Shown here: in pieces, positions 1 through 64,000 of the stretch
Layout of the letters: each line of letters starts with the position of its first letter
Numbering within the stretch: the first letter of the stretch is position 1
Assembly: GCF_900109575.1 (NCBI RefSeq)
Contig: NZ_FOAF01000009.1
Location: 124,001 to 188,000 of the forward strand
From: Olivibacter domesticus
Lineage (GTDB): Bacteria; Bacteroidota; Bacteroidia; Sphingobacteriales; Sphingobacteriaceae
DNA: 64,000 bases
Direction of reading: 5' to 3'
Translations under genes and position numbers: made by a program
Notes under the pieces: model-generated
What the model was told of the DNA's origin: nothing
Databases searched by the model: none
Seen by the model: only the letters and a program-made list of their open reading frames with translations

Positions 1-15
1 TTTTCAAACTTTATC

Positions 16-23
16 TACATTTG
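16..23 (+). promoter_or_regulatory. Bacteroidota -7 promoter element
   Basis: TACATTTG matches the Bacteroidota -7 consensus TAnnTTTG. The matching -33 TTG would fall just outside the window, so only half of the promoter can be seen. Transcription would begin near position 28-30, which bears on the start of the following gene. Confidence 0.45.
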
Positions 24-55
24 CTTCAAGGATGCAAGGACGATTTCATCATTAC

Positions 56-454
56 ATGTTTGGTGTGTTATGCACGATACTTATCAGTTTTGGCTGGTAT
101 TATGTAGCACCGCAACATTATTCTGCATCCATTAAGTACCATGCTTTCGAACACGTCGATAGGCCCGTTAATAGTGAAAGCCTAGAAACAAAAATCGCTC
201 GCAAAGGCAAACATCATCGCCGTGAAAAAATCCGGGCTTATTTTCCGGAAAGCGAAAATGAAAACGATAATACTGAAAACGACCCTAATCCTTCTCCGTT
301 AATCCTATTCATAGAGAATGGTTTCGGAAATTTAATCTCCTATATCTCCACGGATTTTCTTAACAGGCGTACCGCCATTTTACTTGCGAATGCAGAAAAT
401 CTAAGCTCACGAAAGAACGCACTTTATATTCGCTACAGTGTATTCAGGCTGTGA
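56..454 (+). CDS. Hypothetical single-pass membrane protein
   Basis: I do not recognise this family. The product has a hydrophobic N-terminal segment (FGVLCTILISFGWYYV, about residues 2-17), a basic stretch with KHHRREK, an acidic Asn/Asp/Glu-rich linker, and a C-terminal part with no clear motif. An upstream ATG at position 32 is also in frame and adds eight residues. It would be almost leaderless given the -7 element at 16-23, so I prefer ATG 56. A gap of about 110 bases separates it from the efflux operon on the same strand; nothing shows a functional link. It could be a small regulatory or secreted protein. Confidence 0.5.
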   Translation: MFGVLCTILISFGWYYVAPQHYSASIKYHAFEHVDRPVNSESLETKIARKGKHHRREKIRAYFPESENENDNTENDPNPSPLILFIENGFGNLISYISTDFLNRRTAILLANAENLSSRKNALYIRYSVFRL

Positions 455-563
455 TTTTGTACTAATTTTTTTAAAAGATGTGAATGGTTTTCAAATTTAC
501 TTGAGGGCTCGTTACACTATTGTTTAATTTTTTAAAAATTATTATAAAACTATTATCACAGTC

Positions 564-1643
564 ATGAAAAACTTCATGTATATAAACTTGTGCCTTATTA
601 TGGCAGCTACAAGTTGCCAATCTGAAAAAAAAGAAAAGACAGAAGCCGCCCTTTTTAACGTTACCTCTCCATTAGTCAAAGATACACTGGTTAATAAAGA
701 TTATGTGGCTCAAATTCGTTCCATCAATCATATCGAACTACGTGCCCAGGAAAAGGGCTACATCCAATCCATATTCGTTGATGAAGGACAGTATGTACAA
801 AAAGGACAACCGCTGTTTAAAATTATGCCTAATCTCTACGAATCTGACGTCAATCGTGCCAGGGCGGAAGTTAAATATGCTGAAATCGAATATCAAAACA
901 CCCAAAACCTTTCTGAAAAAGACATTGTAGCTCCCCAAGAAGCAGAAATGGCCAAAGCAAAATATGAAAAGGCCAAGGCAGAACTTGCCTCCATGAATAC
1001 ACATTTGAAATTTACGGATATCAGCGCGCCTTTCTCCGGTATCGTAGGAAAACTTCATTTGCGGAAAGGGAGCCTTGTTGATGAAGGTGAACTGATCACG
1101 GAACTATCGGACAATAGCAAGATGTGGGTATATTTTAATGTTCCTGAAGTAGAATATCTCAATCAAATGGAGGCTAAAAAGGATAATAACCCACTGCATG
1201 TTCGATTGAAAATGGCCAATGGGAAGGAATTTGACCAGGAGGGTATCGTAGAGACAATCGAATCTGATTTCAACAATGAAACAGGAAATATCGCTTATAG
1301 AGCTACATTTCCAAATCCAAAAGGACTATTGAGATATGGACAGACAGGGAATATCGTCATTACATCTCCTTATGTGAATGCGCTAATGATTCCTCAGAAA
1401 GCTACATTTGAAGAGCTTGAAAAAAAATATGTATATGTTATAACCAAAGATAATAAAGTAAAAGCGCGAGAGATAATAGTTGCTGCCGAACTACCGCATA
1501 TCTACGTCGTCTCCTCTGGTTTGAGCAAAGACGAAAAGATTCTACTGAATGGACTGCGAATGGTACAAGAAAATCAAACAATTGAATCGAAGTACCAAGT
1601 GCCGGAAAAAGTAATGGCGAACCTAGATTTATATGCAGAGTAA
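564..1643 (+). CDS. RND efflux periplasmic adaptor (membrane fusion protein, AcrA-like)
   Basis: Periplasmic adaptor linking an inner-membrane RND pump to an outer-membrane channel. The N-terminus is a lipoprotein signal ending ATS-Cys18, so the protein is probably lipid-anchored. A biotinyl/lipoyl-like half-motif (LRAQEKGYIQSIFVDEGQ, about residues 58-75) is followed by a coiled-coil hairpin (about 90-140), the second lipoyl half (TDISAPFSGIVGKLHLRKGS), and beta-barrel and membrane-proximal domains. At 359 aa it matches the family. The pump gene begins 15 bases downstream and the channel gene follows, a classic three-gene operon. Substrate cannot be read from sequence; HAE1-type multidrug export is most likely. 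Confidence 0.93.
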   Translation: MKNFMYINLCLIMAATSCQSEKKEKTEAALFNVTSPLVKDTLVNKDYVAQIRSINHIELRAQEKGYIQSIFVDEGQYVQKGQPLFKIMPNLYESDVNRARAEVKYAEIEYQNTQNLSEKDIVAPQEAEMAKAKYEKAKAELASMNTHLKFTDISAPFSGIVGKLHLRKGSLVDEGELITELSDNSKMWVYFNVPEVEYLNQMEAKKDNNPLHVRLKMANGKEFDQEGIVETIESDFNNETGNIAYRATFPNPKGLLRYGQTGNIVITSPYVNALMIPQKATFEELEKKYVYVITKDNKVKAREIIVAAELPHIYVVSSGLSKDEKILLNGLRMVQENQTIESKYQVPEKVMANLDLYAE

Positions 1644-1658
1644 TTAAAAAGCAGCATT

Positions 1659-4600
1659 ATGTTTAAAAAAGTAATACACCGACCGGTATTTGCTATTGTC
1701 ATATCGGTTGTCATCCTGTTTATCGGCGGGCTGGCCATAAAACAGCTTCCTACCGAACAATTTCCCAAAATTGCTCCAACAACAGTAGCGGTTTCAATTG
1801 CCTATCCTGGCGCAAGTGCTGATGTCCTTGTAAAATCATCATTAATAACGCTGGAAAATGCGATCAACGGCGTGCAGGGAATGCGTTATATCGCAACCGA
1901 CGCGACCAGCGCTGGTGAAGCGACCGTAAATGTCGTCTTTGACCCGGGAACAGATCCCAACGATGCTGTGGTACTGGTTAAAACGAGAGTGGATCAAGTC
2001 ATGCCTTTGTTGCCTGAACTCGTGCAGAAGGAAGGTGTGATCGTAAACCCCATTCAGCCTAGTATGCTGATGTATGTCAACCTATACAGTACCAACAAAA
2101 GCATGGACGAGAAATTCTTGTATAACTATGCAATGGTAAATATCATCCCTGAGATCAATCGTATCCATGGTATAGCCAAATCTCAGATTCTTGGCAGTCG
2201 AAGATATGCCATGCGTATCTGGTTAAACCCGGCCCGTATGCGGGCTTATAACCTGTCTGTCGATGAGGTAATGAAAGCGATTGGTGAACAGAGTATTATT
2301 GGGCGTCCAGGTCGTTTAGGACAAAGTTCCGGAATCGCTGCCCAATCGCTGGAGTATGTACTGACCTACAAAGGACAGTATAATAAGCCGGAAGAATACG
2401 AGAACATCATTGTTAGAGCAAATACCGAAGGTGAGAATATCAAACTGAAAGATGTAGCAAAAGTTGAACTTGGTAGCGAATTCTTTGATATCTACTCTAA
2501 TCTGGACGGGCATCCTTCGGCATCTATTGTATTGAAACAAAATTATGGTAGTAATGCCAATGATGTTATCAAGGATGTAAAAGCAAAGCTGGATGAAATG
2601 AAAGGAAACTTCCCGCCGGGTGTTGACTATAAAATCAGCTATGATGTATCTCAATTTTTGGATGCTTCTATCGAACAGGTTATGCACACCTTGCGTGACG
2701 CTTTTATCTTGGTTGCCATTGTGGTGTTTATTTTCCTTGGCGATTGGCGCTCTACACTGATCCCAATCATTGCGGTGCCGGTTTCGCTGATAGGTACATT
2801 CTTTGTCATCCAGCTGTTCGGCATGTCGATCAATTTGGTCACCCTGTTCGCACTTGTCTTGGCCATCGGGATTGTAGTGGACAATGCGATTGTCGTTATC
2901 GAGGCCGTACATGCCAAGATGGAAGAGAGTAATATTTCTCCATACAACGCGGTAAAAGAGGTTATGGCTGAAATTGCGGGTGCCATCATTGCTATAACCG
3001 CGGTCATGGTAGCTGTATTTATCCCCATTTCATTTATGACGGGGCCTGTGGGGACATTTTACCGTCAGTTTTCAATTACTATGGCGAGTTCGATCGTTAT
3101 ATCAGCGGTAGTAGCGCTTACACTTACACCAGTGCTTGCGGCCATGTTACTTAAAAATAACCATGGTAAACAAAAAAAGGTAAATATATTTACCAAGTCG
3201 TTAGATGCATTTAACCACACTTTTGATAAAGTAACGGGTAAATACGCTGCTCTACTTCGAAAAATCGCCAACCGAAGAGTCATCACATGGGGTATCTTGA
3301 TTGCATTCTGTGTCGGTATTTTTGTGATCAATAAAACACTTCCGGGTGGATTTATTCCGAGTGAAGACCAGGGAACAATTTATGCCATTATTCAAACACC
3401 TCCTGGCTCTACGCTAGAACAAACCAATAAAATTTCCAGAGAACTACAAAAAATCTGTCAGGCAGTAGATGGCGTTGAGTCTGTATCCTCACTCGCAGGT
3501 TATGAAATTATGACCGAAGGTCGCGGCTCAAATGCCGGAACATGTCTCATCAATCTTAAAACATGGGATGACCGTGAGCATTCTGTAAAAGAGATCATGG
3601 AAGAACTTGAAGAGAAGTCGAAAAGCCTGGGTGCTACCGTTGAGTTTTTCGAACCACCCGCAGTTCCTGGTTTTGGATCTTCTGGTGGTTTTTCTATGCG
3701 CCTGCTTGATTTGAACCGGACAACTGACTATCAGGATTTCGATAAAGTGAATAAAGCTTTTATTGCCAATCTAAAAAAACGCAAGGAGCTAACAGGGGTA
3801 TTTACCTTTTTTGCTGCCAATTATCCACAATACGAATTGATATTTGATAATAATGCAGCCATGCAAAAAGGAGTCTCTATTGGTAAAGCAATGGATAACC
3901 TTAATATTCTTATCGGTAGTACTTACGAGCAGGGTTTTATTCGCTTTGGACAGTTCTTCAAAGTATATGTACAGTCATCTCCCGAATTTAGACGACTTCC
4001 TTCGGACATCATGAACCTATATGTGAAAAATGATCAGGAACAGATGGTTCCTTATTCGGCATTTATGACATTGAAAAAAATGCAGGGACCGAATGAAATC
4101 ACACGTTATAATATGTACAACTCAGCCGCTATTCGTGGTCTTCCAGCCAAGGGTTATACAACCGCAGATGCCATTCAGGCAATCAATGAAACAGCTCTTA
4201 AAACATTACCTCACGATTACAAAGTAGCTTGGGAAGGACTGTCTTATGACGAAGCGCAGCGCGGAAACGAAGCCATCTATGTATTTCTTGTTGTCCTGGT
4301 GTTTGTATATCTGGTACTAGCCGCACAATATGAAAGCTTTATTATCCCATTTGCCGTGTTATTATCACTACCGGTTGGTGTATTCGGGTCATTCTTTCTA
4401 CTTAAAGCCATGGGCCTTGAAAATGACATTTATGCACAGGTAGGACTTATCATGATTATTGGTCTTTTAGGTAAAAATGCGGTGCTCATTGTAGAGTTCG
4501 CGGTTAAAAGGCGTCAAGCCGGCGACTCTATTTTAGATGCGGCCATAGAGGGATCTAGAGCACGCTTCAGACCAATACTAATGACATCATTTGCCTTTAT

Positions 4601-4820
4601 AGCAGGACTTGTACCACTTGTCTTTGCTGGCGGAGCGGGTGCTATCGGAAACCATACCATCGGTGCATCAGCTTTGGGTGGAATGCTTGTGGGAACGATT
4701 TTCGGAGTCATTGTCATTCCGGGACTCTATTACATTTTTGCAAAATTGGCCGATGGAAGAAAAATGATCCAGGCCGAAGACGAATCACCTTTAAGCGAAG
4801 ACATGATCCATTATGAATAA
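1659..4820 (+). CDS. RND efflux pump, AcrB/HAE1-type inner-membrane transporter
   Basis: Proton-driven trimeric inner-membrane exporter. Its 1053 aa match the AcrB family length. Visible features are the N-terminal TM1 (FAIVISVVILFIGGLAI), two large periplasmic loops, two blocks of TM helices, and the TM10 segment GLLGKNAVLIVEFA that carries the relay Lys. The TM4 relay reads GIVVDNAIVVIEAV: the first Asp is present and the usual second Asp is Asn. The stop lies inside the channel gene (8-base overlap), so the two are translationally coupled. Drug versus metal specificity is inferred; the TM4 and TM10 motifs favour HAE1 (multidrug) over heavy-metal HME types. Confidence 0.95.
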   Translation: MFKKVIHRPVFAIVISVVILFIGGLAIKQLPTEQFPKIAPTTVAVSIAYPGASADVLVKSSLITLENAINGVQGMRYIATDATSAGEATVNVVFDPGTDPNDAVVLVKTRVDQVMPLLPELVQKEGVIVNPIQPSMLMYVNLYSTNKSMDEKFLYNYAMVNIIPEINRIHGIAKSQILGSRRYAMRIWLNPARMRAYNLSVDEVMKAIGEQSIIGRPGRLGQSSGIAAQSLEYVLTYKGQYNKPEEYENIIVRANTEGENIKLKDVAKVELGSEFFDIYSNLDGHPSASIVLKQNYGSNANDVIKDVKAKLDEMKGNFPPGVDYKISYDVSQFLDASIEQVMHTLRDAFILVAIVVFIFLGDWRSTLIPIIAVPVSLIGTFFVIQLFGMSINLVTLFALVLAIGIVVDNAIVVIEAVHAKMEESNISPYNAVKEVMAEIAGAIIAITAVMVAVFIPISFMTGPVGTFYRQFSITMASSIVISAVVALTLTPVLAAMLLKNNHGKQKKVNIFTKSLDAFNHTFDKVTGKYAALLRKIANRRVITWGILIAFCVGIFVINKTLPGGFIPSEDQGTIYAIIQTPPGSTLEQTNKISRELQKICQAVDGVESVSSLAGYEIMTEGRGSNAGTCLINLKTWDDREHSVKEIMEELEEKSKSLGATVEFFEPPAVPGFGSSGGFSMRLLDLNRTTDYQDFDKVNKAFIANLKKRKELTGVFTFFAANYPQYELIFDNNAAMQKGVSIGKAMDNLNILIGSTYEQGFIRFGQFFKVYVQSSPEFRRLPSDIMNLYVKNDQEQMVPYSAFMTLKKMQGPNEITRYNMYNSAAIRGLPAKGYTTADAIQAINETALKTLPHDYKVAWEGLSYDEAQRGNEAIYVFLVVLVFVYLVLAAQYESFIIPFAVLLSLPVGVFGSFFLLKAMGLENDIYAQVGLIMIIGLLGKNAVLIVEFAVKRRQAGDSILDAAIEGSRARFRPILMTSFAFIAGLVPLVFAGGAGAIGNHTIGASALGGMLVGTIFGVIVIPGLYYIFAKLADGRKMIQAEDESPLSEDMIHYE

Positions 4821-6252
4821 GAAAAAAATATATCAATATACAGGTTTCGCACTGTTCTTGCTAAGTTTTGCAGCCTGTAAACCTTTGGAAATAAAACAAC
4901 GTGCCGAAAATAGAAATGTACCGGAAAAATATGGTACCGCAAACAGTGATTCTACAAATACTGGAAAAATCAGGTGGAATAACTACTTCAGCGACCCTAA
5001 TTTGCAAGCATTGATCAGTCAGGCCTTACAAAACAATCAAGAGCTCAACATTGTCTTACAGGAAATTGAGATGGCCAAAAACGAGGTCAGTGCCAAAAAG
5101 GGTGAATATCTGCCTTCTGTAGGAGTTAAGGCTGGCGCTGGCGTAGATAAAGTAAGCCGCTACACCAACATCGGAGCGATGGAGAAAAACACGGAAATAG
5201 AGCCTGGTAGAGAAATGCCTGAACCGTTGTTTGATTTTGGTGTAGGGGTAGAAGCAACATGGGAAACAGATATATGGGGCAAGCTGCACAATGCAAAAAG
5301 AGCCCAGCTACAGCGATATCTTGCGAGTGTGGAAGGGAAAAATTTCATGGTAACAAATCTGATCTCCGAAATCGCAGATTCTTATTATGAACTGCTTGCA
5401 TTAGATAATGAACTGCTGGTGGTCAATGAGAATATTAAAATCCAAAATGATGCATTGGGGGTTGTAAATGATCTAAAAAAGTTCGCCCGATCCAACAAGC
5501 TTGCTATCAAAAGATTCCAAGCACAAGTATTGAAGACACAGGGAATGCAATATGACATCAAACAAAAGATAACTGAAACAGAAAATAAGATCAATTATCT
5601 TATCGGAAGATTCCCCCAACCTGTGCAAAGAAATCAGCATGCATTTGATAAACTTGTTCCACAGGCAGTCCACACGGGTATTCCTGCTGATCTTTTGGAA
5701 AACAGACCGGACATCAAGCAAGCCGAATATGAACTTGCTGCTTCGAAACTTGATATCAAATCGGCCAAAGCACGCTTCTACCCTTCTTTGGATATAGCAG
5801 CAGGTGTAGGATTGCAGGCCTTTAACCCAACGTATCTGGTAAAACCGGAATCCTTCGCAGCTTCGCTTCTTGGGGAGCTTACCGCCCCATTGATCAACAA
5901 AAGAGCGATAAAAGCAGCCTACAAAAATGCCAATGCAAGGCAAGTACAAGCGGTCTTGCATTATGAACAGACAATATTGGGTGCATACATCGAAGTTGCA
6001 AACCAGCTTTCCAAAATTAAAAATTTGGAAAACGGTCTGGATGTGAAAACTAGGGAGGTCTATGCCCTAAACGAATCCATTGGTATCTCCAATGATCTGT
6101 TTAAATATGCACGGGCGGACTACATGGAGGTTTTACTGACACAACGTGATGCTTTGGAATCCAAATTTGAACTGGTTGAAAAGAAAGTCAACCAGCTAAA
6201 AGCTAGCGTAGCGATATATAGATCGTTAGGTGGTGGATGGGATAGTCAATAA
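4813..6252 (+). CDS. RND efflux outer-membrane channel (TolC/OprM/NodT family lipoprotein)
   Basis: Outer-membrane exit duct of the tripartite pump. The N-terminus is a lipoprotein signal with lipobox FAA-Cys22. Two OEP repeats follow, rich in long amphipathic helices (for example around residues 75-100 and 180-240, and again after residue 290, LLENRPDIKQAEYELAASKLDIKSA split across helices). The motif NRPDI is typical of OprM/NodT proteins. At 479 aa it matches the family. It overlaps the pump gene by 8 bases, and an intrinsic terminator starts 26 bases after its stop, closing the operon. Confidence 0.93.
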   Translation: MNKKKIYQYTGFALFLLSFAACKPLEIKQRAENRNVPEKYGTANSDSTNTGKIRWNNYFSDPNLQALISQALQNNQELNIVLQEIEMAKNEVSAKKGEYLPSVGVKAGAGVDKVSRYTNIGAMEKNTEIEPGREMPEPLFDFGVGVEATWETDIWGKLHNAKRAQLQRYLASVEGKNFMVTNLISEIADSYYELLALDNELLVVNENIKIQNDALGVVNDLKKFARSNKLAIKRFQAQVLKTQGMQYDIKQKITETENKINYLIGRFPQPVQRNQHAFDKLVPQAVHTGIPADLLENRPDIKQAEYELAASKLDIKSAKARFYPSLDIAAGVGLQAFNPTYLVKPESFAASLLGELTAPLINKRAIKAAYKNANARQVQAVLHYEQTILGAYIEVANQLSKIKNLENGLDVKTREVYALNESIGISNDLFKYARADYMEVLLTQRDALESKFELVEKKVNQLKASVAIYRSLGGGWDSQ

Positions 6253-6277
6253 TACAATATCCTAATTTTTATTTATT

Positions 6278-6320
6278 AGAAGCCGTATCAAAATGTAAAT
6301 TTAGATACGGCTTCTTTTTT
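6278..6320 (+). terminator. Intrinsic terminator of the RND operon
   Basis: A 12-bp perfect stem, AGAAGCCGTATC (6278-6289) with GATACGGCTTCT (6304-6315), is followed by a T run (6315-6320). It lies directly downstream of the channel gene. Confidence 0.9.
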
Positions 6321-6590
6321 AAAACGATTATTAATCTAAGTTTGGTAGAATATGGTTTATTATGCCAATACTAATTGAATACGGCTCAATGAGGGCTGCC
6401 GCCTGATATCTTCGTGTTTCATTCGATTTCTGTCTTGGTAAAACTGAATTTCGCTTTTGATAGACGACATAGAATTTGAACAAATCATAAATGAAATTTT
6501 ATAACCTTTGCACAATAGATTGAAAATATCTAACTTAACCATTCAGATTTGATAGTTCTACATAAAAAGAACACACCTAATTAAATAATT
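6321..6590. other. AT-rich intergenic region
   Basis: Between the RND terminator and the 92-aa gene I see no convincing gene. A leftward 60-codon frame at 6360-6542 has no recognisable features. A weak promoter-like TAaccTTTG lies near 6500-6508, upstream of the next gene, but its spacer is one base longer than the consensus. Confidence 0.4.
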
Positions 6591-6869
6591 ATGAGCACAC
6601 TAATACACTTTGTAAGAGAAAAAAACATTCGCGACAAGTTCTTTTGTACAGCTGATCCGCAGGTTATTGATAAAATCACATTCGACCATAAAACGCTCAT
6701 ATCAGAAGGTACACAATTGAGAATTCATAGCAAGAATTATGTTGTGCAGAGTAAAATTTATACAACTGCTGACAGGGGATGCATTAACGAATGGGAATCT
6801 CATTATTATGGTAAACCTGCAGAATATGATAATGAAGTTTATTTTCATGTGGAATTGGAAGCCATTTAG
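6591..6869 (+). CDS. Hypothetical 92-aa cytosolic protein
   Basis: I do not recognise this family. The 92-aa product has no signal peptide or membrane segment. It has an even charge distribution, Cys19 and Cys64, and a C-terminal half rich in aromatic residues (WESHYYGKPAEYDNEVYFHV). It starts with ATG after an AT-rich leader and stands alone between the RND terminator and the convergent end of the GH38-like gene. Normal amino-acid composition and a clean frame suggest a real gene; no function can be assigned. Confidence 0.5.
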   Translation: MSTLIHFVREKNIRDKFFCTADPQVIDKITFDHKTLISEGTQLRIHSKNYVVQSKIYTTADRGCINEWESHYYGKPAEYDNEVYFHVELEAI

Positions 6870-6894
6870 ATATAGCTCGATTACCTAAAAATAT

Positions 6895-9546
6895 CTACTG
6901 TAAAATAAAGCTTGCTGGAGCATAAGCATTAACCTCAAATCCGAATTTGCCTGCTATAATTTTTATCGGCTCCCCTATCTTCTCCCCTCGCAAATCGACA
7001 GGCATTGCCGTTACTGCATTTATACCATCCGGTAATGTTACGATCATTTTCCCTGAACCCCCAGCTTGTTCCCATACGCGCAAAACGGTTCCATCGCCAT
7101 CTGGATTTTTTCCAAATGCGGTAATCATTACGCCTTTTTGAGATAATTGGACACCCGCCGCAGATACGGGCAAATACCCGCCGGGATCATTTATTAATGT
7201 TGCTAAAAGTGGAGAGCGGGATTCTTCAGAAGGTGTAATAATAGACTTTTCGTTATTAAAATGGTCTATAAACCATAAATTAATCTTTGCGGACCATGAG
7301 CCTTCGATCCATTCCGCAAAGTTGGTACCCCAAAGATTGTTGTATAGATTGACGAAAACATTGGGTTTTCGGGGAATGAAATACCCTGAATACTTCCATA
7401 ATCCGGGCCTATCGAGGCTGATACCTGGAGCATCAGGCGTCGAAAGTCCAATTCCTTTTCCATACTTATCAATTATGGACATACCCGAATTAAGGAAAGA
7501 ATAGTCAAAATTGCTTCCTTTAACAAAATCCCGGGCAGGATCTATCACGCCACCCAATCTTGCTAATTTAAATGTCGGATCGCTCACATTGAAGGGCAGG
7601 CTTATCCAGCCTGCTTCCGGCCAGGACTCAGCTGGCTTGCTATTGATATTCCAGTTGAGCTCAACATTTGGTGTATTTTTATATAAAGTTACTGTGATAC
7701 TATAATTATGTGGCAGCTTAGTCGACGTTGAAAATAGCATGGTAGCTGCTATTGAAACCGCATTTTTTGAAAAAACAATTTTTGCATGATGTCCTTTTTC
7801 TGTAACGTGCGGTTCGTCTGTCAAATTCGGTCTGGTTAGTTGCCCTCCGCCGCCTCTTTTTATGATACTTTTAACGTAGCTATCTGCATCCTTCTTACTG
7901 AAACGTTCATACAAATATTGACCAAAGCCATACTCGCTTTTTTTATCAACCATTTCCCTACCCGATTGCTTTTCTAAAATCGAACTTATACTCCCCCTAA
8001 TTGGGTCAAATTGTATCTTTAAATATTTGTTCTCTATCGTGTTGGTTGATTCATCGATCAAAAACTCGCTTCCAGCATTTGATGGTGCTTCATTAGTCAG
8101 TATGTAATTGCGATAGCCTGATGCCGGCACATTCTTCGCAATAAACTGAAGGATATTGTTTTCATTTGAAATCGGTATAATTTCACCCGTTTCAACATCC
8201 TTAACGGCAGTGCCCGGGTTGGATGAACTACGCCCTTTAATAGTTACCAATCCACTTCTTTCCCATGGCAGCGAATTATAAACAAAAATTCTTTTTCCTT
8301 TAACATTAATCTCTTGAGCCAATGCTCTCAACTGCTGGTTCAACGCTGGTGCTACCATCTTATCAGCTGAAAATACACGGTCTGCTTTTTCCTTCCATGA
8401 TTTTTCAATATGGTCGTACACACCTTTTGCCCGTTCTATTTTAAATTCATCTCCATAACTCCATGTGCCATTTCTACCATGACTCATTGCCATCCCGAAA
8501 GTGTGCTCATCAAACAAAAGATTATCGGTATAGGCTTCCGACAATAAATTTGAAATATTATATTCTTTAGGCGACCATATATTATATAAAGTATTGAGCG
8601 ACTCTAATGCAAAAAGATCTTTGCTAACCCTACGGGACTCTTTAACCTCTCTTGGCATAGACATAAACCCATAGATCCATGTATCTGGCATATCACCACG
8701 CACGACAGGTAATTGGGGATTTTCTTTCATAACAGCATCATAAAAGTCAGACATGCGCCCAATTTTAATTTTTGCATTCGGTACCTGTTGATGTATTTCT
8801 GCTAAAACTTTATCAACAGTTTCAGGTGTTGGTGGTCCTGAGTTATCACCATTTTGTATGATTGCCAGCCAGCTTTTATATGGCCAGTTTGGAGGTGGAA
8901 GCAAGGAGGTACCATAACCTTTTTCCGAATACATCGTCATCAATTTTGAGCCATCCGGTCCCTCCCACCAGAATAGCTCAGGGACCTCAGGAGATTGAAA
9001 GGCCCCGTTGCAACCGATCTGAAGAAATTTCACTCCGGCATGTTTCAACAGCGTAGGCAGCATCCAGGACTGACTGGGTACATCCGACATTTTTGCATCA
9101 TAAGGTAAAGGCAAACCGTGGCGTCGTGAAATAGCAGACGAGATACCCATACCACGAACCAACATTTCAGGATCGCTGGATTCCGTCTGTATATTAAAAG
9201 GCAAGGCGTGTATTACGAAACGACCTTTCACAAAAGCGGCCTCTACGTTAGATTTGATGTCGGGTAAACTCTGATTGATCATTTGACTCATTGGCCAACC
9301 AGGAACCGTCCAGACAAATTGCTTTTCGGGAGCCAACCTTTTGCTTTTTTCCATAATGCGAAAAGCATTTTCCATCATAGAAGTACTGTACTCCTTCACA
9401 ACAGCTTCCGCATAATCCGTATAACCAATATCAAAATGTGTTTTAAATACTATAACGATCTCTTTGACGGACGTATCTTCCTGCTTCTGGGCAAACAACA
9501 CGGAGCTGGCAAAAAAGAACCAGCATAGTAAAAAACTCTCTTTCAT
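6895..9546 (-). CDS. Secreted GH38-superfamily alpha-mannosidase-like glycosidase
   Basis: Probable exported glycosidase of the locus. A signal peptide (residues 1-19, ending FA-Q) precedes a GH38-type N-terminal domain with the metal-site start KTHFDIGYTD (His37, Asp39). The middle and C-terminal beta domains (about 400-880) resemble GH38 C-terminal regions. The usual mannosidase GW and DPFGHS signatures are not obvious: Tyr replaces Trp after HxDxG. It may therefore belong to the divergent DUF5054-like branch, with specificity other than alpha-mannose. It is the last gene of the leftward SusC/SusD operon, 124 bases after susD, with a strong stem-loop in that gap. Confidence 0.75.
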   Translation of the reverse strand: MKESFLLCWFFFASSVLFAQKQEDTSVKEIVIVFKTHFDIGYTDYAEAVVKEYSTSMMENAFRIMEKSKRLAPEKQFVWTVPGWPMSQMINQSLPDIKSNVEAAFVKGRFVIHALPFNIQTESSDPEMLVRGMGISSAISRRHGLPLPYDAKMSDVPSQSWMLPTLLKHAGVKFLQIGCNGAFQSPEVPELFWWEGPDGSKLMTMYSEKGYGTSLLPPPNWPYKSWLAIIQNGDNSGPPTPETVDKVLAEIHQQVPNAKIKIGRMSDFYDAVMKENPQLPVVRGDMPDTWIYGFMSMPREVKESRRVSKDLFALESLNTLYNIWSPKEYNISNLLSEAYTDNLLFDEHTFGMAMSHGRNGTWSYGDEFKIERAKGVYDHIEKSWKEKADRVFSADKMVAPALNQQLRALAQEINVKGKRIFVYNSLPWERSGLVTIKGRSSSNPGTAVKDVETGEIIPISNENNILQFIAKNVPASGYRNYILTNEAPSNAGSEFLIDESTNTIENKYLKIQFDPIRGSISSILEKQSGREMVDKKSEYGFGQYLYERFSKKDADSYVKSIIKRGGGGQLTRPNLTDEPHVTEKGHHAKIVFSKNAVSIAATMLFSTSTKLPHNYSITVTLYKNTPNVELNWNINSKPAESWPEAGWISLPFNVSDPTFKLARLGGVIDPARDFVKGSNFDYSFLNSGMSIIDKYGKGIGLSTPDAPGISLDRPGLWKYSGYFIPRKPNVFVNLYNNLWGTNFAEWIEGSWSAKINLWFIDHFNNEKSIITPSEESRSPLLATLINDPGGYLPVSAAGVQLSQKGVMITAFGKNPDGDGTVLRVWEQAGGSGKMIVTLPDGINAVTAMPVDLRGEKIGEPIKIIAGKFGFEVNAYAPASFILQ

Positions 9547-9590
9547 TGTAATTTATATTATAAAACATCTATTAAGTTACGGTAAAGCAG

Positions 9591-9631
9591 TCGACCGCAG
9601 TGGAGGCATTATATCTCTCCACTACGGTCGA
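9591..9631 (-). terminator. Stem-loop between susD and the GH38-like gene
   Basis: TCGACCG-C-AGTGGAG (9591-9605) pairs with CTCCACT-A-CGGTCGA (9617-9631): a 15-bp stem with one C/A mismatch and an 11-base loop. There is no T tract in the transcribed (minus) direction. It is therefore more likely an RNA-stabilising or attenuating hairpin after susD than a full terminator. Confidence 0.6.
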
Positions 9632-9670
9632 TGACACCTTTTGGATATCACCTTCTTTCAATAATAACCC

Positions 9671-11602
9671 TTACCAACCCGGATTCTGCACCAAGGTAGG
9701 TGATTGCTGCAATTCCGTATTCATTAATGGGAACAGGTAATGCTTTGGCGCAGTAAACACACGGTCTTCAACAAAGAAGCGTTCCATCCGATACTTTTTC
9801 CCGTCAATCTCGATCTTCCCGTTGGGATCTTCAACAGGCTGCATACCATTGATCATCCGTTGGGTTTTTGGATAAGATCCATACCCCTTAGTCCAATATT
9901 GTTGCGAGCGTTCATTATTGCTGCCTCCAGCACTTCTAAATTGCTGCTCTTTATTCACTTCACTATCAGAGGTTGGCTCCAGATACAATCGGGCGTCAAA
10001 AGCACGTTTATTTTCATAGAAAAACTCTACCCGGCGCTCGCGCTTGATGTATTCGCGCATCAATTCCCGGTTGTTCATCGTTTCCGGTGGCATGGGTACC
10101 ATAAACGAACGTGCCCGCACCTGGTTAATCAAATTATAGATCTCCGCATTTGGACCATCCAGCTCATTTACGGCCTCGGCATAAATATAGATAAAGTCGG
10201 GTAAACGCCATATCGGTGGGGCACTGATTCTTAAGCTACCATTTTTATTCCAGGCCTCTTGTAAATACTTACGCAGGTAATACCCTGTTTTTGTTGCATT
10301 GGAGGCATTGATTTTATCGGCGCCGCTCGCTGTATTAACAGTGGATGGGTTGTTAGTCCCATTACGAAAGGGAGCTCCATGATAAACAATATCCCGGTAA
10401 AAGCGCGGGTCGCGCTTCACCGAACGATAAGGATTACCATCGTCGTAACCATCATTTTTGGCCCGATCAGCATAAACGGGATAACCGTAACCATCCGGTG
10501 CCATATATTCGTATTCATCCACCTGCTCCTGTACCGGTTGTTGTCGGGAGCTCCCACCCCTGCTAGGTGGATACACATCGCCGTACCATCCTTCGTATTT
10601 ATCTTTGGTTACGAACCAAACAGCCTCGGTTTTGAAAGCATCCATATCGTAATACATCTGCCATAAACGAGTATATACCGTCGAACCACTGGTATTCTGG
10701 TTACCACTATCATTAAAATCCTGATCGCTATATTTTTGGTATAAACTAAACCGTGGGGAACCCGCTTCATTCTTTAGGTCCAACACTGCTTTTGCTGCAT
10801 CACGGGCAGCTGCCCAACGCGCTGCATTATAGGCATAATCATTTTCGAAAACACGGTTACCCGTATAACCATATTGACTCGCTCCATTCCATAAAGGTGC
10901 AGCTTGTGTCCAGCGCGTAATGGCAATCAGTCCTAAACAAGCACCTTTGTCGACCCGACCAAAATCATTACTACTCCAATCGGCGGGCAAACGATTAAAG
11001 GCTTCCTGTGCATCTTGTACAATTTTATCGCCTACTGCCTGAGCTGATTCACGTGTAAAGTCCTTGGACTGGTTTACATCAACAACATAATCCAAATAAG
11101 GCGCTTCACCATAAATGCGCAACACCAAATAATGCAGGTATGCGCGCATAAAATAGGTTTCTCCGACGCGCTTCTGTAGATCGCCCGGATTTATAGGATT
11201 ATCCGGCGTCTGATATTTCTCTACGCCCACTAAAATCACGTTCGCTTTCCGTATACCGGCATACAGGTCATTCCAATACTGCCCACGGCTACCCGGTATA
11301 TTTGTGGTATTCCAATCGCCCGTGTTAAAACTATTGGCAGCATTATTGCCAACATTGGTTGCTTCTGCTTCATCTGTGATGCCAGCGGTAGAAAAATCTG
11401 CAAACCACGTCATGGGAGCATTGGCAGTCTTCGCTTTTGCATACAAATCCGTTACCAATTGGTTGACTTTATCGTAACGCGTAAACACCTGTTCCTCGGT
11501 CAGTTGATCATCAGGTAATTTATCCAGGTACTTCTTGCAAGAACTTAAACTCATGCAGGCGACAAAGGTTAATATAAGGTATTTCTTTAGTTGTGTTTTC
11601 AT
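9671..11602 (-). CDS. SusD/RagB-family outer-membrane glycan-binding lipoprotein
   Basis: Surface lipoprotein that caps the SusC channel and binds the glycan. A lipoprotein signal ends LSS-Cys22, followed by the typical KKYLDKLPDDQLTEEQVF start. TPR-like helices with a SusD-typical segment (RVGETYFMRAYLHYLVLRIYG, split at about 145-165) come next. The C-terminal RagB/SusD region includes REYIKRERRVEFFYENKRAFD near residues 527-547 and the ending LFPLMNTELQQSPTLVQNPGW. At 643 aa it is at the long end for the family. It begins 9 bases after susC ends, so the pair is co-transcribed. Confidence 0.95.
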   Translation of the reverse strand: MKTQLKKYLILTFVACMSLSSCKKYLDKLPDDQLTEEQVFTRYDKVNQLVTDLYAKAKTANAPMTWFADFSTAGITDEAEATNVGNNAANSFNTGDWNTTNIPGSRGQYWNDLYAGIRKANVILVGVEKYQTPDNPINPGDLQKRVGETYFMRAYLHYLVLRIYGEAPYLDYVVDVNQSKDFTRESAQAVGDKIVQDAQEAFNRLPADWSSNDFGRVDKGACLGLIAITRWTQAAPLWNGASQYGYTGNRVFENDYAYNAARWAAARDAAKAVLDLKNEAGSPRFSLYQKYSDQDFNDSGNQNTSGSTVYTRLWQMYYDMDAFKTEAVWFVTKDKYEGWYGDVYPPSRGGSSRQQPVQEQVDEYEYMAPDGYGYPVYADRAKNDGYDDGNPYRSVKRDPRFYRDIVYHGAPFRNGTNNPSTVNTASGADKINASNATKTGYYLRKYLQEAWNKNGSLRISAPPIWRLPDFIYIYAEAVNELDGPNAEIYNLINQVRARSFMVPMPPETMNNRELMREYIKRERRVEFFYENKRAFDARLYLEPTSDSEVNKEQQFRSAGGSNNERSQQYWTKGYGSYPKTQRMINGMQPVEDPNGKIEIDGKKYRMERFFVEDRVFTAPKHYLFPLMNTELQQSPTLVQNPGW

Positions 11603-11611
11603 CTTTTTATC

Positions 11612-14600
11612 TTAGAAGTTAACGTTGACACCAAAATTGTATACTTTCAATAGCGGATACCAATAACCGTTCGTATTACTTTCGGGATCCATATCCAGAT
11701 GATCCAATCCGTCCCACGTCATTAGGTTCTGTCCTTGCACATAAAAGCGCACTTGGTTTAAGCCGATTCGTTTGATCCAATTTCGAGGTATACTGTATCC
11801 AATTTCAACATTTTTTAGACGAAGATATTTGGCATCATATAAGAACAAACTACTGCTACTATTCTTGTTATTATTATGCGTACCCATATGCAGTGCTGGA
11901 TATGTAGCCGTTTCGGCGGTTTCAGGAGTCCAGCGATTAAGATGAAGAGGCCTTACCGAGCCTGTTTTATCGTGATCATACTGTGGAAAATCCCAGGCGG
12001 CGCCATCAGTTACCAGCATAGACGAGTTTAAGGCACCTTGGAAGAGCACACTGATATCTAGTCCTTTATATTGTAGTGTAATCGGTAGACCAAATTGAAT
12101 TTCAGGACTACGTGGATTTCCCATGATCTGGCGATCAGCAATATCAGTAATCAGGCCATCTCCATTCAAATCCTTATATACTGCATCACCGGGAATAAGT
12201 TTGCCCCAGGGTTGATAGCCATTTTCGTTCAGGGCATCTGCCTCCGCCTGATCGCGCACAAAATGATCAAACACATAAACAAAATTTTCATTCAAACGGT
12301 GTCCGGTAGCGGTCCGCCAAGGGTGCTCCCAGCTAATTTCATTCTGGAAAATGATCTTGTTACGCGCAAAAGTAAAATTCGGCTTTATATAATATCGAAA
12401 ATCCTCACCGATACGGTCTGTCCAAGTTAACTCAAAATCGACCCCTCTATTGTTCACAATCCCGGAATTGATGAAAGGTGCCGTTTGACCCACCACACCA
12501 GGGAAGCCAAGTCGGTTATCACTCGCTCTCAATTCGGTCAAAATATCATAACGATGCTCGTGGAAAACATCCACGGTAATCCCCAAACGCTCCTTTAAGA
12601 ACTGCGCATCTAAACCTATATTGATTTTACGGGCTTTTTCCCAGCTCATTAAGGGATTTGCTAAGCGGTCTTCTTTCAAACCATCCAGACGGAGGTTGAA
12701 GCCTTGTTCACCAAATTCATAAGCACTTCCTCCTGTATAAAACTGTAAATAACCAAAACGACCGCCCGGTAGTTTATCACTACCCACTAAACCATAAGAA
12801 CCGCGCAGTTTTAAGAAGTTCAACCACCCTCTGGTATTATTCATAAATTTTTCTTTAGAGATGACCCAGCCGAGTGCTGCAGCAGGAAAGAAACCGTAAC
12901 GACGTTCAGGTGAAAAGTTTTCCGAACCATTGTAACCAAAGTTAAATTCTGCGAGGTATTTCTGATCGTAATTGTAGGTAAACTGACCACTTAAACCCTG
13001 ATAACGGATATCGACTTGCGCACGATCTCCATCATAGACACTTTGTGATGAACGGTTGAACAGGAGCATACCACTGACATTGTGTTTATCAAAGGCCTGG
13101 TTATAATTCACCTTAAACTGATAGAACGTACGGTTAAAAGGGTTACTCTGTGAAAAGCTGTTCCCTAAGGTTTGGTCGATGGCATACTTATTACCTAAAA
13201 CATAGGTACCATCGTAAAAGCCTGGATTCATAAATACGTCACGCCCACCTGAAGGCGTAAAGATGGAATAACCGGGATATTCCCGATATCCTTCACTGTA
13301 GGTATCTATTTGTCGGCGTAACCATTGTTCTTCATTCGCATCATAAGAAAAGGTACCGTCCACCGTTAGTCCGTTGGTGATGAAATCTAAGTTATAACCC
13401 ATGGAGAAGCTTCCTTCCAAGTAGGTTTTTTTCTGCGTATGGAAACCACTTTTGGTGAGCTCGCCCAAGATATTGAAACGGTAAATCTGGTCACCGTAAA
13501 GCAATCCATCTGGGTGATCTAGCAGATATTGCGCATTCGCGCTATTGCTATTCGGTTCCAGTGTAATGGGCAGATAAGGTGGTTGCGTCATGGCAATGGT
13601 TGTAAGCCTTCCCGCACTTGTTCCGGGTGCGGTACGGTCAGTAATACGGGCCCCGAGGTTTAACTTAGCCCATAATTTATCGGTAATATTCACATCGATA
13701 TTTGACCGGAAATTATAGCGTACAAATTTAGCTTTGGCATTGTAGTCTGACAGGTCAATATGATCGTAGTTAGTACCTTGGCGCATATAGCCCCCCATCA
13801 CATAATAGCGCGCAATATCATTTCCGCCACGAATAGCCAGATTTGATTCTTGCTGGATGCCGCTTTTGAAAAGGTAATCAAAATAATCCCAGTTATACCC
13901 TAGCCCATCGGAATTGTCTCCTTTCGCCTGATGGAATTTATTGATCGCATCCTCAGAAAATAAATTTAAATTATCCACGTTTCCTCCATCACGAAGGGCA
14001 TCGTTTGTCATCGCCTCATTATAGAGCATTGCGTAATCGCCAGATCCTAAAAGGGAGGGTAATTTTACCGGACTGTTTAGCCCTACAGAAGTTCTAAAAT
14101 CGACCGTTGCTTTTTCCGCAGCTTTTCCGCGTTTCGTTGTAATGACGATTACGCCGTTAGCGCCACGGATACCATAAGGAGCGGTGGAGGCCGCATCCTT
14201 CAGAATGGTAAACGTTTCAATTTCATCTGGGGCCAAGTAAGACATATCGCGTTCAATACCATCCACAATAACAATAGGTGATTGATTACCATAGGTACCT
14301 TTACCACGAATAAAAATCTCCGATCGATCAACACCAGGTTCGCCACCGCTATATTGGTTAGCCACTAAACCCGGCAAACGTCCTGCGAGCATATTGTTGA
14401 TATTCGCCGTAGGGCTCTGTACCAGATCTTTGGAAGTAATGGTACTGACAGCACCAATTACATTTTCCTTTTTCTGTGTAGTATAACCAACAACAACGAT
14501 TTCTTGCAAGGCCTTTGTGTCTTCCACCAACTGTATATTAACAGTACTTGATCCCTTCAGGTCGATTTGCTGTGGTTGAAAGCCAATATATGAGAAAATT

Positions 14601-15145
14601 AACATTGCATCAGCATATGGGACATAAATGGTAAAATTACCATTAGCGTCTGTTCTTGTAGCTGTTTTCGTACCTTTTACAACCACACTCACGCCAACCA
14701 TTTCCTCTTTGGTTACGCTATTAACTACTGTACCCGAAATCTGCTTTCCCTGCTGTATGATACGGTTTACCGAACTGGTTTCCGCCGGAATAATGGTAAT
14801 CTGTCCGTTTGCTTCATGATAGAACAGACCTAACTTAGGAAGTTCAGTGCTTAGTAACTTTAACAAATCCTCTCCATTCGACTGAACGGTAATTTTTTTA
14901 TCTTTAAAAAGATCCTCATTATACAATAAGGCAATATCGGTTTGTTGTTGTAAGGTTATAAAAAAAGTTTTTAAAGGTGCATTTTTTAGGTTTAGCGATA
15001 TTTTCTGCGAAAACGCTTTAGCAGAAAAACCTAACAATAATAAGGTACATAAAATACAGAAAAAAGGATGGATACTAATCCTCTTTTTTGGGCAATTACC
15101 TTCCATTACATCACCTTGCGGGTCATGTTCATTTTTTATCGTCAT
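11612..15145 (-). CDS. SusC/RagA-family TonB-dependent receptor with STN domain
   Basis: Outer-membrane glycan importer energised by TonB. Domain order: signal/TM segment (about residues 26-46), STN secretin/TonB domain (about 48-118, ISLNLKNAPLKTFF start), carboxypeptidase-regulatory-like domain (about 135-215), plug with SPIVIVDGIERD, and a beta-barrel ending in YNFGVNVNF. The STN extension is what couples such receptors to FecR/ECF sigma switches, and both of those genes lie just upstream. ATG at residue 14 is an alternative start. At 1177 aa it is the usual length for an STN-bearing SusC. Confidence 0.96.
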   Translation of the reverse strand: MTIKNEHDPQGDVMEGNCPKKRISIHPFFCILCTLLLLGFSAKAFSQKISLNLKNAPLKTFFITLQQQTDIALLYNEDLFKDKKITVQSNGEDLLKLLSTELPKLGLFYHEANGQITIIPAETSSVNRIIQQGKQISGTVVNSVTKEEMVGVSVVVKGTKTATRTDANGNFTIYVPYADAMLIFSYIGFQPQQIDLKGSSTVNIQLVEDTKALQEIVVVGYTTQKKENVIGAVSTITSKDLVQSPTANINNMLAGRLPGLVANQYSGGEPGVDRSEIFIRGKGTYGNQSPIVIVDGIERDMSYLAPDEIETFTILKDAASTAPYGIRGANGVIVITTKRGKAAEKATVDFRTSVGLNSPVKLPSLLGSGDYAMLYNEAMTNDALRDGGNVDNLNLFSEDAINKFHQAKGDNSDGLGYNWDYFDYLFKSGIQQESNLAIRGGNDIARYYVMGGYMRQGTNYDHIDLSDYNAKAKFVRYNFRSNIDVNITDKLWAKLNLGARITDRTAPGTSAGRLTTIAMTQPPYLPITLEPNSNSANAQYLLDHPDGLLYGDQIYRFNILGELTKSGFHTQKKTYLEGSFSMGYNLDFITNGLTVDGTFSYDANEEQWLRRQIDTYSEGYREYPGYSIFTPSGGRDVFMNPGFYDGTYVLGNKYAIDQTLGNSFSQSNPFNRTFYQFKVNYNQAFDKHNVSGMLLFNRSSQSVYDGDRAQVDIRYQGLSGQFTYNYDQKYLAEFNFGYNGSENFSPERRYGFFPAAALGWVISKEKFMNNTRGWLNFLKLRGSYGLVGSDKLPGGRFGYLQFYTGGSAYEFGEQGFNLRLDGLKEDRLANPLMSWEKARKINIGLDAQFLKERLGITVDVFHEHRYDILTELRASDNRLGFPGVVGQTAPFINSGIVNNRGVDFELTWTDRIGEDFRYYIKPNFTFARNKIIFQNEISWEHPWRTATGHRLNENFVYVFDHFVRDQAEADALNENGYQPWGKLIPGDAVYKDLNGDGLITDIADRQIMGNPRSPEIQFGLPITLQYKGLDISVLFQGALNSSMLVTDGAAWDFPQYDHDKTGSVRPLHLNRWTPETAETATYPALHMGTHNNNKNSSSSLFLYDAKYLRLKNVEIGYSIPRNWIKRIGLNQVRFYVQGQNLMTWDGLDHLDMDPESNTNGYWYPLLKVYNFGVNVNF

Positions 15146-15275
15146 TTGCTTGTTTTTTAGGCAATGAAACGTCGTCGAGTTTTTTTACGGTTATATGCTA
15201 GATTATCACCGAAAACTCAAATAGGTTTCATATTTTTGAATAAGATTTAAAGATTAGCTAAGATTTTTACGTCTC

Positions 15276-15304
15276 AGGAAGAAGGAGCTCCCCCTCCTCT
15301 TCCT
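15276..15304. repeat. Stem-loop between fecR and susC
   Basis: AGGAAGAAGGAG (15276-15287) pairs with CTCCTCTTCCT (15294-15304), with one bulged A. The hairpin begins 14 bases beyond the fecR stop. A T-rich tail follows only on the plus strand, so in the direction of the operon it is a stem-loop rather than a standard terminator. It separates the regulator genes from susCD. Confidence 0.55.
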
Positions 15305-15317
15305 TATTTTTTCGTCA

Positions 15318-16364
15318 TTATTTTTTTATCAAGTAAACCTCCTTTTCATTAATTTTGATTTGATAACTTTCTAATTCGTATATACTTTTTAAAACATTTT
15401 CTATAGATCCCTGCAAGCTTAAGCGTCCGGAATAGGCCACCTTTACCTGTTGTAATGTTTCGGGGCAATGTATGTGCACATTAAAAATACGTTCCAGTTT
15501 TTTGAAAAGCATCGGCATGGGCATTTTATCGAGTGCCAATTGCCGCTTGGTCCAGAGCATTCCTCCGTCCACTGCGCCTTCATTTACGTGAATTTTACTT
15601 TCCTTTCGGTTTAACGCTAGTTGCTGCCCCGGCTTTAATTGAAACAGTTGATGGTTATCACTTTCAAAAGCAATACGACCGGTGATGAGTGTTGCTAGCA
15701 TCTCTTGATCTTCTTCATAACAGCTCACATTAAAAGAGGTTCCTAATACCTGAATAGTCCCATCATTGGTTAACACGCGAAAAGGATGCAAATTGGTGGC
15801 TATTTCAAAATAGGCTTCACCATTTAAAAACACATCTCTTTTCCCTCCTTTAAATGTTGCCGGAAATGTTAAAAAAGAGCCTGCATTCAACCATATTTTG
15901 GAGCCGTCTTCCAAGATCACTTCCTGCCGCATCCCATAGGGCACGTAAACGGTTTTATAATCAACAGCCTCCTTGTTGGCCATTTGTTGCGCGTAAAAAA
16001 TGCTGTCCTTAAGAATGATTGCTTGTTCCTTTGCCAGATCAGTCTCTCCCTCTTCCAAACCCGTTTTAGACAAAGTAAGCATCTGTATACTGCCTTCCCC
16101 ATGCTTCAGTAAATTAACACTTAACTGAGCGGCGCGTTTCATTTCCAGGGATAGGTCTTGATTGATACTCATATAAATCCAAAAAACGAGACCGGTAACA
16201 AATACAGCTACAATTGCACCAAGCGTACCAATAGTATACTTCTTTTTTTTTCGATCAATGGAATGTTCAATTTTTTCCCAAAGAAAATTTTTGGTATCCG
16301 TATTAAAGGATTTGTCCTCATCTTCTGGTCCAGTTAATGATCGTTCCTGTTTTGATTTATCCAT
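15318..16364 (-). CDS. FecR-family anti-sigma factor
   Basis: Inner-membrane anti-sigma regulator that holds the ECF sigma factor until the STN domain of SusC signals substrate. A short cytoplasmic N-terminus is followed by one TM helix (about residues 44-68) and the periplasmic FecR domain (about 130-250; EDGSKIWLNAGSFLTFP, GEAYFEI, VLGTSFNV motifs). The C-terminal DUF4974 domain (about 270-348) is STN-like. At 348 aa it matches Bacteroidota FecR proteins. It lies 60 bases downstream of the sigma gene on the same strand. Confidence 0.94.
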   Translation of the reverse strand: MDKSKQERSLTGPEDEDKSFNTDTKNFLWEKIEHSIDRKKKKYTIGTLGAIVAVFVTGLVFWIYMSINQDLSLEMKRAAQLSVNLLKHGEGSIQMLTLSKTGLEEGETDLAKEQAIILKDSIFYAQQMANKEAVDYKTVYVPYGMRQEVILEDGSKIWLNAGSFLTFPATFKGGKRDVFLNGEAYFEIATNLHPFRVLTNDGTIQVLGTSFNVSCYEEDQEMLATLITGRIAFESDNHQLFQLKPGQQLALNRKESKIHVNEGAVDGGMLWTKRQLALDKMPMPMLFKKLERIFNVHIHCPETLQQVKVAYSGRLSLQGSIENVLKSIYELESYQIKINEKEVYLIKK

Positions 16365-16423
16365 TAATCTTTAGCCTTATATAGATAGAGAGCTGAAAAC
16401 ACTCAAGGCATGGACATTTTTTT

Positions 16424-16984
16424 TTAAAAAAATAAAGAGAAGACAATTACGAGATAAGTTATTGTCTCTAGATCGGCTTTTAACAGTTTAATAGCTCGAT
16501 AGCTTAGTTTTCGGCAGGTTTCAATATTGATGTTCATAACTTTGGCGACTTCGGGATAAGATAAGTCCAAGGTATAACGTAAATGTAAGATTTCACGTTG
16601 CCTTTTAGGTAGGCGGTTAATACCTTCTTTTAGCCGTTCCCAAGCGATCTGTTCTGTTTCTCTTGTAATCAGACCAACTTCTGCGCTCTCCTCTACTTCC
16701 ACATCGCCTTCTTTAACAACTGTTTCTTCAGCAGTTTTGCGCAGTTTGAATAAGCGCCTCCGCAAAGAAGCCAATAAATAAGCACGGATATTCACGTTCT
16801 CGGAGATTTTATGATTTCCGTAAAGATGAACAAAAAGGTCGTGGATGCAATCAAGGACTTGGTCATGATCTCCTCCTAAATTGATTCCATAGGCATATAG
16901 AGCGTCTGAATGTGCTTCATAAATACGCCGAAAAGCGTCCTTATCACCTTTGACAAATAATTTCCAAAAATCCTTTAAATCCAT
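16424..16984 (-). CDS. ECF RNA polymerase sigma factor (sigma-70 family)
   Basis: Extracytoplasmic-function sigma factor that probably activates the downstream susCD-GH38 genes. The 186-aa protein has a sigma-2 region (about residues 15-85, with DCIHDLFVHLY as region 2.3) and a sigma-4 region with an HTH (about 118-172, LPKRQREILHLRY then LSYPEVAKVMNINIETCRKL). No sigma-1.1 or sigma-3 is present, as expected for ECF. The C-terminus ends in a short hydrophobic tail (TYLVIVFSLFF). Pairing with FecR and an STN-SusC defines a cell-surface signalling unit. Confidence 0.93.
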   Translation of the reverse strand: MDLKDFWKLFVKGDKDAFRRIYEAHSDALYAYGINLGGDHDQVLDCIHDLFVHLYGNHKISENVNIRAYLLASLRRRLFKLRKTAEETVVKEGDVEVEESAEVGLITRETEQIAWERLKEGINRLPKRQREILHLRYTLDLSYPEVAKVMNINIETCRKLSYRAIKLLKADLETITYLVIVFSLFF

Positions 16985-17589
16985 GACTTTTTGGTTAATC
17001 TCTTCACTAAAGGTATGTCAAATCCGGTGAGCATAATATTTTTATAGAAAAAGCTCACAATATTAGACACAAAAAAATATTCGCACAACTTGAAGCAAAA
17101 AGTTAACATAGCGATAAAGTTTATTTCACAATCATCCTGTTTCAATCACAAGATATCTCCTATCTCGCAACATAATTACACACTTTAACAATAAAAACAC
17201 TTATCCAATTTTTTTATCTTAACCATAAAATATTTCCATGCATTTATAAATGAGCATGATACAAATGATAAAACTTAATTAACAAATGATCTGGTTTTCT
17301 TTAGGCCATATCTTAGGTTTGTAAATATACAATTTATCTTTTTGTTGCTCATATGTACACAGATTTCTGTAGGTAAAATGAGAAACTTAAATAATCTGCT
17401 CCTAAACGATGTATTTCATGATTCTACGGATATAGGCAAATTGGTCGGTTCTGGTGCTCCAACCAAGAGAGAGATAGGTATTCGCAATGGTTAGTAAATG
17501 ATCAAAACACCCTCATATTGTCGCAATTCTACCGCTTATGTGTAACTCATACTTTTTAAATTTGGACAATGATTAACTAATAGAGACAA
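16985..17589. other. AT-rich intergenic region with one 38-codon frame
   Basis: This 605-base gap separates the sigma gene from the DHFR-fold gene. It is AT-rich. A rightward frame at 17378-17494 (38 codons, ATG to TAG, starting MRNLNNLLLNDVF) is the only coding candidate; it has no recognisable motif. TAGGTTTG near 17312 resembles a -7 element but lacks a well-placed -33 TTG. I see no other feature. Confidence 0.35.
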
Positions 17590-18174
17590 ATGAGAAAAAT
17601 CAGGATTTTCGAACATATCTCGCTGGATGGCGTGATAGAACATGACGGAGACTATACCTATGGCGCGTGGACGACGCCCTATCGTAGCCCAGCAGGAGCT
17701 GCCATCCTCTTTGAGGCATATGGCCCCAACTTTGACCTACTGCTTGCCCGACACACCTACGATATATTTAGTAACTTTTGGCCTAATGCCGGAGATTTCC
17801 CAATGGCAAATGCAATAAACGCGGCAACGAAATACATCGTAACCCACAGGCCCGACAGCATGGAATGGGGGCCGGTGCAGCATTTGGGCGAGGATGTTAT
17901 AGATGCAATTCGCGATCTCAAGTCATCGGATGGCCCTGATCTGATCGTCGTGGGAAGTTCGACGTTAACGTCGGTATTGCTTGAACGGGGACTGGCTGAC
18001 GAGGTTGTGCTCATCACCTACCCTGTTTTACTCGGCCATGGCAAACGCTTATTGTCAGACAGTATTGACGCTCGGGAACTTGCTTTTGTTGGTTCGAAAA
18101 CCACCTCCACGGGTGTACTCATCAATACTTATAAACACCTCGGATCGTTAAAAAAACCAATTAACCTCCATTAA
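17590..18174 (+). CDS. DHFR-fold reductase family protein (RibD C-terminal/YyaP-like)
   Basis: Probable NADPH-binding reductase with the RibD C-terminal/dihydrofolate-reductase fold; substrate unknown. The start IRIFEHISLDGVIEHDGDY is the family N-terminal signature. LLLARHTYDIFSNFWP (about residues 55-70), DLIVVGSSTLTSVLLERGLADEVVLITYPVLLGHGKRLL in pieces (about 117-157) and a C-terminal TGVLINTYK strand complete the fold. At 194 aa it is typical. It is a single gene, followed by an imperfect inverted repeat at 18177-18211. It is visibly richer in G+C than its flanks, which hints at acquisition. Confidence 0.85.
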   Translation: MRKIRIFEHISLDGVIEHDGDYTYGAWTTPYRSPAGAAILFEAYGPNFDLLLARHTYDIFSNFWPNAGDFPMANAINAATKYIVTHRPDSMEWGPVQHLGEDVIDAIRDLKSSDGPDLIVVGSSTLTSVLLERGLADEVVLITYPVLLGHGKRLLSDSIDARELAFVGSKTTSTGVLINTYKHLGSLKKPINLH

Positions 18175-18335
18175 ATTTTGTGCTATGCCTAACTTGCAAG
18201 TTATGCACAAATTAGTACAACCACTTAAACATAAACTTCCCTGGGTGAAGTTTTAAATAGAAATTATGACTTCTAAAAATATAAAACTATGAACCCATCA
18301 TAATTTATTCAAACCGCACAAGGGGATGAAATAAA

Positions 18336-18597
18336 TTACTGCGAATGGACGATGTTGGCATCGTTGTAGAATCCATCGATTACGCCATCTCTTTTTTCAC
18401 GGGTCTGAACTAAACAATATGTAATGATCCTCATCAGGATGCCAGCCAGCCAAAGCTTCTGCCATCGTATTCCTAGGCATGTTTTCTTTCGCACGTAAGA
18501 AATTGATACTGATCGGCGAAACTTTGATAGGAAAGGGCACGTCTGCGAAATTTTCATCGCTTATCTTTACGGCATCAAGTATCAAAAAGCAATTTTT
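18336..18597 (-). pseudogene. Truncated, frameshifted gene remnant
   Basis: Two overlapping leftward frames join into one protein-like sequence of about 84 residues: KNCFLILDAVKISDENF through WHPDEDHYILFSSDP, then, after a one-base shift at an A6 run (minus strand, near 18392-18398), EKRDGVIDGFYNDANIVHSQ to a stop. An in-frame stop at 18604-18606 bounds the 5' end, right where the glutaminase-family gene starts on the other strand. I cannot name the family. It looks like the 3' end of a gene cut by the neighbour's arrival, or a short gene with a frameshift. Confidence 0.4.
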
Positions 18598-18605
18598 TAT
18601 CTTTT

Positions 18606-21071
18606 ATGAATCAATCTAAGAAATTAAAGTTTCTGGGTTTGCTAGCGTGCTTTTTCGGCATCGGCCAACTTCAGGCACAGGAAAGAAAGGCACCCGCATA
18701 CCCCCTAATCACACATAATCCTAATTTTAGCATATGGTCTGCTACCGATCAATTAGCTGCTTCTACTACCACACACTGGACCGGCGCTGATCACTCGCTC
18801 CTAGGACTGATCAGTGTGGATGGTAAGGTTTACCGCTTTCTGGGAAAGGAAGAGATAAACTACAAAACGGTGCTGGCTACATCTGACGAGACCGGATACA
18901 ACGTTGAATATACCGAAACAGCACCGCAGGGTGATTGGACTTCAGGTGCATATACTGCTACTGACTGGAAAAAAGGCTCGGCCCCTATTGGCGACGATGC
19001 CAACAATGTGAAAACACTTTGGAAATCTGATGACATCTGGGTAAGAAGGGTTTTTACGATTACGGATCCTGCCAGCATCAATGAACTGTTGCTGAAACTG
19101 AATCATGATGATAACATTGAGGTTTTTTTGAACGGCGAAAAGGTGTACGAGAAAACAGGGTGGACCAATACTTTTCAGTATTTCCCCATCAGTAAGGATA
19201 AGATGAAGGCTGGTAAGAATGTCATTGCGATTCATTTGGCTAACAGTGCCGGCGGTAGGTATCTCGATTTCGGTTTGGTAGATAAGCAAAAAAACAATGC
19301 TGCTAAAATACAGCTGGCCGAACAGAAAAATGTAGCCGTAACAGCTACACAAACTACCTATGATTTTACTGCAGGCGAAATAGACCTGAAACTTACGTTT
19401 ACATCGCCACTTTTGATGAACGATCTCAACCTGCTGGCGCGCCCGGTTTCTTATACGACCTATAATGTTCGTGCTAATGATAACAAAACACATGATGTAA
19501 AGGTATTCCTTAGCGCATCGTCAAGCATTGCGGTGTTTAGGCCATCCCAGGAAGTAAGCGCCCAAAAATATGAGGCCAGCAATTTATCTATCCTGAAAGC
19601 GGGTACAGTAGAACAACCTGTGCTGCAAAAAGCTGCGGATGATATGCGTATAGACTGGGGTTATTTTTATGTAGCTGCACCTAAATCGAGCGGCGCAGTT
19701 CAATTCATTACTCCACAAAGCACTGCTGCTGATGCTTTCAAAAATGGCGCTACTGCTTCTACCGCCTCAAAAGGCAAGTCACTGGCTTTAAACACGATGA
19801 TTCCTTTGGGTGCTGTTGGCAAAACGCCGGTAGAACGTTTTGTTGAGTTGGGTTACGATGAGGTGTATGCCATCCAGTACTTTAATAAAAATTTAAGGCC
19901 TTGGTGGAACAACTCTGGTAAAGAAACTATTGAAAACCAACTTGGCAATGCGGCGGATGCGTATGAATCTGTAATGCAACAGTGTGCTGCATTTGACAAA
20001 CAGGTATATGCTGATGCGCTAAAGTCGGGGGGTAAAGAGTATGCACATTTGTGTGTGCTGGCCTACCGCCAAAGTATCGCCGCACATACATTAGTAAAGA
20101 GCCCTGAAGGCGAGCTATTATGGTTATCTAAAGAGAACAATAGCGGTGGTTTCATCAACACGGTGGATGTAACTTACCCATCGGCACCATTGTATCTGAT
20201 CTATAAACCAGCATTGCTTCAGGGCATGCTGAATGGTATTTTCTATTTCAGCGAAAGTGGCAAGTATCCTCACCCTTGGGCAGCGCACGACTTGGGGACT
20301 TACCCATTAGCTAACGGACAAACATACGGCGAACCGATGCCAGTGGAGGAGGCGGGTAATATGATCATCTTGACTGCTGCGATAACCAAGGTACAAGGTA
20401 ATGCCACTTACGCTAAACGGCACTGGAAGACGCTAACTACCTGGGTGGATTATCTTGCTAAAGAAGGCCTTGATCCGAAAAAGCAATTGTGCACCGATGA
20501 TTTTGCTGGTCACCTTGCCCGTAATGCCAACTTATCGATTAAAGCAATTGTAGGTATTGCCTGCTACGCGCAAATGGCCGAAGCATTAGGTAATACCGAA
20601 ACAGCAAAGAAATACAGAGCCATTGCCGAAAGCATGGTACCAAAGTGGATGGAAATGGCAGATGCCGGTGATCACTACGCACTCACTTTTGATAATAAAG
20701 ATACCTGGAGCCAGAAGTATAACCTAGTTTGGGATAAAGTCTTAAACCTGGATCTCTTTCCGCAAAAGATATTCGACACAGAGATTAAGTTCTACCTCAC
20801 CAAGCAAAATAGGTACGGTATCCCGCTTGATAGCAGGAAAGCCTACACTAAAAACGATTGGATACTATGGACAGCAACCTTTGCTCCTACAAAGGAAGCG
20901 TTTGAGGCTCTGGTAAAACCCGTGTACATACATGCGATCGAAACCGACTCGCGTGTACCGTTGAATGACTTTTATGACTCTAATACAGGCATCCGTGAAA
21001 ACTTTAAAGCCAGAAGCGTAATCGGTGGTTTTTATATGAAGCTTTTGTCGGACAAACTAAACAAACGTTAA
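18606..21071 (+). CDS. Secreted glutaminase A (GtaA)-family protein, DUF4965/DUF1793 type
   Basis: Exported protein of the fungal GtaA-like glutaminase family; Bacteroidota members may act on other amide or glycan substrates. A signal peptide (about residues 1-24, LQAQ end) is followed by a DUF4964-like start (YPLITHNPNFSIWSATDQL) and an inserted jelly-roll module (about 105-225, with DDNIEVFLNGEKVYE and LANSAGGRYLDFGL). A DUF5127-like beta domain and a C-terminal alpha-toroid DUF4965/DUF1793 (about 470-820; HPWAAHDLGTYPLANGQ, EEAGNMIILTAAI, DDFAGHLARNANLSIKAI) follow. At 821 aa it is full length. Higher G+C than neighbours and an adjacent gene remnant suggest transfer. Confidence 0.85.
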   Translation: MNQSKKLKFLGLLACFFGIGQLQAQERKAPAYPLITHNPNFSIWSATDQLAASTTTHWTGADHSLLGLISVDGKVYRFLGKEEINYKTVLATSDETGYNVEYTETAPQGDWTSGAYTATDWKKGSAPIGDDANNVKTLWKSDDIWVRRVFTITDPASINELLLKLNHDDNIEVFLNGEKVYEKTGWTNTFQYFPISKDKMKAGKNVIAIHLANSAGGRYLDFGLVDKQKNNAAKIQLAEQKNVAVTATQTTYDFTAGEIDLKLTFTSPLLMNDLNLLARPVSYTTYNVRANDNKTHDVKVFLSASSSIAVFRPSQEVSAQKYEASNLSILKAGTVEQPVLQKAADDMRIDWGYFYVAAPKSSGAVQFITPQSTAADAFKNGATASTASKGKSLALNTMIPLGAVGKTPVERFVELGYDEVYAIQYFNKNLRPWWNNSGKETIENQLGNAADAYESVMQQCAAFDKQVYADALKSGGKEYAHLCVLAYRQSIAAHTLVKSPEGELLWLSKENNSGGFINTVDVTYPSAPLYLIYKPALLQGMLNGIFYFSESGKYPHPWAAHDLGTYPLANGQTYGEPMPVEEAGNMIILTAAITKVQGNATYAKRHWKTLTTWVDYLAKEGLDPKKQLCTDDFAGHLARNANLSIKAIVGIACYAQMAEALGNTETAKKYRAIAESMVPKWMEMADAGDHYALTFDNKDTWSQKYNLVWDKVLNLDLFPQKIFDTEIKFYLTKQNRYGIPLDSRKAYTKNDWILWTATFAPTKEAFEALVKPVYIHAIETDSRVPLNDFYDSNTGIRENFKARSVIGGFYMKLLSDKLNKR

Positions 21072-21109
21072 TAGCTTTATGAACGCTGTCGGCTTTTTGC
21101 TTCCGATTT

Positions 21110-21145
21110 ACAGTCAAATGATTTCAATTGAAATCATTTGACTGT
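21110..21145. repeat. 36-bp perfect palindrome (probable terminator)
   Basis: A perfect 18-bp-arm palindrome with no spacer, starting ACAGTCAAATGATTTCAA and continuing with its exact reverse complement, lies 39 bases after the glutaminase-family stop. TTTGT follows on the plus strand. It can form a terminator-like hairpin; perfect symmetry at this length also fits a mobile-element end or protein-binding site. Confidence 0.8.
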
Positions 21146-21279
21146 TTGTAACAACACTTCTTATAAGAAACAAACGGGTTCTTTGTGACCAGAGATCCAA
21201 CGCCATTTTGTTAAACCAAGTCAAATTGCCGATCTGTTGTTTTCGTTTTGATTGATTATATTATTGCATGCAATAGTAC

Positions 21280-22392
21280 TCAACCAAGTTTTCTTCTCAG
21301 CCATTTACGCACCGGTTCATCATACCATTTCAGGGCGGCGTAAGCCAAAACGATAGCGCCGCATAAAATAAGCAACGCGTATGGCCAAGCTTGTAGCAGG
21401 GTTACTCCCTTATTGTTGCTGATCCAAGCGACATAAAAGTAAACGAGGGGATAATGCACCAGATAAAGTGGATAGGAGATGTCACCCAGGAACTTACATA
21501 TCCTACTTTCCGTTTTTGTAGATACAATGCCGCTGGCACCTAAATATACAATAAGAGGAAAAATCACGATGATACATACAGATTCATAGATTCCGTTCAA
21601 CCAAAGATGTTCTGCCCCGCCAATCCGCGGCATATAAAGTACAACCGCTACCAAAATACTGCACCACGTAAAGGCATTCCGAATGCGGGTCGGCTTGGCC
21701 ACACGGGAAAGCAACAGACCTGCAAAAAAAGGATACATTGTTCGGGTAATTCCAATGCGCATGTGCTCGGCATTCAACGTCCAGCCGCCGCTTACATCAC
21801 CTTTGGGGCTGGTAATAGCTAAATGGGCCAGCGCTACTGCCGCTATAAACACGAAAATAGCTAATGCCCTGTTTGAGAATTTTCTTATTATAGTTGCATA
21901 AAGAATGTTGGCGATGTATTCAAAGAACAGCGACCAACCGACGCTATTGAGCGGGTGCATTTCCTCCCAGCCCCGTATATCAAGCGACAAAGGTATCGGT
22001 AATACCGTATATCCGATTAGCATAACCAGGAGTAGCTTCCACAAGGGAACCGTATGGATGAGTGGCCAGATCGCCGAATCGGTAAAATAGAACCCGATCG
22101 CTCCAAGGGTCATTCCCAAGATCACCAACGGTTGAAGCCGTTCGATCCTGCGTTTACAGAAGCTTCCGAGCGTCATTTTATGCCAACGGTCGTCATAAGC
22201 ATAGCCAATCACAAAACCGGACAACAGAAAGAAAAAGTCAACTGCCAGATAGCCATGGTTTACCAGATTGTCCAAATTTCCGGTCGACAGGGGTTCGCTC
22301 AGGTGAAAAGTAACGACAATTATAGCTGCAACACCGCGTAGGCCGTCCAATATAGGGTAATGGGGTTTTGTGGACAGATTATTGTTATTCAT
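21280..22392 (-). CDS. OafA/YrhL-family membrane acyltransferase (acyltransferase 3)
   Basis: Multi-pass inner-membrane O-acyltransferase that probably acetylates a surface or secreted glycan; substrate unknown. Motifs of the family are present: ILDGLRGVAAIIVVTFH near residue 13, HGYLAVDFFFLLSGFVIGYAYDDR near 45, and ISYPLYLVHYPLVYFY near 320, with about ten TM helices. I use the ATG at 22392 (MNNNNLST) rather than the one 60 bases upstream, because it aligns with the family start and with the paralogue ending at 25491. At 370 aa it is normal length. The MFS gene lies upstream on the same strand. Confidence 0.88.
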   Translation of the reverse strand: MNNNNLSTKPHYPILDGLRGVAAIIVVTFHLSEPLSTGNLDNLVNHGYLAVDFFFLLSGFVIGYAYDDRWHKMTLGSFCKRRIERLQPLVILGMTLGAIGFYFTDSAIWPLIHTVPLWKLLLVMLIGYTVLPIPLSLDIRGWEEMHPLNSVGWSLFFEYIANILYATIIRKFSNRALAIFVFIAAVALAHLAITSPKGDVSGGWTLNAEHMRIGITRTMYPFFAGLLLSRVAKPTRIRNAFTWCSILVAVVLYMPRIGGAEHLWLNGIYESVCIIVIFPLIVYLGASGIVSTKTESRICKFLGDISYPLYLVHYPLVYFYVAWISNNKGVTLLQAWPYALLILCGAIVLAYAALKWYDEPVRKWLRRKLG

Positions 22393-22542
22393 TGATTTGG
22401 TTATGGAGCTTAGGGAATAGGTATTTAGATAACGTATTTCTCCTGCTCCCAATCATTTTAAGCCGTTTAGTTCGGCGATAAAATTAAATAAAAAGGATCG
22501 TACTGATTTTACTGTATCTTATCAAAGTTCAGACATATCGTC

Positions 22543-23730
22543 TCATTTGGGGCGACGATCATTTGAGGCAAGAAGTAGTCCGCTAATTCCGATAACAAGA
22601 TAGGCTATTACTAATGGAAAAACGCCGCTACTCATCAGCTTGCTAATTATTGAACCCAGCGTTGCACCAATTGAAAAGAATATTGTACCATAAACTGCGG
22701 AGGCCATTCCTGCCACGTTTCCCAAAGGTTCAAGTGCGAGAGCACTACTATTAGGCTCCACGGCCAGGTTAATAGCCATCAGTAGTGTAACAGCAATAAA
22801 AAACAAAAGCATATTGGGTGGATCTCCGAAACTTAGGGCAAGTATCGTTAAACCGGCTGCAACAAGGGTGTATGTAAGGAGTAAAGATTTTATAGTTCGT
22901 CTTGCTCCATATTTTGCTGATAAATGTGCGTTAGTAAAGGTCGATAAAGCCATGAATAAACCCATACCTCCAAAAATCCATATAAACAGTGAAGGCTTGC
23001 CATAAATTCCGCCAATAATATGTTCCGAGCTGGCCACATAAGAACTGAGTGCTGTAAAAAGAAGCGTAGTGATAGCCGTATATCGAAGAAAGGTTCGGTT
23101 GCGCAAAACGTACCCCATAGATTTACCAATACTGGAGAAATCGAGGGAAACTCTTTTATTCTTCGGTAATGATTCTTCAAGTCGCAACGACCATAAAAAG
23201 ACTATCAATGCAAAAAAGGGTGGTGTTAAAAATACCATTTGCCATGAGGAAATGTGTAAAATAGTTGATCCTAGAAAGGGTGCTATAACCGGTGTAAAAA
23301 GAAAAATGGTAAAAATAAGAGACATGATCCGTGCCATTTCGTTGCCGACAAAACGATCTCGTACCCCAGCAATGGTGGTCATAAAAACTGCTGAAGCCCC
23401 TACTCCGGCTATAAAGCGTGCAACAAACATAAGTGAGAGGCTGGGAGCGAAAGCGGCGGCTATTCCACCGATGATATAAAGAGGAAAGCCGATACGAAGA
23501 ATGGGTAATCGTCCAAAACGATCGGAGAGCGTTCCGAAAATAATCTGGGCTACCTGCCCCATAAAAAAGAATGCAATGATTTTTGCCGTTTCTGTTGACT
23601 GTGGATCGAGGCCAAAATGCTTTCGCAGTTCACGAAATGCAGGAAGCATGATGTCAATTCCTAAAGCCGTCAACATCATTGTCGAAGCTGAGAGTGCAAT
23701 AAATTCACCTTGTTTCATTTTCATTAGCAT
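22543..23730 (-). CDS. MFS multidrug exporter, Bcr/CflA (DHA1) family
   Basis: Proton-coupled drug exporter of the inner membrane with 12 predicted TM helices in 395 aa. The loop 2-3 motif A is clear: GTLSDRFGRLPILRIG (about residues 61-76). TM1 and TM4-5 show the Bcr/CflA pattern (LGIDIMLPAFRELRKHFGL near 21-39; ASAVFMTTIAGVRDRF near 113-128). ATG codons at residues 1, 3 and 5 are all possible starts. It sits in a cluster of acquired-looking genes (acyltransferases, GNATs) and has no adjacent regulator. Confidence 0.9.
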   Translation of the reverse strand: MLMKMKQGEFIALSASTMMLTALGIDIMLPAFRELRKHFGLDPQSTETAKIIAFFFMGQVAQIIFGTLSDRFGRLPILRIGFPLYIIGGIAAAFAPSLSLMFVARFIAGVGASAVFMTTIAGVRDRFVGNEMARIMSLIFTIFLFTPVIAPFLGSTILHISSWQMVFLTPPFFALIVFLWSLRLEESLPKNKRVSLDFSSIGKSMGYVLRNRTFLRYTAITTLLFTALSSYVASSEHIIGGIYGKPSLFIWIFGGMGLFMALSTFTNAHLSAKYGARRTIKSLLLTYTLVAAGLTILALSFGDPPNMLLFFIAVTLLMAINLAVEPNSSALALEPLGNVAGMASAVYGTIFFSIGATLGSIISKLMSSGVFPLVIAYLVIGISGLLLASNDRRPK

Positions 23731-23827
23731 CCTGCATTTGAGTTTCTATCTCTTAGTCATTGTATAAATCATAATCATTTCTCCCTACTGTACATGGGGA
23801 GCATTATCCGTATTACCGTTAATTGAT

Positions 23828-24424
23828 TTATCGCGCTTTTCGCAACATGGGCCGTAAAACAGGCGAGCTACCGGATTGAATCTCGCCGATAACCTCGAAA
23901 CCGTGACGCTCATATAACGAAATATTCCTAGGGTTCGAAGATTCGAGATACGCGATTAACCCATCACGGTCAACGGCCTTGAGCGCTTCAGTCATCAGTG
24001 CCGAGCCTACCCCCTCACCTTGATACGCCGGGTCGACACCTATCATCGGCAAGTACCAGTGTTGTTCGGTCGGATGAAATTTTTCCATCTGCTCAAAAAT
24101 TTTCTGCATATCTTCTTTTACATCGTCGCTAACGTTTTCGTCGAACAGCCTGATCAGGGATTCCTCATCAGATCCAATGCCAGGTGGTAACCACAGGGCG
24201 ACGCCAGCGAGACCATCGGCAATGTAGGCTGTCCCCCCCTTAAACGCGTTTCCGCCGAAAGCCCTTGCTATCGAAGAGAAGGTTGCCAAATATTTTGCTG
24301 GATTCGGAAGAGACCAACGAACCATCGGGTCAACGCTGAATGCCAATGTCAATGCATCGATAGCGCCGGCTTCATCCGATGCTTGAGCGATTTTTATTAT
24401 CGTATTCATTTTCATTGTAAGCAA
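23828..24424 (-). CDS. GNAT-family N-acetyltransferase
   Basis: Acetyl-CoA-dependent N-acetyltransferase, substrate unknown. The acetyl-CoA loop is clear: IGVDPAYQGEGVGSALM (about residues 128-144), followed by the C-terminal strand and helix SSNPRNISLYERHGFEVIGEI. The 198-aa length and the DPMVRWSLPNPAKYL N-terminal block resemble stand-alone GNATs found near drug-export genes. The ATG at residue 6 is a good alternative start. It lies about 100 bases upstream of the MFS gene on the same strand. It is more G+C-rich than its flanks, which fits acquisition. Confidence 0.88.
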   Translation of the reverse strand: MLTMKMNTIIKIAQASDEAGAIDALTLAFSVDPMVRWSLPNPAKYLATFSSIARAFGGNAFKGGTAYIADGLAGVALWLPPGIGSDEESLIRLFDENVSDDVKEDMQKIFEQMEKFHPTEQHWYLPMIGVDPAYQGEGVGSALMTEALKAVDRDGLIAYLESSNPRNISLYERHGFEVIGEIQSGSSPVLRPMLRKAR

Positions 24425-24725
24425 GATTTTTATATAGTAAAAGTACTACCTATTTTTTTATTTAAAGTGGTGCAAAATAGACTTTATTGCGGGGTGATCT
24501 GGACATAAGTCTACTAAATCTGCTGTTGAAGTAATTTCTTCTAGCCATAACTTTGTACGCATAGAAACTTGTATTCTGCTTTTTATTAAAAAGATATATC
24601 GATATATAAATGTTTTTGCGATCTGCTTGTTTTTCGCAAAAAAAGAACCATATTTTGCATTGCCCAAGAGCCCGTTATTTTGTACTTTTAATTCTTTTAA
24701 ACCGATTACCTAAAGTTATGTGCTT

Positions 24726-25460
24726 ATGCAACTGGAAATCACCAAGGCAACACTAGATGAAATTCAGGAATTACGAAAGCTATTGCTTGCGGAAGTCTCT
24801 TTCCAGTTTGTTTATAATAAGTGTCATGGCGCAGGTTGGGCCGATGTCTATCGTTTTACAATGGCAGGGTCACCGGTTGGTCATGGGGCATTATGGGGGA
24901 AAGAAAAACGGGAAAACAGGGATACGGTCTTCGAATTTTACCTATTAAAGCCATTCCGGCATTTGGGAGATAAGATATTTCCCAAATTTTTAAAGAAATC
25001 GGGCGCTATGTTTCTGAATTGCCAAAGTAATGACACGTTTCTAACTAAACTGTTATTTGAATATGGGAAAAATATTAATGCAGAGGCAATTTTATTTGAG
25101 GATAGCTTTCAAACTGAATTTAAGATTGACGGGACTGTTTTTCGAAAAAGTGAGCTGCAGGACGGTGGTGATTCGGAATATGTTTTAATGCACAATGGTG
25201 AGGTAGTAGCCAGCGGCGGTTATGTCTGGAATTACAACTACCCTTATATCGACCTCTATTATGAAGTGAAACCGGGTTACCGACAAAGAGGATTTGGCAG
25301 TCTGATTACACAGGAATTGAAGAAGGAAGCGTACCGTTTGAACAGGGTCCCCTCGGCACGTTGCAATATCAACAATATAGCTTCGAAAGCGACTTTGCTC
25401 AAAGCAGGTATGCGCATATGTGGATATATGTTGATTGGAAAGATCCCCAAATTTAAGTGA
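24726..25460 (+). CDS. GNAT-family N-acetyltransferase (C-terminal GNAT fold)
   Basis: N-acetyltransferase of unknown substrate. The C-terminal GNAT domain (about residues 125-240) has the acetyl-CoA motif YYEVKPGYRQRGFGSLI (about 175-191) and a following helix, and ends NINNIASKATLLKAGM. The N-terminal half (about 1-120) looks like a second, degenerate acetyltransferase domain. I start at ATG 24726 (MQLEITKAT); the frame is also open from a GTG at 24720. It is convergent with the broken acyltransferase, with only 30 bases and an imperfect T-rich inverted repeat between the stops. Confidence 0.82.
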   Translation: MQLEITKATLDEIQELRKLLLAEVSFQFVYNKCHGAGWADVYRFTMAGSPVGHGALWGKEKRENRDTVFEFYLLKPFRHLGDKIFPKFLKKSGAMFLNCQSNDTFLTKLLFEYGKNINAEAILFEDSFQTEFKIDGTVFRKSELQDGGDSEYVLMHNGEVVASGGYVWNYNYPYIDLYYEVKPGYRQRGFGSLITQELKKEAYRLNRVPSARCNINNIASKATLLKAGMRICGYMLIGKIPKFK

Positions 25461-25490
25461 GTAATAAATAACCGTTTTTTATTCTTTACT

Positions 25491-26596
25491 TCACCGAATT
25501 TTGATTGGTCGCTTTGCAGTTAATTGCTTTTTCCTCTTAGTATTCAAATACTTCCTTACCGGAATATCATACACTACCATAACTAGATAAGCAATACCCA
25601 CTAAAAGGATCAACGAGATTATAATAATAAGGGCCAGTTGCCCGGCAGCAGGTTTATGACTAGTATAATAATTTCCGAACATCCATATAACAGCATAGTG
25701 CGTCATATACAATGGATAGGATATTTTCCCGGAAAACACGCAAAGCTTTTTCAGGCCTTTCGTTAAGGTAGCCCCGGCTCCCAACGAGATCAGCAGCGGA
25801 AAGTAACATATTACCACCAGAGGTTCGGTAAGCCAATTCCATTTACCAAATGGCATTAAAAATGCCAATGACAGTAATATGCACATCCCCATGAAACCCA
25901 GTTTATTTTTAATGATCCAGTTGAAACGGTAAATGGCTAGCCCGGCCAAAAATGAATACAAGATACGGGCACCACCGTCCCAAAAGCTGTTTTTATCCCA
26001 GCCACCCAGTAAATTGCCCGCCCGGTAGCCAACAAAGCAAAGCACTGCTGCAGCAATAACAACAAAACTTTCCGACTAATGCGGCAAAGGATAAGCACAT
26101 AAAAAATATTGGCAATATACTCCCAAAATAACGACCATGATGGTGCATTGAGACCGAACAAATTAAAAGCCCGCTCCTCCATCGCCGGGAAAGGTATCAG
26201 CAAAATAGAACTTACAAATAGCAATATAATTTTAATGGGACTGTACGATTCAGGATGGCCGCCAAACGGATCAAACAAAAAAGCGAGTAGTCCTAATATG
26301 GAGCCAAAAACAATTAGCGGGTGCAGCCGGATGAGCCTTGATATAAAAAATTCCTTCACACCCATTTTGCCAACGCGATCATCGTAAGCGTAGCCGATGA
26401 CAAAACCCGAAAGACAAAAAAAGAAATCGACCGCAAGGAAACCATGCCCGATAAAATTTTGGCTAAAGTCCGAATAGGCCCACTCCATAAAGTGGAAGAT
26501 AACTACCGCAACAGCGGCCAGGCCTCTTAAACCATCGAGAATTTCAAAATGTTGTTTGGTTTTTAAAATATTGGGAGATAGTTGGGTTTCGCTCAT
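25491..26596 (-). pseudogene. OafA-type acyltransferase broken by a one-base deletion
   Basis: The first 175 or so codons (from ATG 26596) read FEILDGLRGLAAVAVVIFHF, then HGFLAVDFFFCLSGFVIGYAYDDR, as in OafA/YrhL proteins. At 26069-26071 the frame must shift to continue as SFVVIAAAVLCFVGYRAGN and on to the C-terminal YPLYMTHYAVIW block ending at 25491. Adding one A on the minus strand (TTT to TTTT on plus) restores a 368-aa protein, almost the length of the paralogue at 21280-22392. It is either a recent pseudogene, a phase-variable or slipping gene, or a sequencing error at a short homopolymer. Confidence 0.85.
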
Positions 26597-27150
26597 TTAT
26601 ATCAAATATAAGCTAAGCGATGTGAATATTCAAAAAAAGTTAGTGTCTCGCAAAACCGATCTTTTGTCTGATAAATGTCCGCTAATTGCTCTATACTCCT
26701 TTTGAAGATGGCCTCTATACTCCCTGCCAACTCGTGGGGAACTGAATGGGCACTTGTTGGGGCCGCGCCCGAAGGAGTCCCCAAGGAGCTCCCATTGAGT
26801 ACGCACCAAGGTCACCACCATCACCGAAGAAAGATCGGAGCCATATAGCCTCCGGTTAATCCCGGTGACGGCGTTTGATATCGCTTAAAAGGAAACGTCT
26901 TTCAAGGTTATAATAACTATGAATGGGTAGTTTACCACTTTTGGTAGGCCAGTACACCGGTTTTGTCCGAGGTGCCGATCCGGTCAGCTGCATATTTGGC
27001 ATCGCACCATATCTAACCCTGATCTAGCTTTCAAAATGTGGTTACCGATTAAAGGCCGAGGAAGTAAATGCTGAATTCACTTATTCTTAAAACAGCTTGT
27101 TCTGAATAACAAGGCAACTGAATTGTTAAAAATGGTAAATTTTGATACTT
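26597..27150. other. Gene-poor relic region
   Basis: There is no convincing gene across about 550 bases. The stretch 26700-27040 is more G+C-rich than its surroundings. It carries short open frames on both strands (for example minus 26602-26784 and minus 26630-26824, overlapping in different frames), none with a recognisable family. This pattern, beside a tRNA gene and a broken acyltransferase, fits decayed transferred DNA, but no transposase or repeat end is visible. Confidence 0.35.
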
Positions 27151-27261
27151 ATGCCAGGCGATACAGCAGAAAACAAGAATCGAAAAGTGGCTTTGGCCAA
27201 AAAATTGACCGAAGCAAGCAATAAATTGACGAGCGCAAAAAAAGAGGGCAAAAAGTCTTAA
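27151..27261 (+). CDS. Possible 36-aa Lys-rich small protein
   Basis: ATG to TAA frame of 36 codons starting MPGDTAENKNRKVALAKKL and ending SAKKEGKKS. It is an amphipathic, Lys/Ala-rich helix-like sequence without aromatics. An in-frame stop at 27136-27138 bounds it upstream. It lies 22 bases before the tRNA-His 3' end on the opposite strand. It may be a real small basic protein or a remnant; no family is recognised. Confidence 0.28.
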   Translation: MPGDTAENKNRKVALAKKLTEASNKLTSAKKEGKKS

Positions 27262-27282
27262 AAAACCTTTTGCCCTATGAAG

Positions 27283-27357
27283 GGTGGAATACCGGGCTCG
27301 AACCGGCGACCTCCTGAACCACAATCAGGCGCTCTAACCAACTGAGCTAAAACCACC
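27283..27357 (-). tRNA. tRNA-His (anticodon GTG)
   Basis: Read on the minus strand: D arm TAGCTCAGTTGGTTAGAGC, anticodon stem-loop CCTGATTGTGGTTCAGG with anticodon GTG, and T arm GCCGGTTCGAGCCCGGT, followed by ATTCCAC and discriminator C. The extra 5' G (G-1) opposite C73 is the tRNA-His hallmark. The acceptor stem is imperfect: GTGGTTT opposite ATTCCAC gives two adjacent T/T mismatches (positions 5-68 and 6-67). CCA is not fully encoded (C then T). Confidence 0.9.
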
Positions 27358-27490
27358 GTTTTTCAGTGAGGCAAAGATATAGATTATACCAACATGTAGC
27401 AAATATTTTTTATCAATTTTTATACCCCCGTTTTTAGTAATTTAGCGGTTGGCTTACGTGAGATCGATTTATTTATATAAAAAAAGCAGA

Positions 27491-28387
27491 ATGGACTGGA
27501 ATTCAGCACTAAAAGATTTTATCCAATATTTACGACTTGAACGATCTTTAGCCAAAAATTCTATCGACGCCTACCTGCAAGATGTAGAAAAACTAAAACA
27601 ACACGCTTTATATAGCCATCAGAAATTGCCAGCGGAAATTTCAACACAGGATATCCGTGATTTTTTGGAGTGGATCAATACATTAGGTATGACACCCCAC
27701 TCCCAGGCGAGAGTTTTATCGGGAGTTAAAGCTTTTTATCAATATCTAATGTTGGAAGGGCTCATAAAAAATAATCCAGCGGCATTAATTGAAGCCCCAA
27801 GACTAGGACGCAAATTACCTGACACACTCAATATAACCGAAATAGATACCCTAATTGCCGCTATTGATCTTTCTACACCGGAAGGCATCAGAAATAAAGC
27901 CATGCTGGAAATACTCTATAGCTGTGGCTTACGGGTAAGTGAGCTGGTAAATTTAAAATTATCCAATCTTTTTCTAAATATTGAGTTTATTAAAGTAACA
28001 GGTAAAGGAAGTAAAGAGCGTTTGGTTCCTATTGGCCAAACAGCAATAAAACACATCGAAATCTATTTGCAACATACACGCAAAGAAGGACCAATAAAAA
28101 CAGGTATGGAAGATTTCGTGTTTTTAAACCGACGAGGTGCCCCGCTCACACGGGTGATGATCTTTTTAATAATAAAGGACCTGGCTGCCAAGATTGGATT
28201 AAAAAAGAAAATCAGTCCACATACCTTCAGACATTCCTTTGCTACCCATTTGATAGAAGGTGGCGCGGATTTAAGAGCCGTTCAGGATATGCTAGGCCAC
28301 GAAAGTATCAGTACAACAGAAATCTATACCCATCTAGATCGAGACTATCTGCGCTCAGTTATGATCGATTTTCACCCAAGAGCTTAG
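27491..28387 (+). CDS. xerD: Tyrosine recombinase XerC/XerD family
   Basis: Site-specific recombinase, probably a chromosome-dimer-resolution enzyme. The N-terminal SAM-like core-binding domain (about residues 3-90) is followed by the catalytic domain with the full residue set: Arg148 (CGLRVSEL), Lys172 (GKGSKER), His244 and Arg247 (HTFRHSF), His270 (LGHES) and nucleophile Tyr279 (EIYTH). The frame is open from a TTG at 27449, but ATG 27491 (MDWNSALKDF) gives the usual 298 aa. XerC and XerD cannot be told apart here. It faces away from tRNA-His; it looks like the core enzyme, not a phage integrase. Confidence 0.92.
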   Translation: MDWNSALKDFIQYLRLERSLAKNSIDAYLQDVEKLKQHALYSHQKLPAEISTQDIRDFLEWINTLGMTPHSQARVLSGVKAFYQYLMLEGLIKNNPAALIEAPRLGRKLPDTLNITEIDTLIAAIDLSTPEGIRNKAMLEILYSCGLRVSELVNLKLSNLFLNIEFIKVTGKGSKERLVPIGQTAIKHIEIYLQHTRKEGPIKTGMEDFVFLNRRGAPLTRVMIFLIIKDLAAKIGLKKKISPHTFRHSFATHLIEGGADLRAVQDMLGHESISTTEIYTHLDRDYLRSVMIDFHPRA

Positions 28388-28406
28388 TAATTCACACAAT
28401 TATTAC

Positions 28407-28437
28407 TTGCAATGTAGGTGCATTAATAATATCTTTG
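28407..28437 (+). promoter_or_regulatory. Promoter of the left metal-uptake unit, within an imperfect inverted repeat
   Basis: TTG (28407-28409), a 20-base spacer and TATCTTTG (28430-28437) match the Bacteroidota -33/-7 consensus. The start would be near 28444, just before ATG 28455. TATTACTTGCA (28401-28411) and TGCATTAATA, about 9 bases on, form an imperfect inverted repeat between the two elements, a plausible metalloregulator operator. Confidence 0.7.
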
Positions 28438-28454
28438 CAACAAATGGAGTGAGG

Positions 28455-28802
28455 ATGATAAGAAATCTACTTATTAAAACATGCACCTATAGGCTTTTTG
28501 CGTTCTGCCTTCTTGTAACCTTCTGTTACATACAGGGCGTACAGCTTATGCATGCTTATCATCATCAAGACTCGCTTATACAGCTCGATAAAGATTTAAC
28601 ATCGCTTGACACCAAAAAAGAGATAAATTGTAAGATTTGTGACTATTTAGTTGTTAAACAAGCACAACAGCTACCAGCACAGCTATTTACGCTGAGCGAA
28701 GTGTACAGAAGCAAGCCAGTTTTAATACAAAGACTGGATACCGCTCAACCTTTTGAAATCACTTTATCCAGTTATCTGAATAAAGGCCCACCTTTAGTAT
28801 AA
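28455..28802 (+). CDS. Small YHH/CxIC/GPP-tail membrane or periplasmic protein
   Basis: A 115-aa protein with an N-terminal hydrophobic signal or TM segment (RLFAFCLLVTFCYIQGVQL, about residues 13-31), then HAYHHQ, a CKIC pair (about residues 59-62) and the C-terminal end NKGPPLV. The same layout is seen in the protein at 35235-35585. His/Cys motifs with a terminal GPP recall small metal-associated DUF2946-like proteins; this is a resemblance, not an assignment. A TTG start at 28407 overlaps the promoter, so ATG 28455 is chosen. It is the first gene of the receptor/lipoprotein unit and probably helps metal handling. Confidence 0.65.
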   Translation: MIRNLLIKTCTYRLFAFCLLVTFCYIQGVQLMHAYHHQDSLIQLDKDLTSLDTKKEINCKICDYLVVKQAQQLPAQLFTLSEVYRSKPVLIQRLDTAQPFEITLSSYLNKGPPLV

Positions 28803-28951
28803 ATTACCCTGTTTTTAACGACGCATAGCCGCTCTGAAGCTCTTTTTCACCTAAAGAGTGATTATAGATCGTTTTGAACAATGATGCTTTTACCAGGTAA
28901 AATTCATCCTACGTTTTGATAACCTTCAAAACAGTTTAATCCATATATAAC

Positions 28952-31309
28952 ATGTTTAATAAAAAACAGCTTGGCCTGTTTGTATTGCTATTCGGTATAG
29001 CAACAGGTTTTGCCCAAAGCAATGATTGTAATTTTATGATTAGCGGACGTGTAACTGACGGAGATACTCAGCTGCCTTTATCAGGAGTATCTGTCACCAT
29101 AATGCCGGGCAATCGTTCTATCAAAACAGACGGGCATGGCTTTTATCGCTCGCAATCACTGTGCAAAGGTACATACACCCTCACTTTTAAAAGTTTAGGT
29201 TTTGAGAATAAGGTGCTGCAATTAGATCTGAAAAAAAATGAAACCCTTAATGTTTCGATGCAACATGGGAACATCGTGTTGCATGATGTAGAGGTTGTAG
29301 GCCATAAACCAGTACATCGCTCTACCGCTAGAACCACTACACTCAACAGTGAACAATTGGAAGAAAGTCGTGGAGCGGTACTGGGCGACGCGCTATCTAA
29401 AATTGCAGGTGTAAGCACACTTAAAACAGGTAATTCTATTGTTAAACCCGTAATTAATGGCATGCATAGCAACCGGGTATTAATACTAAATAACGGCATC
29501 CGTCAGGAAGGCCAGCAATGGGGAAGCGAGCATGCACCGGAGATAGATCCTTTTATTGCGAAAGAACTTACCGTAATAAAGGGTGCTGAAGGCGTGCGCT
29601 ATGGGGCAGATGCGCTCGGTGGAGTAGTGATGGTAAGTCCAGCCCCACTTCAGATTGACGGACCGCTCAGCGGCGAGGTAAATATAGTGGGGGCAAGCAA
29701 TGGACGTATAGGTACAGCGGCGGCTACGCTTAATGGGAGTATCCAAGGAATAAAAGGTTTTGGTTGGCGCGCCCAGGGCTCGATAAAAAAAGGTGGAAAC
29801 ATTAAATCTGCCGACTATTATTTGGGTAATACGGGGGTTAATGAACTGAATTTTTCGGGAGCAATCGCCTATAATACAACTTCTACAAAGTATGAACTTT
29901 ATTACAGTCACTTTAATACGGAATTAGGCATATTAGAAAGCTCCCATATAGGTACTGTAGAAGATATCCAAGCGAGAATAGCCTATGGACGGCCATTTGA
30001 AAAATATGATTTCACCTATAGCATTAAGCCGCCCAGGCAACGGGTGACACACGACTTAGCTAAGCTCAAAGCGCATAAAGATTTAGATAATGGTGCTTCT
30101 TTAGATGTTCAATATGCTTTTCAACGGAATCATAGACAGGAATTCGATTTAAGGAGAAACGCGGCGGACGACAAGAAGCCTATGATGGATCTGGTGCTAA
30201 CCACCCAATCTCTTGATGTTACCTACGATCATTTGCATGAAAATGGTTTGCGTAGCCTATTTGGCATAAATGGACTGATGCAAATAAATAATAACACGCC
30301 AGGCACTGGAACAACACCCTTGATTCCCAATTATGACAGCTATAATATTGGTGTCTTTGCTGTAGAAAGGCTTATTAAGCGTAACTATGAACTGGAAGCC
30401 GGCCTTAGGTATGACTTTAAATATTTTGATGCAGCGGGCTACCGCTATGATTATTCTCAATTTAATGAAAATGGGGGTTTGGATCTTAATTATTTCACTG
30501 GCACCAGACGCTTCCATAATATTTCAGGATCAATTGGTGCTGTGTGGCATCTTACATCACAACTAGATCTACGTAGTAACCTTGGCCTAGCTTGGCGAGC
30601 ACCTAGTGCCAATGAACTCAATAGTGATGGCTTGCACCATGGAGCAGCAATCTATGAAGTAGGAAACCCGGACATGAAGAGCGAACAAGGCTATAAATGG
30701 GTTAACTCTCTTTCTTACAACACCCCAAAGCTAACTGTTAACCTCGACATTTACGGGCAATATGTCAGCAATTATATCTATGCACAACCGAATCCAGATA
30801 GTGTTAGAAGAACTATTAGGGGCACTTTTCCGGTCTTTGTATATGAACAAACAAATGCCTCTTTCTGGGGTATAGACTTCAGTGGTTCGTATGCGCTTAC
30901 CAATCAGCTCACTTATTCGGCGAATATTGCAATTGTACGGGCAAAAGACGAGCGCAATGGAACCTATTTACCCTATATTCCGGGTGATAGAATAGACCAT
31001 AATCTACGCTGGAGCTTCACAGATAACAACGGCCATTGGAGTAAGCCTTTTTTACAGATTGGGCATCGCTTCGTGGCGAAACAAACGCGCTATCAGGAAG
31101 ATTCAGATTATACTTCTCCACCCCCTTCTTACCATCTATTTGATGCAGTGGCAGGCATTAAATACCGAATGGCTAAGCAATCGTTAGGACTAAATATATC
31201 GGTAGATAACCTGACAAATAACTTATACAAAGAATACATGAACCGATTTAGATACTATGCCCATGAGATGGGTAGAAATATAACGGTAAGGCTTTTCTAT
31301 AACTTTTAA
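28952..31309 (+). CDS. TonB-dependent receptor, probable metal importer
   Basis: Outer-membrane TonB-dependent transporter. Signal peptide (residues 1-21), carboxypeptidase-regulatory-like domain (about 28-110), plug (about 120-230, with NNGIRQEGQQWGSEHAPEID and GVRYGADALGGVV) and a 22-strand-type barrel ending NITVRLFYNF. At 785 aa it is the size of metal/siderophore receptors, not SusC. The GQQWGxEH plug motif is shared with the receptor at 32837-35140 and could provide metal-ligating His. The neighbours are a small CxIC protein and His-rich lipoproteins, which point to a transition metal; zinc (ZnuD-like) or copper are the best guesses. Confidence 0.9.
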   Translation: MFNKKQLGLFVLLFGIATGFAQSNDCNFMISGRVTDGDTQLPLSGVSVTIMPGNRSIKTDGHGFYRSQSLCKGTYTLTFKSLGFENKVLQLDLKKNETLNVSMQHGNIVLHDVEVVGHKPVHRSTARTTTLNSEQLEESRGAVLGDALSKIAGVSTLKTGNSIVKPVINGMHSNRVLILNNGIRQEGQQWGSEHAPEIDPFIAKELTVIKGAEGVRYGADALGGVVMVSPAPLQIDGPLSGEVNIVGASNGRIGTAAATLNGSIQGIKGFGWRAQGSIKKGGNIKSADYYLGNTGVNELNFSGAIAYNTTSTKYELYYSHFNTELGILESSHIGTVEDIQARIAYGRPFEKYDFTYSIKPPRQRVTHDLAKLKAHKDLDNGASLDVQYAFQRNHRQEFDLRRNAADDKKPMMDLVLTTQSLDVTYDHLHENGLRSLFGINGLMQINNNTPGTGTTPLIPNYDSYNIGVFAVERLIKRNYELEAGLRYDFKYFDAAGYRYDYSQFNENGGLDLNYFTGTRRFHNISGSIGAVWHLTSQLDLRSNLGLAWRAPSANELNSDGLHHGAAIYEVGNPDMKSEQGYKWVNSLSYNTPKLTVNLDIYGQYVSNYIYAQPNPDSVRRTIRGTFPVFVYEQTNASFWGIDFSGSYALTNQLTYSANIAIVRAKDERNGTYLPYIPGDRIDHNLRWSFTDNNGHWSKPFLQIGHRFVAKQTRYQEDSDYTSPPPSYHLFDAVAGIKYRMAKQSLGLNISVDNLTNNLYKEYMNRFRYYAHEMGRNITVRLFYNF

Positions 31310-31329
31310 CAAATTAAATAATTATTACT

Positions 31330-31977
31330 ATGAACAAATTACGTAACTATTTTTCTTTTGTGCTGATAGCAGCGAGTGCCATGGCTTTCACTGCCTGTTC
31401 CAAAGATGACCCTATTCCTGAACAAGACCAGGAAGAGGTAGGAAAAACTTTGATTTTGCTTGAAGAGGTAGATTGGCATGGTGATTTCCGAACAGGCCAT
31501 TCCCATGCTATTGACGGAGCTAAAATTGACACCATATCTTTTGATGAAAAAGGCCTTCCACCGGTGGGTTTTCACTTGCATCTAACTGAGGGAAAATCAT
31601 ATAAAATGAGCTTGATAGCTTATGATTTTGCTGGCAGGGAACTCCAACAAACATTCTTAGACCGTGCAGACATTCATCAAGTAGTTATTTTGGGAGCTCC
31701 AGACGGTATATTGGATTATACGTATGGCGATGCTGATAATGCACAGGTTGGCGTAACAGGTTATCTACATGTATTAGAAGTTGCGCCTACTTTCACCTTG
31801 CAATACCTCTTACGTCATTTAAATGAAGGGGTGAAAGCGGGATTGACAGCGGAAGACTGGAACAATAAAGATTATCAAAGTAAGTTTGCTGGAGCAACCG
31901 ATCTTGATCTGAAATTTGAAATACACCCGGTTGAAGGTGACGGTCATGTGCACGAAGAAGGCGAGCACGATCATTAA
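31330..31977 (+). CDS. His-rich surface/periplasmic lipoprotein A
   Basis: Probable metal-binding lipoprotein of an unnamed family. The signal ends with lipobox FTA-Cys23, followed by SKDD, a common Bacteroidota surface-export start. His clusters: H50, H57, H59 (DWHGDF...GHSHA), FHLHL at 82-84, and a C-terminal tail HVHEEGEHDH. The 215-aa body aligns with the next gene (GREL/GREI block, YGDA/YGDG, YLLRHLNEG/YVLRKLSDA, DWNNKDYQSKFAG/DWNHDDYASRFAG). It lies 20 bases after the receptor, so the two are one operon. A role in capturing metal for the receptor is inferred. Confidence 0.75.
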   Translation: MNKLRNYFSFVLIAASAMAFTACSKDDPIPEQDQEEVGKTLILLEEVDWHGDFRTGHSHAIDGAKIDTISFDEKGLPPVGFHLHLTEGKSYKMSLIAYDFAGRELQQTFLDRADIHQVVILGAPDGILDYTYGDADNAQVGVTGYLHVLEVAPTFTLQYLLRHLNEGVKAGLTAEDWNNKDYQSKFAGATDLDLKFEIHPVEGDGHVHEEGEHDH

Positions 31978-31999
31978 GAAAAGACTTACATAAAATAGT

Positions 32000-32028
32000 A
32001 GAACCCTGCTCTGGCCAATCAGGGTTCT
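32000..32028 (+). terminator. Hairpin between the two His-rich lipoprotein genes
   Basis: AGAACCCTG (32000-32008) pairs with CAGGGTTCT (32020-32028): a 9-bp stem with an 11-base loop. The T tail is interrupted (TCATGCCTTT), so it may be partial, allowing graded expression of the second lipoprotein gene. Confidence 0.55.
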
Positions 32029-32081
32029 TCATGCCTTTATACTTTCATTTTAATTACATTTTTAACTTTTAAATACAATTT

Positions 32082-32780
32082 ATGAAACATTTAAGAAACT
32101 ATTCTTTTGCACTTATTGCTTTTGCCCTTTTATTTAATGCTTGTAGCAAAGATGATGACAACAATATCACACCTGATGATCCAAATGCCATCGCTTCATC
32201 TCGCTTAGATTTTATAGAAGTTAATGGACACCCGCATGGGGATCATTTTCATGATCTGGCAGAGATTGAGGGTGAGAGGGAAAGTATTTCCATAACGTTT
32301 GACAATCAAGGTGTAGCCCAAAACGGCCATACACATTTAGATCCGCATAAAATTTACAGAATACAGTTACATGTTTTCAATAACGAGGGAAGAGAAATAC
32401 AGGACGACTTCCTTGCTAGCAAAGCGGTGGCCGACCTATATAAATCTTTTATCGTAGGTGGAAACTTCGTACTAAACCCTAACACCAATGGTGCAGAGAA
32501 TGGTGCGCTTTTCCAACCTAGAGAACAAACGTACGGTGATGGGAATGCGGTAAACGGAAAGTACGAGACAACCGGCATTTTGGCATACTTTACTTTAGGA
32601 GAAGCCAATGAAGGTGCCGAAGCAGACGTATCTTACGTGCTACGCAAATTGAGCGATGCTACTACAAAAGCGAAAATTGAACGTACTGACTGGAACCATG
32701 ATGACTATGCTAGCCGTTTTGCTGGTGAGGACGTATTGAAATTGACTTTCGAAATTCATGCGGAGGGGCATGACCATTAA
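32082..32780 (+). CDS. His-rich surface/periplasmic lipoprotein B
   Basis: Paralogue of the preceding gene: lipobox FNA-Cys21 and SKDDD start, then a dense His cluster NGHPHGDHFHD (H50, H52, H55, H57), NGHTHLDPHK (H83, H85, H89) and a C-terminal EGHDH. At 232 aa it is 17 longer than A. The body shows the same DWNHDDYASRFAG block and the same ending (LKLTFEIHAEGHDH against LKFEIHPVEGDG). It probably arose by tandem duplication. It is the last rightward gene of the unit, closed by a bidirectional-type hairpin before the convergent receptor. Metal identity unknown. Confidence 0.75.
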   Translation: MKHLRNYSFALIAFALLFNACSKDDDNNITPDDPNAIASSRLDFIEVNGHPHGDHFHDLAEIEGERESISITFDNQGVAQNGHTHLDPHKIYRIQLHVFNNEGREIQDDFLASKAVADLYKSFIVGGNFVLNPNTNGAENGALFQPREQTYGDGNAVNGKYETTGILAYFTLGEANEGAEADVSYVLRKLSDATTKAKIERTDWNHDDYASRFAGEDVLKLTFEIHAEGHDH

Positions 32781-32797
32781 GGAAGGTTATAAATAGT

Positions 32798-32837
32798 AAT
32801 AGCCTGATGGGCACACACCTATCAGGCTATTATTTTC
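32798..32837 (+). terminator. Terminator between convergent metal-uptake units
   Basis: AATAGCCTGAT (32798-32808) pairs perfectly with ATCAGGCTATT (32821-32831), followed by ATTTTC. It sits between the lipoprotein B stop and the convergent receptor stop at 32837 and could serve both directions. Confidence 0.82.
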
Positions 32838-35140
32838 TAACTACTATGTTTTAATATAAATGGAACATATACGCCAAAGGTGATGTTCCTTCCCGGATTG
32901 TAAATTCCGAGACTCAAATCTGTTTGGTCTAGTCTACCCGGTTTATACCGGCTCAGCGCATCGTAATACTTCTTATTCAGTAAATTATTCCCTGAAATAT
33001 ATATTTTTATAAGTTGCTTTCCGGCAAAGAAGGTAGCACCAACACTAGCGTTTAACAAGGTGTAACCTGCTGTAGGTGTTTCGAACTCTTCATCTACCCT
33101 ATTCTGCTTAAAATAATTTGCTATACCGACAGATACAAAAGGTTCTTGCACGTGCTGAATCTCCGGTTCGTATCGCAACTCATTGCGCAGTACGCCCGCA
33201 GGGATAAATGATAAAGGCCTATCGAGGCTTGTATTCTGCGCATGTGTGTAACCAAAGGTATTTTCAAAATGGATAAAATGCACGGGATGCAAAACTAGGC
33301 TGGCTTCTGCTCCATATAAATTAGCATTCACCTGACCATAATTATATACGGGTAAGTCATCAATAAATTCACCATGATGGGCAGCATATATAAAATCGTG
33401 AATATAATTATTATAAATACTGGCGCTGGCATTGATGATATCTCCATCATAAGCCAACTCAGCATCCACCTGATAACTTCTCTCTGGTTGCAGATTTGAA
33501 TTTCCAATCTCATACCTGAAGGTGCCTTCGTGTTCACCATTAGAGCCTAGCTCTGCGGGATTTGGTGCCCGAAAAGCTGAACCTATATTGGTTTTAAAAT
33601 TTAGCTTTTCTGTAAACTTATGGGTGAAGCCTAATGCACCACTTATATTGGAAAACTGATTATGAAACGCCTCAAACAATGGTTCTCCGTCTGCTATTAA
33701 GGATTTGCCTACATTTTTACGAAAATCATACCGAACACCCATATTAAAGGTGCTATGCTCCCAGTTCTTTTTGAGGTAGGCAAATGCTCCAACACCATAA
33801 GTATCATAAGCAGGAATCAAAAATTCCTCCCCTCTATTTTCACTATGTCCAATCTCCGTGCTTGCACCGAAAACCGGCTCCCAGCCATTTTTCTGTCCAA
33901 TATAATAGCGAGCATCTCCTGTGTAAGTATTTAGGTTAAAGAATAACGATGGATCGGGACCGTCTTCTAATTCCCGCCGTTGATTTTTCTGGTAACCTAA
34001 ATCGAGCTTTAAGTTACCAGAGCCAATAACAAAATTATTATTCAGTGATATTTTATAATGTCGAATATCTTGCTTTGGATACAGTAAACTGCGATTTTTT
34101 AAATCGTCCTTGCTAAATAGCCCACCATCTTCGTCTACATAGTTTCCCTGATCATCAAATGAAGGTTCGTAAAAACCTATATTATTTCTGAAGCTAGAAA
34201 AATTAAGGTGTGAGTACCCCCAGGATTTATTCAAGCCGATCATACCACTGAAGTCTGTTTCGTTGAATCCAGAATTTGGAAAATAACCGGTAGGTGTTTT
34301 AAATGAGTAGGCGTTTTTGTAGGTCCCCCGCCCTCGCCAAACGATACCATTCTGATTTCCGGTTAACATAAGGGAGCTACTCGTTAAACCATTATTGCTT
34401 GAATAATTGCTTAGAAATTCACCACTGATTTCGCCCTCTGGCACCGGAATCGGTTCTAGTAGATTTATAACACCCCCAAGCGCATCGGAACCGTATATTA
34501 AAGACGCAGCACCTTTTAATACCTCTACTCTATTCGCTTTAAACTGGTCGATCTCTATGCCGTGCTCATCACCCCATTGTTGCCCCTCTTGTTTAATACC
34601 ATTGTCGATCGTTACAACTCTGTTATAGCTTAAGCCTCTAATAACAGGCTTTGATATGGACGGCCCTGTGGACACCTGCGATATGCCTGGACTTTTAGCC
34701 AAGGCATCAATAATATTAGATGATGGCAGCAATAATTTATCTTTGTTGATAATATTTACAGATGTACTGTTCCGTTTATTGCTTCCTGATGAGATGGTTC
34801 CGGTAATCACCACTTCACGTGTTTCAATAAGGGTAGGTTTTAAAGCAAACTCCCAATCAGTATCTTTTGATAAATCGACAGTTTTAGTAACCGTTTCATA
34901 TCCTATAAATCGTATTTCTACAAGAAACTGTCCTTTAGCTGGAACACTCCTTAGTTTAAACGTGCCCGACTGGTCCGCATTAACAGATATCCTTAAATCG
35001 GGAATCGTCACCGTAGCTCCTGGCAGTGGCTTACCAGTTTGAATATCTATAACTTTTCCGGATACAACAGCAAGTTCACCGGAAAACACATTACTGACAA
35101 ACGCTAATAACACGGTCAGCACTATAATAATCTTTTGCAT
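32837..35140 (-). CDS. TonB-dependent receptor, second probable metal importer
   Basis: Outer-membrane receptor related to the one at 28952-31309. Signal peptide MQKIIIVLTVLLAFVSNVFSG, carboxypeptidase-regulatory-like domain (about residues 22-110), plug with DNGIKQEGQQWGDEHGIEID and LIYGSDALGGVINL, and a beta-barrel to the C-terminus. The frame is open from 35305, but the first 55 codons are not signal-like, so ATG 35140 is used (767 aa). A 116-aa YHHH/CxIC/GPP protein lies upstream on the same strand, mirroring the left unit. It shares the GQQWGxEH motif, so it probably transports the same or a related metal. Confidence 0.9.
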   Translation of the reverse strand: MQKIIIVLTVLLAFVSNVFSGELAVVSGKVIDIQTGKPLPGATVTIPDLRISVNADQSGTFKLRSVPAKGQFLVEIRFIGYETVTKTVDLSKDTDWEFALKPTLIETREVVITGTISSGSNKRNSTSVNIINKDKLLLPSSNIIDALAKSPGISQVSTGPSISKPVIRGLSYNRVVTIDNGIKQEGQQWGDEHGIEIDQFKANRVEVLKGAASLIYGSDALGGVINLLEPIPVPEGEISGEFLSNYSSNNGLTSSSLMLTGNQNGIVWRGRGTYKNAYSFKTPTGYFPNSGFNETDFSGMIGLNKSWGYSHLNFSSFRNNIGFYEPSFDDQGNYVDEDGGLFSKDDLKNRSLLYPKQDIRHYKISLNNNFVIGSGNLKLDLGYQKNQRRELEDGPDPSLFFNLNTYTGDARYYIGQKNGWEPVFGASTEIGHSENRGEEFLIPAYDTYGVGAFAYLKKNWEHSTFNMGVRYDFRKNVGKSLIADGEPLFEAFHNQFSNISGALGFTHKFTEKLNFKTNIGSAFRAPNPAELGSNGEHEGTFRYEIGNSNLQPERSYQVDAELAYDGDIINASASIYNNYIHDFIYAAHHGEFIDDLPVYNYGQVNANLYGAEASLVLHPVHFIHFENTFGYTHAQNTSLDRPLSFIPAGVLRNELRYEPEIQHVQEPFVSVGIANYFKQNRVDEEFETPTAGYTLLNASVGATFFAGKQLIKIYISGNNLLNKKYYDALSRYKPGRLDQTDLSLGIYNPGRNITFGVYVPFILKHSS

Positions 35141-35234
35141 GAATAAATAATTAACAGCCAAATGCTGTAAATGGATAGAGAAAATTACCTGGTCGCTTAA
35201 AAACAACCTAGGCAAATGGATTTGAAAGAAAAGA

Positions 35235-35585
35235 TTATAGTGCGAAAGGGGGCCCTCGGGATGTAATATCGAGAACGGCCATTTGGAAAAAAAAGCGTAT
35301 TTCATTAAAAAATCTAAAAACTACGCTTTCTAAAGGATTTATCTCAAAATTTATTTGAGCTAAATCATATTTCTTGTCGAAATGTATGTTACAGATCAAA
35401 CAATAAGAAGAAAGGCTTACTGTTCGTTCCGGATGTTGGTTATTGGAATAAGAAAACCCTTTTATGCGAAGGGGGGTAAAAAGGTTATGATGATGATAAA
35501 AATCTACAGGAACAACGGCCAACATAAAATACAAAAGCATCAGCTTTGCAAATGTTGAAACGACTATTCCTTTTTGATTTAACAT
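35235..35585 (-). CDS. Small YHHH/CxIC/GPP-tail membrane or periplasmic protein
   Basis: A 116-aa protein with an N-terminal hydrophobic segment (AKLMLLYFMLAVVPVDF, about residues 13-29), YHHHN (about 30-34), a CLIC pair (about 62-65) and the end SRGPPFAL. It has the same order of motifs and nearly the same length as the product of 28455-28802, although the residues between motifs differ. It precedes a GQQWGxEH TonB receptor, as the left copy does. Its ATG lies about 40 bases after a leader terminator, suggesting control by attenuation. Function unknown; metal handling inferred. Confidence 0.65.
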   Translation of the reverse strand: MLNQKGIVVSTFAKLMLLYFMLAVVPVDFYHHHNLFTPLRIKGFSYSNNQHPERTVSLSSYCLICNIHFDKKYDLAQINFEINPLESVVFRFFNEIRFFFQMAVLDITSRGPPFAL

Positions 35586-35627
35586 GCTAGAAGAATGAAG
35601 GTACTATTACAAAATTTTGTAAGTCTT

Positions 35628-35658
35628 AAAAAAGGGTCGGATACGAGTACCCGACCCT
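35628..35658 (-). terminator. Intrinsic terminator in the leader of the right metal-uptake unit
   Basis: On the minus strand AGGGTCGG pairs with CCGACCCT (35633-35640 with 35651-35658; the loop can form a further 3-bp stem), followed by a T6 run (35633-35628). No gene on this strand ends here: the nearest plus-strand gene starts at 35831. It ends a short RNA or acts as an attenuator. Confidence 0.8.
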
Positions 35659-35692
35659 ACATCTACCTATGAAAAACATGCCTTAAGCAAGG
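35628..35692 (-). ncRNA. Candidate leader RNA or sRNA of about 65 nt
   Basis: It is bounded by a consensus promoter (TTTG/TATTTTTG, 35728-35698) and an intrinsic terminator (35658-35628). The 5' part can form a hairpin with arms ATGCCTT/AAGGCAT (35678-35695, loop of 4). No reading frame of note lies within it. It ends about 40 bases before the 116-aa protein gene, so it is either a cis-attenuator of the metal-uptake genes or an independent sRNA. No known riboswitch class is recognised. Confidence 0.5.
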
Positions 35693-35697
35693 CATTA

Positions 35698-35728
35698 CAA
35701 AAATAAGGCATTATATTTACATCGCAAA
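35698..35728 (-). promoter_or_regulatory. Promoter with operator-like repeats upstream of the right metal-uptake unit
   Basis: On the minus strand TTTG (35728-35725), a 19-base spacer and TATTTTTG (35705-35698) fit the Bacteroidota consensus exactly. Two direct copies of TAATGCCTT (35713-35705 and 35698-35690) flank the -7 element, and an inverted AAGGCAT follows. This spacing suggests a repressor site, plausibly a metal sensor. Confidence 0.72.
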
Positions 35729-35830
35729 CAAAATCTTGCCTTATAATGAAAATAATTTTAATTATAGAGTGTTTTGTAATAATGATTTTTATAGTAGGTT
35801 TGCAAAATAGATTAAATTGAAGCGTTTAAA

Positions 35831-36478
35831 ATGAGTCTTACATTATTAGAAGAATATATAGAATCGGGCAATGCAGCTGCGATAGACAATCTTTTGCATA
35901 CAAACCCTGCTTTATGTCAGCAAAAAACAAGTCATGAAATCTCCCCTCTCCTACTGGCCTGTTATTATAATAAACATCAGATTGTAAAGATCATTTTACA
36001 ACATATTCAGGAAATTAACATTTTCGAAGGCGCAGCAGCTGGTTTAACTGACGTTGTAAGTGAACTTTTAGAGGAATCACCTGAATTGCTCAACACTTTT
36101 TCTGAACATGGGTTCACACCTCTTGGCATGGCTACTCATTTTGGGAACACGGAGATTGTAAGATATTTGTTAATAAAGGGAGCAGATGTAAATTTGCCTT
36201 CTCAAAATGGCTATAATGTCTATCCTCTACATGCTGCCGTTGGGTCCAATTTTGATGAAATAGCTAAAATGCTGGTAGAAGCAGGTGCTGAAGTGAATGT
36301 ACTACAATCGTCACGCTCAACCCCCCTTCATACTGCGGCACAACATGGCAATATAGAAATACTCATTTTATTGTTGGAAAACGGAGCACTAACAGACATT
36401 AAAAATGATTTCGGAAAAACGGCCGCAGATTTAGCAGCAGAAAAGGGATTTGCAGAGATTGCTAATATACTAAGCTGA
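35831..36478 (+). CDS. Ankyrin-repeat protein
   Basis: A 215-aa cytosolic protein made of ankyrin repeats. Clear repeat cores are GFTPLGMATHFGNTEIVRYLLIKGADVNLP (about residues 96-125), YPLHAAVGSNFDEIAKMLVEAGAEVN (about 134-159), and TPLHTAAQHGNIEILILLLENGAL (about 167-190), with degenerate copies before and after. No signal peptide or catalytic domain is present, so it is probably a protein-protein adaptor of unknown partner. It stands alone, divergent from the metal-uptake leader and convergent with the PspC gene. Confidence 0.9.
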   Translation: MSLTLLEEYIESGNAAAIDNLLHTNPALCQQKTSHEISPLLLACYYNKHQIVKIILQHIQEINIFEGAAAGLTDVVSELLEESPELLNTFSEHGFTPLGMATHFGNTEIVRYLLIKGADVNLPSQNGYNVYPLHAAVGSNFDEIAKMLVEAGAEVNVLQSSRSTPLHTAAQHGNIEILILLLENGALTDIKNDFGKTAADLAAEKGFAEIANILS

Positions 36479-36489
36479 GAAAGCGTTTA

Positions 36490-36711
36490 TTAAAAGTCCC
36501 AAAGGCGGTGTCTCATTCGTTTCACAAAACCACGAATATCTAATACAAAACCCGCTAACAGATAAAAAACTATAGGAAACCCGACCGCTAAAAAGGAAGA
36601 ATAAATAAAGAAAAGTCTAATTTTTGAGATAGAAACACCCAACTTTTCTCCAATATAAGCACAGACTCCAAAAGAGCGTTGCTCAAAAAAAACCATTATG
36701 CGCTGCATCAT
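36490..36711 (-). CDS. PspC-domain membrane protein
   Basis: A 73-aa protein matching the PspC domain: short N-terminus, FGVCAYIGEKLGVSISKIRLFFIYSSFLAVGFPIVFYLLAGFVL spread over residues 15-57 with one or two TM segments, then a basic tail. Its ATG overlaps the TGA of the DUF2851 gene (ATGA, 36708-36711), so it is translationally coupled to it. PspC domains often act in envelope stress responses; no psp partners are visible here. Confidence 0.82.
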   Translation of the reverse strand: MMQRIMVFFEQRSFGVCAYIGEKLGVSISKIRLFFIYSSFLAVGFPIVFYLLAGFVLDIRGFVKRMRHRLWDF

Positions 36712-37997
36712 AGCGTTTCATTTTGTTTAAGAATGTGCAAACCTATACCGCAGGTCAAACATCTCATTTTATCGCAATAAGACCCCTTTAATTGTAAAAG
36801 AGCTTGAGAATCCGTCGCTGTCTTCGCTTGTACACCTAACCGTTTGTATTGGTTCACAATACTATTATGCTCAGGAGCTAGCTCTTCTAACAAATCAACC
36901 GCCCTGCAAATATACGCCTCTTTTCCAATATATTTGCCATAGCTAAATAAAATTGTTACCACTGTATTCAAAATAATGCTGTCAATAGTATTTTTTCCTA
37001 GCTTAGCAGGATGTTTCTTCGACAATACATCAAATTTATAGTGGGTTTTCCAATAGCTATTAATGGGTAAATCTTCAAACAAACATCGTAGCTCATCAAC
37101 CTTCTTGGCTTCGATAATCTTAGAAAACAGTCCCTGTGCTTGCCTATGCCAAGCGCTAAATTGTGCTAATCTAATGGTAGGAAAGTTTAACGGACGCATA
37201 CGTAAAAATCTCCAAGAAGCGGCATCTATAGGTTTTAAATGATACTGTTTCTGCAAATACCGATAAGTGTGCTGCAGCTCGTTCGGGTAATCGTCCTTAA
37301 ATTGCTTCTCTAACATACCTGCTTGGCCAAACATCAACGCTTCAATAAAAATGCCGTCCTCATATTTCTTTAAAAGTTTATAAGGTAAACTTTTAGCTAA
37401 ACGCTCAAAAGGTATTGCATTCACGCGATAGCCGAAATTCTTGGCTAATAAAATATAGGTAATTTCCTCCCAACTGCCCTGGCAATCATTTAATAAATTA
37501 TTAACGTATTGCGCTTTTTCTAATAGGCGCTCTACCGATAACCGCTCTAACCATTGGGAAATATAAAAAGGTTCAACCAATGAAATATGTTCTTGACATG
37601 GTATGACCGTTCTCGCGGTCATGAATTCGTTATACCGATTTAATACGGTATGATCTATCAAAGTTTTAAGCTCTAAGGTTTCTGGCATGGTACCGTCTTC
37701 TAAGATTATTTCGCTATCGTGATCATACACTACATGTAGAATTACATTATTATAAGCTGGATCATGTTGATGCTTGTGAGCGTACCAATCAGACGACTTA
37801 ATATGGATTTCTACATTCCCGGCCCATTCGATGCCCTCTATAATGAGTCTACTATGTTCAAAATCTGGACCAGCATGTCTATTCTTGTCGCCCGGGTATT
37901 TAACAGATAGGATTTTTTCGTTTTTAGTTCTTAGTTTATAGGTATTATATAAACGGTACTTCCAAATGTAATGGAGCACCTCTTCAGGTATATTCAT
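36708..37997 (-). CDS. DUF2851 family protein
   Basis: A 429-aa protein of the Bacteroidota-typical DUF2851 family, function unknown. The N-terminal signature runs from EEVLHYIWKYRLYN to HAGPDFEHSRLIIEG and WAGNVEIHIKSSDWYAH (about residues 4-70). A C-terminal cluster CDKMRCLTCGIGLHIL near residues 410-425 has three Cys and could bind metal or a Fe-S centre. No signal peptide. It forms a two-gene operon with the PspC-domain gene through a 4-base overlap. Confidence 0.88.
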   Translation of the reverse strand: MNIPEEVLHYIWKYRLYNTYKLRTKNEKILSVKYPGDKNRHAGPDFEHSRLIIEGIEWAGNVEIHIKSSDWYAHKHQHDPAYNNVILHVVYDHDSEIILEDGTMPETLELKTLIDHTVLNRYNEFMTARTVIPCQEHISLVEPFYISQWLERLSVERLLEKAQYVNNLLNDCQGSWEEITYILLAKNFGYRVNAIPFERLAKSLPYKLLKKYEDGIFIEALMFGQAGMLEKQFKDDYPNELQHTYRYLQKQYHLKPIDAASWRFLRMRPLNFPTIRLAQFSAWHRQAQGLFSKIIEAKKVDELRCLFEDLPINSYWKTHYKFDVLSKKHPAKLGKNTIDSIILNTVVTILFSYGKYIGKEAYICRAVDLLEELAPEHNSIVNQYKRLGVQAKTATDSQALLQLKGSYCDKMRCLTCGIGLHILKQNETL

Positions 37998-38067
37998 TTG
38001 CCGGAATGATAGGTTTACACCTAAAGATAGAAAAGATTTATAGATTCTTAAAACGAATTAAAAAATT

Positions 38068-39285
38068 TCATCGTTTTATCCATTTGTTTACCACCATGGC
38101 AGCCACCGTATCACCGGTAGCATTTAACAGCGTAGCCATAGGATCTACTAAAGTACCGATAATCATGACGGCCGGAATGGCTTCAACGGGGAGACTGTAC
38201 GCTGATATCATGAGCATTTCCCCGATATAACCTCCATTTGGAATACCTCCTGCTACTATACTTACCAACACGGTAAGCCCCAATGCCAGGAGCAGTGTAT
38301 CTGGCTCCATAAAAGGCCGGCCAATAAGAGAAAAAGCCACCGCAATTTTAATAATAGAGGACATCGAAGAACCGTCTTTATGCAGCGAAGCACCAAGCGG
38401 TATCACTACGTTGGCGATGGACTCAGGAATGCCAATTTTTTTCGCCGCTTCCAAATTTGGTGGTATAACGGCGATACTGCTACAAGTACTCACAGCCGTG
38501 ATAGATGGCAGAATATTGGCCTTCCAAAATATACCTATCCCCTTTTTACCTTTTGCGATAAAAGCATATAAACTAAAGAAAACTAAAAAATAAAAAAGTC
38601 CGACTAAATAATAAACACCTAATGGCTTCGCATATATTCCAAATAATTGGGGCCCTACAGTGCCTACCTGATAGGCAAAATAAGCTCCTAGACCAATCGG
38701 CGCTAGTTTCATAACAAATCCCAATAAAGTCTTCATAACTTCATTTCCTGAATGTAGAAGTTTGCGGAATGGTTCGCCTGCCTCACCTGATCGAAGCGAC
38801 GCAATGCCTACCAAAAAGGAAAATATAATAAAGGCTAACATATGCTCGCGGGAAAGAAGTTGATTGAATTCACTCACCGTGAGAAATCCAACCAAACGAT
38901 CACCCCAGCCCAGATGGTCGTCACCAAGTGCAACATTGGCAGCCCCTTTCGTAGCCAGATTATCGTTAAATGGGAAAAGCCAAACGGCGATAATCGTAAC
39001 AATTGCTGCGATCAGCACCATGGATACGAATACAATCATCATGACCGACAGTATACGCCCTAATTTTTGTGATTGATCAATGTTGGCGACTGCCGAGGCG
39101 ATGGCAAAGAATATAAGTGGAATAACAGCTGTAAAGAGCAGGTTTAGAAAAATATCTCCTAAGGGTTTGAGATATATTACTACATCCCTCGCGAAAAGTC
39201 CTACTAAACTGCCTATAAAAATACCGGCAAGCAACAACAGAATATTGCTGTAGTTTTTAAAAAAACCATTACTTAGGATGCTCAT
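38068..39285 (-). CDS. Dicarboxylate/amino-acid:cation symporter (DAACS, GltP/DctA family)
   Basis: Inner-membrane Na+ or H+ coupled symporter for dicarboxylates or acidic amino acids. The 405-aa protein has eight or so TM helices and the family's re-entrant hairpin regions: STCSSIAVIPPNLEAAKKIGIPE (about residues 265-287, serine-rich HP1) and VPLGASLHKDGSSM (about 294-307, HP2 side), and the C-terminal PMATLLNATGDTVAA (binding-site Asn/Asp). It lies after tex on the same strand. Its start codon sits in the loop of a 16-bp inverted repeat that also looks like the tex terminator. Confidence 0.9.
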   Translation of the reverse strand: MSILSNGFFKNYSNILLLLAGIFIGSLVGLFARDVVIYLKPLGDIFLNLLFTAVIPLIFFAIASAVANIDQSQKLGRILSVMMIVFVSMVLIAAIVTIIAVWLFPFNDNLATKGAANVALGDDHLGWGDRLVGFLTVSEFNQLLSREHMLAFIIFSFLVGIASLRSGEAGEPFRKLLHSGNEVMKTLLGFVMKLAPIGLGAYFAYQVGTVGPQLFGIYAKPLGVYYLVGLFYFLVFFSLYAFIAKGKKGIGIFWKANILPSITAVSTCSSIAVIPPNLEAAKKIGIPESIANVVIPLGASLHKDGSSMSSIIKIAVAFSLIGRPFMEPDTLLLALGLTVLVSIVAGGIPNGGYIGEMLMISAYSLPVEAIPAVMIIGTLVDPMATLLNATGDTVAAMVVNKWIKR

Positions 39286-39310
39286 ATAACACTAAAGTAA
39301 TGGTTTTTTT
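39259..39310 (-). terminator. Terminator-like inverted repeat enclosing a start codon
   Basis: AAAAAAACCATTACTT (39259-39274) is repeated in perfect inverse orientation at 39295-39310. On the minus strand the 16-bp stem ends in T7 and resembles a terminator for tex. The 20-base loop contains the ATG (39285-39283) of the symporter gene, and the 3' arm encodes its codons 5-9. Confidence 0.75.
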
Positions 39311-39369
39311 AAATTTTATACAAAGCAATCTGCTTAATTTTGTGATTTAGTCAGTTTCGATCTAAAACA

Positions 39370-41616
39370 TTAAGAAAACTTACTTTTTAATGCAGCTAAC
39401 TTAGCGGCCATATCTGTTTCGGGAGTTTTACGGTTTTGGGGCTTTGCATTTCTCTTATCAGCACGCGCATTCGTATGAGCCGGCTCTTTCTCTTCTGATT
39501 TCATACTGAGTGATATACGATTTCTCGTGACATCAACTTCCGTAACGGTCACTTCTACCTGTTGATGTACTTTAACTACCTCATTTGGATCTTTAACAAA
39601 ACGATTAGCAAGCTGACTTAAATGTACTAAACCGTCTTGATGTACGCCAATGTCTACGAAAGCTCCAAAAGCAGTAATATTTGTCACTATACCAGGCAGC
39701 TTCATTCCTACTTTTAAATCATTGACACTGTTAACGCCTTCCGTAAACGAAAATGCTTCAAATTTTTCTCGGGGGTCTAAACCGGGCTTAGACAACTCTT
39801 TTAATATATCATTCAAAGTAGGCAAGCCTACCTCATCAGTAACATATTTGCTAAGAGAAATACTTTTGCGAAGTTTATCATCTTTTAATAAACTGTCTAC
39901 ATCCTGCCCTAAATCTGTAGCCATTTTTTCTACCAACGTATATCTTTCAGGATGTACACCACTAGTGTCCAATGGATTTTCTGCCCCTCTGATGCGTAAG
40001 AATCCGGCCGCTTGCTCAAATGCTTTTTCTCCTAAACGAGGCACTTTTTTTAAATCCGACCTACGTTTAAAAGCGCCGTGTTGATTTCTATATTCCACTA
40101 TGCTTTGAGCCAGAGCGGGGCCTAAACCCGATACATATGCTAATATTTGCTTAGAAGCGGTATTGAGTTCAACACCTACTGCATTTACGCAACTTATCAC
40201 TGTATCAGCCAATGATTCTTGTAATTTACTTTGATCTACATCATGCTGATATTGACCCACTCCAATAGACTTTGGATCTATTTTCACCAATTCCGCAAGT
40301 GGATCCATCAGTCGTCTACCAATAGAAACAGCTCCTCTTACCGTTATATCATAATCAGGAAACTCTTCCCGGGCTACTTCTGAAGCGGAATAAATAGATG
40401 CCCCGCTCTCATTAACCATGACAATAAGTGCTCCAGGCAAGTTTAGCTTCCGAATAAAATCTTCCGTTTCGCGTCCTGCCGTACCATTTCCGATGGCTAT
40501 AGCGTCTATATTGTATTGTTGAAAAAGTTGTTTAATTTCATGAACAGATTCAGCTGCTTTAGCACCACCTGTATGCGGGTAAATAGTGGTATTAACAAGA
40601 AGTTTTCCTTGCTCATCTAAGCAAACAACCTTACATCCGGTGCGAAAACCTGGATCAATGGCCATTGTACGTTTACTTCCTAGCGGTGCCGCCAGCAAAA
40701 GTTGACGTGCATTCTCGGCAAATACACGTATAGCATCTTCATCGGCCCGTTTCCGGGTAATTAAACGAACTTCGGTTTCCATGGATGGTTTTAGTAAGCG
40801 TTTAAAGCTGTCCTGAATAGCTAATCGTACTTGCGCGCTACACTCGTTAGCAGCCGTAACAAAGCGCGTATCAATCATGGCAATTGCTTCTTCTTCCGGC
40901 ACTATGACATCTAAGTACAACATTTGTTCTTTTTCGCCACGCCTCATAGCCAATATGCGATGGGAGGGTGCTGATTTCAAGGGTTCCGTCCATTCATAAT
41001 AGTCTTTATATTTTATAGCCTCTTCTTCTTTTCCCGGCACCACCCTTGACGAGAATGTGCCGTGTTCCATAAAAAAATCGCGGATCTGCGAACGGGTTTC
41101 TGCATGCTCTGCAATGATTTCAGCTAAAATATCCCTTGCTCCCGCTAAAGCCTCCTCTACACCGGCAACACCTTTTTCTTCATCAATATAAATAGACGCT
41201 TCGGATGCAAGATCGCTAGACTCCTGCGCTAAAATAAGGTCTCCTAAAGGTGCTAATCCCTTTTCTCTTGCCACTGATGCCTTTGTTTTACGCTTAGGTT
41301 TATAAGGCAAATAGATATCTTCCAGTACCGCCATTGTTTCGGCAGCTTCCAATTTTTCCTGGAGTACCGGTGTTAACTTACTTAACTCAGTAAGCGATTT
41401 TATAATTGCTTCCCTCCGTTTATCTAAATCGCGCAATTGTCCAACTTTATCACGTATTTCAGCTACCTGTACTTCATCAAGACTGCCGGTGAGTTCTTTT
41501 CTATATCTTGAAATAAAAGGAACTGTTGCCCCTTCGTCTAATAATTGAATGGTCGTTCTTACCTGTTTGTCGGTTAATGATAATTGTTGGGCAACTCGCT
41601 GTTCGTGTGTTAACAT
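39370..41616 (-). CDS. tex: Tex-family RNA-binding transcription accessory protein
   Basis: Conserved nucleic-acid-binding protein (Spt6-related). Domain order in the 748-aa product: Tex N-terminal helical region (about residues 1-190, RQLRDLDKRREAIIKSL), YqgF/RNase H-like domain (about 320-450, TMAIDPGFRTGCKVVCLDEQG), helix-hairpin-helix motifs (about 490-560, with ASKQILAYVSGLGPALAQSIVEY), and an S1 RNA-binding domain (about 638-708, GIVTNITAFGAFVDIGVHQDGLVH). The full Tex architecture and length are present. A basic, low-complexity tail follows S1. Confidence 0.96.
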   Translation of the reverse strand: MLTHEQRVAQQLSLTDKQVRTTIQLLDEGATVPFISRYRKELTGSLDEVQVAEIRDKVGQLRDLDKRREAIIKSLTELSKLTPVLQEKLEAAETMAVLEDIYLPYKPKRKTKASVAREKGLAPLGDLILAQESSDLASEASIYIDEEKGVAGVEEALAGARDILAEIIAEHAETRSQIRDFFMEHGTFSSRVVPGKEEEAIKYKDYYEWTEPLKSAPSHRILAMRRGEKEQMLYLDVIVPEEEAIAMIDTRFVTAANECSAQVRLAIQDSFKRLLKPSMETEVRLITRKRADEDAIRVFAENARQLLLAAPLGSKRTMAIDPGFRTGCKVVCLDEQGKLLVNTTIYPHTGGAKAAESVHEIKQLFQQYNIDAIAIGNGTAGRETEDFIRKLNLPGALIVMVNESGASIYSASEVAREEFPDYDITVRGAVSIGRRLMDPLAELVKIDPKSIGVGQYQHDVDQSKLQESLADTVISCVNAVGVELNTASKQILAYVSGLGPALAQSIVEYRNQHGAFKRRSDLKKVPRLGEKAFEQAAGFLRIRGAENPLDTSGVHPERYTLVEKMATDLGQDVDSLLKDDKLRKSISLSKYVTDEVGLPTLNDILKELSKPGLDPREKFEAFSFTEGVNSVNDLKVGMKLPGIVTNITAFGAFVDIGVHQDGLVHLSQLANRFVKDPNEVVKVHQQVEVTVTEVDVTRNRISLSMKSEEKEPAHTNARADKRNAKPQNRKTPETDMAAKLAALKSKFS

Positions 41617-41741
41617 AATAATTTAATAAAATGCTAAGGATTACGCTCTAAATCCTTTAGCCTAAACATATTTTTATGGATGCGAAATTGGGTTATTTAA
41701 ATTAAAGAAGCAAGAAGCTTTTAATAAGAATTGTGCTTATA

Positions 41742-41769
41742 AATAAAAAAAGCCCTTATCTAAGGGCTT
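41742..41769 (-). terminator. Intrinsic terminator after tatA
   Basis: AAGCCCTTA (41750-41758) pairs with TAAGGGCTT (41761-41769) around a 2-base loop. On the minus strand the stem runs into a T-rich tract (complement of 41742-41750). It begins just after the stop of the TatA-like gene. Confidence 0.88.
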
Positions 41770-41774
41770 CCATT

Positions 41775-42224
41775 CTATGAATTTTGTTTGGTATCCTTTT
41801 CTTTTTCACTTCCATTATCTGGTTGTGTAGAAGATTCTTTATTTTCATTATCTGCTACTTCAGGGCCTGCAACCTCCGTTGAGGTATTGCCATAATAATT
41901 ACTTTGGCTTCCATAATATTCCGGCTGCCTTTGTCCGCCATCACTGTAATCATCTACTTGCTCAGTAGGTGCCTGTGTGCGAGGCCGCTCGGTGCTGCTA
42001 CTTGTGGCATCGGAAACATCCAGATCTTTTCCGAAATTATTTATCTGATCATTTATATCTTTTTTAATAGAGTCGGAAGCGTCCTTGAACTCACGAATAC
42101 CTCTACCTAAACCCCTAGCCAGTTCGGGAAGCTTTCTTCCGCCAAACATGAATAATGCTACCAATAAGATAAGCATCATTTCTGACCCACCTATATTTAG
42201 AAATAATAATACTGAATTTAACAT
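41775..42224 (-). CDS. tatA: Sec-independent translocase TatA/TatE-like protein
   Basis: Pore-forming component of the twin-arginine translocation system. A short periplasmic N-terminus and TM helix (about residues 10-27, GGSEMMLILLVALFMFGGRKLPELARGLGRGI across the hinge) are followed by the amphipathic helix IREFKDASDSIKKDI. The long Gln/Ser/Asn-rich C-terminal tail (about 60-149) is low-complexity and longer than in most TatA proteins (usually 60-90 aa). The tatC gene is not in the window. A terminator follows directly. Confidence 0.92.
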   Translation of the reverse strand: MLNSVLLFLNIGGSEMMLILLVALFMFGGRKLPELARGLGRGIREFKDASDSIKKDINDQINNFGKDLDVSDATSSSTERPRTQAPTEQVDDYSDGGQRQPEYYGSQSNYYGNTSTEVAGPEVADNENKESSTQPDNGSEKEKDTKQNS

Positions 42225-42516
42225 CTTCCTTTTCTTTGAGCCAACAAACTTAAAAAAATAAGTTTGTTCTGCATAAACCTTCCTTCAAAGCTATTAATTT
42301 TTTATGGCAATGTATAAATAATTAGAAAAATCTAATGCCTTATTTAGTTACTAGTTGTTCGGTATTCGTTACTCGCCTATCTGTATGTTTGTATTGTTTA
42401 TCCGTTTTTTCTCGCGCAGTTACTTTCGTACCATCTGTATTGCTTTGCTTTAACGTTGGTATAACAACAAATACACTGTAAGAATCGAACAACAAACAAC
42501 GATTAACAAACAACGA
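42225..42516. other. Intergenic low-complexity region
   Basis: Between the tatA start and the E2 stop there is no coding frame of note. The part nearest the E2 gene (about 42480-42520) has short AACAAACAACGA repeats. No hairpin or promoter can be firmly called; the tatA promoter presumably lies at 42225-42300. Confidence 0.4.
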
Positions 42517-43860
42517 CTATATCGTTCTGTTTACATCCCACTGTTCCAGGTAATCTGCTACCCGTTTTACAAACATGCCTCCCAATGCACCATCTACCAC
42601 GCGATGATCATAAGACAATGACAAAAACATCATATGTCTGATACCGATCATATCTCCAAACTCCGTTTCGATGACGGCCGGTTTTTTAGTAATAGCGCCG
42701 ACAGCCAATATTGCCACTTGAGGTTGATTGATAATTGGTGTTCCCATTATATTACCGAAAGAGCCAATGTTTGTAAGTGTAAACGTACCTCCCTGCGTGT
42801 CATCTGGCTTTAGTTTATTGTTTCTAGCTCTATTTGCCAAATCATTTACCGCCTTGGTAATGCCCGTTAAGCTCAGTTCTTTTGCATTTTTTATTACGGG
42901 AACAATTAAGTTACCACTGGGCAAAGCGGTGGCCATACCTATATTTATAGCATGTTTTTTAATGATCTGCGTACCGTTTACAGAAACATTTACCATTGGA
43001 AAATCTTTCAAGGCTTTTACAACCGCTTCGATAAAAATGGGCGTAAACGTTAACTTCTCATTCTCGCGATTTTGGAAAACATCTTTTACTTTATTACGCC
43101 AATTAACCACATTGGTAACATCTGCTTCTACAAAAGAACATACATGCGGCGCCGTTTGAGCACTGTGGACCATATGTTCGGCAATTAGGCGTCTCATACG
43201 GTCCATTTCAATAATTTCATCTTTACCTGAGGCAACAGACGCAGCAGAACTTTCAATTTTACCTGTATTGGAGGCATGTGTTTCTTGTTTTGCTAGCGGT
43301 GCTTCCTCACTGCTTTGACCTCTCGCAGCTAGGTAGTCAATAAGGTCTTGCTTTGTTACCCTACCTTCTAAACCTGAGCCTTGAATGTTCTCCAACTCAT
43401 CTAGCGATATACCTTCTTCTTGCGCAATATTCTTAACCAAAGGTGAATAAAATCTACCAGTATCCCCAGATACTATTTTGGCAGAAGATTCCTGGGAAAG
43501 TTCATCATTTTCCGCAAGCTGCTCAAGTCCCGGTATAGCCGGTTCTACCGCTGAAGTCTCACTTATCGGTTCCTCAATTACGTCACTATTACCTAAATTT
43601 GTTTCTTCGGTTCCCTCACCTTCAACCTCCAACACAGCTAATACATCTCCTACCTGCACTACCTGGTCTTTGTGAAAACGTTGTTCAATAAGCTTTCCCG
43701 TTACCGGAGATGGAACTTCAGAATCTACTTTATCAGTGGCTATTTCCACTATTGTATCATCGGTGTTAACCACCTCACCAGGATGTTTCAACCAGTTTAC
43801 AATGGTTGCTTCAGATACACTTTCCCCCATTGAAGGTAGCAGTAAATTATATCTTGCCAT
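42517..43860 (-). CDS. 2-oxo acid dehydrogenase E2 (dihydrolipoamide acyltransferase)
   Basis: Acyltransferase core of a 2-oxo acid dehydrogenase complex. One N-terminal lipoyl domain (about residues 2-76) carries the lipoyl Lys in IATDKVDSEVPSP. An acidic linker follows, then the peripheral subunit-binding domain (about 137-173, SPLVKNIAQEEGISLDELENI). After a second linker comes the catalytic domain (about 215-445), with the active-site LSYDHRVVDGALGG near the end. One lipoyl domain and 447 aa fit branched-chain or pyruvate E2. E1 and E3 genes are not adjacent, so substrate is unassigned. Confidence 0.93.
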   Translation of the reverse strand: MARYNLLLPSMGESVSEATIVNWLKHPGEVVNTDDTIVEIATDKVDSEVPSPVTGKLIEQRFHKDQVVQVGDVLAVLEVEGEGTEETNLGNSDVIEEPISETSAVEPAIPGLEQLAENDELSQESSAKIVSGDTGRFYSPLVKNIAQEEGISLDELENIQGSGLEGRVTKQDLIDYLAARGQSSEEAPLAKQETHASNTGKIESSAASVASGKDEIIEMDRMRRLIAEHMVHSAQTAPHVCSFVEADVTNVVNWRNKVKDVFQNRENEKLTFTPIFIEAVVKALKDFPMVNVSVNGTQIIKKHAINIGMATALPSGNLIVPVIKNAKELSLTGITKAVNDLANRARNNKLKPDDTQGGTFTLTNIGSFGNIMGTPIINQPQVAILAVGAITKKPAVIETEFGDMIGIRHMMFLSLSYDHRVVDGALGGMFVKRVADYLEQWDVNRTI

Positions 43861-44050
43861 GTTACTCTATCTTATTAAATCTTTTAATAACGCCCAAGTT
43901 ACAACAATATCTAAAAAAACAAAACAATACAGAATAATATTTTGTTTAAAACCATCACAAACAACTAACTATTAGTCATTATCCGTAATAATGATTTTTT
44001 ATTTTGATCCAAATAAGGATTAATATTCAAATTGTTCTACCAAGTTTCAA

Positions 44051-45298
44051 CTAAGTCACCTCTTCCTTCAAGAGGTAAAATAACATAATTAATGCGTTTG
44101 CTGCCGAACGTTCTATATTAGGAAGCCTAATTTTGCCAAAATTGAACAATTTCGCTTTTGCTCCATTTTTACCCGCTACGGCAATCCATACGGTGCCTAC
44201 TGGCTTATCGGCTGTCCCCCCATCGGGCCCTGCAATTCCTGTAACCGCTAAACTGTAATCCGTGGCATATTGTTTTTGTGCGCCTAAGGCCATCTCTAAT
44301 GCAACTTGCTCACTCACTGCACCATATTTTATAAGAGATTGTTCGGACACACCCAGCATACTAATTTTTAATTCGTTGCTATACGTTATTGCTCCTCCTT
44401 TAAATATGACGCTGCTTCCTGGTAAACTAGTAAGTAAATGGCCTATATATCCGCCTGTGCAACTTTCGGCGGTCGACAAACTTAAACCGTTATTTACCAT
44501 AATTTCTAATAAAGTCTGCTCTAAAGAAATATCGCCGACACCTACGATATAGGGCTTAACCAACTTTTCAATAGTAGCTAGATAAGTCGAAACTTCTTTC
44601 TCCAAACTTGTCCCATCCGTTCCAAACCCCGTTAATCTCAATTTTACTTGTCCGTATTTCGGCAAGTAGGCCAGATGGATATGAGTAGGCAACGATTCCT
44701 CAAACGAAGCAAGCTTCTCGGCCAAAAATGATTCGCCCAAACCTGCGGTTAAGAGCGATTGATGTACAATAGCACTTTTTCCTGGAATATTTTTCAGCCT
44801 TGGGAGCACCTCATACTCCATTAGATATTTCATTTCCGATGGAACGCCCGGCATAATTACAAATATTCTTCCCTTTTCGTTAATCCACATGCCGGGTGCT
44901 GTACCCGTTTCATTGTGGAGAACTGTTGCATTGGCCAATACATCCGCTTGTTTATTATTTACTTCCAACATTGGCCTATTAAACTTTTTAAAAATAGCTG
45001 TTACATGAGCCAAGACCTGCTCGTCGCGGTATAGTGTAGTACTGAAATAGTCAGCGAGTGTCTTTTTCGTGACATCATCTTTTGTAGGTCCAAGGCCGCC
45101 AGTGCATAGAATAACATCTGCTCGGTTTATTGCTAAATCGAGCGCTTCTGTAATAGCCTTCGATTTATCAGCTACTGAACTTATTTGTACCAATTCAATC
45201 CCAATTAAATTGAGTTGATTGGCAATCCAGGCAGAGTTTGTGTCTACAATCTGCCCGATCAATATCTCATCTCCTATCGTAATGATCTCAGCTGTCAT
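44051..45298 (-). CDS. cinA: CinA-family nicotinamide-nucleotide amidohydrolase
   Basis: Two-domain CinA protein, 415 aa. The N-terminal MoCF/COG1058 domain (about residues 1-170; EIITIGDEILIGQIVDTNSAWIA and ILCTGGLGPTKDDVTKKTLA) is followed by a C-terminal CinA/PncC amidase domain (about 255-410; NNGLSLSTAESCTGGYIGHLLTSLPGSS and AVTGIAGPDGG), which deamidates NMN in pyridine-nucleotide recycling. It is full length, with the Ser/Lys amidase motif regions intact. It lies upstream of the E2 gene on the same strand, about 190 bases apart. A tandem-repeat region separates it from lptD. Confidence 0.94.
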   Translation of the reverse strand: MTAEIITIGDEILIGQIVDTNSAWIANQLNLIGIELVQISSVADKSKAITEALDLAINRADVILCTGGLGPTKDDVTKKTLADYFSTTLYRDEQVLAHVTAIFKKFNRPMLEVNNKQADVLANATVLHNETGTAPGMWINEKGRIFVIMPGVPSEMKYLMEYEVLPRLKNIPGKSAIVHQSLLTAGLGESFLAEKLASFEESLPTHIHLAYLPKYGQVKLRLTGFGTDGTSLEKEVSTYLATIEKLVKPYIVGVGDISLEQTLLEIMVNNGLSLSTAESCTGGYIGHLLTSLPGSSVIFKGGAITYSNELKISMLGVSEQSLIKYGAVSEQVALEMALGAQKQYATDYSLAVTGIAGPDGGTADKPVGTVWIAVAGKNGAKAKLFNFGKIRLPNIERSAANALIMLFYLLKEEVT

Positions 45299-45378
45299 AG
45301 GGAGCTTTTGTTTTTTAATTAACTAATAACCTGCATTTTAAATCTAGACCCTTGCATTTCTCTATTAACGACGAATAA

Positions 45379-45504
45379 AGTCTTGTTACTTGCTACTTAA
45401 GTCTTGCTACTTGACACTTATATCTTGCTACTTGATACTTATATCTTGCTACTTGATACTTATATCTTGCTACTTGGTACTTATATCTTGCTACTTATAT
45501 CTCG
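45379..45504. repeat. Tandem repeat of a 21-bp unit
   Basis: About five copies of a unit close to TATCTTGCTACTTGATACT plus TA run from the cinA side up to the lptD stop codon (TAG at 45507-45505). The first and last copies are diverged. No coding frame uses the repeat. Confidence 0.85.
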
Positions 45505-48216
45505 CTAAAAACTATTATAATAGTCGTTACGTTTTGTAAGTTTTAGATCTTGAAGAATAGAAGCTTTCACACGAATATTGAAGGTATAACTTCTGTATGT
45601 TCCAAAGGGAATCCATCCAAAAGACATATCCCAACAATGCAGATCGCGATATATATTAAATTGGGTTAAACTCATTTTTTTTGTTTGAAAATCATAACCG
45701 GAATTATATTGTATTTTCCATTTTGGTGTAACAGAAAGATCTCCATGTATATTGATTGTACTGGTTATATTAGACTTCGCAAATGGCTTGCTATATTGAA
45801 AACTAAAAGAAGCCGCGATGTTCCAAGGAATATTAAAATCAACAAAAGCGTTAGGGTCAGAACTTATACGGGCGAGCTCCTGCTGCTGCTCGGGCGTCAT
45901 ATTGGGTTTGTTCTTGTCCATCTCATTTAAATTATTATTTCTGCTTTTCGCAGCTTCAGGATTAAAGCTGAAGTCCATAGACAAACCAAACTGTGTTAAA
46001 CGCGCCAACTGCCCTCCTTTAATCGCATATTCATTGATCCGCCTATAACTTGGCATAGTGCTACCAGGTGTCGTTACCTCGACATAGCGATAAGGATCAA
46101 AAGATCCGTTAAAGTTTAAACCCAGTTTCTGATCAAATAAGGCCGTTCTGCCTGAAAAAGATATGTTGGAAAGGTTAAAAGAGTCTGCCACAAAATTATA
46201 GTTACCGCTAAAGGTTAACCCTTGTAAGATAGGTACTTTTTTAAAGCCCGTACCGGTAGTATCTTTATCGCTCTTTATTTTAGCTTCGATATTGTTATCA
46301 ATTGAAAAACCAATACCCATGGAACGCCCGGCACTAGGTGAACCATAAATCGCATTTTGAAAGATTGAATATTTGACAGGCCTTCCCTGATTATCTAAAA
46401 CAGGTGTACCATCGGCATAGCGTTGTTCTCTATAAAATCCAAAACGAGCATCGGAAAAATCAGGTCGGTAGTTAAAATTGACAGAAGGCGTGATCACGTG
46501 CCTCAATGCCGCTAATTTCCCTTTAAAGTTTTTTTGTCCGTAAACTTTTGTAGAAAACCCGGTTGAAAAACTATAATCGTATGCTCTGTTAAAACCTTGC
46601 ACGGTATCAATCCGTTCGACATAACCAGAAGGGTCATTATCAAAACGTTTACGCGTCGATTGAAAATACCATCTTTCGGTATAATTTAAACTGGTATTAA
46701 ACTGAAAATAGTTAGCTACATTTAAAGATAAGCTTACAGGAATGTTATGCTGTATACCATTTTGCATCTTCCCCAATGTTTCTTTTCTAAATAAAAGACT
46801 GTCAGGACTATTAATGGTGTTTTTACCTTGCATACTGTAACCTACAGTAAGTCTTTGATACCACTTTTGCTCACCTACCCGCTCTTTAGAATCAAAAGGG
46901 TTGAAAGTAGCCACATTTAAGTTGAAGGTAGGTAATTCTAAATTGATCTGGCCAGTACTAATGTCCTGTCTGTGACTTAAGCTTGATGTAAAATTAACTT
47001 TCCCGTCTGCGAATGTTTTACCATAAGCAATACTGGAAGACATGTTATTCCTGGTAATTTGATTGTAATCATAGGTACCACTAGCAGCTGTATTTGAAAA
47101 GAAACTACCTGTTCCTGCGTTAACAGAAGCACTAAAGGTTGTCCCAGGATTTGCTTCTTGCCGTTGTGAATGATTCCAGGTTATATTGAAATCCTTTGCC
47201 CTTGAAAAGCCGGGGGTGTTCTCTTCACCATTTTTGGTATAAGCGTAACGTAAACTAAATCCTCCATCATACTTATAATTCTTTTTATAACGCACCCTTG
47301 CATTTGCCTCCCACGACCCCTTGGTGTACAAATTACCTCGCAATTCTGCATCCCAATAATCATTTAAACCTATGTAGTATCCAGCATCACGCAAAAAGAA
47401 GCCACGGGAAAAATCTTCGCCGAAAGAAGGGAACAGAATACCTGATTGCCGTTTGTTGGTTTTTGGAAAAAAACCAAAGGGGATCATAACAAAACGTAAA
47501 GGCACCTGCTCTATCACCATGTAAGCACTTTTCGATACCACTTGATTTTCGGTCAGAATTACCCTACTCATCTGAATACCGAAATGTGTGTGCGGAAAAG
47601 GCAAATTACAGGTACTGTAAAAACCGTGCCTTATAAATTGCTCATTATATTCGTTCTTTTTGATTTCTCGCGCCTGAATAGATGCACCATCCATTTCAGT
47701 AAATACCCCGTAAGTCTTACCCTTCTTACTATCGAAATTAAAAATTAAAGAATCTACTGTTACAGGTGGGTCAGTTGCTGTCTTGAAGATAGGTCGTCCT
47801 CTATATTTACCGTTATGATCAATCAAACCGCTGGCAAACATTGTACGCGAATTATTATCAATCCGTATATAATCTGCCGTGAGCTCCATATCTTCATACT
47901 TGATTTTGGCATTACCATATAAATGTAGCTGATTATTTTTACGATCGGTGATAGTAGAATCTTCCGCATTACTGAGCACCATAGAGCTTATTCCCTGCCC
48001 GTCTCCTTTTTTAGTAGTATCGCGATTAACAGAATCCCTTGTAACGGAATCCATTACTACTGCTTCTCTTTTAACAGTATCTTGCACATTATTTAGCGGA
48101 CGTTTCAAACTATCCTGTACAATAAATTGCTGTCCTGAAGCCAAAATTGGCATCAATACCCCAAAAAGAAATAAAATAAGTTCAAAAAAAACGCTAACAG
48201 ACTTCAAATTTGACAA
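45505..48216 (-). CDS. lptD: LptD-like LPS-assembly outer-membrane protein
   Basis: Putative LPS-assembly translocon of the outer membrane, Bacteroidota type. A signal peptide (about residues 1-29) and a linker rich in VKR/DSV are followed by the OstA/LptA-like beta-jelly-roll (about 85-215; HLYGNAKIKYEDMELTADYIRIDNNSRTMFASG in pieces). A long beta-barrel domain runs to the C-terminus. The 903-aa length is usual for the phylum. It is divergent from the cell-wall amidase pair, and the neighbouring MCE protein also works in envelope lipid transport. Confidence 0.88.
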   Translation of the reverse strand: MSNLKSVSVFFELILFLFGVLMPILASGQQFIVQDSLKRPLNNVQDTVKREAVVMDSVTRDSVNRDTTKKGDGQGISSMVLSNAEDSTITDRKNNQLHLYGNAKIKYEDMELTADYIRIDNNSRTMFASGLIDHNGKYRGRPIFKTATDPPVTVDSLIFNFDSKKGKTYGVFTEMDGASIQAREIKKNEYNEQFIRHGFYSTCNLPFPHTHFGIQMSRVILTENQVVSKSAYMVIEQVPLRFVMIPFGFFPKTNKRQSGILFPSFGEDFSRGFFLRDAGYYIGLNDYWDAELRGNLYTKGSWEANARVRYKKNYKYDGGFSLRYAYTKNGEENTPGFSRAKDFNITWNHSQRQEANPGTTFSASVNAGTGSFFSNTAASGTYDYNQITRNNMSSSIAYGKTFADGKVNFTSSLSHRQDISTGQINLELPTFNLNVATFNPFDSKERVGEQKWYQRLTVGYSMQGKNTINSPDSLLFRKETLGKMQNGIQHNIPVSLSLNVANYFQFNTSLNYTERWYFQSTRKRFDNDPSGYVERIDTVQGFNRAYDYSFSTGFSTKVYGQKNFKGKLAALRHVITPSVNFNYRPDFSDARFGFYREQRYADGTPVLDNQGRPVKYSIFQNAIYGSPSAGRSMGIGFSIDNNIEAKIKSDKDTTGTGFKKVPILQGLTFSGNYNFVADSFNLSNISFSGRTALFDQKLGLNFNGSFDPYRYVEVTTPGSTMPSYRRINEYAIKGGQLARLTQFGLSMDFSFNPEAAKSRNNNLNEMDKNKPNMTPEQQQELARISSDPNAFVDFNIPWNIAASFSFQYSKPFAKSNITSTINIHGDLSVTPKWKIQYNSGYDFQTKKMSLTQFNIYRDLHCWDMSFGWIPFGTYRSYTFNIRVKASILQDLKLTKRNDYYNSF

Positions 48217-48428
48217 CGAATATTATTTTTGCAGTATATGAATTTTAAGGAGCCCAAAATTAATGAAAGCATTAACAGCTTGCAATAGCGATGATATTTT
48301 CATTCAACGTTTTCAATTTGTAATCGCTACAGCTTGAAAAACTTTTACAAAGGAAGCATTTATTAACAATATCATACAATAAGATTATCTTTATAGCATT
48401 AATATATTTAAATAAGAACGAAGTTTGG

Positions 48429-49301
48429 ATGATTAGATTTGTAACAAAACTTACCGCAGCTGTCTGTTTTATCATCTCATTACAGATACCAACGCAAAGT
48501 TTAGCTAATAAGTATGACAACCCCTATAAATTAAAAATTATTGTGATCGATGCAGGCCACGGTGGAAGAGATGGGAATACACATGGATCCTTTTCGAAGG
48601 AAAAAGACATAACGCTAGCGGTTGCCCTGAAACTAGGCAAAGCCATTGAAGAAGAGCTAAATGGTGTAAAAGTAATTTATACCAGAACCGATGATAGTTT
48701 TATAGAGCTTTATGAACGAATTGGAATAGCAAATAGAAACAAGGCCGATTTATTTATTTCCTTACATTGCAATTCGATGCCACATACCACTCGGCGTGTA
48801 GTAACCCGTTATGTTAGAAATAAACGTGGTAGAAAAGTACCTGTTTATAGATCGGTCTCTTCGCAGAATACCAGCGTAAAAGGAGTGGAAACTTTTGTTT
48901 CTGGTTTTGGCAGGTTAGACGAACAAGATGTTGCCATGCGCGAAAATGCCTCGATGCTGTTGGAAGAAAACTATCAGGAGAACTATGAAGGGTTTGACCC
49001 TAAGGATCCGGAGAGTTATATTGTATTTTCGTTGATGAAAAATCAATACCGCGACTTAAGTATTAAATTTGCAACTGTTATTCAAGAACAATATATTAAT
49101 GCCGGGAGAACTGATAGAGGTGTTAAAGAGCAAAGCCTTGCTGTATTAGCCAGAGCCGGTATGCCCGCCGTTTTGACAGAAATGGGCTTTATAAGTAATC
49201 CTGACGAGGAAGCATATATGAATTCCCCACAAGGACAAAAAGAAATTGTTGATAATTTAGTAAATGCCATTAAAAATTATAAAAAACAGATTGAGAACTG
49301 A
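48429..49301 (+). CDS. N-acetylmuramoyl-L-alanine amidase (Amidase_3), first of a pair
   Basis: Periplasmic zinc peptidoglycan amidase. A signal peptide (about residues 1-26) precedes the Amidase_3 domain: IVIDAGHGGRDG with zinc ligand His44, KDITLAVALKLGKAIE, LFISLHCNSM with the second His, and AVLTEMGFISNP with the catalytic Glu. An insert of about 100 residues between the second His and the last Glu (from RRVVTRYVRNKRG to FSLMKNQYRDLSIK) is shared with the next gene and is typical of Bacteroidota amidases. At 290 aa it is complete. Its stop overlaps the next start by one base (TGATG at 49299-49303). Confidence 0.94.
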   Translation: MIRFVTKLTAAVCFIISLQIPTQSLANKYDNPYKLKIIVIDAGHGGRDGNTHGSFSKEKDITLAVALKLGKAIEEELNGVKVIYTRTDDSFIELYERIGIANRNKADLFISLHCNSMPHTTRRVVTRYVRNKRGRKVPVYRSVSSQNTSVKGVETFVSGFGRLDEQDVAMRENASMLLEENYQENYEGFDPKDPESYIVFSLMKNQYRDLSIKFATVIQEQYINAGRTDRGVKEQSLAVLARAGMPAVLTEMGFISNPDEEAYMNSPQGQKEIVDNLVNAIKNYKKQIEN

Positions 49302-50179
49302 TGTATAATATTCGCTTATCCATTACCTTTTTAATTTTAGTATTAGTAAGTACACTATTTATTTCTGCGGCTCCACCTATGAAACCAAACGGGAAGCCTC
49401 AAGAGTATCGCATGAGAACCATCGTTATCGACGCTGGACATGGGGCTCATGACACAGGTGCTAAAGGACGCATATCTGTGGAAAAAGACGTTGCATTACA
49501 AGTTGCATTAAAATTGGGAAGAGCTATACAGCGCGACATGAAAGGAATTAATGTAATCTATACACGTACAACAGATACGTTCATCCCTCTCTATGAGCGC
49601 ATAGGCCTAGCTAACAGTAAAAAGGCTGACTTGTTTATATCTATACACTGCAACTCCATGCCAAATGTGAAGAAAAGAACAATTACTGGTTACAGGAGAA
49701 GAAACGGGAGGAGAGTTCCCATATACCGCACTACCAGTGTTCCTAACACAAGCACTAGAGGCACAGAAACATTTGTATCGGGATACGGCAGGCTGGACGA
49801 GCAAGATGCAGCGGTAAGAGAAAATGCTTCCATGTTATTAGAAGACAATTATAAAGATAACTACGAAGGCTTTGACCCAAAAGACCCGGAAAGTTACATT
49901 ATCTTTTCACTCATGAAAAATGCCTATCGTGATCAAAGTATCAAATTTGCGTCTTTTATTGAGGGGGAATATGTTAAAACTGGTCGTGGTAGCCGTGGCG
50001 TAAAAGAATTGAGCTTGGCGGTGCTAGCTCGGGCAGGAATGCCTGCTGTTTTGACGGAGATTGGGTTTATCAGCAATCCGGACGAAGAACGTTACTTAAA
50101 CTCCTCTAGCGGACAAGAAGAAGTAGTTAATAATTTATTAACTGCGATTAAAAGCTATAAAAAACAGACAGAGAATTAA
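49301..50179 (+). CDS. N-acetylmuramoyl-L-alanine amidase (Amidase_3), second of a pair
   Basis: Tandem paralogue of the preceding amidase. The signal peptide (about residues 1-24, ISAA end) is followed by IVIDAGHGAHDTG (zinc ligand His47), KDVALQVALKLGRAIQ, LFISIHCNSM and AVLTEIGFISNP. The same large insert is present (RRNGRRVPIYRTTSVPNTSTRG to DPKDPESYIIFSLMKNAYRD). At 292 aa it is close in length to the first, so duplication is recent enough to align end to end. Translational coupling implies balanced amounts. The MCE gene follows 79 bases on. Confidence 0.94.
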   Translation: MYNIRLSITFLILVLVSTLFISAAPPMKPNGKPQEYRMRTIVIDAGHGAHDTGAKGRISVEKDVALQVALKLGRAIQRDMKGINVIYTRTTDTFIPLYERIGLANSKKADLFISIHCNSMPNVKKRTITGYRRRNGRRVPIYRTTSVPNTSTRGTETFVSGYGRLDEQDAAVRENASMLLEDNYKDNYEGFDPKDPESYIIFSLMKNAYRDQSIKFASFIEGEYVKTGRGSRGVKELSLAVLARAGMPAVLTEIGFISNPDEERYLNSSSGQEEVVNNLLTAIKSYKKQTEN

Positions 50180-50258
50180 ACAAAACTATTATTTTGTTGT
50201 TCCAAGTAATGGATAAATGCCGTATAACATTATATTTACATTTCATTAAATAAAACGG

Positions 50259-51203
50259 ATGAGGATTTCTAACGAAACGAAAGTGGGAATTTTAGCCACT
50301 GTAGCCATTGCTGTTCTTATTATAGGATATAGTTTTTTAAAGGGAAATGATGTTTTTACAAGTGAAAATACTTTTTACGCCAGCTATGATAGAGTGGATG
50401 GTTTGAGTGTTTCTAAACCTGTAATGGTTAATGGGTATCAAATAGGTCGCGTTTCCAAAATGCAATTACAATCGAGCGGAAAAATTCTCACCGAATTTAA
50501 AATCAAACAAGATTATGCTATTCCGGCAAATACCATCGCCCGGATAGCTAGCACAGATCTATTGGGCGGAAAAGCTATCGTTTTCGAGCTAGGCGACAGC
50601 CCGACATATGCAAATGATGGTGATACATTAAGAGCAAACATTCAAAGAAATATTCTTGAACAGGTTGAACCTGTACAGAAAAAGGCTGAAGCCGTGGTAG
50701 CGGTGCTCGACTCAGTGTTGAGTTCTATTAATAATACAATAAATGCAGATTTCCAACACAACTTTAATCGTAGTATTGCAAGTATTGCTAATACGTTAAA
50801 TACCTTAGAGCATACCACAACGCAGGTAGATGCCATTGTTGGCACACAACGGACTAAACTTGCCAATATCTTAAGTAACGTAGAAGCCATTTCAGCCAAC
50901 TTCAAAAATAATGGCGATAAAATAACCAACATTTTGGGTAACCTAGAAAGTGTTAGTGACAAAGCGGCTAAAGCCGATTTTGAACGAACCATTAACAATG
51001 CGAATGCAGCTGTCGCTGATTTACAGAATATTGTAAATAATATAAACAGCGGTAAGGGCTCTGTAGGTTTATTGTTAAATGATGAGAAGCTTTATGATAA
51101 CCTAAATAATGCCTCGAAGAATTTAGACAATTTAATGATAGACTTAAAAGAGAATCCGAGCAGATATGTTCATTTCTCTATTTTTGGAAAAAAGAGAGAT
51201 TAA
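50259..51203 (+). CDS. MlaD-family MCE protein
   Basis: Periplasm-facing lipid-transport protein anchored in the inner membrane. An N-terminal TM helix (about residues 9-27, VGILATVAIAVLIIGYSFL) precedes one MCE domain (about 37-115; FYASYDRVDGLSVSKPVMVNGYQIGRV and the STDLLGGKAIVFELG block). A long helical, coiled-coil-like C-terminal region (about 125-300) rich in Asn, Ile and Leu repeats ends RYVHFSIFGKKRD, the typical Bacteroidota terminus. MlaE/F-type partners are not in view. The stop overlaps that of the convergent RNase Z gene. Confidence 0.9.
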   Translation: MRISNETKVGILATVAIAVLIIGYSFLKGNDVFTSENTFYASYDRVDGLSVSKPVMVNGYQIGRVSKMQLQSSGKILTEFKIKQDYAIPANTIARIASTDLLGGKAIVFELGDSPTYANDGDTLRANIQRNILEQVEPVQKKAEAVVAVLDSVLSSINNTINADFQHNFNRSIASIANTLNTLEHTTTQVDAIVGTQRTKLANILSNVEAISANFKNNGDKITNILGNLESVSDKAAKADFERTINNANAAVADLQNIVNNINSGKGSVGLLLNDEKLYDNLNNASKNLDNLMIDLKENPSRYVHFSIFGKKRD

Positions 51204-52111
51204 ATCTCAAATGTTTGCCCTTCTATAGCTAATGCGGTATTTGCAAACAATGTTTTACTTTCATCCAACAGTGGCTGCAAATCTTTATACCTCGCGGAGA
51301 AGTGGCCTATAAGAAGCTTATTTACGTTAACTGCATTAGCAATTTCGGCCGCCTGCAATGCTGTGGTATGAAAAGTTTCGGCAGCCCTATCTACCATCTC
51401 ATGTAAAAAGGTGGCTTCATGATAGAGTAAATCGACATCCTTTATATAAGGCCAGTAGCTTTCGGTATAAATGGTATCTGAACAGAATGCGTAACTTTTT
51501 GGTAACGCAGCAGGTATTGTTAGTTCACTGGCCTTATAAATCTTTCCAGACGGATCAGTGTAATCTATACCTTTTTTTATTAATGGATAATAACCAATTG
51601 GAATATCCAAGCCTTCTATTATTTCCTTATTTATACGGGGAAGACGTTGCTTTTCTTTGAAAACATAACCCGTACAGGGAATTCGATGACTTATTGGAAA
51701 ACTCGTAACCTCAAAATTACTATCAGCCAGTAGTTGCCTGGCTCCATCGGCCTTGGTGGCATGAAACACTAGGTTATACCTAAGTTGCGTTTCGGAATAA
51801 TGAAGCTGCAGATCTATTATTTCTTTTAATCCCGAAGGACCGAAGACATAAAGATCTTCCTTCCTTCCATTAAGATGCATGGACGAAATAAGCCCTACTA
51901 AGCCTAAATAGTGGTCACCATGAAGGTGCGATATAAAAACATATTTTATACGGTTTGCTTTAAAATTATATCGCTGCAATTGCAACTGTGTACCTTCACC
52001 ACAATCAATTAAACTTAAAACATCATTGCAGTTTAAAACTTGCGCCGTGTGATGCCTGCCATATAAAGGTGTTGCCGAATTGCTTCCTAAAATGGTTACT
52101 TCAAATCTCAT
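51200..52111 (-). CDS. rnz: Ribonuclease Z
   Basis: tRNA 3'-end processing endonuclease of the metallo-beta-lactamase fold. The zinc motif HLHGDH is at residues 62-67, with further ligands in SHRIPCTGYVF, CSDTIYTE and IGHFSARY (His in the last motif near 267). The RNase Z N-terminal start MRFEVTILGSNSATP is clear. At 303 aa it is the normal short form. The ATG overlaps the stop of the STAS gene by 4 bases (52108-52111), so the two are coupled. Confidence 0.95.
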   Translation of the reverse strand: MRFEVTILGSNSATPLYGRHHTAQVLNCNDVLSLIDCGEGTQLQLQRYNFKANRIKYVFISHLHGDHYLGLVGLISSMHLNGRKEDLYVFGPSGLKEIIDLQLHYSETQLRYNLVFHATKADGARQLLADSNFEVTSFPISHRIPCTGYVFKEKQRLPRINKEIIEGLDIPIGYYPLIKKGIDYTDPSGKIYKASELTIPAALPKSYAFCSDTIYTESYWPYIKDVDLLYHEATFLHEMVDRAAETFHTTALQAAEIANAVNVNKLLIGHFSARYKDLQPLLDESKTLFANTALAIEGQTFEI

Positions 52112-52497
52112 TCTTCATCTGTTGCCACCTGTCCTCTAAACTCTTTTTCTAATTCTTCCATAAAGATTAGATCTTCTGCTTCATCGGAACTTGGTACAAC
52201 ATGTAAAACATCCTTCAAATTAGACAATTCAATCAGTTGCATTATTTTTTTACTTGCACAGCAAATAACAAAAACACCCCCTGCTGCATGACACAGCCTA
52301 TGAGCTGTTAATGCACACCTTAATCCGGAAGTATCTGCGTCTTTTACCTGGGAAAGATCTAAAACAATATTTCTTTGGCCATCTGTATTCAACAATACAA
52401 ATTCAGATTTAATCTTGGGCGCTGTAACGCCATCTAAAACTGCTTCATGAGGAGTAATGACTACATAACGCTCATGTTTATCGATTGTGAATTTCAT
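52108..52497 (-). CDS. STAS-domain protein (anti-anti-sigma factor type)
   Basis: A 129-aa protein with one STAS domain (about residues 1-100; VITPHEAVLDGVTAPKIKSEF, NIVLDLSQVKDADTSGLRCALTAHRL with the phosphorylatable Ser in DTSGLR, and VFVICCASKKIMQLIELSNL). A short acidic tail follows. The frame is open from 52575, but that region overlaps purC and is not STAS-like, so ATG 52497 (MKFTIDKHERY) is used. It lies between purC and rnz on the same strand; a regulatory partner is not visible. Confidence 0.88.
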   Translation of the reverse strand: MKFTIDKHERYVVITPHEAVLDGVTAPKIKSEFVLLNTDGQRNIVLDLSQVKDADTSGLRCALTAHRLCHAAGGVFVICCASKKIMQLIELSNLKDVLHVVPSSDEAEDLIFMEELEKEFRGQVATDEE

Positions 52498-52522
52498 ACT
52501 TTTTAGTTTTTTAATCAGTTTC

Positions 52523-53479
52523 TTATAACAACTCCTGCAGGGCTTTATTGATATTGCCCTCCACCCTTTTCTCAATATCTTTTATGTCGTAGCGAATAAA
52601 CTTTTCTCCGGTTATATGCTCATAAAGTTCGATATATCTTTCGGAAATAGAAGCTACTAATTCATCATTCATTTCAGGCACGTTTTGCCCTTCTTTACCT
52701 TGAAAGCCATTTTCAATTAACCATTTGCGGACAAATTCTTTCGAGAGTTGTCGCTGGGGCTTACCTTCACGTTGTAATTCTTCGTAACCTTCTTTATAAA
52801 AATATCTTGATGAATCAGGCGTGTGAATTTCATCAATAAGATAAATTTCATTGCCTATTTTTCCAAATTCATATTTTGTATCCACCAATATCAATCCTTG
52901 GGCGTGAGCAATTTCAGTTCCACGATTAAAAAGTGCTTTTGTAAATTTCTCCAGCTGCACATAATCTTCTTCGCTAACTATATTTTGGCGAAGAATTTCT
53001 ACCCGTGAAATATCTTCATCATGCCCTATTGCAGCCTTTGTTGTAGGAGTAATAATGGGAGCTGGCAGTTTATCATTTTCCTTTAATCCATCCGGGAGCT
53101 TCTCACCGCATACTTCACGTTTCCCTGCAGCATACTCCCGCCAAGCATGTCCAGAAAGATATCCGCGAATAACCATTTCTACTTTAAAAGGCGCAGCAAT
53201 TTTCCCTATCGTTGCGCTAGGGTCTGGCACATCGATCACCCAATTGGGCAAAATATCTTCCGTAGCTTTTAAAAATTTAGCCGCTATTTGATTAAGCACT
53301 TGTCCTTTATAAGGAATGGCTCTTGGAAGCACTACATCAAAAGCCGATATACGGTCTGACACTACCATTGCCAAAAATTTATTATCTATGGTATATACAT
53401 CACGTACCTTCCCTTTATAAAAAGCCGTTTGATGCGGAAAATTAAAATTTGTTTCTTTTATTGCGTTCACTGTATTCAA
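52523..53479 (-). CDS. purC: Phosphoribosylaminoimidazole-succinocarboxamide synthase (SAICAR synthetase)
   Basis: De novo purine biosynthesis: joins CAIR and aspartate with ATP to give SAICAR. Motifs of the long (eukaryote/Bacteroidota) form are visible: [49 protein letters not shown] in pieces (about residues 21-70), [14 protein letters not shown] (about 103-116), [11 protein letters not shown] (about 196-206) and [12 protein letters not shown] (about 216-227). At 318 aa it is full length. It is followed by the STAS and rnz genes on the same strand; phoH lies just upstream. Confidence 0.96.
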
Positions 53480-53525
53480 TTAAAAATTCAAAAGTAAAAA
53501 ATAAAAAGGCCATCTATCAACCAAC

Positions 53526-53560
53526 ATTGGCTAATTGTCTAATTTCCAAATTGGCTAATT
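53526..53560. repeat. Short intergenic direct repeat
   Basis: ATTGGCTAATT occurs at 53526-53536 and again at 53550-53560, separated by GTCTAATTTCCAA. It lies between the purC start and the phoH stop. Similar strings occur in Sphingobacteriaceae intergenic DNA in my recollection; function unknown. Confidence 0.6.
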
Positions 53561-53562
53561 AG

Positions 53563-54525
53563 CTAGATATCGCCGTAGGCCTCCAATATTCTTTTTACCA
53601 GTTTATGCCTCACTACATCTCCCCCACTCAAATAAATAATATCAATTCCCTCAATATTATCTAACAATTTAATTGCACCATTAAGACCCGACTGTTGTTT
53701 TTTAGGTAAGTCTATCTGTGTCACGTCACCCGTCACAATAAATTTAGCTGTGGGTCCCATACGTGTTAAAAACATTTTCAGCTGCATCTCTGTCGCATTC
53801 TGCGCCTCATCTAAAATAACAAAGCAATTGTCTAAGGTTCTCCCCCGCATGAAAGCTAACGGAGCAACTTCAATTGTACGGTTTTCCAAATAAAGTTTCA
53901 ATTTCTCTGCCGGGATCATATCATCCAATGCATCGTAAAGCGGTCTTAAATAAGGATCCACTTTTTCTTTTAAATCACCAGGAAGAAACCCTAAGTTCTC
54001 CCCAGCTTCTACCGCTGGCCGCGTTAATATGATACGTTTTACTTCTTTATTACGTAATGCTCTTACCGCCAAAGCAACAGCTGTATATGTTTTACCTGTA
54101 CCAGCAGGTCCAATGGCAAATAGTATGTCATTTTTCAAGATGCTATCAACCATTTTCCGCTGATTGGCCGTACGGGCCTTCACAACTATGCCGTTTGGTC
54201 CAAAAACAATCGGTTCACCACTAAATGGTGCTGCAGCCTTTTCGACAACACTTTGGGCAGCCATTACCGCCGGAGTAGCACCCAATATTGTTTCTATGTC
54301 ATTATAATTTATATGGTTAAACTTTTCTAAATGATTTAAAACAGCTCCAAATTTAGTTCTGAAAATACCACTTTCTTCTTCATCACCCAACACCTTCAAT
54401 TCTGTTCCGCGCGCCACCAGCTTTAACTTAGGAAAATATTTTCTAATAAGTTCGAAATGTTCGTTTTGAGCACCCCACAATAAGGCGGGATCTACATGTT
54501 CTAGTGTTATTCGTAATTCGTTCAA
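53563..54525 (-). CDS. phoH: PhoH-like ATPase (YbeZ type)
   Basis: ATP-binding protein of the PhoH family, linked to RNA metabolism and ribosome-related functions. An N-terminal KH-like extension (about residues 1-100) precedes the P-loop domain: Walker A GPAGTGKT (139-146), RPAVEAGENLGFLPGDLKEKV (about 172-192), Walker B-like CFVILDEAQNAT and sensor FIVTGDVTQIDLP, then GLNGAIKLLDNI. At 320 aa it matches the family. It is a single transcript start: the upstream gene is divergent. Confidence 0.94.
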   Translation of the reverse strand: MNELRITLEHVDPALLWGAQNEHFELIRKYFPKLKLVARGTELKVLGDEEESGIFRTKFGAVLNHLEKFNHINYNDIETILGATPAVMAAQSVVEKAAAPFSGEPIVFGPNGIVVKARTANQRKMVDSILKNDILFAIGPAGTGKTYTAVALAVRALRNKEVKRIILTRPAVEAGENLGFLPGDLKEKVDPYLRPLYDALDDMIPAEKLKLYLENRTIEVAPLAFMRGRTLDNCFVILDEAQNATEMQLKMFLTRMGPTAKFIVTGDVTQIDLPKKQQSGLNGAIKLLDNIEGIDIIYLSGGDVVRHKLVKRILEAYGDI

Positions 54526-54803
54526 ATTCTGTATTTAATTAATTTATGTTACCAGTGCTAACGGTTCTTCTATTTTTCTTTCGCATTGTACGGTAATTGC
54601 TTAATGGATTTTTTATATTTTTGGAAATATTCGCAACTAAATATGAAAAAATCATGCTAGGTTTGCACCTTTAAATCCCTACGCAAGATTACTAATTATA
54701 GCGCATAAAAAAAAGTATTATGCAATAATAGGAAATCCTGTGTAAGTCGTAAAATTATGTATATACGCAGGGAATTATGGATAAAGCGGACTGAGATATA
54801 GAT

Positions 54804-55586
54804 ATGGGCATTATTACGTTAACTACTGATTTAGGACACAAAGATTTTTACCAGGCAGCGCTTAAGGGCAGCATCATTAGCCTATATCCAACTGTACGAC
54901 TAGTAGATATTTCTCATGATATTGCTCCCTTTAATATTCAACAAGCTGCTTTCGTGTTAAAGAATGCGTATAAATATTTCCCAAAAGATACCGTGCATTT
55001 AATTGGTATCGATTCTGTTTTCAATAAGGACACACGTTATTTAGCGGTAAAACATAAAGGTCACTATTTTGTAGGGGCTGATAATGGCATTTTCTCGCTA
55101 CTTTTTGAAGATATACCGGAAAAGGCTGTAGAGCTAAATATTATGCAGGATCTCAAATTTCTCCATTTTCCACTTACAGACATATTTGCCAAAGCGGCTA
55201 CTCATTTGGCAAAGGGAGGAACGATGGAGGATATTGGGGACTTAGTCGAATCTTTGGTAAAAAGAGTTGTTATACAACCTATTATTGATGGCAGTACCAT
55301 TCGTGGCAGTGTTATATATATCGACTCTTTCCAGAATGTTATTACAAATATTAATAAAGAGCTATTTAATCAAATACAAAAAAATAGAAATTTCGAACTT
55401 TTCTTTCGACGAAATGAATCGATAAAACACTTGAGCTGGCACTACAATGAAGTGCCCGAAGGAGAAAAATTATGTCTCTTTGGCATCAGTAATCACTTAG
55501 AGATTGCCATTAATAAAGGAAATGCGAGCGGGTTGCTTGGACTACAAGTTGGCGATATTATTCGAATAGAATTTAAAGAAAGATAG
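54804..55586 (+). CDS. SAM hydroxide adenosyltransferase (DUF62 family)
   Basis: S-adenosyl-L-methionine hydrolase of the DUF62/fluorinase-like fold, splitting SAM with hydroxide to adenosine and methionine. The N-terminal domain has ITLTTDLGHKDFYQAALKGSI (about residues 3-23, catalytic Asp), FVGADNGIFSLLF (about 89-101, adenosine-binding) and PLTDIFAKAATHLAKG. The C-terminal beta domain has GSVIYIDSFQNVITNI (about 168-183). At 260 aa it is complete. The small membrane protein gene follows by 19 bases. Confidence 0.92.
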   Translation: MGIITLTTDLGHKDFYQAALKGSIISLYPTVRLVDISHDIAPFNIQQAAFVLKNAYKYFPKDTVHLIGIDSVFNKDTRYLAVKHKGHYFVGADNGIFSLLFEDIPEKAVELNIMQDLKFLHFPLTDIFAKAATHLAKGGTMEDIGDLVESLVKRVVIQPIIDGSTIRGSVIYIDSFQNVITNINKELFNQIQKNRNFELFFRRNESIKHLSWHYNEVPEGEKLCLFGISNHLEIAINKGNASGLLGLQVGDIIRIEFKER

Positions 55587-55605
55587 TTAAAAAACAAATT
55601 GCACA

Positions 55606-56118
55606 GTGAAATATATACCATTAACAGCTATCATTATCATGCTTTCTATAAGCGGCATTTTCGCCTCTTCGAAAGAGGATAGTACCGCTTATGAGAAACA
55701 GCGTGAGCGGGTTAATAAATTACTTGATCAACGTAGGGAACGTTTTGGCGAGTTTGATGCAAGCTTAACGGCTAGAAGTGGCATATTCGGATTAAAAACA
55801 AAAAAAGATATGCAATCATCTATCGATATCCTAAAACAGATAGTGCTTACAGATAACAATATTTTCAAAGAAACGAAAGCCCTACTGGATTATAAGGACT
55901 TTGAAAAGCAGACCGTTGAAGGCCAGGTAGAAGTATCTGGAGAACGTATAACAGGCTATATCAATACGATCAGCAAGCTTCAACGAAGCCAAGATCAGCT
56001 GGCAGAAGAGATCATGGTATTAGAAAAAAGAAGCAATATCTACCTTTCTCTACTCCTATTTGCATTTCTAGCGCTTATGACAAGCTTATATATTTTAACC
56101 AAAAGAAGGAAAAATTGA
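55606..56118 (+). CDS. Hypothetical coiled-coil membrane protein
   Basis: A 170-aa protein of no named family. Signal peptide (about residues 1-20), a charged helical region (about 26-145) likely to form coiled coil, and a single C-terminal TM helix (about 147-165, YLSLLLFAFLALMTSLYIL) followed by KRRKN. It starts with GTG; no nearby ATG gives the signal peptide. It lies 19 bases after the SAM hydrolase and probably shares its transcript. The topology (periplasmic helical domain, cytosolic tail) suggests an envelope-scaffold role, but nothing firmer can be said. Confidence 0.7.
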   Translation: MKYIPLTAIIIMLSISGIFASSKEDSTAYEKQRERVNKLLDQRRERFGEFDASLTARSGIFGLKTKKDMQSSIDILKQIVLTDNNIFKETKALLDYKDFEKQTVEGQVEVSGERITGYINTISKLQRSQDQLAEEIMVLEKRSNIYLSLLLFAFLALMTSLYILTKRRKN

Positions 56119-56151
56119 CGCTAAAGTGATAGGGGGCAGCTTTAATGTAGC

Positions 56152-56159
56152 TACTTTTG
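56152..56159 (+). promoter_or_regulatory. -7 promoter element upstream of the ABC exporter
   Basis: TACTTTTG matches TAnnTTTG; no TTG lies at the expected -33 distance. Transcription would start near 56166, about 30 bases before the ATG. Confidence 0.4.
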
Positions 56160-56194
56160 CATGTTAAATTAATATAAAAATCGATATTCAATTA

Positions 56195-58027
56195 ATGGCA
56201 CGTGCTCGACTAAACAGTGGAAATGGGATTGATGAAGAACTACCAAAAACAAAAATCAATAAAGCATCTTTAAGCAATGTAGGTAAGCTTCTTAAATACC
56301 TGAAACCATATCGGGCGAAATTCATTATTGGAATGTTTTTCCTGTTCCTATCTAGTGTGTCATTGCTGGCATTTCCTGCTCTGATGGGAAGTATGGTTGA
56401 TGCCGCACAGGGAAAACAAGGACTAGCCTTTATACCAGCTAATATAAAATCTATTGGTATTATTGCCTTTATCATCCTTTTCTTTCAATCATTTGTGTCC
56501 TTCTTCCGAATTAGGTTGTTCGTAGAGGTGGCTGAAAAAACGCTCGCTGATATAAGGCGCGATACTTATTTTAACCTGATAACCCTGCCAATGGATTTTT
56601 TTGCGAACAGGAGGGTTGGGGAGCTTAACAGTCGCCTTTCTGCCGATTTATCTCAGATACAGGATACTATGACTACCACTTTTGCTGAAATGATTAGACA
56701 AGCAATTTTACTCGTGGGAGGAATAAGCTTCCTATTTATTGTTTCGGTTAAACTTACTTTACTTAACCTTTCTATTTTACCAGTTATTGTAATTATCGCC
56801 GTATTTTTTGGTAAGTTTATTAGGAGTTTATCGAGAAAAGCGCAGGACAAACTTGCTGAATCAAATACAATCGTTCAGGAAACTTTACAGGGCATCAGCA
56901 ATGTAAAAGCTTTTGTGAATGAAGCATATGAAGCGAATCGTTACCAAAATTCGTTGAAAGCAGTTGTTGATCTGGCTTTAAGGGGGGCCAGCTATAGAGG
57001 TCTATTTGCCTCCTTTATATTATTCTGCATCTTTGGAGCAGTCGTAAGTGTTATATGGTATGGCTCAGATCTTATAGCCAGAGGTGAACTTTCTGTAGGA
57101 GCCTTAACAACCTACATTATCTCTTCTCTATTTGTTGCAGGATCTATGGGTAGTTTTCCTGAACTTTATGCAAATGTGCAGAAAGCGGTAGGCGCTACAG
57201 AAAGAGTTATTGAGATTTTGGAAGAAGACAAAGAACAGGTATCTATCCATCCGGAGGAAAACGAGATAAAGGAAAGAATAAAAGGAGGTCTACAGTTTGA
57301 TCAGGTAAAATTTGCCTATCCCTCACGACGCGAAATTACTGTTTTAAAGGACATATCGTTTTCAGCAAATGTTGGAGAGAAAATAGCCATCGTTGGCCCA
57401 AGTGGTACCGGTAAATCGACACTTGCTGCATTGATACTCGGCTTTTACAAACCCCAACAGGGCCATATTTTATTTGACAACAAAGATGCCAACGATTTCA
57501 AATTAACAGATATTAGAAATCAAGTAGCCATCGTTCCGCAAGATGTCTTGCTCTTTGGTGGATCTATACGGGAAAACATAGCATATGGCAAATTAACAGC
57601 TACTCCTGAAGAAGTAATTGAGGCGTCAAAAAGAGCAAACGCCCATGATTTTATTATGAGTTTTCCCGAGGGGTATGACACTTTGGTTGGGGAACGTGGT
57701 ATAAAACTTTCAGGTGGGCAACGTCAGCGAATTGCTATCGCCAGAGCATTATTGAAAGATCCGGCGATATTAATTTTGGATGAGGCAACCTCTTCCTTAG
57801 ATTCTGAATCCGAACGTTTAGTTCAAAATGCATTGGAAGAACTAATGAAAAACAGGACTTCCATCATAATAGCCCATAGATTATCTACTATTAGAGAAGC
57901 CAACAAAATTATTGTAATCGAGAAAGGACGTGTTGTTGAAAGTGGTACACATTATGAACTTCTTCAGCATGAAACGGGATTATATCGTTATCTTAGCAAT
58001 CTTCAGCAGGAGAAGATTGACGGATAA
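56195..58027 (+). CDS. ABC exporter, MsbA/half-transporter type (TMD-NBD fusion)
   Basis: ATP-driven exporter half-molecule that works as a dimer. The TMD (about residues 35-335) has six helices. The NBD follows: Walker A GPSGTGKS (401-408), Q-loop IVPQDVLLFGGSIRENI, signature LSGGQ (505-509), Walker B ILILDEATSSLDSES and H-loop IIAHRLSTI. At 610 aa it matches the MsbA/lipid-exporter class. Substrate is unknown; lipid, glycolipid or drug are possible. The next gene follows by 18 bases. Confidence 0.95.
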   Translation: MARARLNSGNGIDEELPKTKINKASLSNVGKLLKYLKPYRAKFIIGMFFLFLSSVSLLAFPALMGSMVDAAQGKQGLAFIPANIKSIGIIAFIILFFQSFVSFFRIRLFVEVAEKTLADIRRDTYFNLITLPMDFFANRRVGELNSRLSADLSQIQDTMTTTFAEMIRQAILLVGGISFLFIVSVKLTLLNLSILPVIVIIAVFFGKFIRSLSRKAQDKLAESNTIVQETLQGISNVKAFVNEAYEANRYQNSLKAVVDLALRGASYRGLFASFILFCIFGAVVSVIWYGSDLIARGELSVGALTTYIISSLFVAGSMGSFPELYANVQKAVGATERVIEILEEDKEQVSIHPEENEIKERIKGGLQFDQVKFAYPSRREITVLKDISFSANVGEKIAIVGPSGTGKSTLAALILGFYKPQQGHILFDNKDANDFKLTDIRNQVAIVPQDVLLFGGSIRENIAYGKLTATPEEVIEASKRANAHDFIMSFPEGYDTLVGERGIKLSGGQRQRIAIARALLKDPAILILDEATSSLDSESERLVQNALEELMKNRTSIIIAHRLSTIREANKIIVIEKGRVVESGTHYELLQHETGLYRYLSNLQQEKIDG

Positions 58028-58045
58028 ATGCTAGAATAAAAGTTT

Positions 58046-59434
58046 ATGAATTTAACAACATGGGGCGCAGCGCAACAGGTTACTGGCAGCATGCATCTCC
58101 TAGAAACAGCAAATTATAAAATACTTATAGACTGCGGTCTCGATTATGAACACGATAACAATCTTGAAAAAAATGAAAGCTTCCCCTTTAATCCAGCTGA
58201 AATAGACGTTGTTGTTTTAACACATGCTCACATAGACCATTCTGGCAATATACCTACGCTTATTAAGGATGGTTTTGAGGGTCAAATACTCTGTACCTCA
58301 CCAACGGCCGCTTTAAGTGAGCTGCTGATGCTAGATTCTGTAAATATTTTTCTTAAAAAGGAAAAAAGGAAAGTTAAAAGAGGCGGTAAAAATTTCATTA
58401 AATATACTAAACCTCTTTATTTACAAAAGCATGTAATGGAGACTACAGAACGCTTTGTCACCCTGCCCTTCCATAAAGCATTTAAGGTTACCGGAGAAAT
58501 CGAAGTTACGTTTATACCTATTGGACATTTATTGGGAGCAGCAGCCGTTTTATTCCAAATTGAAGAAAATGGAAAAAAGAAAAGAATTGCTTTTACAGGT
58601 GATGTAGGAAGAAAAGGATATCCTATTCTGCAAGACCCTGAAAAAATTCCACAAGTAGATTATCTGGTTTGTGAATCAACTTATGGTGGAAGAATACATA
58701 GCGATGAGGATCTTACCGAAATATTGATTAAAACTATTACAGATACATGTATTAAAACGCCCGGAAAGCTAATTATTCCAGCTTTTAGCGTTGGTCGTAC
58801 GCAAGCACTTGTGTATAGCCTTAATAGGATTTTCAGTAAGAATTTATTACCCCCTGTGCAGATTTTTGTCGACAGTCCGTTAGCTAATTATGCAACAGAC
58901 GTTTATAGAAAATTTCATTCTTTGTTAAACGAAGAAGCGCAAGAGTTTTATGCGCTGGAAGGCGATCAATTTGAGTTTGAAAATCTTAAATATATTGAAA
59001 ACCTGGATGAGAGCAAGGATATTGCAAATTACTATGATCCCTGCATCATTGTCTCTTCTGCGGGTATGTTAGAAGGAGGACGCATACAGGATCACTTATA
59101 TCAGAATTTGCAAAATTATTATTGCACTATTCTTTTTATTGGATATTGTGCAAAGGGAACATTGGGGCATCGATTACTTAGGGGCGATCCTGTCGTGAAA
59201 ATAAAAAACAGGGAGCTTTCTGTTTATGCTTCAATTAAACAAACCGACTGCCTGAGTGGACATGCTGATCACAATGACTTGGTAGCGACCGTCTCACAGC
59301 AGTCTCCGGAAATACTTAAAAAGGTCTTTTTAGTACATGGAGACCTCCAACGTATGCAGGACTTGCAAACAGATTTAACCGCGAAAGGATACACCGTTGA
59401 AATATCCCAAAAAGGTGTGCGTTCGGTACTCTAA
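58046..59434 (+). CDS. Metallo-beta-lactamase/beta-CASP family RNase-like protein
   Basis: Probable zinc-dependent ribonuclease of the beta-CASP group (CPSF/YSH1-like). Zinc motif HAHIDH at residues 60-65, further ligand regions IGHLLGAAAVLF and FTGDVGRKGYP, the beta-CASP insertion (about 200-380; PAFSVGRTQALVYSLNRI), SSAGMLEGGRIQDHLYQNL, and the C-terminal LSGHADHNDLV and VFLVHGD. At 462 aa it is the family length. It follows the ABC exporter gene by 18 bases on the same strand, but no functional link is known. Confidence 0.93.
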   Translation: MNLTTWGAAQQVTGSMHLLETANYKILIDCGLDYEHDNNLEKNESFPFNPAEIDVVVLTHAHIDHSGNIPTLIKDGFEGQILCTSPTAALSELLMLDSVNIFLKKEKRKVKRGGKNFIKYTKPLYLQKHVMETTERFVTLPFHKAFKVTGEIEVTFIPIGHLLGAAAVLFQIEENGKKKRIAFTGDVGRKGYPILQDPEKIPQVDYLVCESTYGGRIHSDEDLTEILIKTITDTCIKTPGKLIIPAFSVGRTQALVYSLNRIFSKNLLPPVQIFVDSPLANYATDVYRKFHSLLNEEAQEFYALEGDQFEFENLKYIENLDESKDIANYYDPCIIVSSAGMLEGGRIQDHLYQNLQNYYCTILFIGYCAKGTLGHRLLRGDPVVKIKNRELSVYASIKQTDCLSGHADHNDLVATVSQQSPEILKKVFLVHGDLQRMQDLQTDLTAKGYTVEISQKGVRSVL

Positions 59435-59485
59435 AACTTATCAAAAACAGGCCAAACAAAACAAGCCTTTTACTGTATTTTAAAT

Positions 59486-59635
59486 ATGGTAATTAGAAAA
59501 TTATTCTTTAAATTTTTAGTATTTCTTAATGGCATAGTCCTCCCCAGTTTAGCACATAAGGACCCTTCGAAATTAAGCAAATTACAACAGGGTATATTAG
59601 CATGGCGTTACTGGGCATTAAAAAATTCGAAATAG
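59486..59635 (+). CDS. 49-aa small conserved-looking protein
   Basis: ATG to TAG frame starting MVIRKLFFKFLVFLNGIVL, then PSLAHKDPSKLSKLQ and QGILAWRYWALKNSK. It has the look of a small Sphingobacteriaceae protein family with a hydrophobic N-terminus, a DP-K-LSK block and a WRYW motif; automated annotations sometimes attach odd names such as SsrA-binding protein to similar peptides, in my recollection. It is a free-standing gene between the beta-CASP gene and the convergent dprA, starting about 50 bases after the former. Function unknown. Confidence 0.6.
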   Translation: MVIRKLFFKFLVFLNGIVLPSLAHKDPSKLSKLQQGILAWRYWALKNSK

Positions 59636-59659
59636 AAAACTCCTATTATAAATAAAATT

Positions 59660-60751
59660 TTAAGGAATTCTGTACATTTTTCCCGGAAGAGCTATTATTC
59701 CTCCTTTCATTTCTAACTCTAATAAAATCATAGCTAATTTATTCTGCGGAAGTTTTAACCGATACAAGAGCGCGTCTATGCCCATCGGTCCAGCTTCTTC
59801 GAGCGCCTCATAAACATTTTTTTCAGTTGCACTCATTACAAAATCTACCTGCAATTGCTGGCTATGTATAACAGCATTCAACTCCCAGTTCATGATGTAT
59901 TCTAGATCCTTTACCGAGCTGATTAGGTGAGCACGATTGGTTTTTATAAGATAATTGCACCCGTTTGAGTAGGGTTTACGTATGTCTCCTGGAAATGCAC
60001 AAACGTCCCGATTGTACGTATTCGCTATCTCGGCAGTAATGAGCGCGCCACCTTTCAATGCGGCTTCTACAACGATCGTTACATCTGCCATACCGGCAAT
60101 AATTCTATTTCTTGAAGGAAAGTTCTGCCTATCAGGTTTTGTACCTGAGGAATATTCCGTTAATAGACCGCCGTGCTTCAGCATCTCTAAAGCCAAGTTT
60201 CGGTTAGATGCGGGATAGATACGATCAAGTCCATGCCCTAATACGCCTATTGTTGGTAGATTGTTCTTCACGCAGGCTTTATGGACATAGCTATCTATAC
60301 CTAATGCCAACCCACTTACGACCAATACATCATGCCCTCTTAACCCTGCTATAAATTCGTCGCATATACCTTTACCGTAATCAGTAGCATTACGCGTTCC
60401 TACTATACTTATAATCCGTTTAGCATTAACAGCTACATTTCCCTTGTAATATAAAAGAATAGGCGCATCATTGCAGAAAATCAATTTTTCTGGATAGTTA
60501 TCAGCTTTCCAGAATAGTACATTAATTTTATGTTTTTCAATAAAAGCTATTTCCTTTTCCACCTCCTTCATTACATTATTTTGTAAAATAGAATTAGCTA
60601 TCGACTCTCCTATACCTGGTATTTTTATCAACTGTTTTTTGGGTGTTCTAAAAATTTCTTCGGGGCTGCCACAATAATCGAGCAGATGTTTAGCGATGAC
60701 ACTACCAACGCCCTTAATCCGCGCAAGTGCCAGCTGGTAAATAAGGCTCAT
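59660..60751 (-). CDS. dprA: DNA-processing protein DprA
   Basis: Single-stranded-DNA binding and RecA-loading protein for natural transformation. N-terminal SAM/HhH-like region (about residues 1-70, GVGSVIAKHLLDY and IPGIGESIANSIL), Rossmann-fold core (about 80-290; ISIVGTRNATDYGKG, VVSGLALGIDSYVHKACV, GVLGHGLDRIYPASNR, FPSRNRIIAGMADVTIVVEAALKGGALITA) and C-terminal DprA winged helix (about 300-363, ALEEAGPMGIDALLYRL). At 363 aa it is full length. It stands upstream of nothing co-oriented within 100 bases. Confidence 0.95.
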   Translation of the reverse strand: MSLIYQLALARIKGVGSVIAKHLLDYCGSPEEIFRTPKKQLIKIPGIGESIANSILQNNVMKEVEKEIAFIEKHKINVLFWKADNYPEKLIFCNDAPILLYYKGNVAVNAKRIISIVGTRNATDYGKGICDEFIAGLRGHDVLVVSGLALGIDSYVHKACVKNNLPTIGVLGHGLDRIYPASNRNLALEMLKHGGLLTEYSSGTKPDRQNFPSRNRIIAGMADVTIVVEAALKGGALITAEIANTYNRDVCAFPGDIRKPYSNGCNYLIKTNRAHLISSVKDLEYIMNWELNAVIHSQQLQVDFVMSATEKNVYEALEEAGPMGIDALLYRLKLPQNKLAMILLELEMKGGIIALPGKMYRIP

Positions 60752-60856
60752 ATTTCTTTGATAATAGGTTTACTTTCTTACGAGCTGTAAGATAATAAAT
60801 ATCGTACAAAGAAAAAAGAATTTCACGTGAAACCGTCAATAAAGCTATATCTAACC

Positions 60857-61492
60857 CTATCTGGCCACGTATACTAAAGATTTGGTCTCAAAAAATTCTT
60901 CAGAAAAGAAGTCAGTTAAGGGGTAGATTTCAGCATTCAGCTTTGATTCTTTAATCTCTTCGGTTAGATCTCCTCCTTTTAGGTATAAAATTCCGTTTGG
61001 TAGCGCGTGTATGGAATTTTTTTTGAACTTATTGTGTACCCATGGGTAAAATTCTCCCAGTCGTGTTACCGCTCTTGATATTACAAAATCATATTTGTCC
61101 TTTATTTGCTCAGCTCGGATGTGACTTGCTTTAATATTTTTCAATCCTATTGTTTGGGCAACCTCGTTAACAACCTTTATCTTTTTTCCGATAGAGTCAA
61201 CCAGATGAAAGCTGGTTTCTGGAAACAATATAGCCAAAGGAATGCCGGGAAATCCTCCTCCTGTTCCAACATCTAATACACTTGCCCCTTCTTTAAATGA
61301 AATAAATTTAGCGATCGCCAAAGAATGTAAAATATGACGCTCATATAATCCGTCAATATCTTTACGCGATATGACATTGATCTGCGTATTCCAAAACTTA
61401 TAGACATCTTCCAATGCATCTATCTGCTGCTTTTGAATCTCATTGAGGTTATTAAAATACTTATATATAAGTGCTGATGTTATCTTTTCCAT
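60857..61492 (-). CDS. rsmG: 16S rRNA (guanine527-N7)-methyltransferase RsmG
   Basis: SAM-dependent methylation of 16S rRNA G527. SAM motif I is VLDVGTGGGFPGIPLAILFP (about residues 66-85), with FWNTQINVISRKDI and YERHILHSLAI before it and YDFVISRAVTRLGEFYPWV after. The frame is open from 61534, but ATG 61492 (MEKITSALIY) gives the usual 211 aa and avoids overlap with the glycosyltransferase stop. It lies directly after the GT2 gene on the same strand. Confidence 0.94.
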   Translation of the reverse strand: MEKITSALIYKYFNNLNEIQKQQIDALEDVYKFWNTQINVISRKDIDGLYERHILHSLAIAKFISFKEGASVLDVGTGGGFPGIPLAILFPETSFHLVDSIGKKIKVVNEVAQTIGLKNIKASHIRAEQIKDKYDFVISRAVTRLGEFYPWVHNKFKKNSIHALPNGILYLKGGDLTEEIKESKLNAEIYPLTDFFSEEFFETKSLVYVAR

Positions 61493-61524
61493 AGTTGACT
61501 TTACATAAAGAATTGGTGGAAGTG

Positions 61525-62649
61525 CTATTTCCAATGAATGTTCTTTCTAAACAAGGACATAAATCCCATATATGAAATATAAAAGAAGTGAAATATTTCC
61601 ATTATTGGTAGCCACATTATTAGCTCACGCACCTGCAATCTTTTCATAAGAGGGATATAAATGATCATTTGCAAAAGCAAACGAATTACATATCCTATAA
61701 CAACTATCGGCCAAAAATAGGGTTGCAATATCAATATTAAAACGGCCGAAAAGTAAAAAAAGATAAATCCGAAAGCTTGTATGCTCAACATCAATTTATG
61801 TTTATTACGATAAGCGTTCCCTGCTCCAAAATGGCGTTTCTTTTGCTGTTTATAGGCTTGGTATGTAACTTTGGGATTACTCCATACCATGGCATCAGGA
61901 TGAATACAGATTGCCACATTAGTACGCGTAGCATTTTGATTGACAAAAAGATCATCATCTCCAGACGGGATGTGCATATGAGTGGCGAATCCTCTCCCCT
62001 TAAAAAATAATTTTTTAGTATAGGCCAGGTTTCTTCCAACACCCATATATGCATTTCTTTTTAACGCATAACCAAGGTAATTTATCGCCGTTTGAAAGGT
62101 CTCATACCTAATATATTTATTTAATAAGCCTTTCATTCGGGTATAAGGGGAATATCCTAATACAATTTCTATATTGCCTTGAAACTCCTGCGCCATATAT
62201 TTTAGCCATTGATCTGATTGAGGATAGCAATCAGCATCTGTCAATATTAAATGTTCATGCGAGGCACCCTTTACACCCAACGTAACAGCAAATTTCTTAC
62301 CATGTCTTGTATGGGCATTTTCTGAGATATCGATGGTACGCAAATGTTTGTATCGCTGTTTAAATTCCTTTAAGACCCAATTTGAATCATCACTTGAACA
62401 ATCGTTTACTACAATTACTTCATATAATGGGTATTCTTGTTCCAGAATTTCTGACAGATACATACGCAGGTTTGATTCTTCATTTCTGGCGCAGACAATA
62501 ACGGATAAGGGTGGGTATTCGATATTCTCCTTTAAATCTTTAACCTTGTAAACCTTCAATTTTCTATATACAAAGAGCATGTAATATAGCTGGAATAACA
62601 AAAAAAAGCTAAACAAAGCGGGTAATATATAACGAAGGTATTGTTCCAA
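61525..62649 (-). CDS. Membrane glycosyltransferase, family 2
   Basis: Processive-type GT2 enzyme. An N-terminal TM helix (about residues 7-27) precedes the GT-A domain: PPLSVIVCARNEESNL (about 46-61), YEVIVVNDCSSDDS, LTDADCYPQSD (DxD-like) and QQKKRHFGAGNAYRNKHKL (QxxRW-like position). Two or more C-terminal TM helices follow (about 290-350). At 374 aa it matches Bacteroidota single-domain GT2s. It is upstream of rsmG on the same strand, with its own start facing the tgt gene. Acceptor unknown. Confidence 0.9.
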   Translation of the reverse strand: MEQYLRYILPALFSFFLLFQLYYMLFVYRKLKVYKVKDLKENIEYPPLSVIVCARNEESNLRMYLSEILEQEYPLYEVIVVNDCSSDDSNWVLKEFKQRYKHLRTIDISENAHTRHGKKFAVTLGVKGASHEHLILTDADCYPQSDQWLKYMAQEFQGNIEIVLGYSPYTRMKGLLNKYIRYETFQTAINYLGYALKRNAYMGVGRNLAYTKKLFFKGRGFATHMHIPSGDDDLFVNQNATRTNVAICIHPDAMVWSNPKVTYQAYKQQKKRHFGAGNAYRNKHKLMLSIQAFGFIFFYFSAVLILILQPYFWPIVVIGYVIRLLLQMIIYIPLMKRLQVRELIMWLPIMEIFHFFYISYMGFMSLFRKNIHWK

Positions 62650-62737
62650 TGTGTCTTTGAAAAGTGATAATTAGCTGCAAACTTAGATAAAATTGCTTTC
62701 AAACACAATTTTGTAATCTTTACTTTAACATAATAGA

Positions 62738-62768
62738 TTGTATAATAGACACAATTTATCTAAGTTTG
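62738..62768 (+). promoter_or_regulatory. Promoter of tgt
   Basis: TTG (62738-62740), a 20-base spacer and TAAGTTTG (62761-62768) match the Bacteroidota consensus. Transcription would begin near 62775, which rules out the frame's earliest TTG (62766) as the start of tgt. Confidence 0.75.
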
Positions 62769-62816
62769 CACGTCAAAATAGCAAAATATATTGCGCCGCA
62801 TAAAGCAGCATTCTAC

Positions 62817-63947
62817 ATGAAGTTCACGCTACAATCTACCGATAATTTGTCAAAGGCCCGTGCAGGGGAAATAGAAACTGCTCACGGAACGATACAAACA
62901 CCTATTTTCATGCCTGTTGGCACCGCTGGATCGGTGAAAGGTGTTCATCAACATGAACTAAAGAAAGATATAGAAGCGCAAATTATATTAGGAAACACGT
63001 ACCATCTTTACTTAAGACCAGGTCTTGATGTTATTCACGCAGCAGGAGGTCTACACAAATTTAACGGATGGGACAAGCCAATATTAACGGATAGTGGTGG
63101 CTACCAGGTATATTCGCTCACTGATGTCAGAAAGATAAAGGAAGAAGGGGTAACATTTAGATCTCATATTGATGGCTCTAAACATTTGTTCACTGCTGAG
63201 AATGTCATGGACACACAGCGTATTATTGGTGCAGATATTATTATGGCTTTTGACGAGTGTACACCTTATCCTTGTGATTATAAGTATGCAAAGGAATCAC
63301 TAGACATGACCCATCGCTGGCTTAAACGCTGTTGTGAACGGTTTGATTCAACCCCCTCTCTCTATGGATATGAGCAAAGTTTGTTTCCAATAGTACAAGG
63401 TTCTGTATATAAGGATTTACGAGAAAAATCTGCCGAAACAATAGCTTCTTTTGACCGTGATGGGAACGCCATTGGAGGCTTATCTGTAGGGGAACCCGCC
63501 GAGGAAATGTATGCAATGACTGAAGTAGTAACGAACATTCTACCAAAAAATAAACCACGTTACTTAATGGGGGTTGGAACACCTATTAACATACTTGAAA
63601 ATATAGCGCTAGGGATCGATATGTTCGACTGCGTAATGCCAACTAGAAATGGGAGAAACGGCATGTTGTTTACCAGAAATGGGATTATTAATATAAAAAA
63701 TAAAAAATGGGAAGCCGATTTTTCTCCTATAGATGCTGATAGTGATTTACATACTGATCTGTTTTATACAAAAGCCTACCTACGTCATTTAATTCACTCA
63801 AAGGAGTTACTTGGCGCACAAATTGCGACTTTACATAACCTTCACTTTTATTTATGGTTGGTAAAAGAGGCCCGTAATAAAATTATAGAAGGTTCGTTTT
63901 ACGAATGGAAGAATAAGATGGTAAAACAGCTGGGTGAAAGATTGTAG
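62817..63947 (+). CDS. tgt: Queuine tRNA-ribosyltransferase (tRNA-guanine transglycosylase)
   Basis: Exchanges guanine 34 for the queuosine precursor in tRNAs for Asp, Asn, His and Tyr. Motifs: AHGTIQTPIFMPVGTAGSVKG (family start), LTDSGGYQVYSL (catalytic Asp region), GADIIMAFDECTPYP, PIVQGSVYKDLREKSA, GGLSVGEPAEEMY, RYLMGVGTP, and GIDMFDCVMPTRNGRNGMLFT with the nucleophilic Asp. The frame is open from 62766, inside the promoter, so ATG 62817 (MKFTLQSTD) is used, giving 376 aa. The usual zinc ligands near the C-terminus are reduced here (the ALRHL-type segment shows His but few Cys). Confidence 0.93.
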   Translation: MKFTLQSTDNLSKARAGEIETAHGTIQTPIFMPVGTAGSVKGVHQHELKKDIEAQIILGNTYHLYLRPGLDVIHAAGGLHKFNGWDKPILTDSGGYQVYSLTDVRKIKEEGVTFRSHIDGSKHLFTAENVMDTQRIIGADIIMAFDECTPYPCDYKYAKESLDMTHRWLKRCCERFDSTPSLYGYEQSLFPIVQGSVYKDLREKSAETIASFDRDGNAIGGLSVGEPAEEMYAMTEVVTNILPKNKPRYLMGVGTPINILENIALGIDMFDCVMPTRNGRNGMLFTRNGIINIKNKKWEADFSPIDADSDLHTDLFYTKAYLRHLIHSKELLGAQIATLHNLHFYLWLVKEARNKIIEGSFYEWKNKMVKQLGERL

Positions 63948-64000
63948 CTATATTGCAAAAGGCATTAATGTAACAACAAGCTATGTTAAGCCGTCTTGCT

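Follow-up and report, generated by a model that had tools for sequence, protein, structure and literature searches.

A putative zinc-acquisition locus of Olivibacter domesticus, with two TonB-receptor genes each preceded by a candidate metal-sensing arrest peptide

The stretch of DNA analysed here (the window, 64,000 nucleotides) comes from the soil bacterium Olivibacter domesticus and contains two converging gene arms (Table 1). Their mirror-image arrangement, described in an initial annotation made from the sequence, was confirmed: each arm has a small ORF with clustered His residues, a CxIC motif and a GPP tail, and this is the first ORF ahead of a gene for a TonB-dependent receptor carrying GQQWGxEH. 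The distance from the stop codon of the small ORF (hereafter uORF, for upstream ORF) to the receptor start is 149 nt in the left arm and 94 nt in the right. For the left uORF the ATG at 28455 was chosen as the start (the program-made ORF list has a TTG, at 28407), and the start of the right receptor was set at MQKIII (the list has 35305, which is within the right small ORF).

Table 1. Coordinates of the features of the locus within the window
Feature	Position	Strand	Remarks
Left uORF	28455-28802	+	115 aa, KGPP class
Left uORF CxIC codons	28629-28640	+	47 residues before motif
Left uORF KGPP codons	28782-28793	+	tail KGPPLV
Right uORF	35235-35585	-	116 aa, RGPP class
Right uORF RGPP codons	35247-35258	-	tail RGPPFAL
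Right uORF CxIC codons	35391-35402	-	44 residues from motif
Left TonB-dependent receptor	28952-31309	+	GQQWGSEH; best solved match ZnuD
Right TonB-dependent receptor	32837-35140	-	GQQWGDEH; best solved match ZnuD
His-rich lipoprotein 1	31330-31977	+	
His-rich lipoprotein 2	32082-32780	+	beta-sandwich model, mean pLDDT 85.6
Hairpin between converging arms	32795-32834	.	folding
Palindromic promoter box TTGCAATGTAGGTGCAT, candidate Zur site	28407-28423	+	15.0 bits, zinc-gene matrix
TATCTTTG, matches TAnnTTTG	28430-28437	+	upstream of left uORF

The two His-rich lipoproteins are indeed paralogous (35% identity, E 4e-26), and their relatives elsewhere often follow receptors or uORFs. The hairpin shared by the arms, previously placed at 32798-32837, folds at the position given in Table 1 (-25.2 kcal/mol, z -7.4, with none of 200 shuffles as good), and is probably a two-way terminator. 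Of the other four genomes in the genus, two have the complete mirror (Olivibacter jilunii, L109, and L110); L111 retains a left arm with a single lipoprotein, and in G037 the search found only a left-ORF relative.

BLASTP of the two small proteins against each other gave no match (best E 1.0); by profile comparison, their families match (probability 96, E 2.3e-9). The DUF2946 profile (PF11162) has no matches to either protein, nor any in their own genome, and among relatives it matches none of 23 in the RGPP class and two of 25 in the KGPP class (best E 0.014). A further Pfam family, DUF6769, was rejected as a family home, being a weak match to three of the 23 RGPP-class members (best E 0.003); it is present in seven of 198 genomes of the class and absent from the genome studied here, in which a search for paralogues of the right uORF gave one other match (E 0.75). 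The small proteins have a visibly hydrophobic N-terminus, and His is conserved beside Cys in the alignments of both classes (near-duplicates having been removed, 23 of 30 RGPP-class and 25 of 27 KGPP-class loci, the two omitted from the latter being L056 and one near-duplicate). The distance from CxxC to the C-terminal motif is 43-44 residues at all 30 RGPP-class loci and 47 residues at 26 of 27 KGPP-class loci (L056, which has no tail, was left out of the class for this count and for the alignment). Across this interval mean linker identity is 32% in the RGPP class and 24% in the KGPP class, and the 25 aligned KGPP-class proteins are gap-free from CxxC to NKGPP. In a profile anchored on the Arg or Lys of the motif (65 uORFs, cut to 55 at 60% identity), Cys lies at -47/-48 in 31 of 32 uORFs with CxxC and still 47-48 residues before the anchor in 21 of 23 without it, single-Cys HxHC forms occupying the same position on the ruler. 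The motif itself is 2-5 residues from the C-terminus at 55 of 56 family loci with CxxC, and is followed by two residues in the left uORF and three in the right. Because codons at the motif vary synonymously, it is the peptide that is under selection.

Aligned over 778 columns, the two receptors share 30% identity (E 2e-94); both have an N-terminal CarboxypepD_reg-like domain. When compared with solved structures, the left one scores 57.9 bits with ZnuD and 42.1 with the next best match, the copper receptor OprC; the right one scores 89.5 bits with ZnuD versus 38.7 with OprC. Neither approaches the cut-off of 950 bits for the ZnuD family of NCBIfam (NF038289; right, 143.7, and left, 103.6), and the best NCBIfam family for the left receptor is a heme/hemoglobin one (152.5 bits), all these scores being below cut-off; the heme match counts against the zinc reading preferred below.

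Genes related to those of the small proteins stand ahead of GQQWG receptor genes across Bacteroidota, a co-occurrence that the initial annotation had proposed to test: there is a uORF within 350 nt upstream in 65 of 80 such receptors versus two of 422 neighbouring genes (Fisher 2e-64). The 80 receptors, from named genomes, were the highest-ranking of those retained when 577 confirmed matches were ordered by similarity to the right receptor. Among those best 80, 15 have no uORF within 350 nt, which counts against our preferred explanation; one of these (L193) has a uORF at 450 nt, and four carry the promoter box discussed below at no less than 16 bits. The relatives were surveyed at 26 of 32 places (the other six had already been met). 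The genes behind uORFs are mostly those for receptors and metal-related functions, and include one ZigA-like gene, at 563 bits against a cut-off of 600, and one AztD-like gene, at 82 bits against a cut-off of 400. One uORF relative heads an hmu-type operon, which also counts against our preferred explanation.

The palindromic box of the left promoter, TTGCAATGTAGGTGCAT, is conserved in three other genomes of the genus, those in which the left ORF accompanies this receptor, and also occurs at zigA and zur-like promoters. A matrix trained on seven sites at zinc-type genes (themselves found with a pattern from uORF promoters, the left one included) detected the box in 33 of 117 uORF promoters versus five of 434 controls; as the source of the pattern included the left promoter, the four genus uORFs among these 33 are not independent, and the count without them is 29 of 113. 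No such box is present in the right promoter, which scores 5.4 bits (15.0 for the left), and in the matrix scan the box was absent from all 28 Sphingobacteriaceae promoters of the RGPP class. A literature search found no published Bacteroidota Zur box for comparison. The bare palindrome WTGCAACNNNGTTGCAW was rejected as a marker of zinc genes. It is found in perfect form in 35 of 201 genomes of the order (five for the reversed control) and is absent from the present genome, where the sites are imperfect. The 30 loci read indicate that it is not specific: zinc-type genes lie next to three of them (zigA/merC, a Fur-family gene and a His-rich lipoprotein gene) and an FAD oxidoreductase gene next to four; at 14, no gene starts within 400 nt, and the rest adjoin others. 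Searching the genus with the palindrome pattern gave 14 matches versus eight for the reversed control, two of the 14 (L235 and L236) being without a zinc-type gene.

The sequence TAnnTTTG is the -7 element of Bacteroidota promoters; of 119 uORFs, 67 have it no more than 90 nt from their start, where shuffled sequences would give 8.6. The copy nearest to the right ORF belongs to a neighbouring small-RNA-like element, which counts against our preferred explanation for the right arm. This element, beside the locus, is conserved (13 of 20 loci were aligned) and has no Rfam match. An excess of C over G resembling that at the Rho site of CruR was present over 330 nt in 99% of 121 uORFs, compared with 34% both of 485 control genes and of 155 control genes of signal-like type. 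It is rejected as a sign of selection for Rho, since amino-acid content accounts for it: four-fold degenerate sites in uORFs show no excess of C (C/(C+G) 0.516 versus 0.527).

From their fixed spacing to a C-terminal motif and their place ahead of a receptor gene, together with published work on CruR, CutF and RGPP peptides, the small proteins are best read as upstream ORFs of the CruR/CutF kind and not as metal-capture proteins. It seems reasonably probable that the whole is a zinc-acquisition locus, made up of a pair of operons for TonB receptors in both of which a metal-sensing arrest peptide comes first. A ribosome on the uORF would pause as RGPP or KGPP, 2-3 residues from the end, reached the peptidyl-transferase centre, with the Cys/His site some 47-48 residues back and just out of the exit tunnel. 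If the direction of the response is like that of CruR, the pause would persist at low zinc and the receptor behind the uORF would be expressed; zinc, when present, would bind the nascent chain and fold or pull it, freeing the ribosome and turning receptor expression off. A repressor of the Zur type would provide the left arm with a further zinc switch, at the promoter, and the His-rich lipoproteins, made with the receptor, probably help to capture or hand over the ion. Whether this generalizes to a Bacteroidota-wide zinc-sensing arrest peptide seems to us evenly balanced. Such a peptide would have a metal site of interchangeable ligands (CxxC, HxHC, CxC) 47-48 residues from a C-terminal [RK][AG]PP stall, and would control outer-membrane receptors for zinc, as well as lipoproteins and zinc chaperones, at the level of translation in response to zinc, partly beneath promoter control of the Zur type.

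We favour zinc over copper because, among solved structures, both receptors match ZnuD best, because uORF relatives head ZigA-like and AztD-like genes, and because the left-promoter box is common to zigA and zur-like promoters. The same arrest peptide could nevertheless have copper as its ligand, and the receptors import copper, given that CruR senses copper and heads a TonB gene, that CxxC binds Cu(I), that OprC comes second to ZnuD for the left receptor and that the right promoter has no zinc-type box. We consider this rather unlikely: besides the evidence for zinc just listed, no copper gene was recognized beside uORFs in the 13 larger regions read, of 20, and copper-related RAPP/RGPP uORFs are reported to be missing in Bacteroidota (PMC12992588; also PMC10987492).

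The suggestion of the initial annotation that the whole set serves metal capture is supported for metal uptake, in view of the co-occurrence and the ZnuD matches, but not for the small proteins as capture partners. Mature periplasmic metal-binding proteins or chaperones working with the receptors would have the hydrophobic start, the His/Cys content and the association with receptors, yet they would hardly be expected to have a linker fixed in length and free in sequence, a motif so constantly near the terminus, an ORF placed ahead of the receptor, or RxPP, which is an arrest motif avoided by proteomes according to the same two sources (PMC12992588; also PMC10987492); this reading is improbable. 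A role as SecM-like monitors of secretion or oxidative folding, with Cys pairs sensing disulfide formation and not metal, would accord with the RAPP/RGPP peptides reported there upstream of sec, DsbA-family and thioredoxin genes. It appears very improbable, since the downstream genes are mostly of the receptor and metal types, and conserved His by Cys, and a single-Cys HxHC at the same ruler position, are ill-suited to an internal disulfide.

According to the authors who studied CruR, no riboswitch has been described for copper or zinc, and they suggest that protein-based leader sensing fills this gap (PMC9426467, PMC12914433). If the arrest peptides proposed here sense zinc, translational metal sensing would reach beyond copper, and Bacteroidota would gain a testable zinc regulon made up of receptors and lipoproteins together with a promoter box and a class of uORFs. 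The exchange of metal ligands along a ruler of fixed length is a natural mutational series for stall release by a ligand bound outside the tunnel.

The nearest relative in plan is CruR of Bordetella pertussis, the copper-sensing DUF2946 uORF of the CruR-BfrG/CrtA operon (PMC9426467, PMC12914433), which likewise encodes a small exported peptide with CxxC and stands in front of the gene for a TonB receptor. The spacing of CxxC to motif is 45 residues in CruR versus 47 (left) and 44 (right) here; RAPP is three residues from the end of CruR, compared with two for KGPP and three for RGPP; and 162 nt separate uORF and receptor, versus 149 and 94. CruR is assigned to DUF2946 by Pfam, whereas the window uORFs are Pfam-negative; its operon has a PepSY protein where lipoproteins are found here; and it differs from the present locus in that here the receptors are closest to ZnuD and the left arm has a zinc-gene promoter box. 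(From ZnuD, the Neisseria zinc receptor, the present receptors differ in their CarboxypepD_reg-like N-terminal domain.) CutF, of CutF-cutOG in Rhodobacter capsulatus, raises expression with copper via a stem-loop, and the CutF-like set, selected by a CxnC/PP filter, includes Bacteroidota and TonB neighbours, no zinc branch being named in the portion of that paper available (PMC9973294). RGPP is described as strongly arresting, and published reports place TonB-related RAPP/RGPP uORFs throughout Gram-negatives; like the uORFs here, they precede a TonB gene and encode a small secreted protein with RGPP close to its C-terminus, and the available part of these reports gives no ligand or spacing rule for Bacteroidota (PMC12992588; also PMC10987492). 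KGPP is absent from the main text of PMC12992588, and arrest in the left arm, with K for R, is putative. The initial annotation's remark that no named system has this set was too strong, CruR-TonB operons being a named system: CruR, CutF and RGPP uORFs before TonB genes are already known, and the locus described here is a variation on them.

The mirror-image arrangement described in the initial annotation was borne out by the ORF anatomy: each arm has a small CxIC/GPP ORF ahead of a TonB receptor gene, and a strong hairpin lies between the arms (table below). The whole locus is also carried by Olivibacter jilunii (L150; Sphingobacteriaceae); genome G063 belongs to the same genus as the window. 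The annotation had also proposed a joint metal-capture set, and metal uptake survives from this, but the small proteins are probably not capture partners: we now read the locus as one for regulated metal uptake, with two probable sensors that act as nascent chains.

Features of the mirror-image locus (window positions)
Feature	Position	Strand	Remarks
Candidate Zur box	28407-28423	+	palindromic; left promoter
Left small ORF	28455-28802	+	hydrophobic start, clustered His, CxIC, tail NKGPPLV
Left TonB receptor	28952-31309	+	
Lipoprotein 1, left arm	31330-31977	+	
Lipoprotein 2, left arm	32082-32780	+	
Hairpin	32795-32834		
Right TonB receptor	32837-35140	-	
Right small ORF	35235-35585	-	hydrophobic start, clustered His, CxIC, tail SRGPPFAL
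Small-RNA-like element	35627-35705	-	TAnnTTTG promoter, 5' hairpin, invariant linker ATGTTTTTCATAGGTAGATGTA, terminator hairpin and T run

Neither small ORF was named by Pfam or NCBIfam in a profile scan, and both are very probably upstream ORFs (uORFs) encoding arrest-type sensors. Relatives of the right and left ORFs occur in 56 and 22 of 151 family genomes, respectively, and the two classes (RGPP and KGPP, after their tails) are related by profile–profile comparison. Both classes include members with a deviating motif, namely RAPP (L020), RGPP (L051) and KAPP (L045). The expectation that such relatives would accompany GQQWG receptors held: among 57 loci read in detail, the next ORF, as far as the sequence extends, has GQQWG in 25 of 30 RGPP-class and 19 of 27 KGPP-class loci, the remaining next genes including ABC transporter ATPases, a His-rich lipoprotein and an AztD-like gene. 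Starting from the receptors, we looked within 350 nt upstream for frames open over 60 codons or more whose end is [RK][AG]PP followed by no more than 11 residues. Such a uORF precedes 65 of the best 80 GQQWG receptors, in named genomes (tails: 43 RGPP, 20 RAPP, one KGPP, one KAPP), and only 2 of 422 other genes of the same loci, of which one is O. jilunii's own left receptor gene. Phylum-wide profile searches were insensitive (matches in 14 and 15 of 395 genomes). We read 26 of the loci that they gave: in 20, CxxC stands 41–46 residues ahead of an x[AGS]PP tail, three lack CxxC but retain an RxPP tail, and the other three are not members. In one case, L196 (minus strand, 10547-11827), the gene 140 nt downstream of an RGPP-tailed uORF encodes a T9SS-sorted secreted protein in place of a receptor.

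CxxC precedes the terminal motif by 43 residues in 27 RGPP-class loci and by 44 in three (those of the window's genus); in the KGPP class the spacing is 47 in 26 of 27 loci. This holds despite mean linker identities of 32% and 24%, respectively, whereas the first His pair stands at a variable distance (17–60) from CxxC. When 55 non-redundant receptor-first uORFs were anchored on the motif Arg/Lys, 31 of the 32 that contain CxxC had a Cys at −47 or −48, as did 21 of the 23 that lack it; in these 23, HxHC, CxC and similar patterns appear instead and the other adjacent position pairs sampled between −20 and −60 hold Cys in at most two. The ruler is thus conserved while the ligands are swapped. 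The Arg, Gly and Pro codons of the motif vary synonymously, so it is the peptide that is conserved, not the RNA.

By analogy with CruR, we propose that zinc would relieve ribosome stalling on the uORF. The stall might then act through Rho, coupling or RNA structure; the excess of C over G in uORFs is absent at synonymous sites. If the uORF reading is right, zinc is probably the metal. The best solved-structure match of both receptors is ZnuD (57.9 bits left, 89.5 right). In NCBIfam, ZnuD is also best for the right receptor (143.7 bits), and the left receptor gives a heme/hemoglobin family (152.5 bits) ahead of ZnuD (103.6), all far below cut-off. Relatives of the uORFs head a ZigA-like gene (RGPP-tailed, L101) and an AztD-like gene with a Fur-family gene alongside (KGPP-tailed, L107). 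Against zinc, the uORF of L105 heads an hmu-type operon: this locus (8509-17858), resembling hmu heme loci, has a KGPP-tailed uORF (spacing 43), a TonB receptor, an HmuY-family lipoprotein and a CobN-like protein. In L102, L103 and L104, a KGPP uORF is followed by a cluster for an ABC transporter ATPase, DUF3526-type permeases and a TonB-type receptor (with an AstE/AspA-family protein in L103); an equivalent cluster in L232 lies behind the palindromic box described below.

The left promoter contains the box TTGCAATGTAGGTGCAT. Sites with at most one mismatch in the genus lie at the divergent promoter of zigA and what we take, from its sequence, to be merC (three genomes; twice in the window's own), near an alkaline-phosphatase gene (two genomes) and, in one genome, between an ABC transporter gene and one of the Fur family (its top hit is Zur, though below cut-off); of the adjacent proteins, the own-genome ZigA and phosphatase and the G037 Fur were scanned. 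With a matrix built on seven sites of this kind, 12 bits or more is reached by 33 of 117 uORF promoters (Markov sequences predict 1.5) and by 5 of 434 control upstream regions. The positives comprise 15 of 26 KGPP-class, 18 of 63 receptor-first and none of 28 Sphingobacteriaceae RGPP-class promoters; the window's right arm falls in this negative group, which counts against zinc. The case for zinc is thus fairly good for the left arm. For the right arm, support comes mainly from the receptor, relatives of which in L163 and L168 (53% and 51% identical) have a 14.4-bit box.

In place of the box, the RGPP-class promoters as a group show TGTTAC, often as ATTGTTAC, some distance upstream of TAnnTTTG, the Bacteroidota −7 element. 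TGTTAC occurs in 15 of 26 non-redundant promoters (1.7 expected; e.g. L005, L006, L014, L026); it could not be seen in the right promoter of the window. In four genomes (L268, L271, L275 and L284), a perfect palindrome, WTGCAACNNNGTTGCAW, is found close to the start of a gene that reads as FAD oxidoreductase-like. Of 119 uORFs, 67 have TAnnTTTG no more than 90 nt from their start (8.6 expected), which suggests that the uORF is usually first in the transcript. The window's right ORF has its nearest copy 112 nt away, and this one fits the small-RNA-like gene instead. The small-RNA-like element is matched in 54 of 61 family genomes (some matches partial, several genomes with many copies), mostly away from the mirror locus; an alignment of 13 copies shows changes on both sides that keep the pairing at 4 of 18 pairs, and Rfam gave no match above cut-off.

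Lipoprotein relatives, present in 38 of 151 family genomes, also count in favour of zinc: they are commonly downstream of a receptor, directly after a uORF in L123 and L124, and near a ZigA-like gene (by sequence reading) in L126. His is near-invariant at 52, 55, 57, 83 and 226 (lipoprotein 2 numbering; 20 members aligned). The lipoprotein 2 model is a confident beta-sandwich, for which no specific known relative was found.

CruR is built alike, with a spacing of 45 residues between CxxC and a RAPP that stands three residues from the C-terminus, and with a TonB gene downstream; it belongs to DUF2946, whereas by profile test the families here do not. In published work, the CruR arrest motif is required for expression and CxxC for copper control, and five added spacer residues disrupt regulation (PMC9426467); CrtA/BfrG is now described as a family of copper receptors, over 40% of whose loci include cruR (PMC12914433); CutF-like proteins include Bacteroidota members and TonB neighbours (PMC9973294); and RGPP and RAPP are reported to be robust arrest motifs, TonB-related uORFs bearing them being found across Gram-negatives and copper-related ones reported absent from Bacteroidota (PMC12992588). 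The kind of sensor proposed here is therefore already known.
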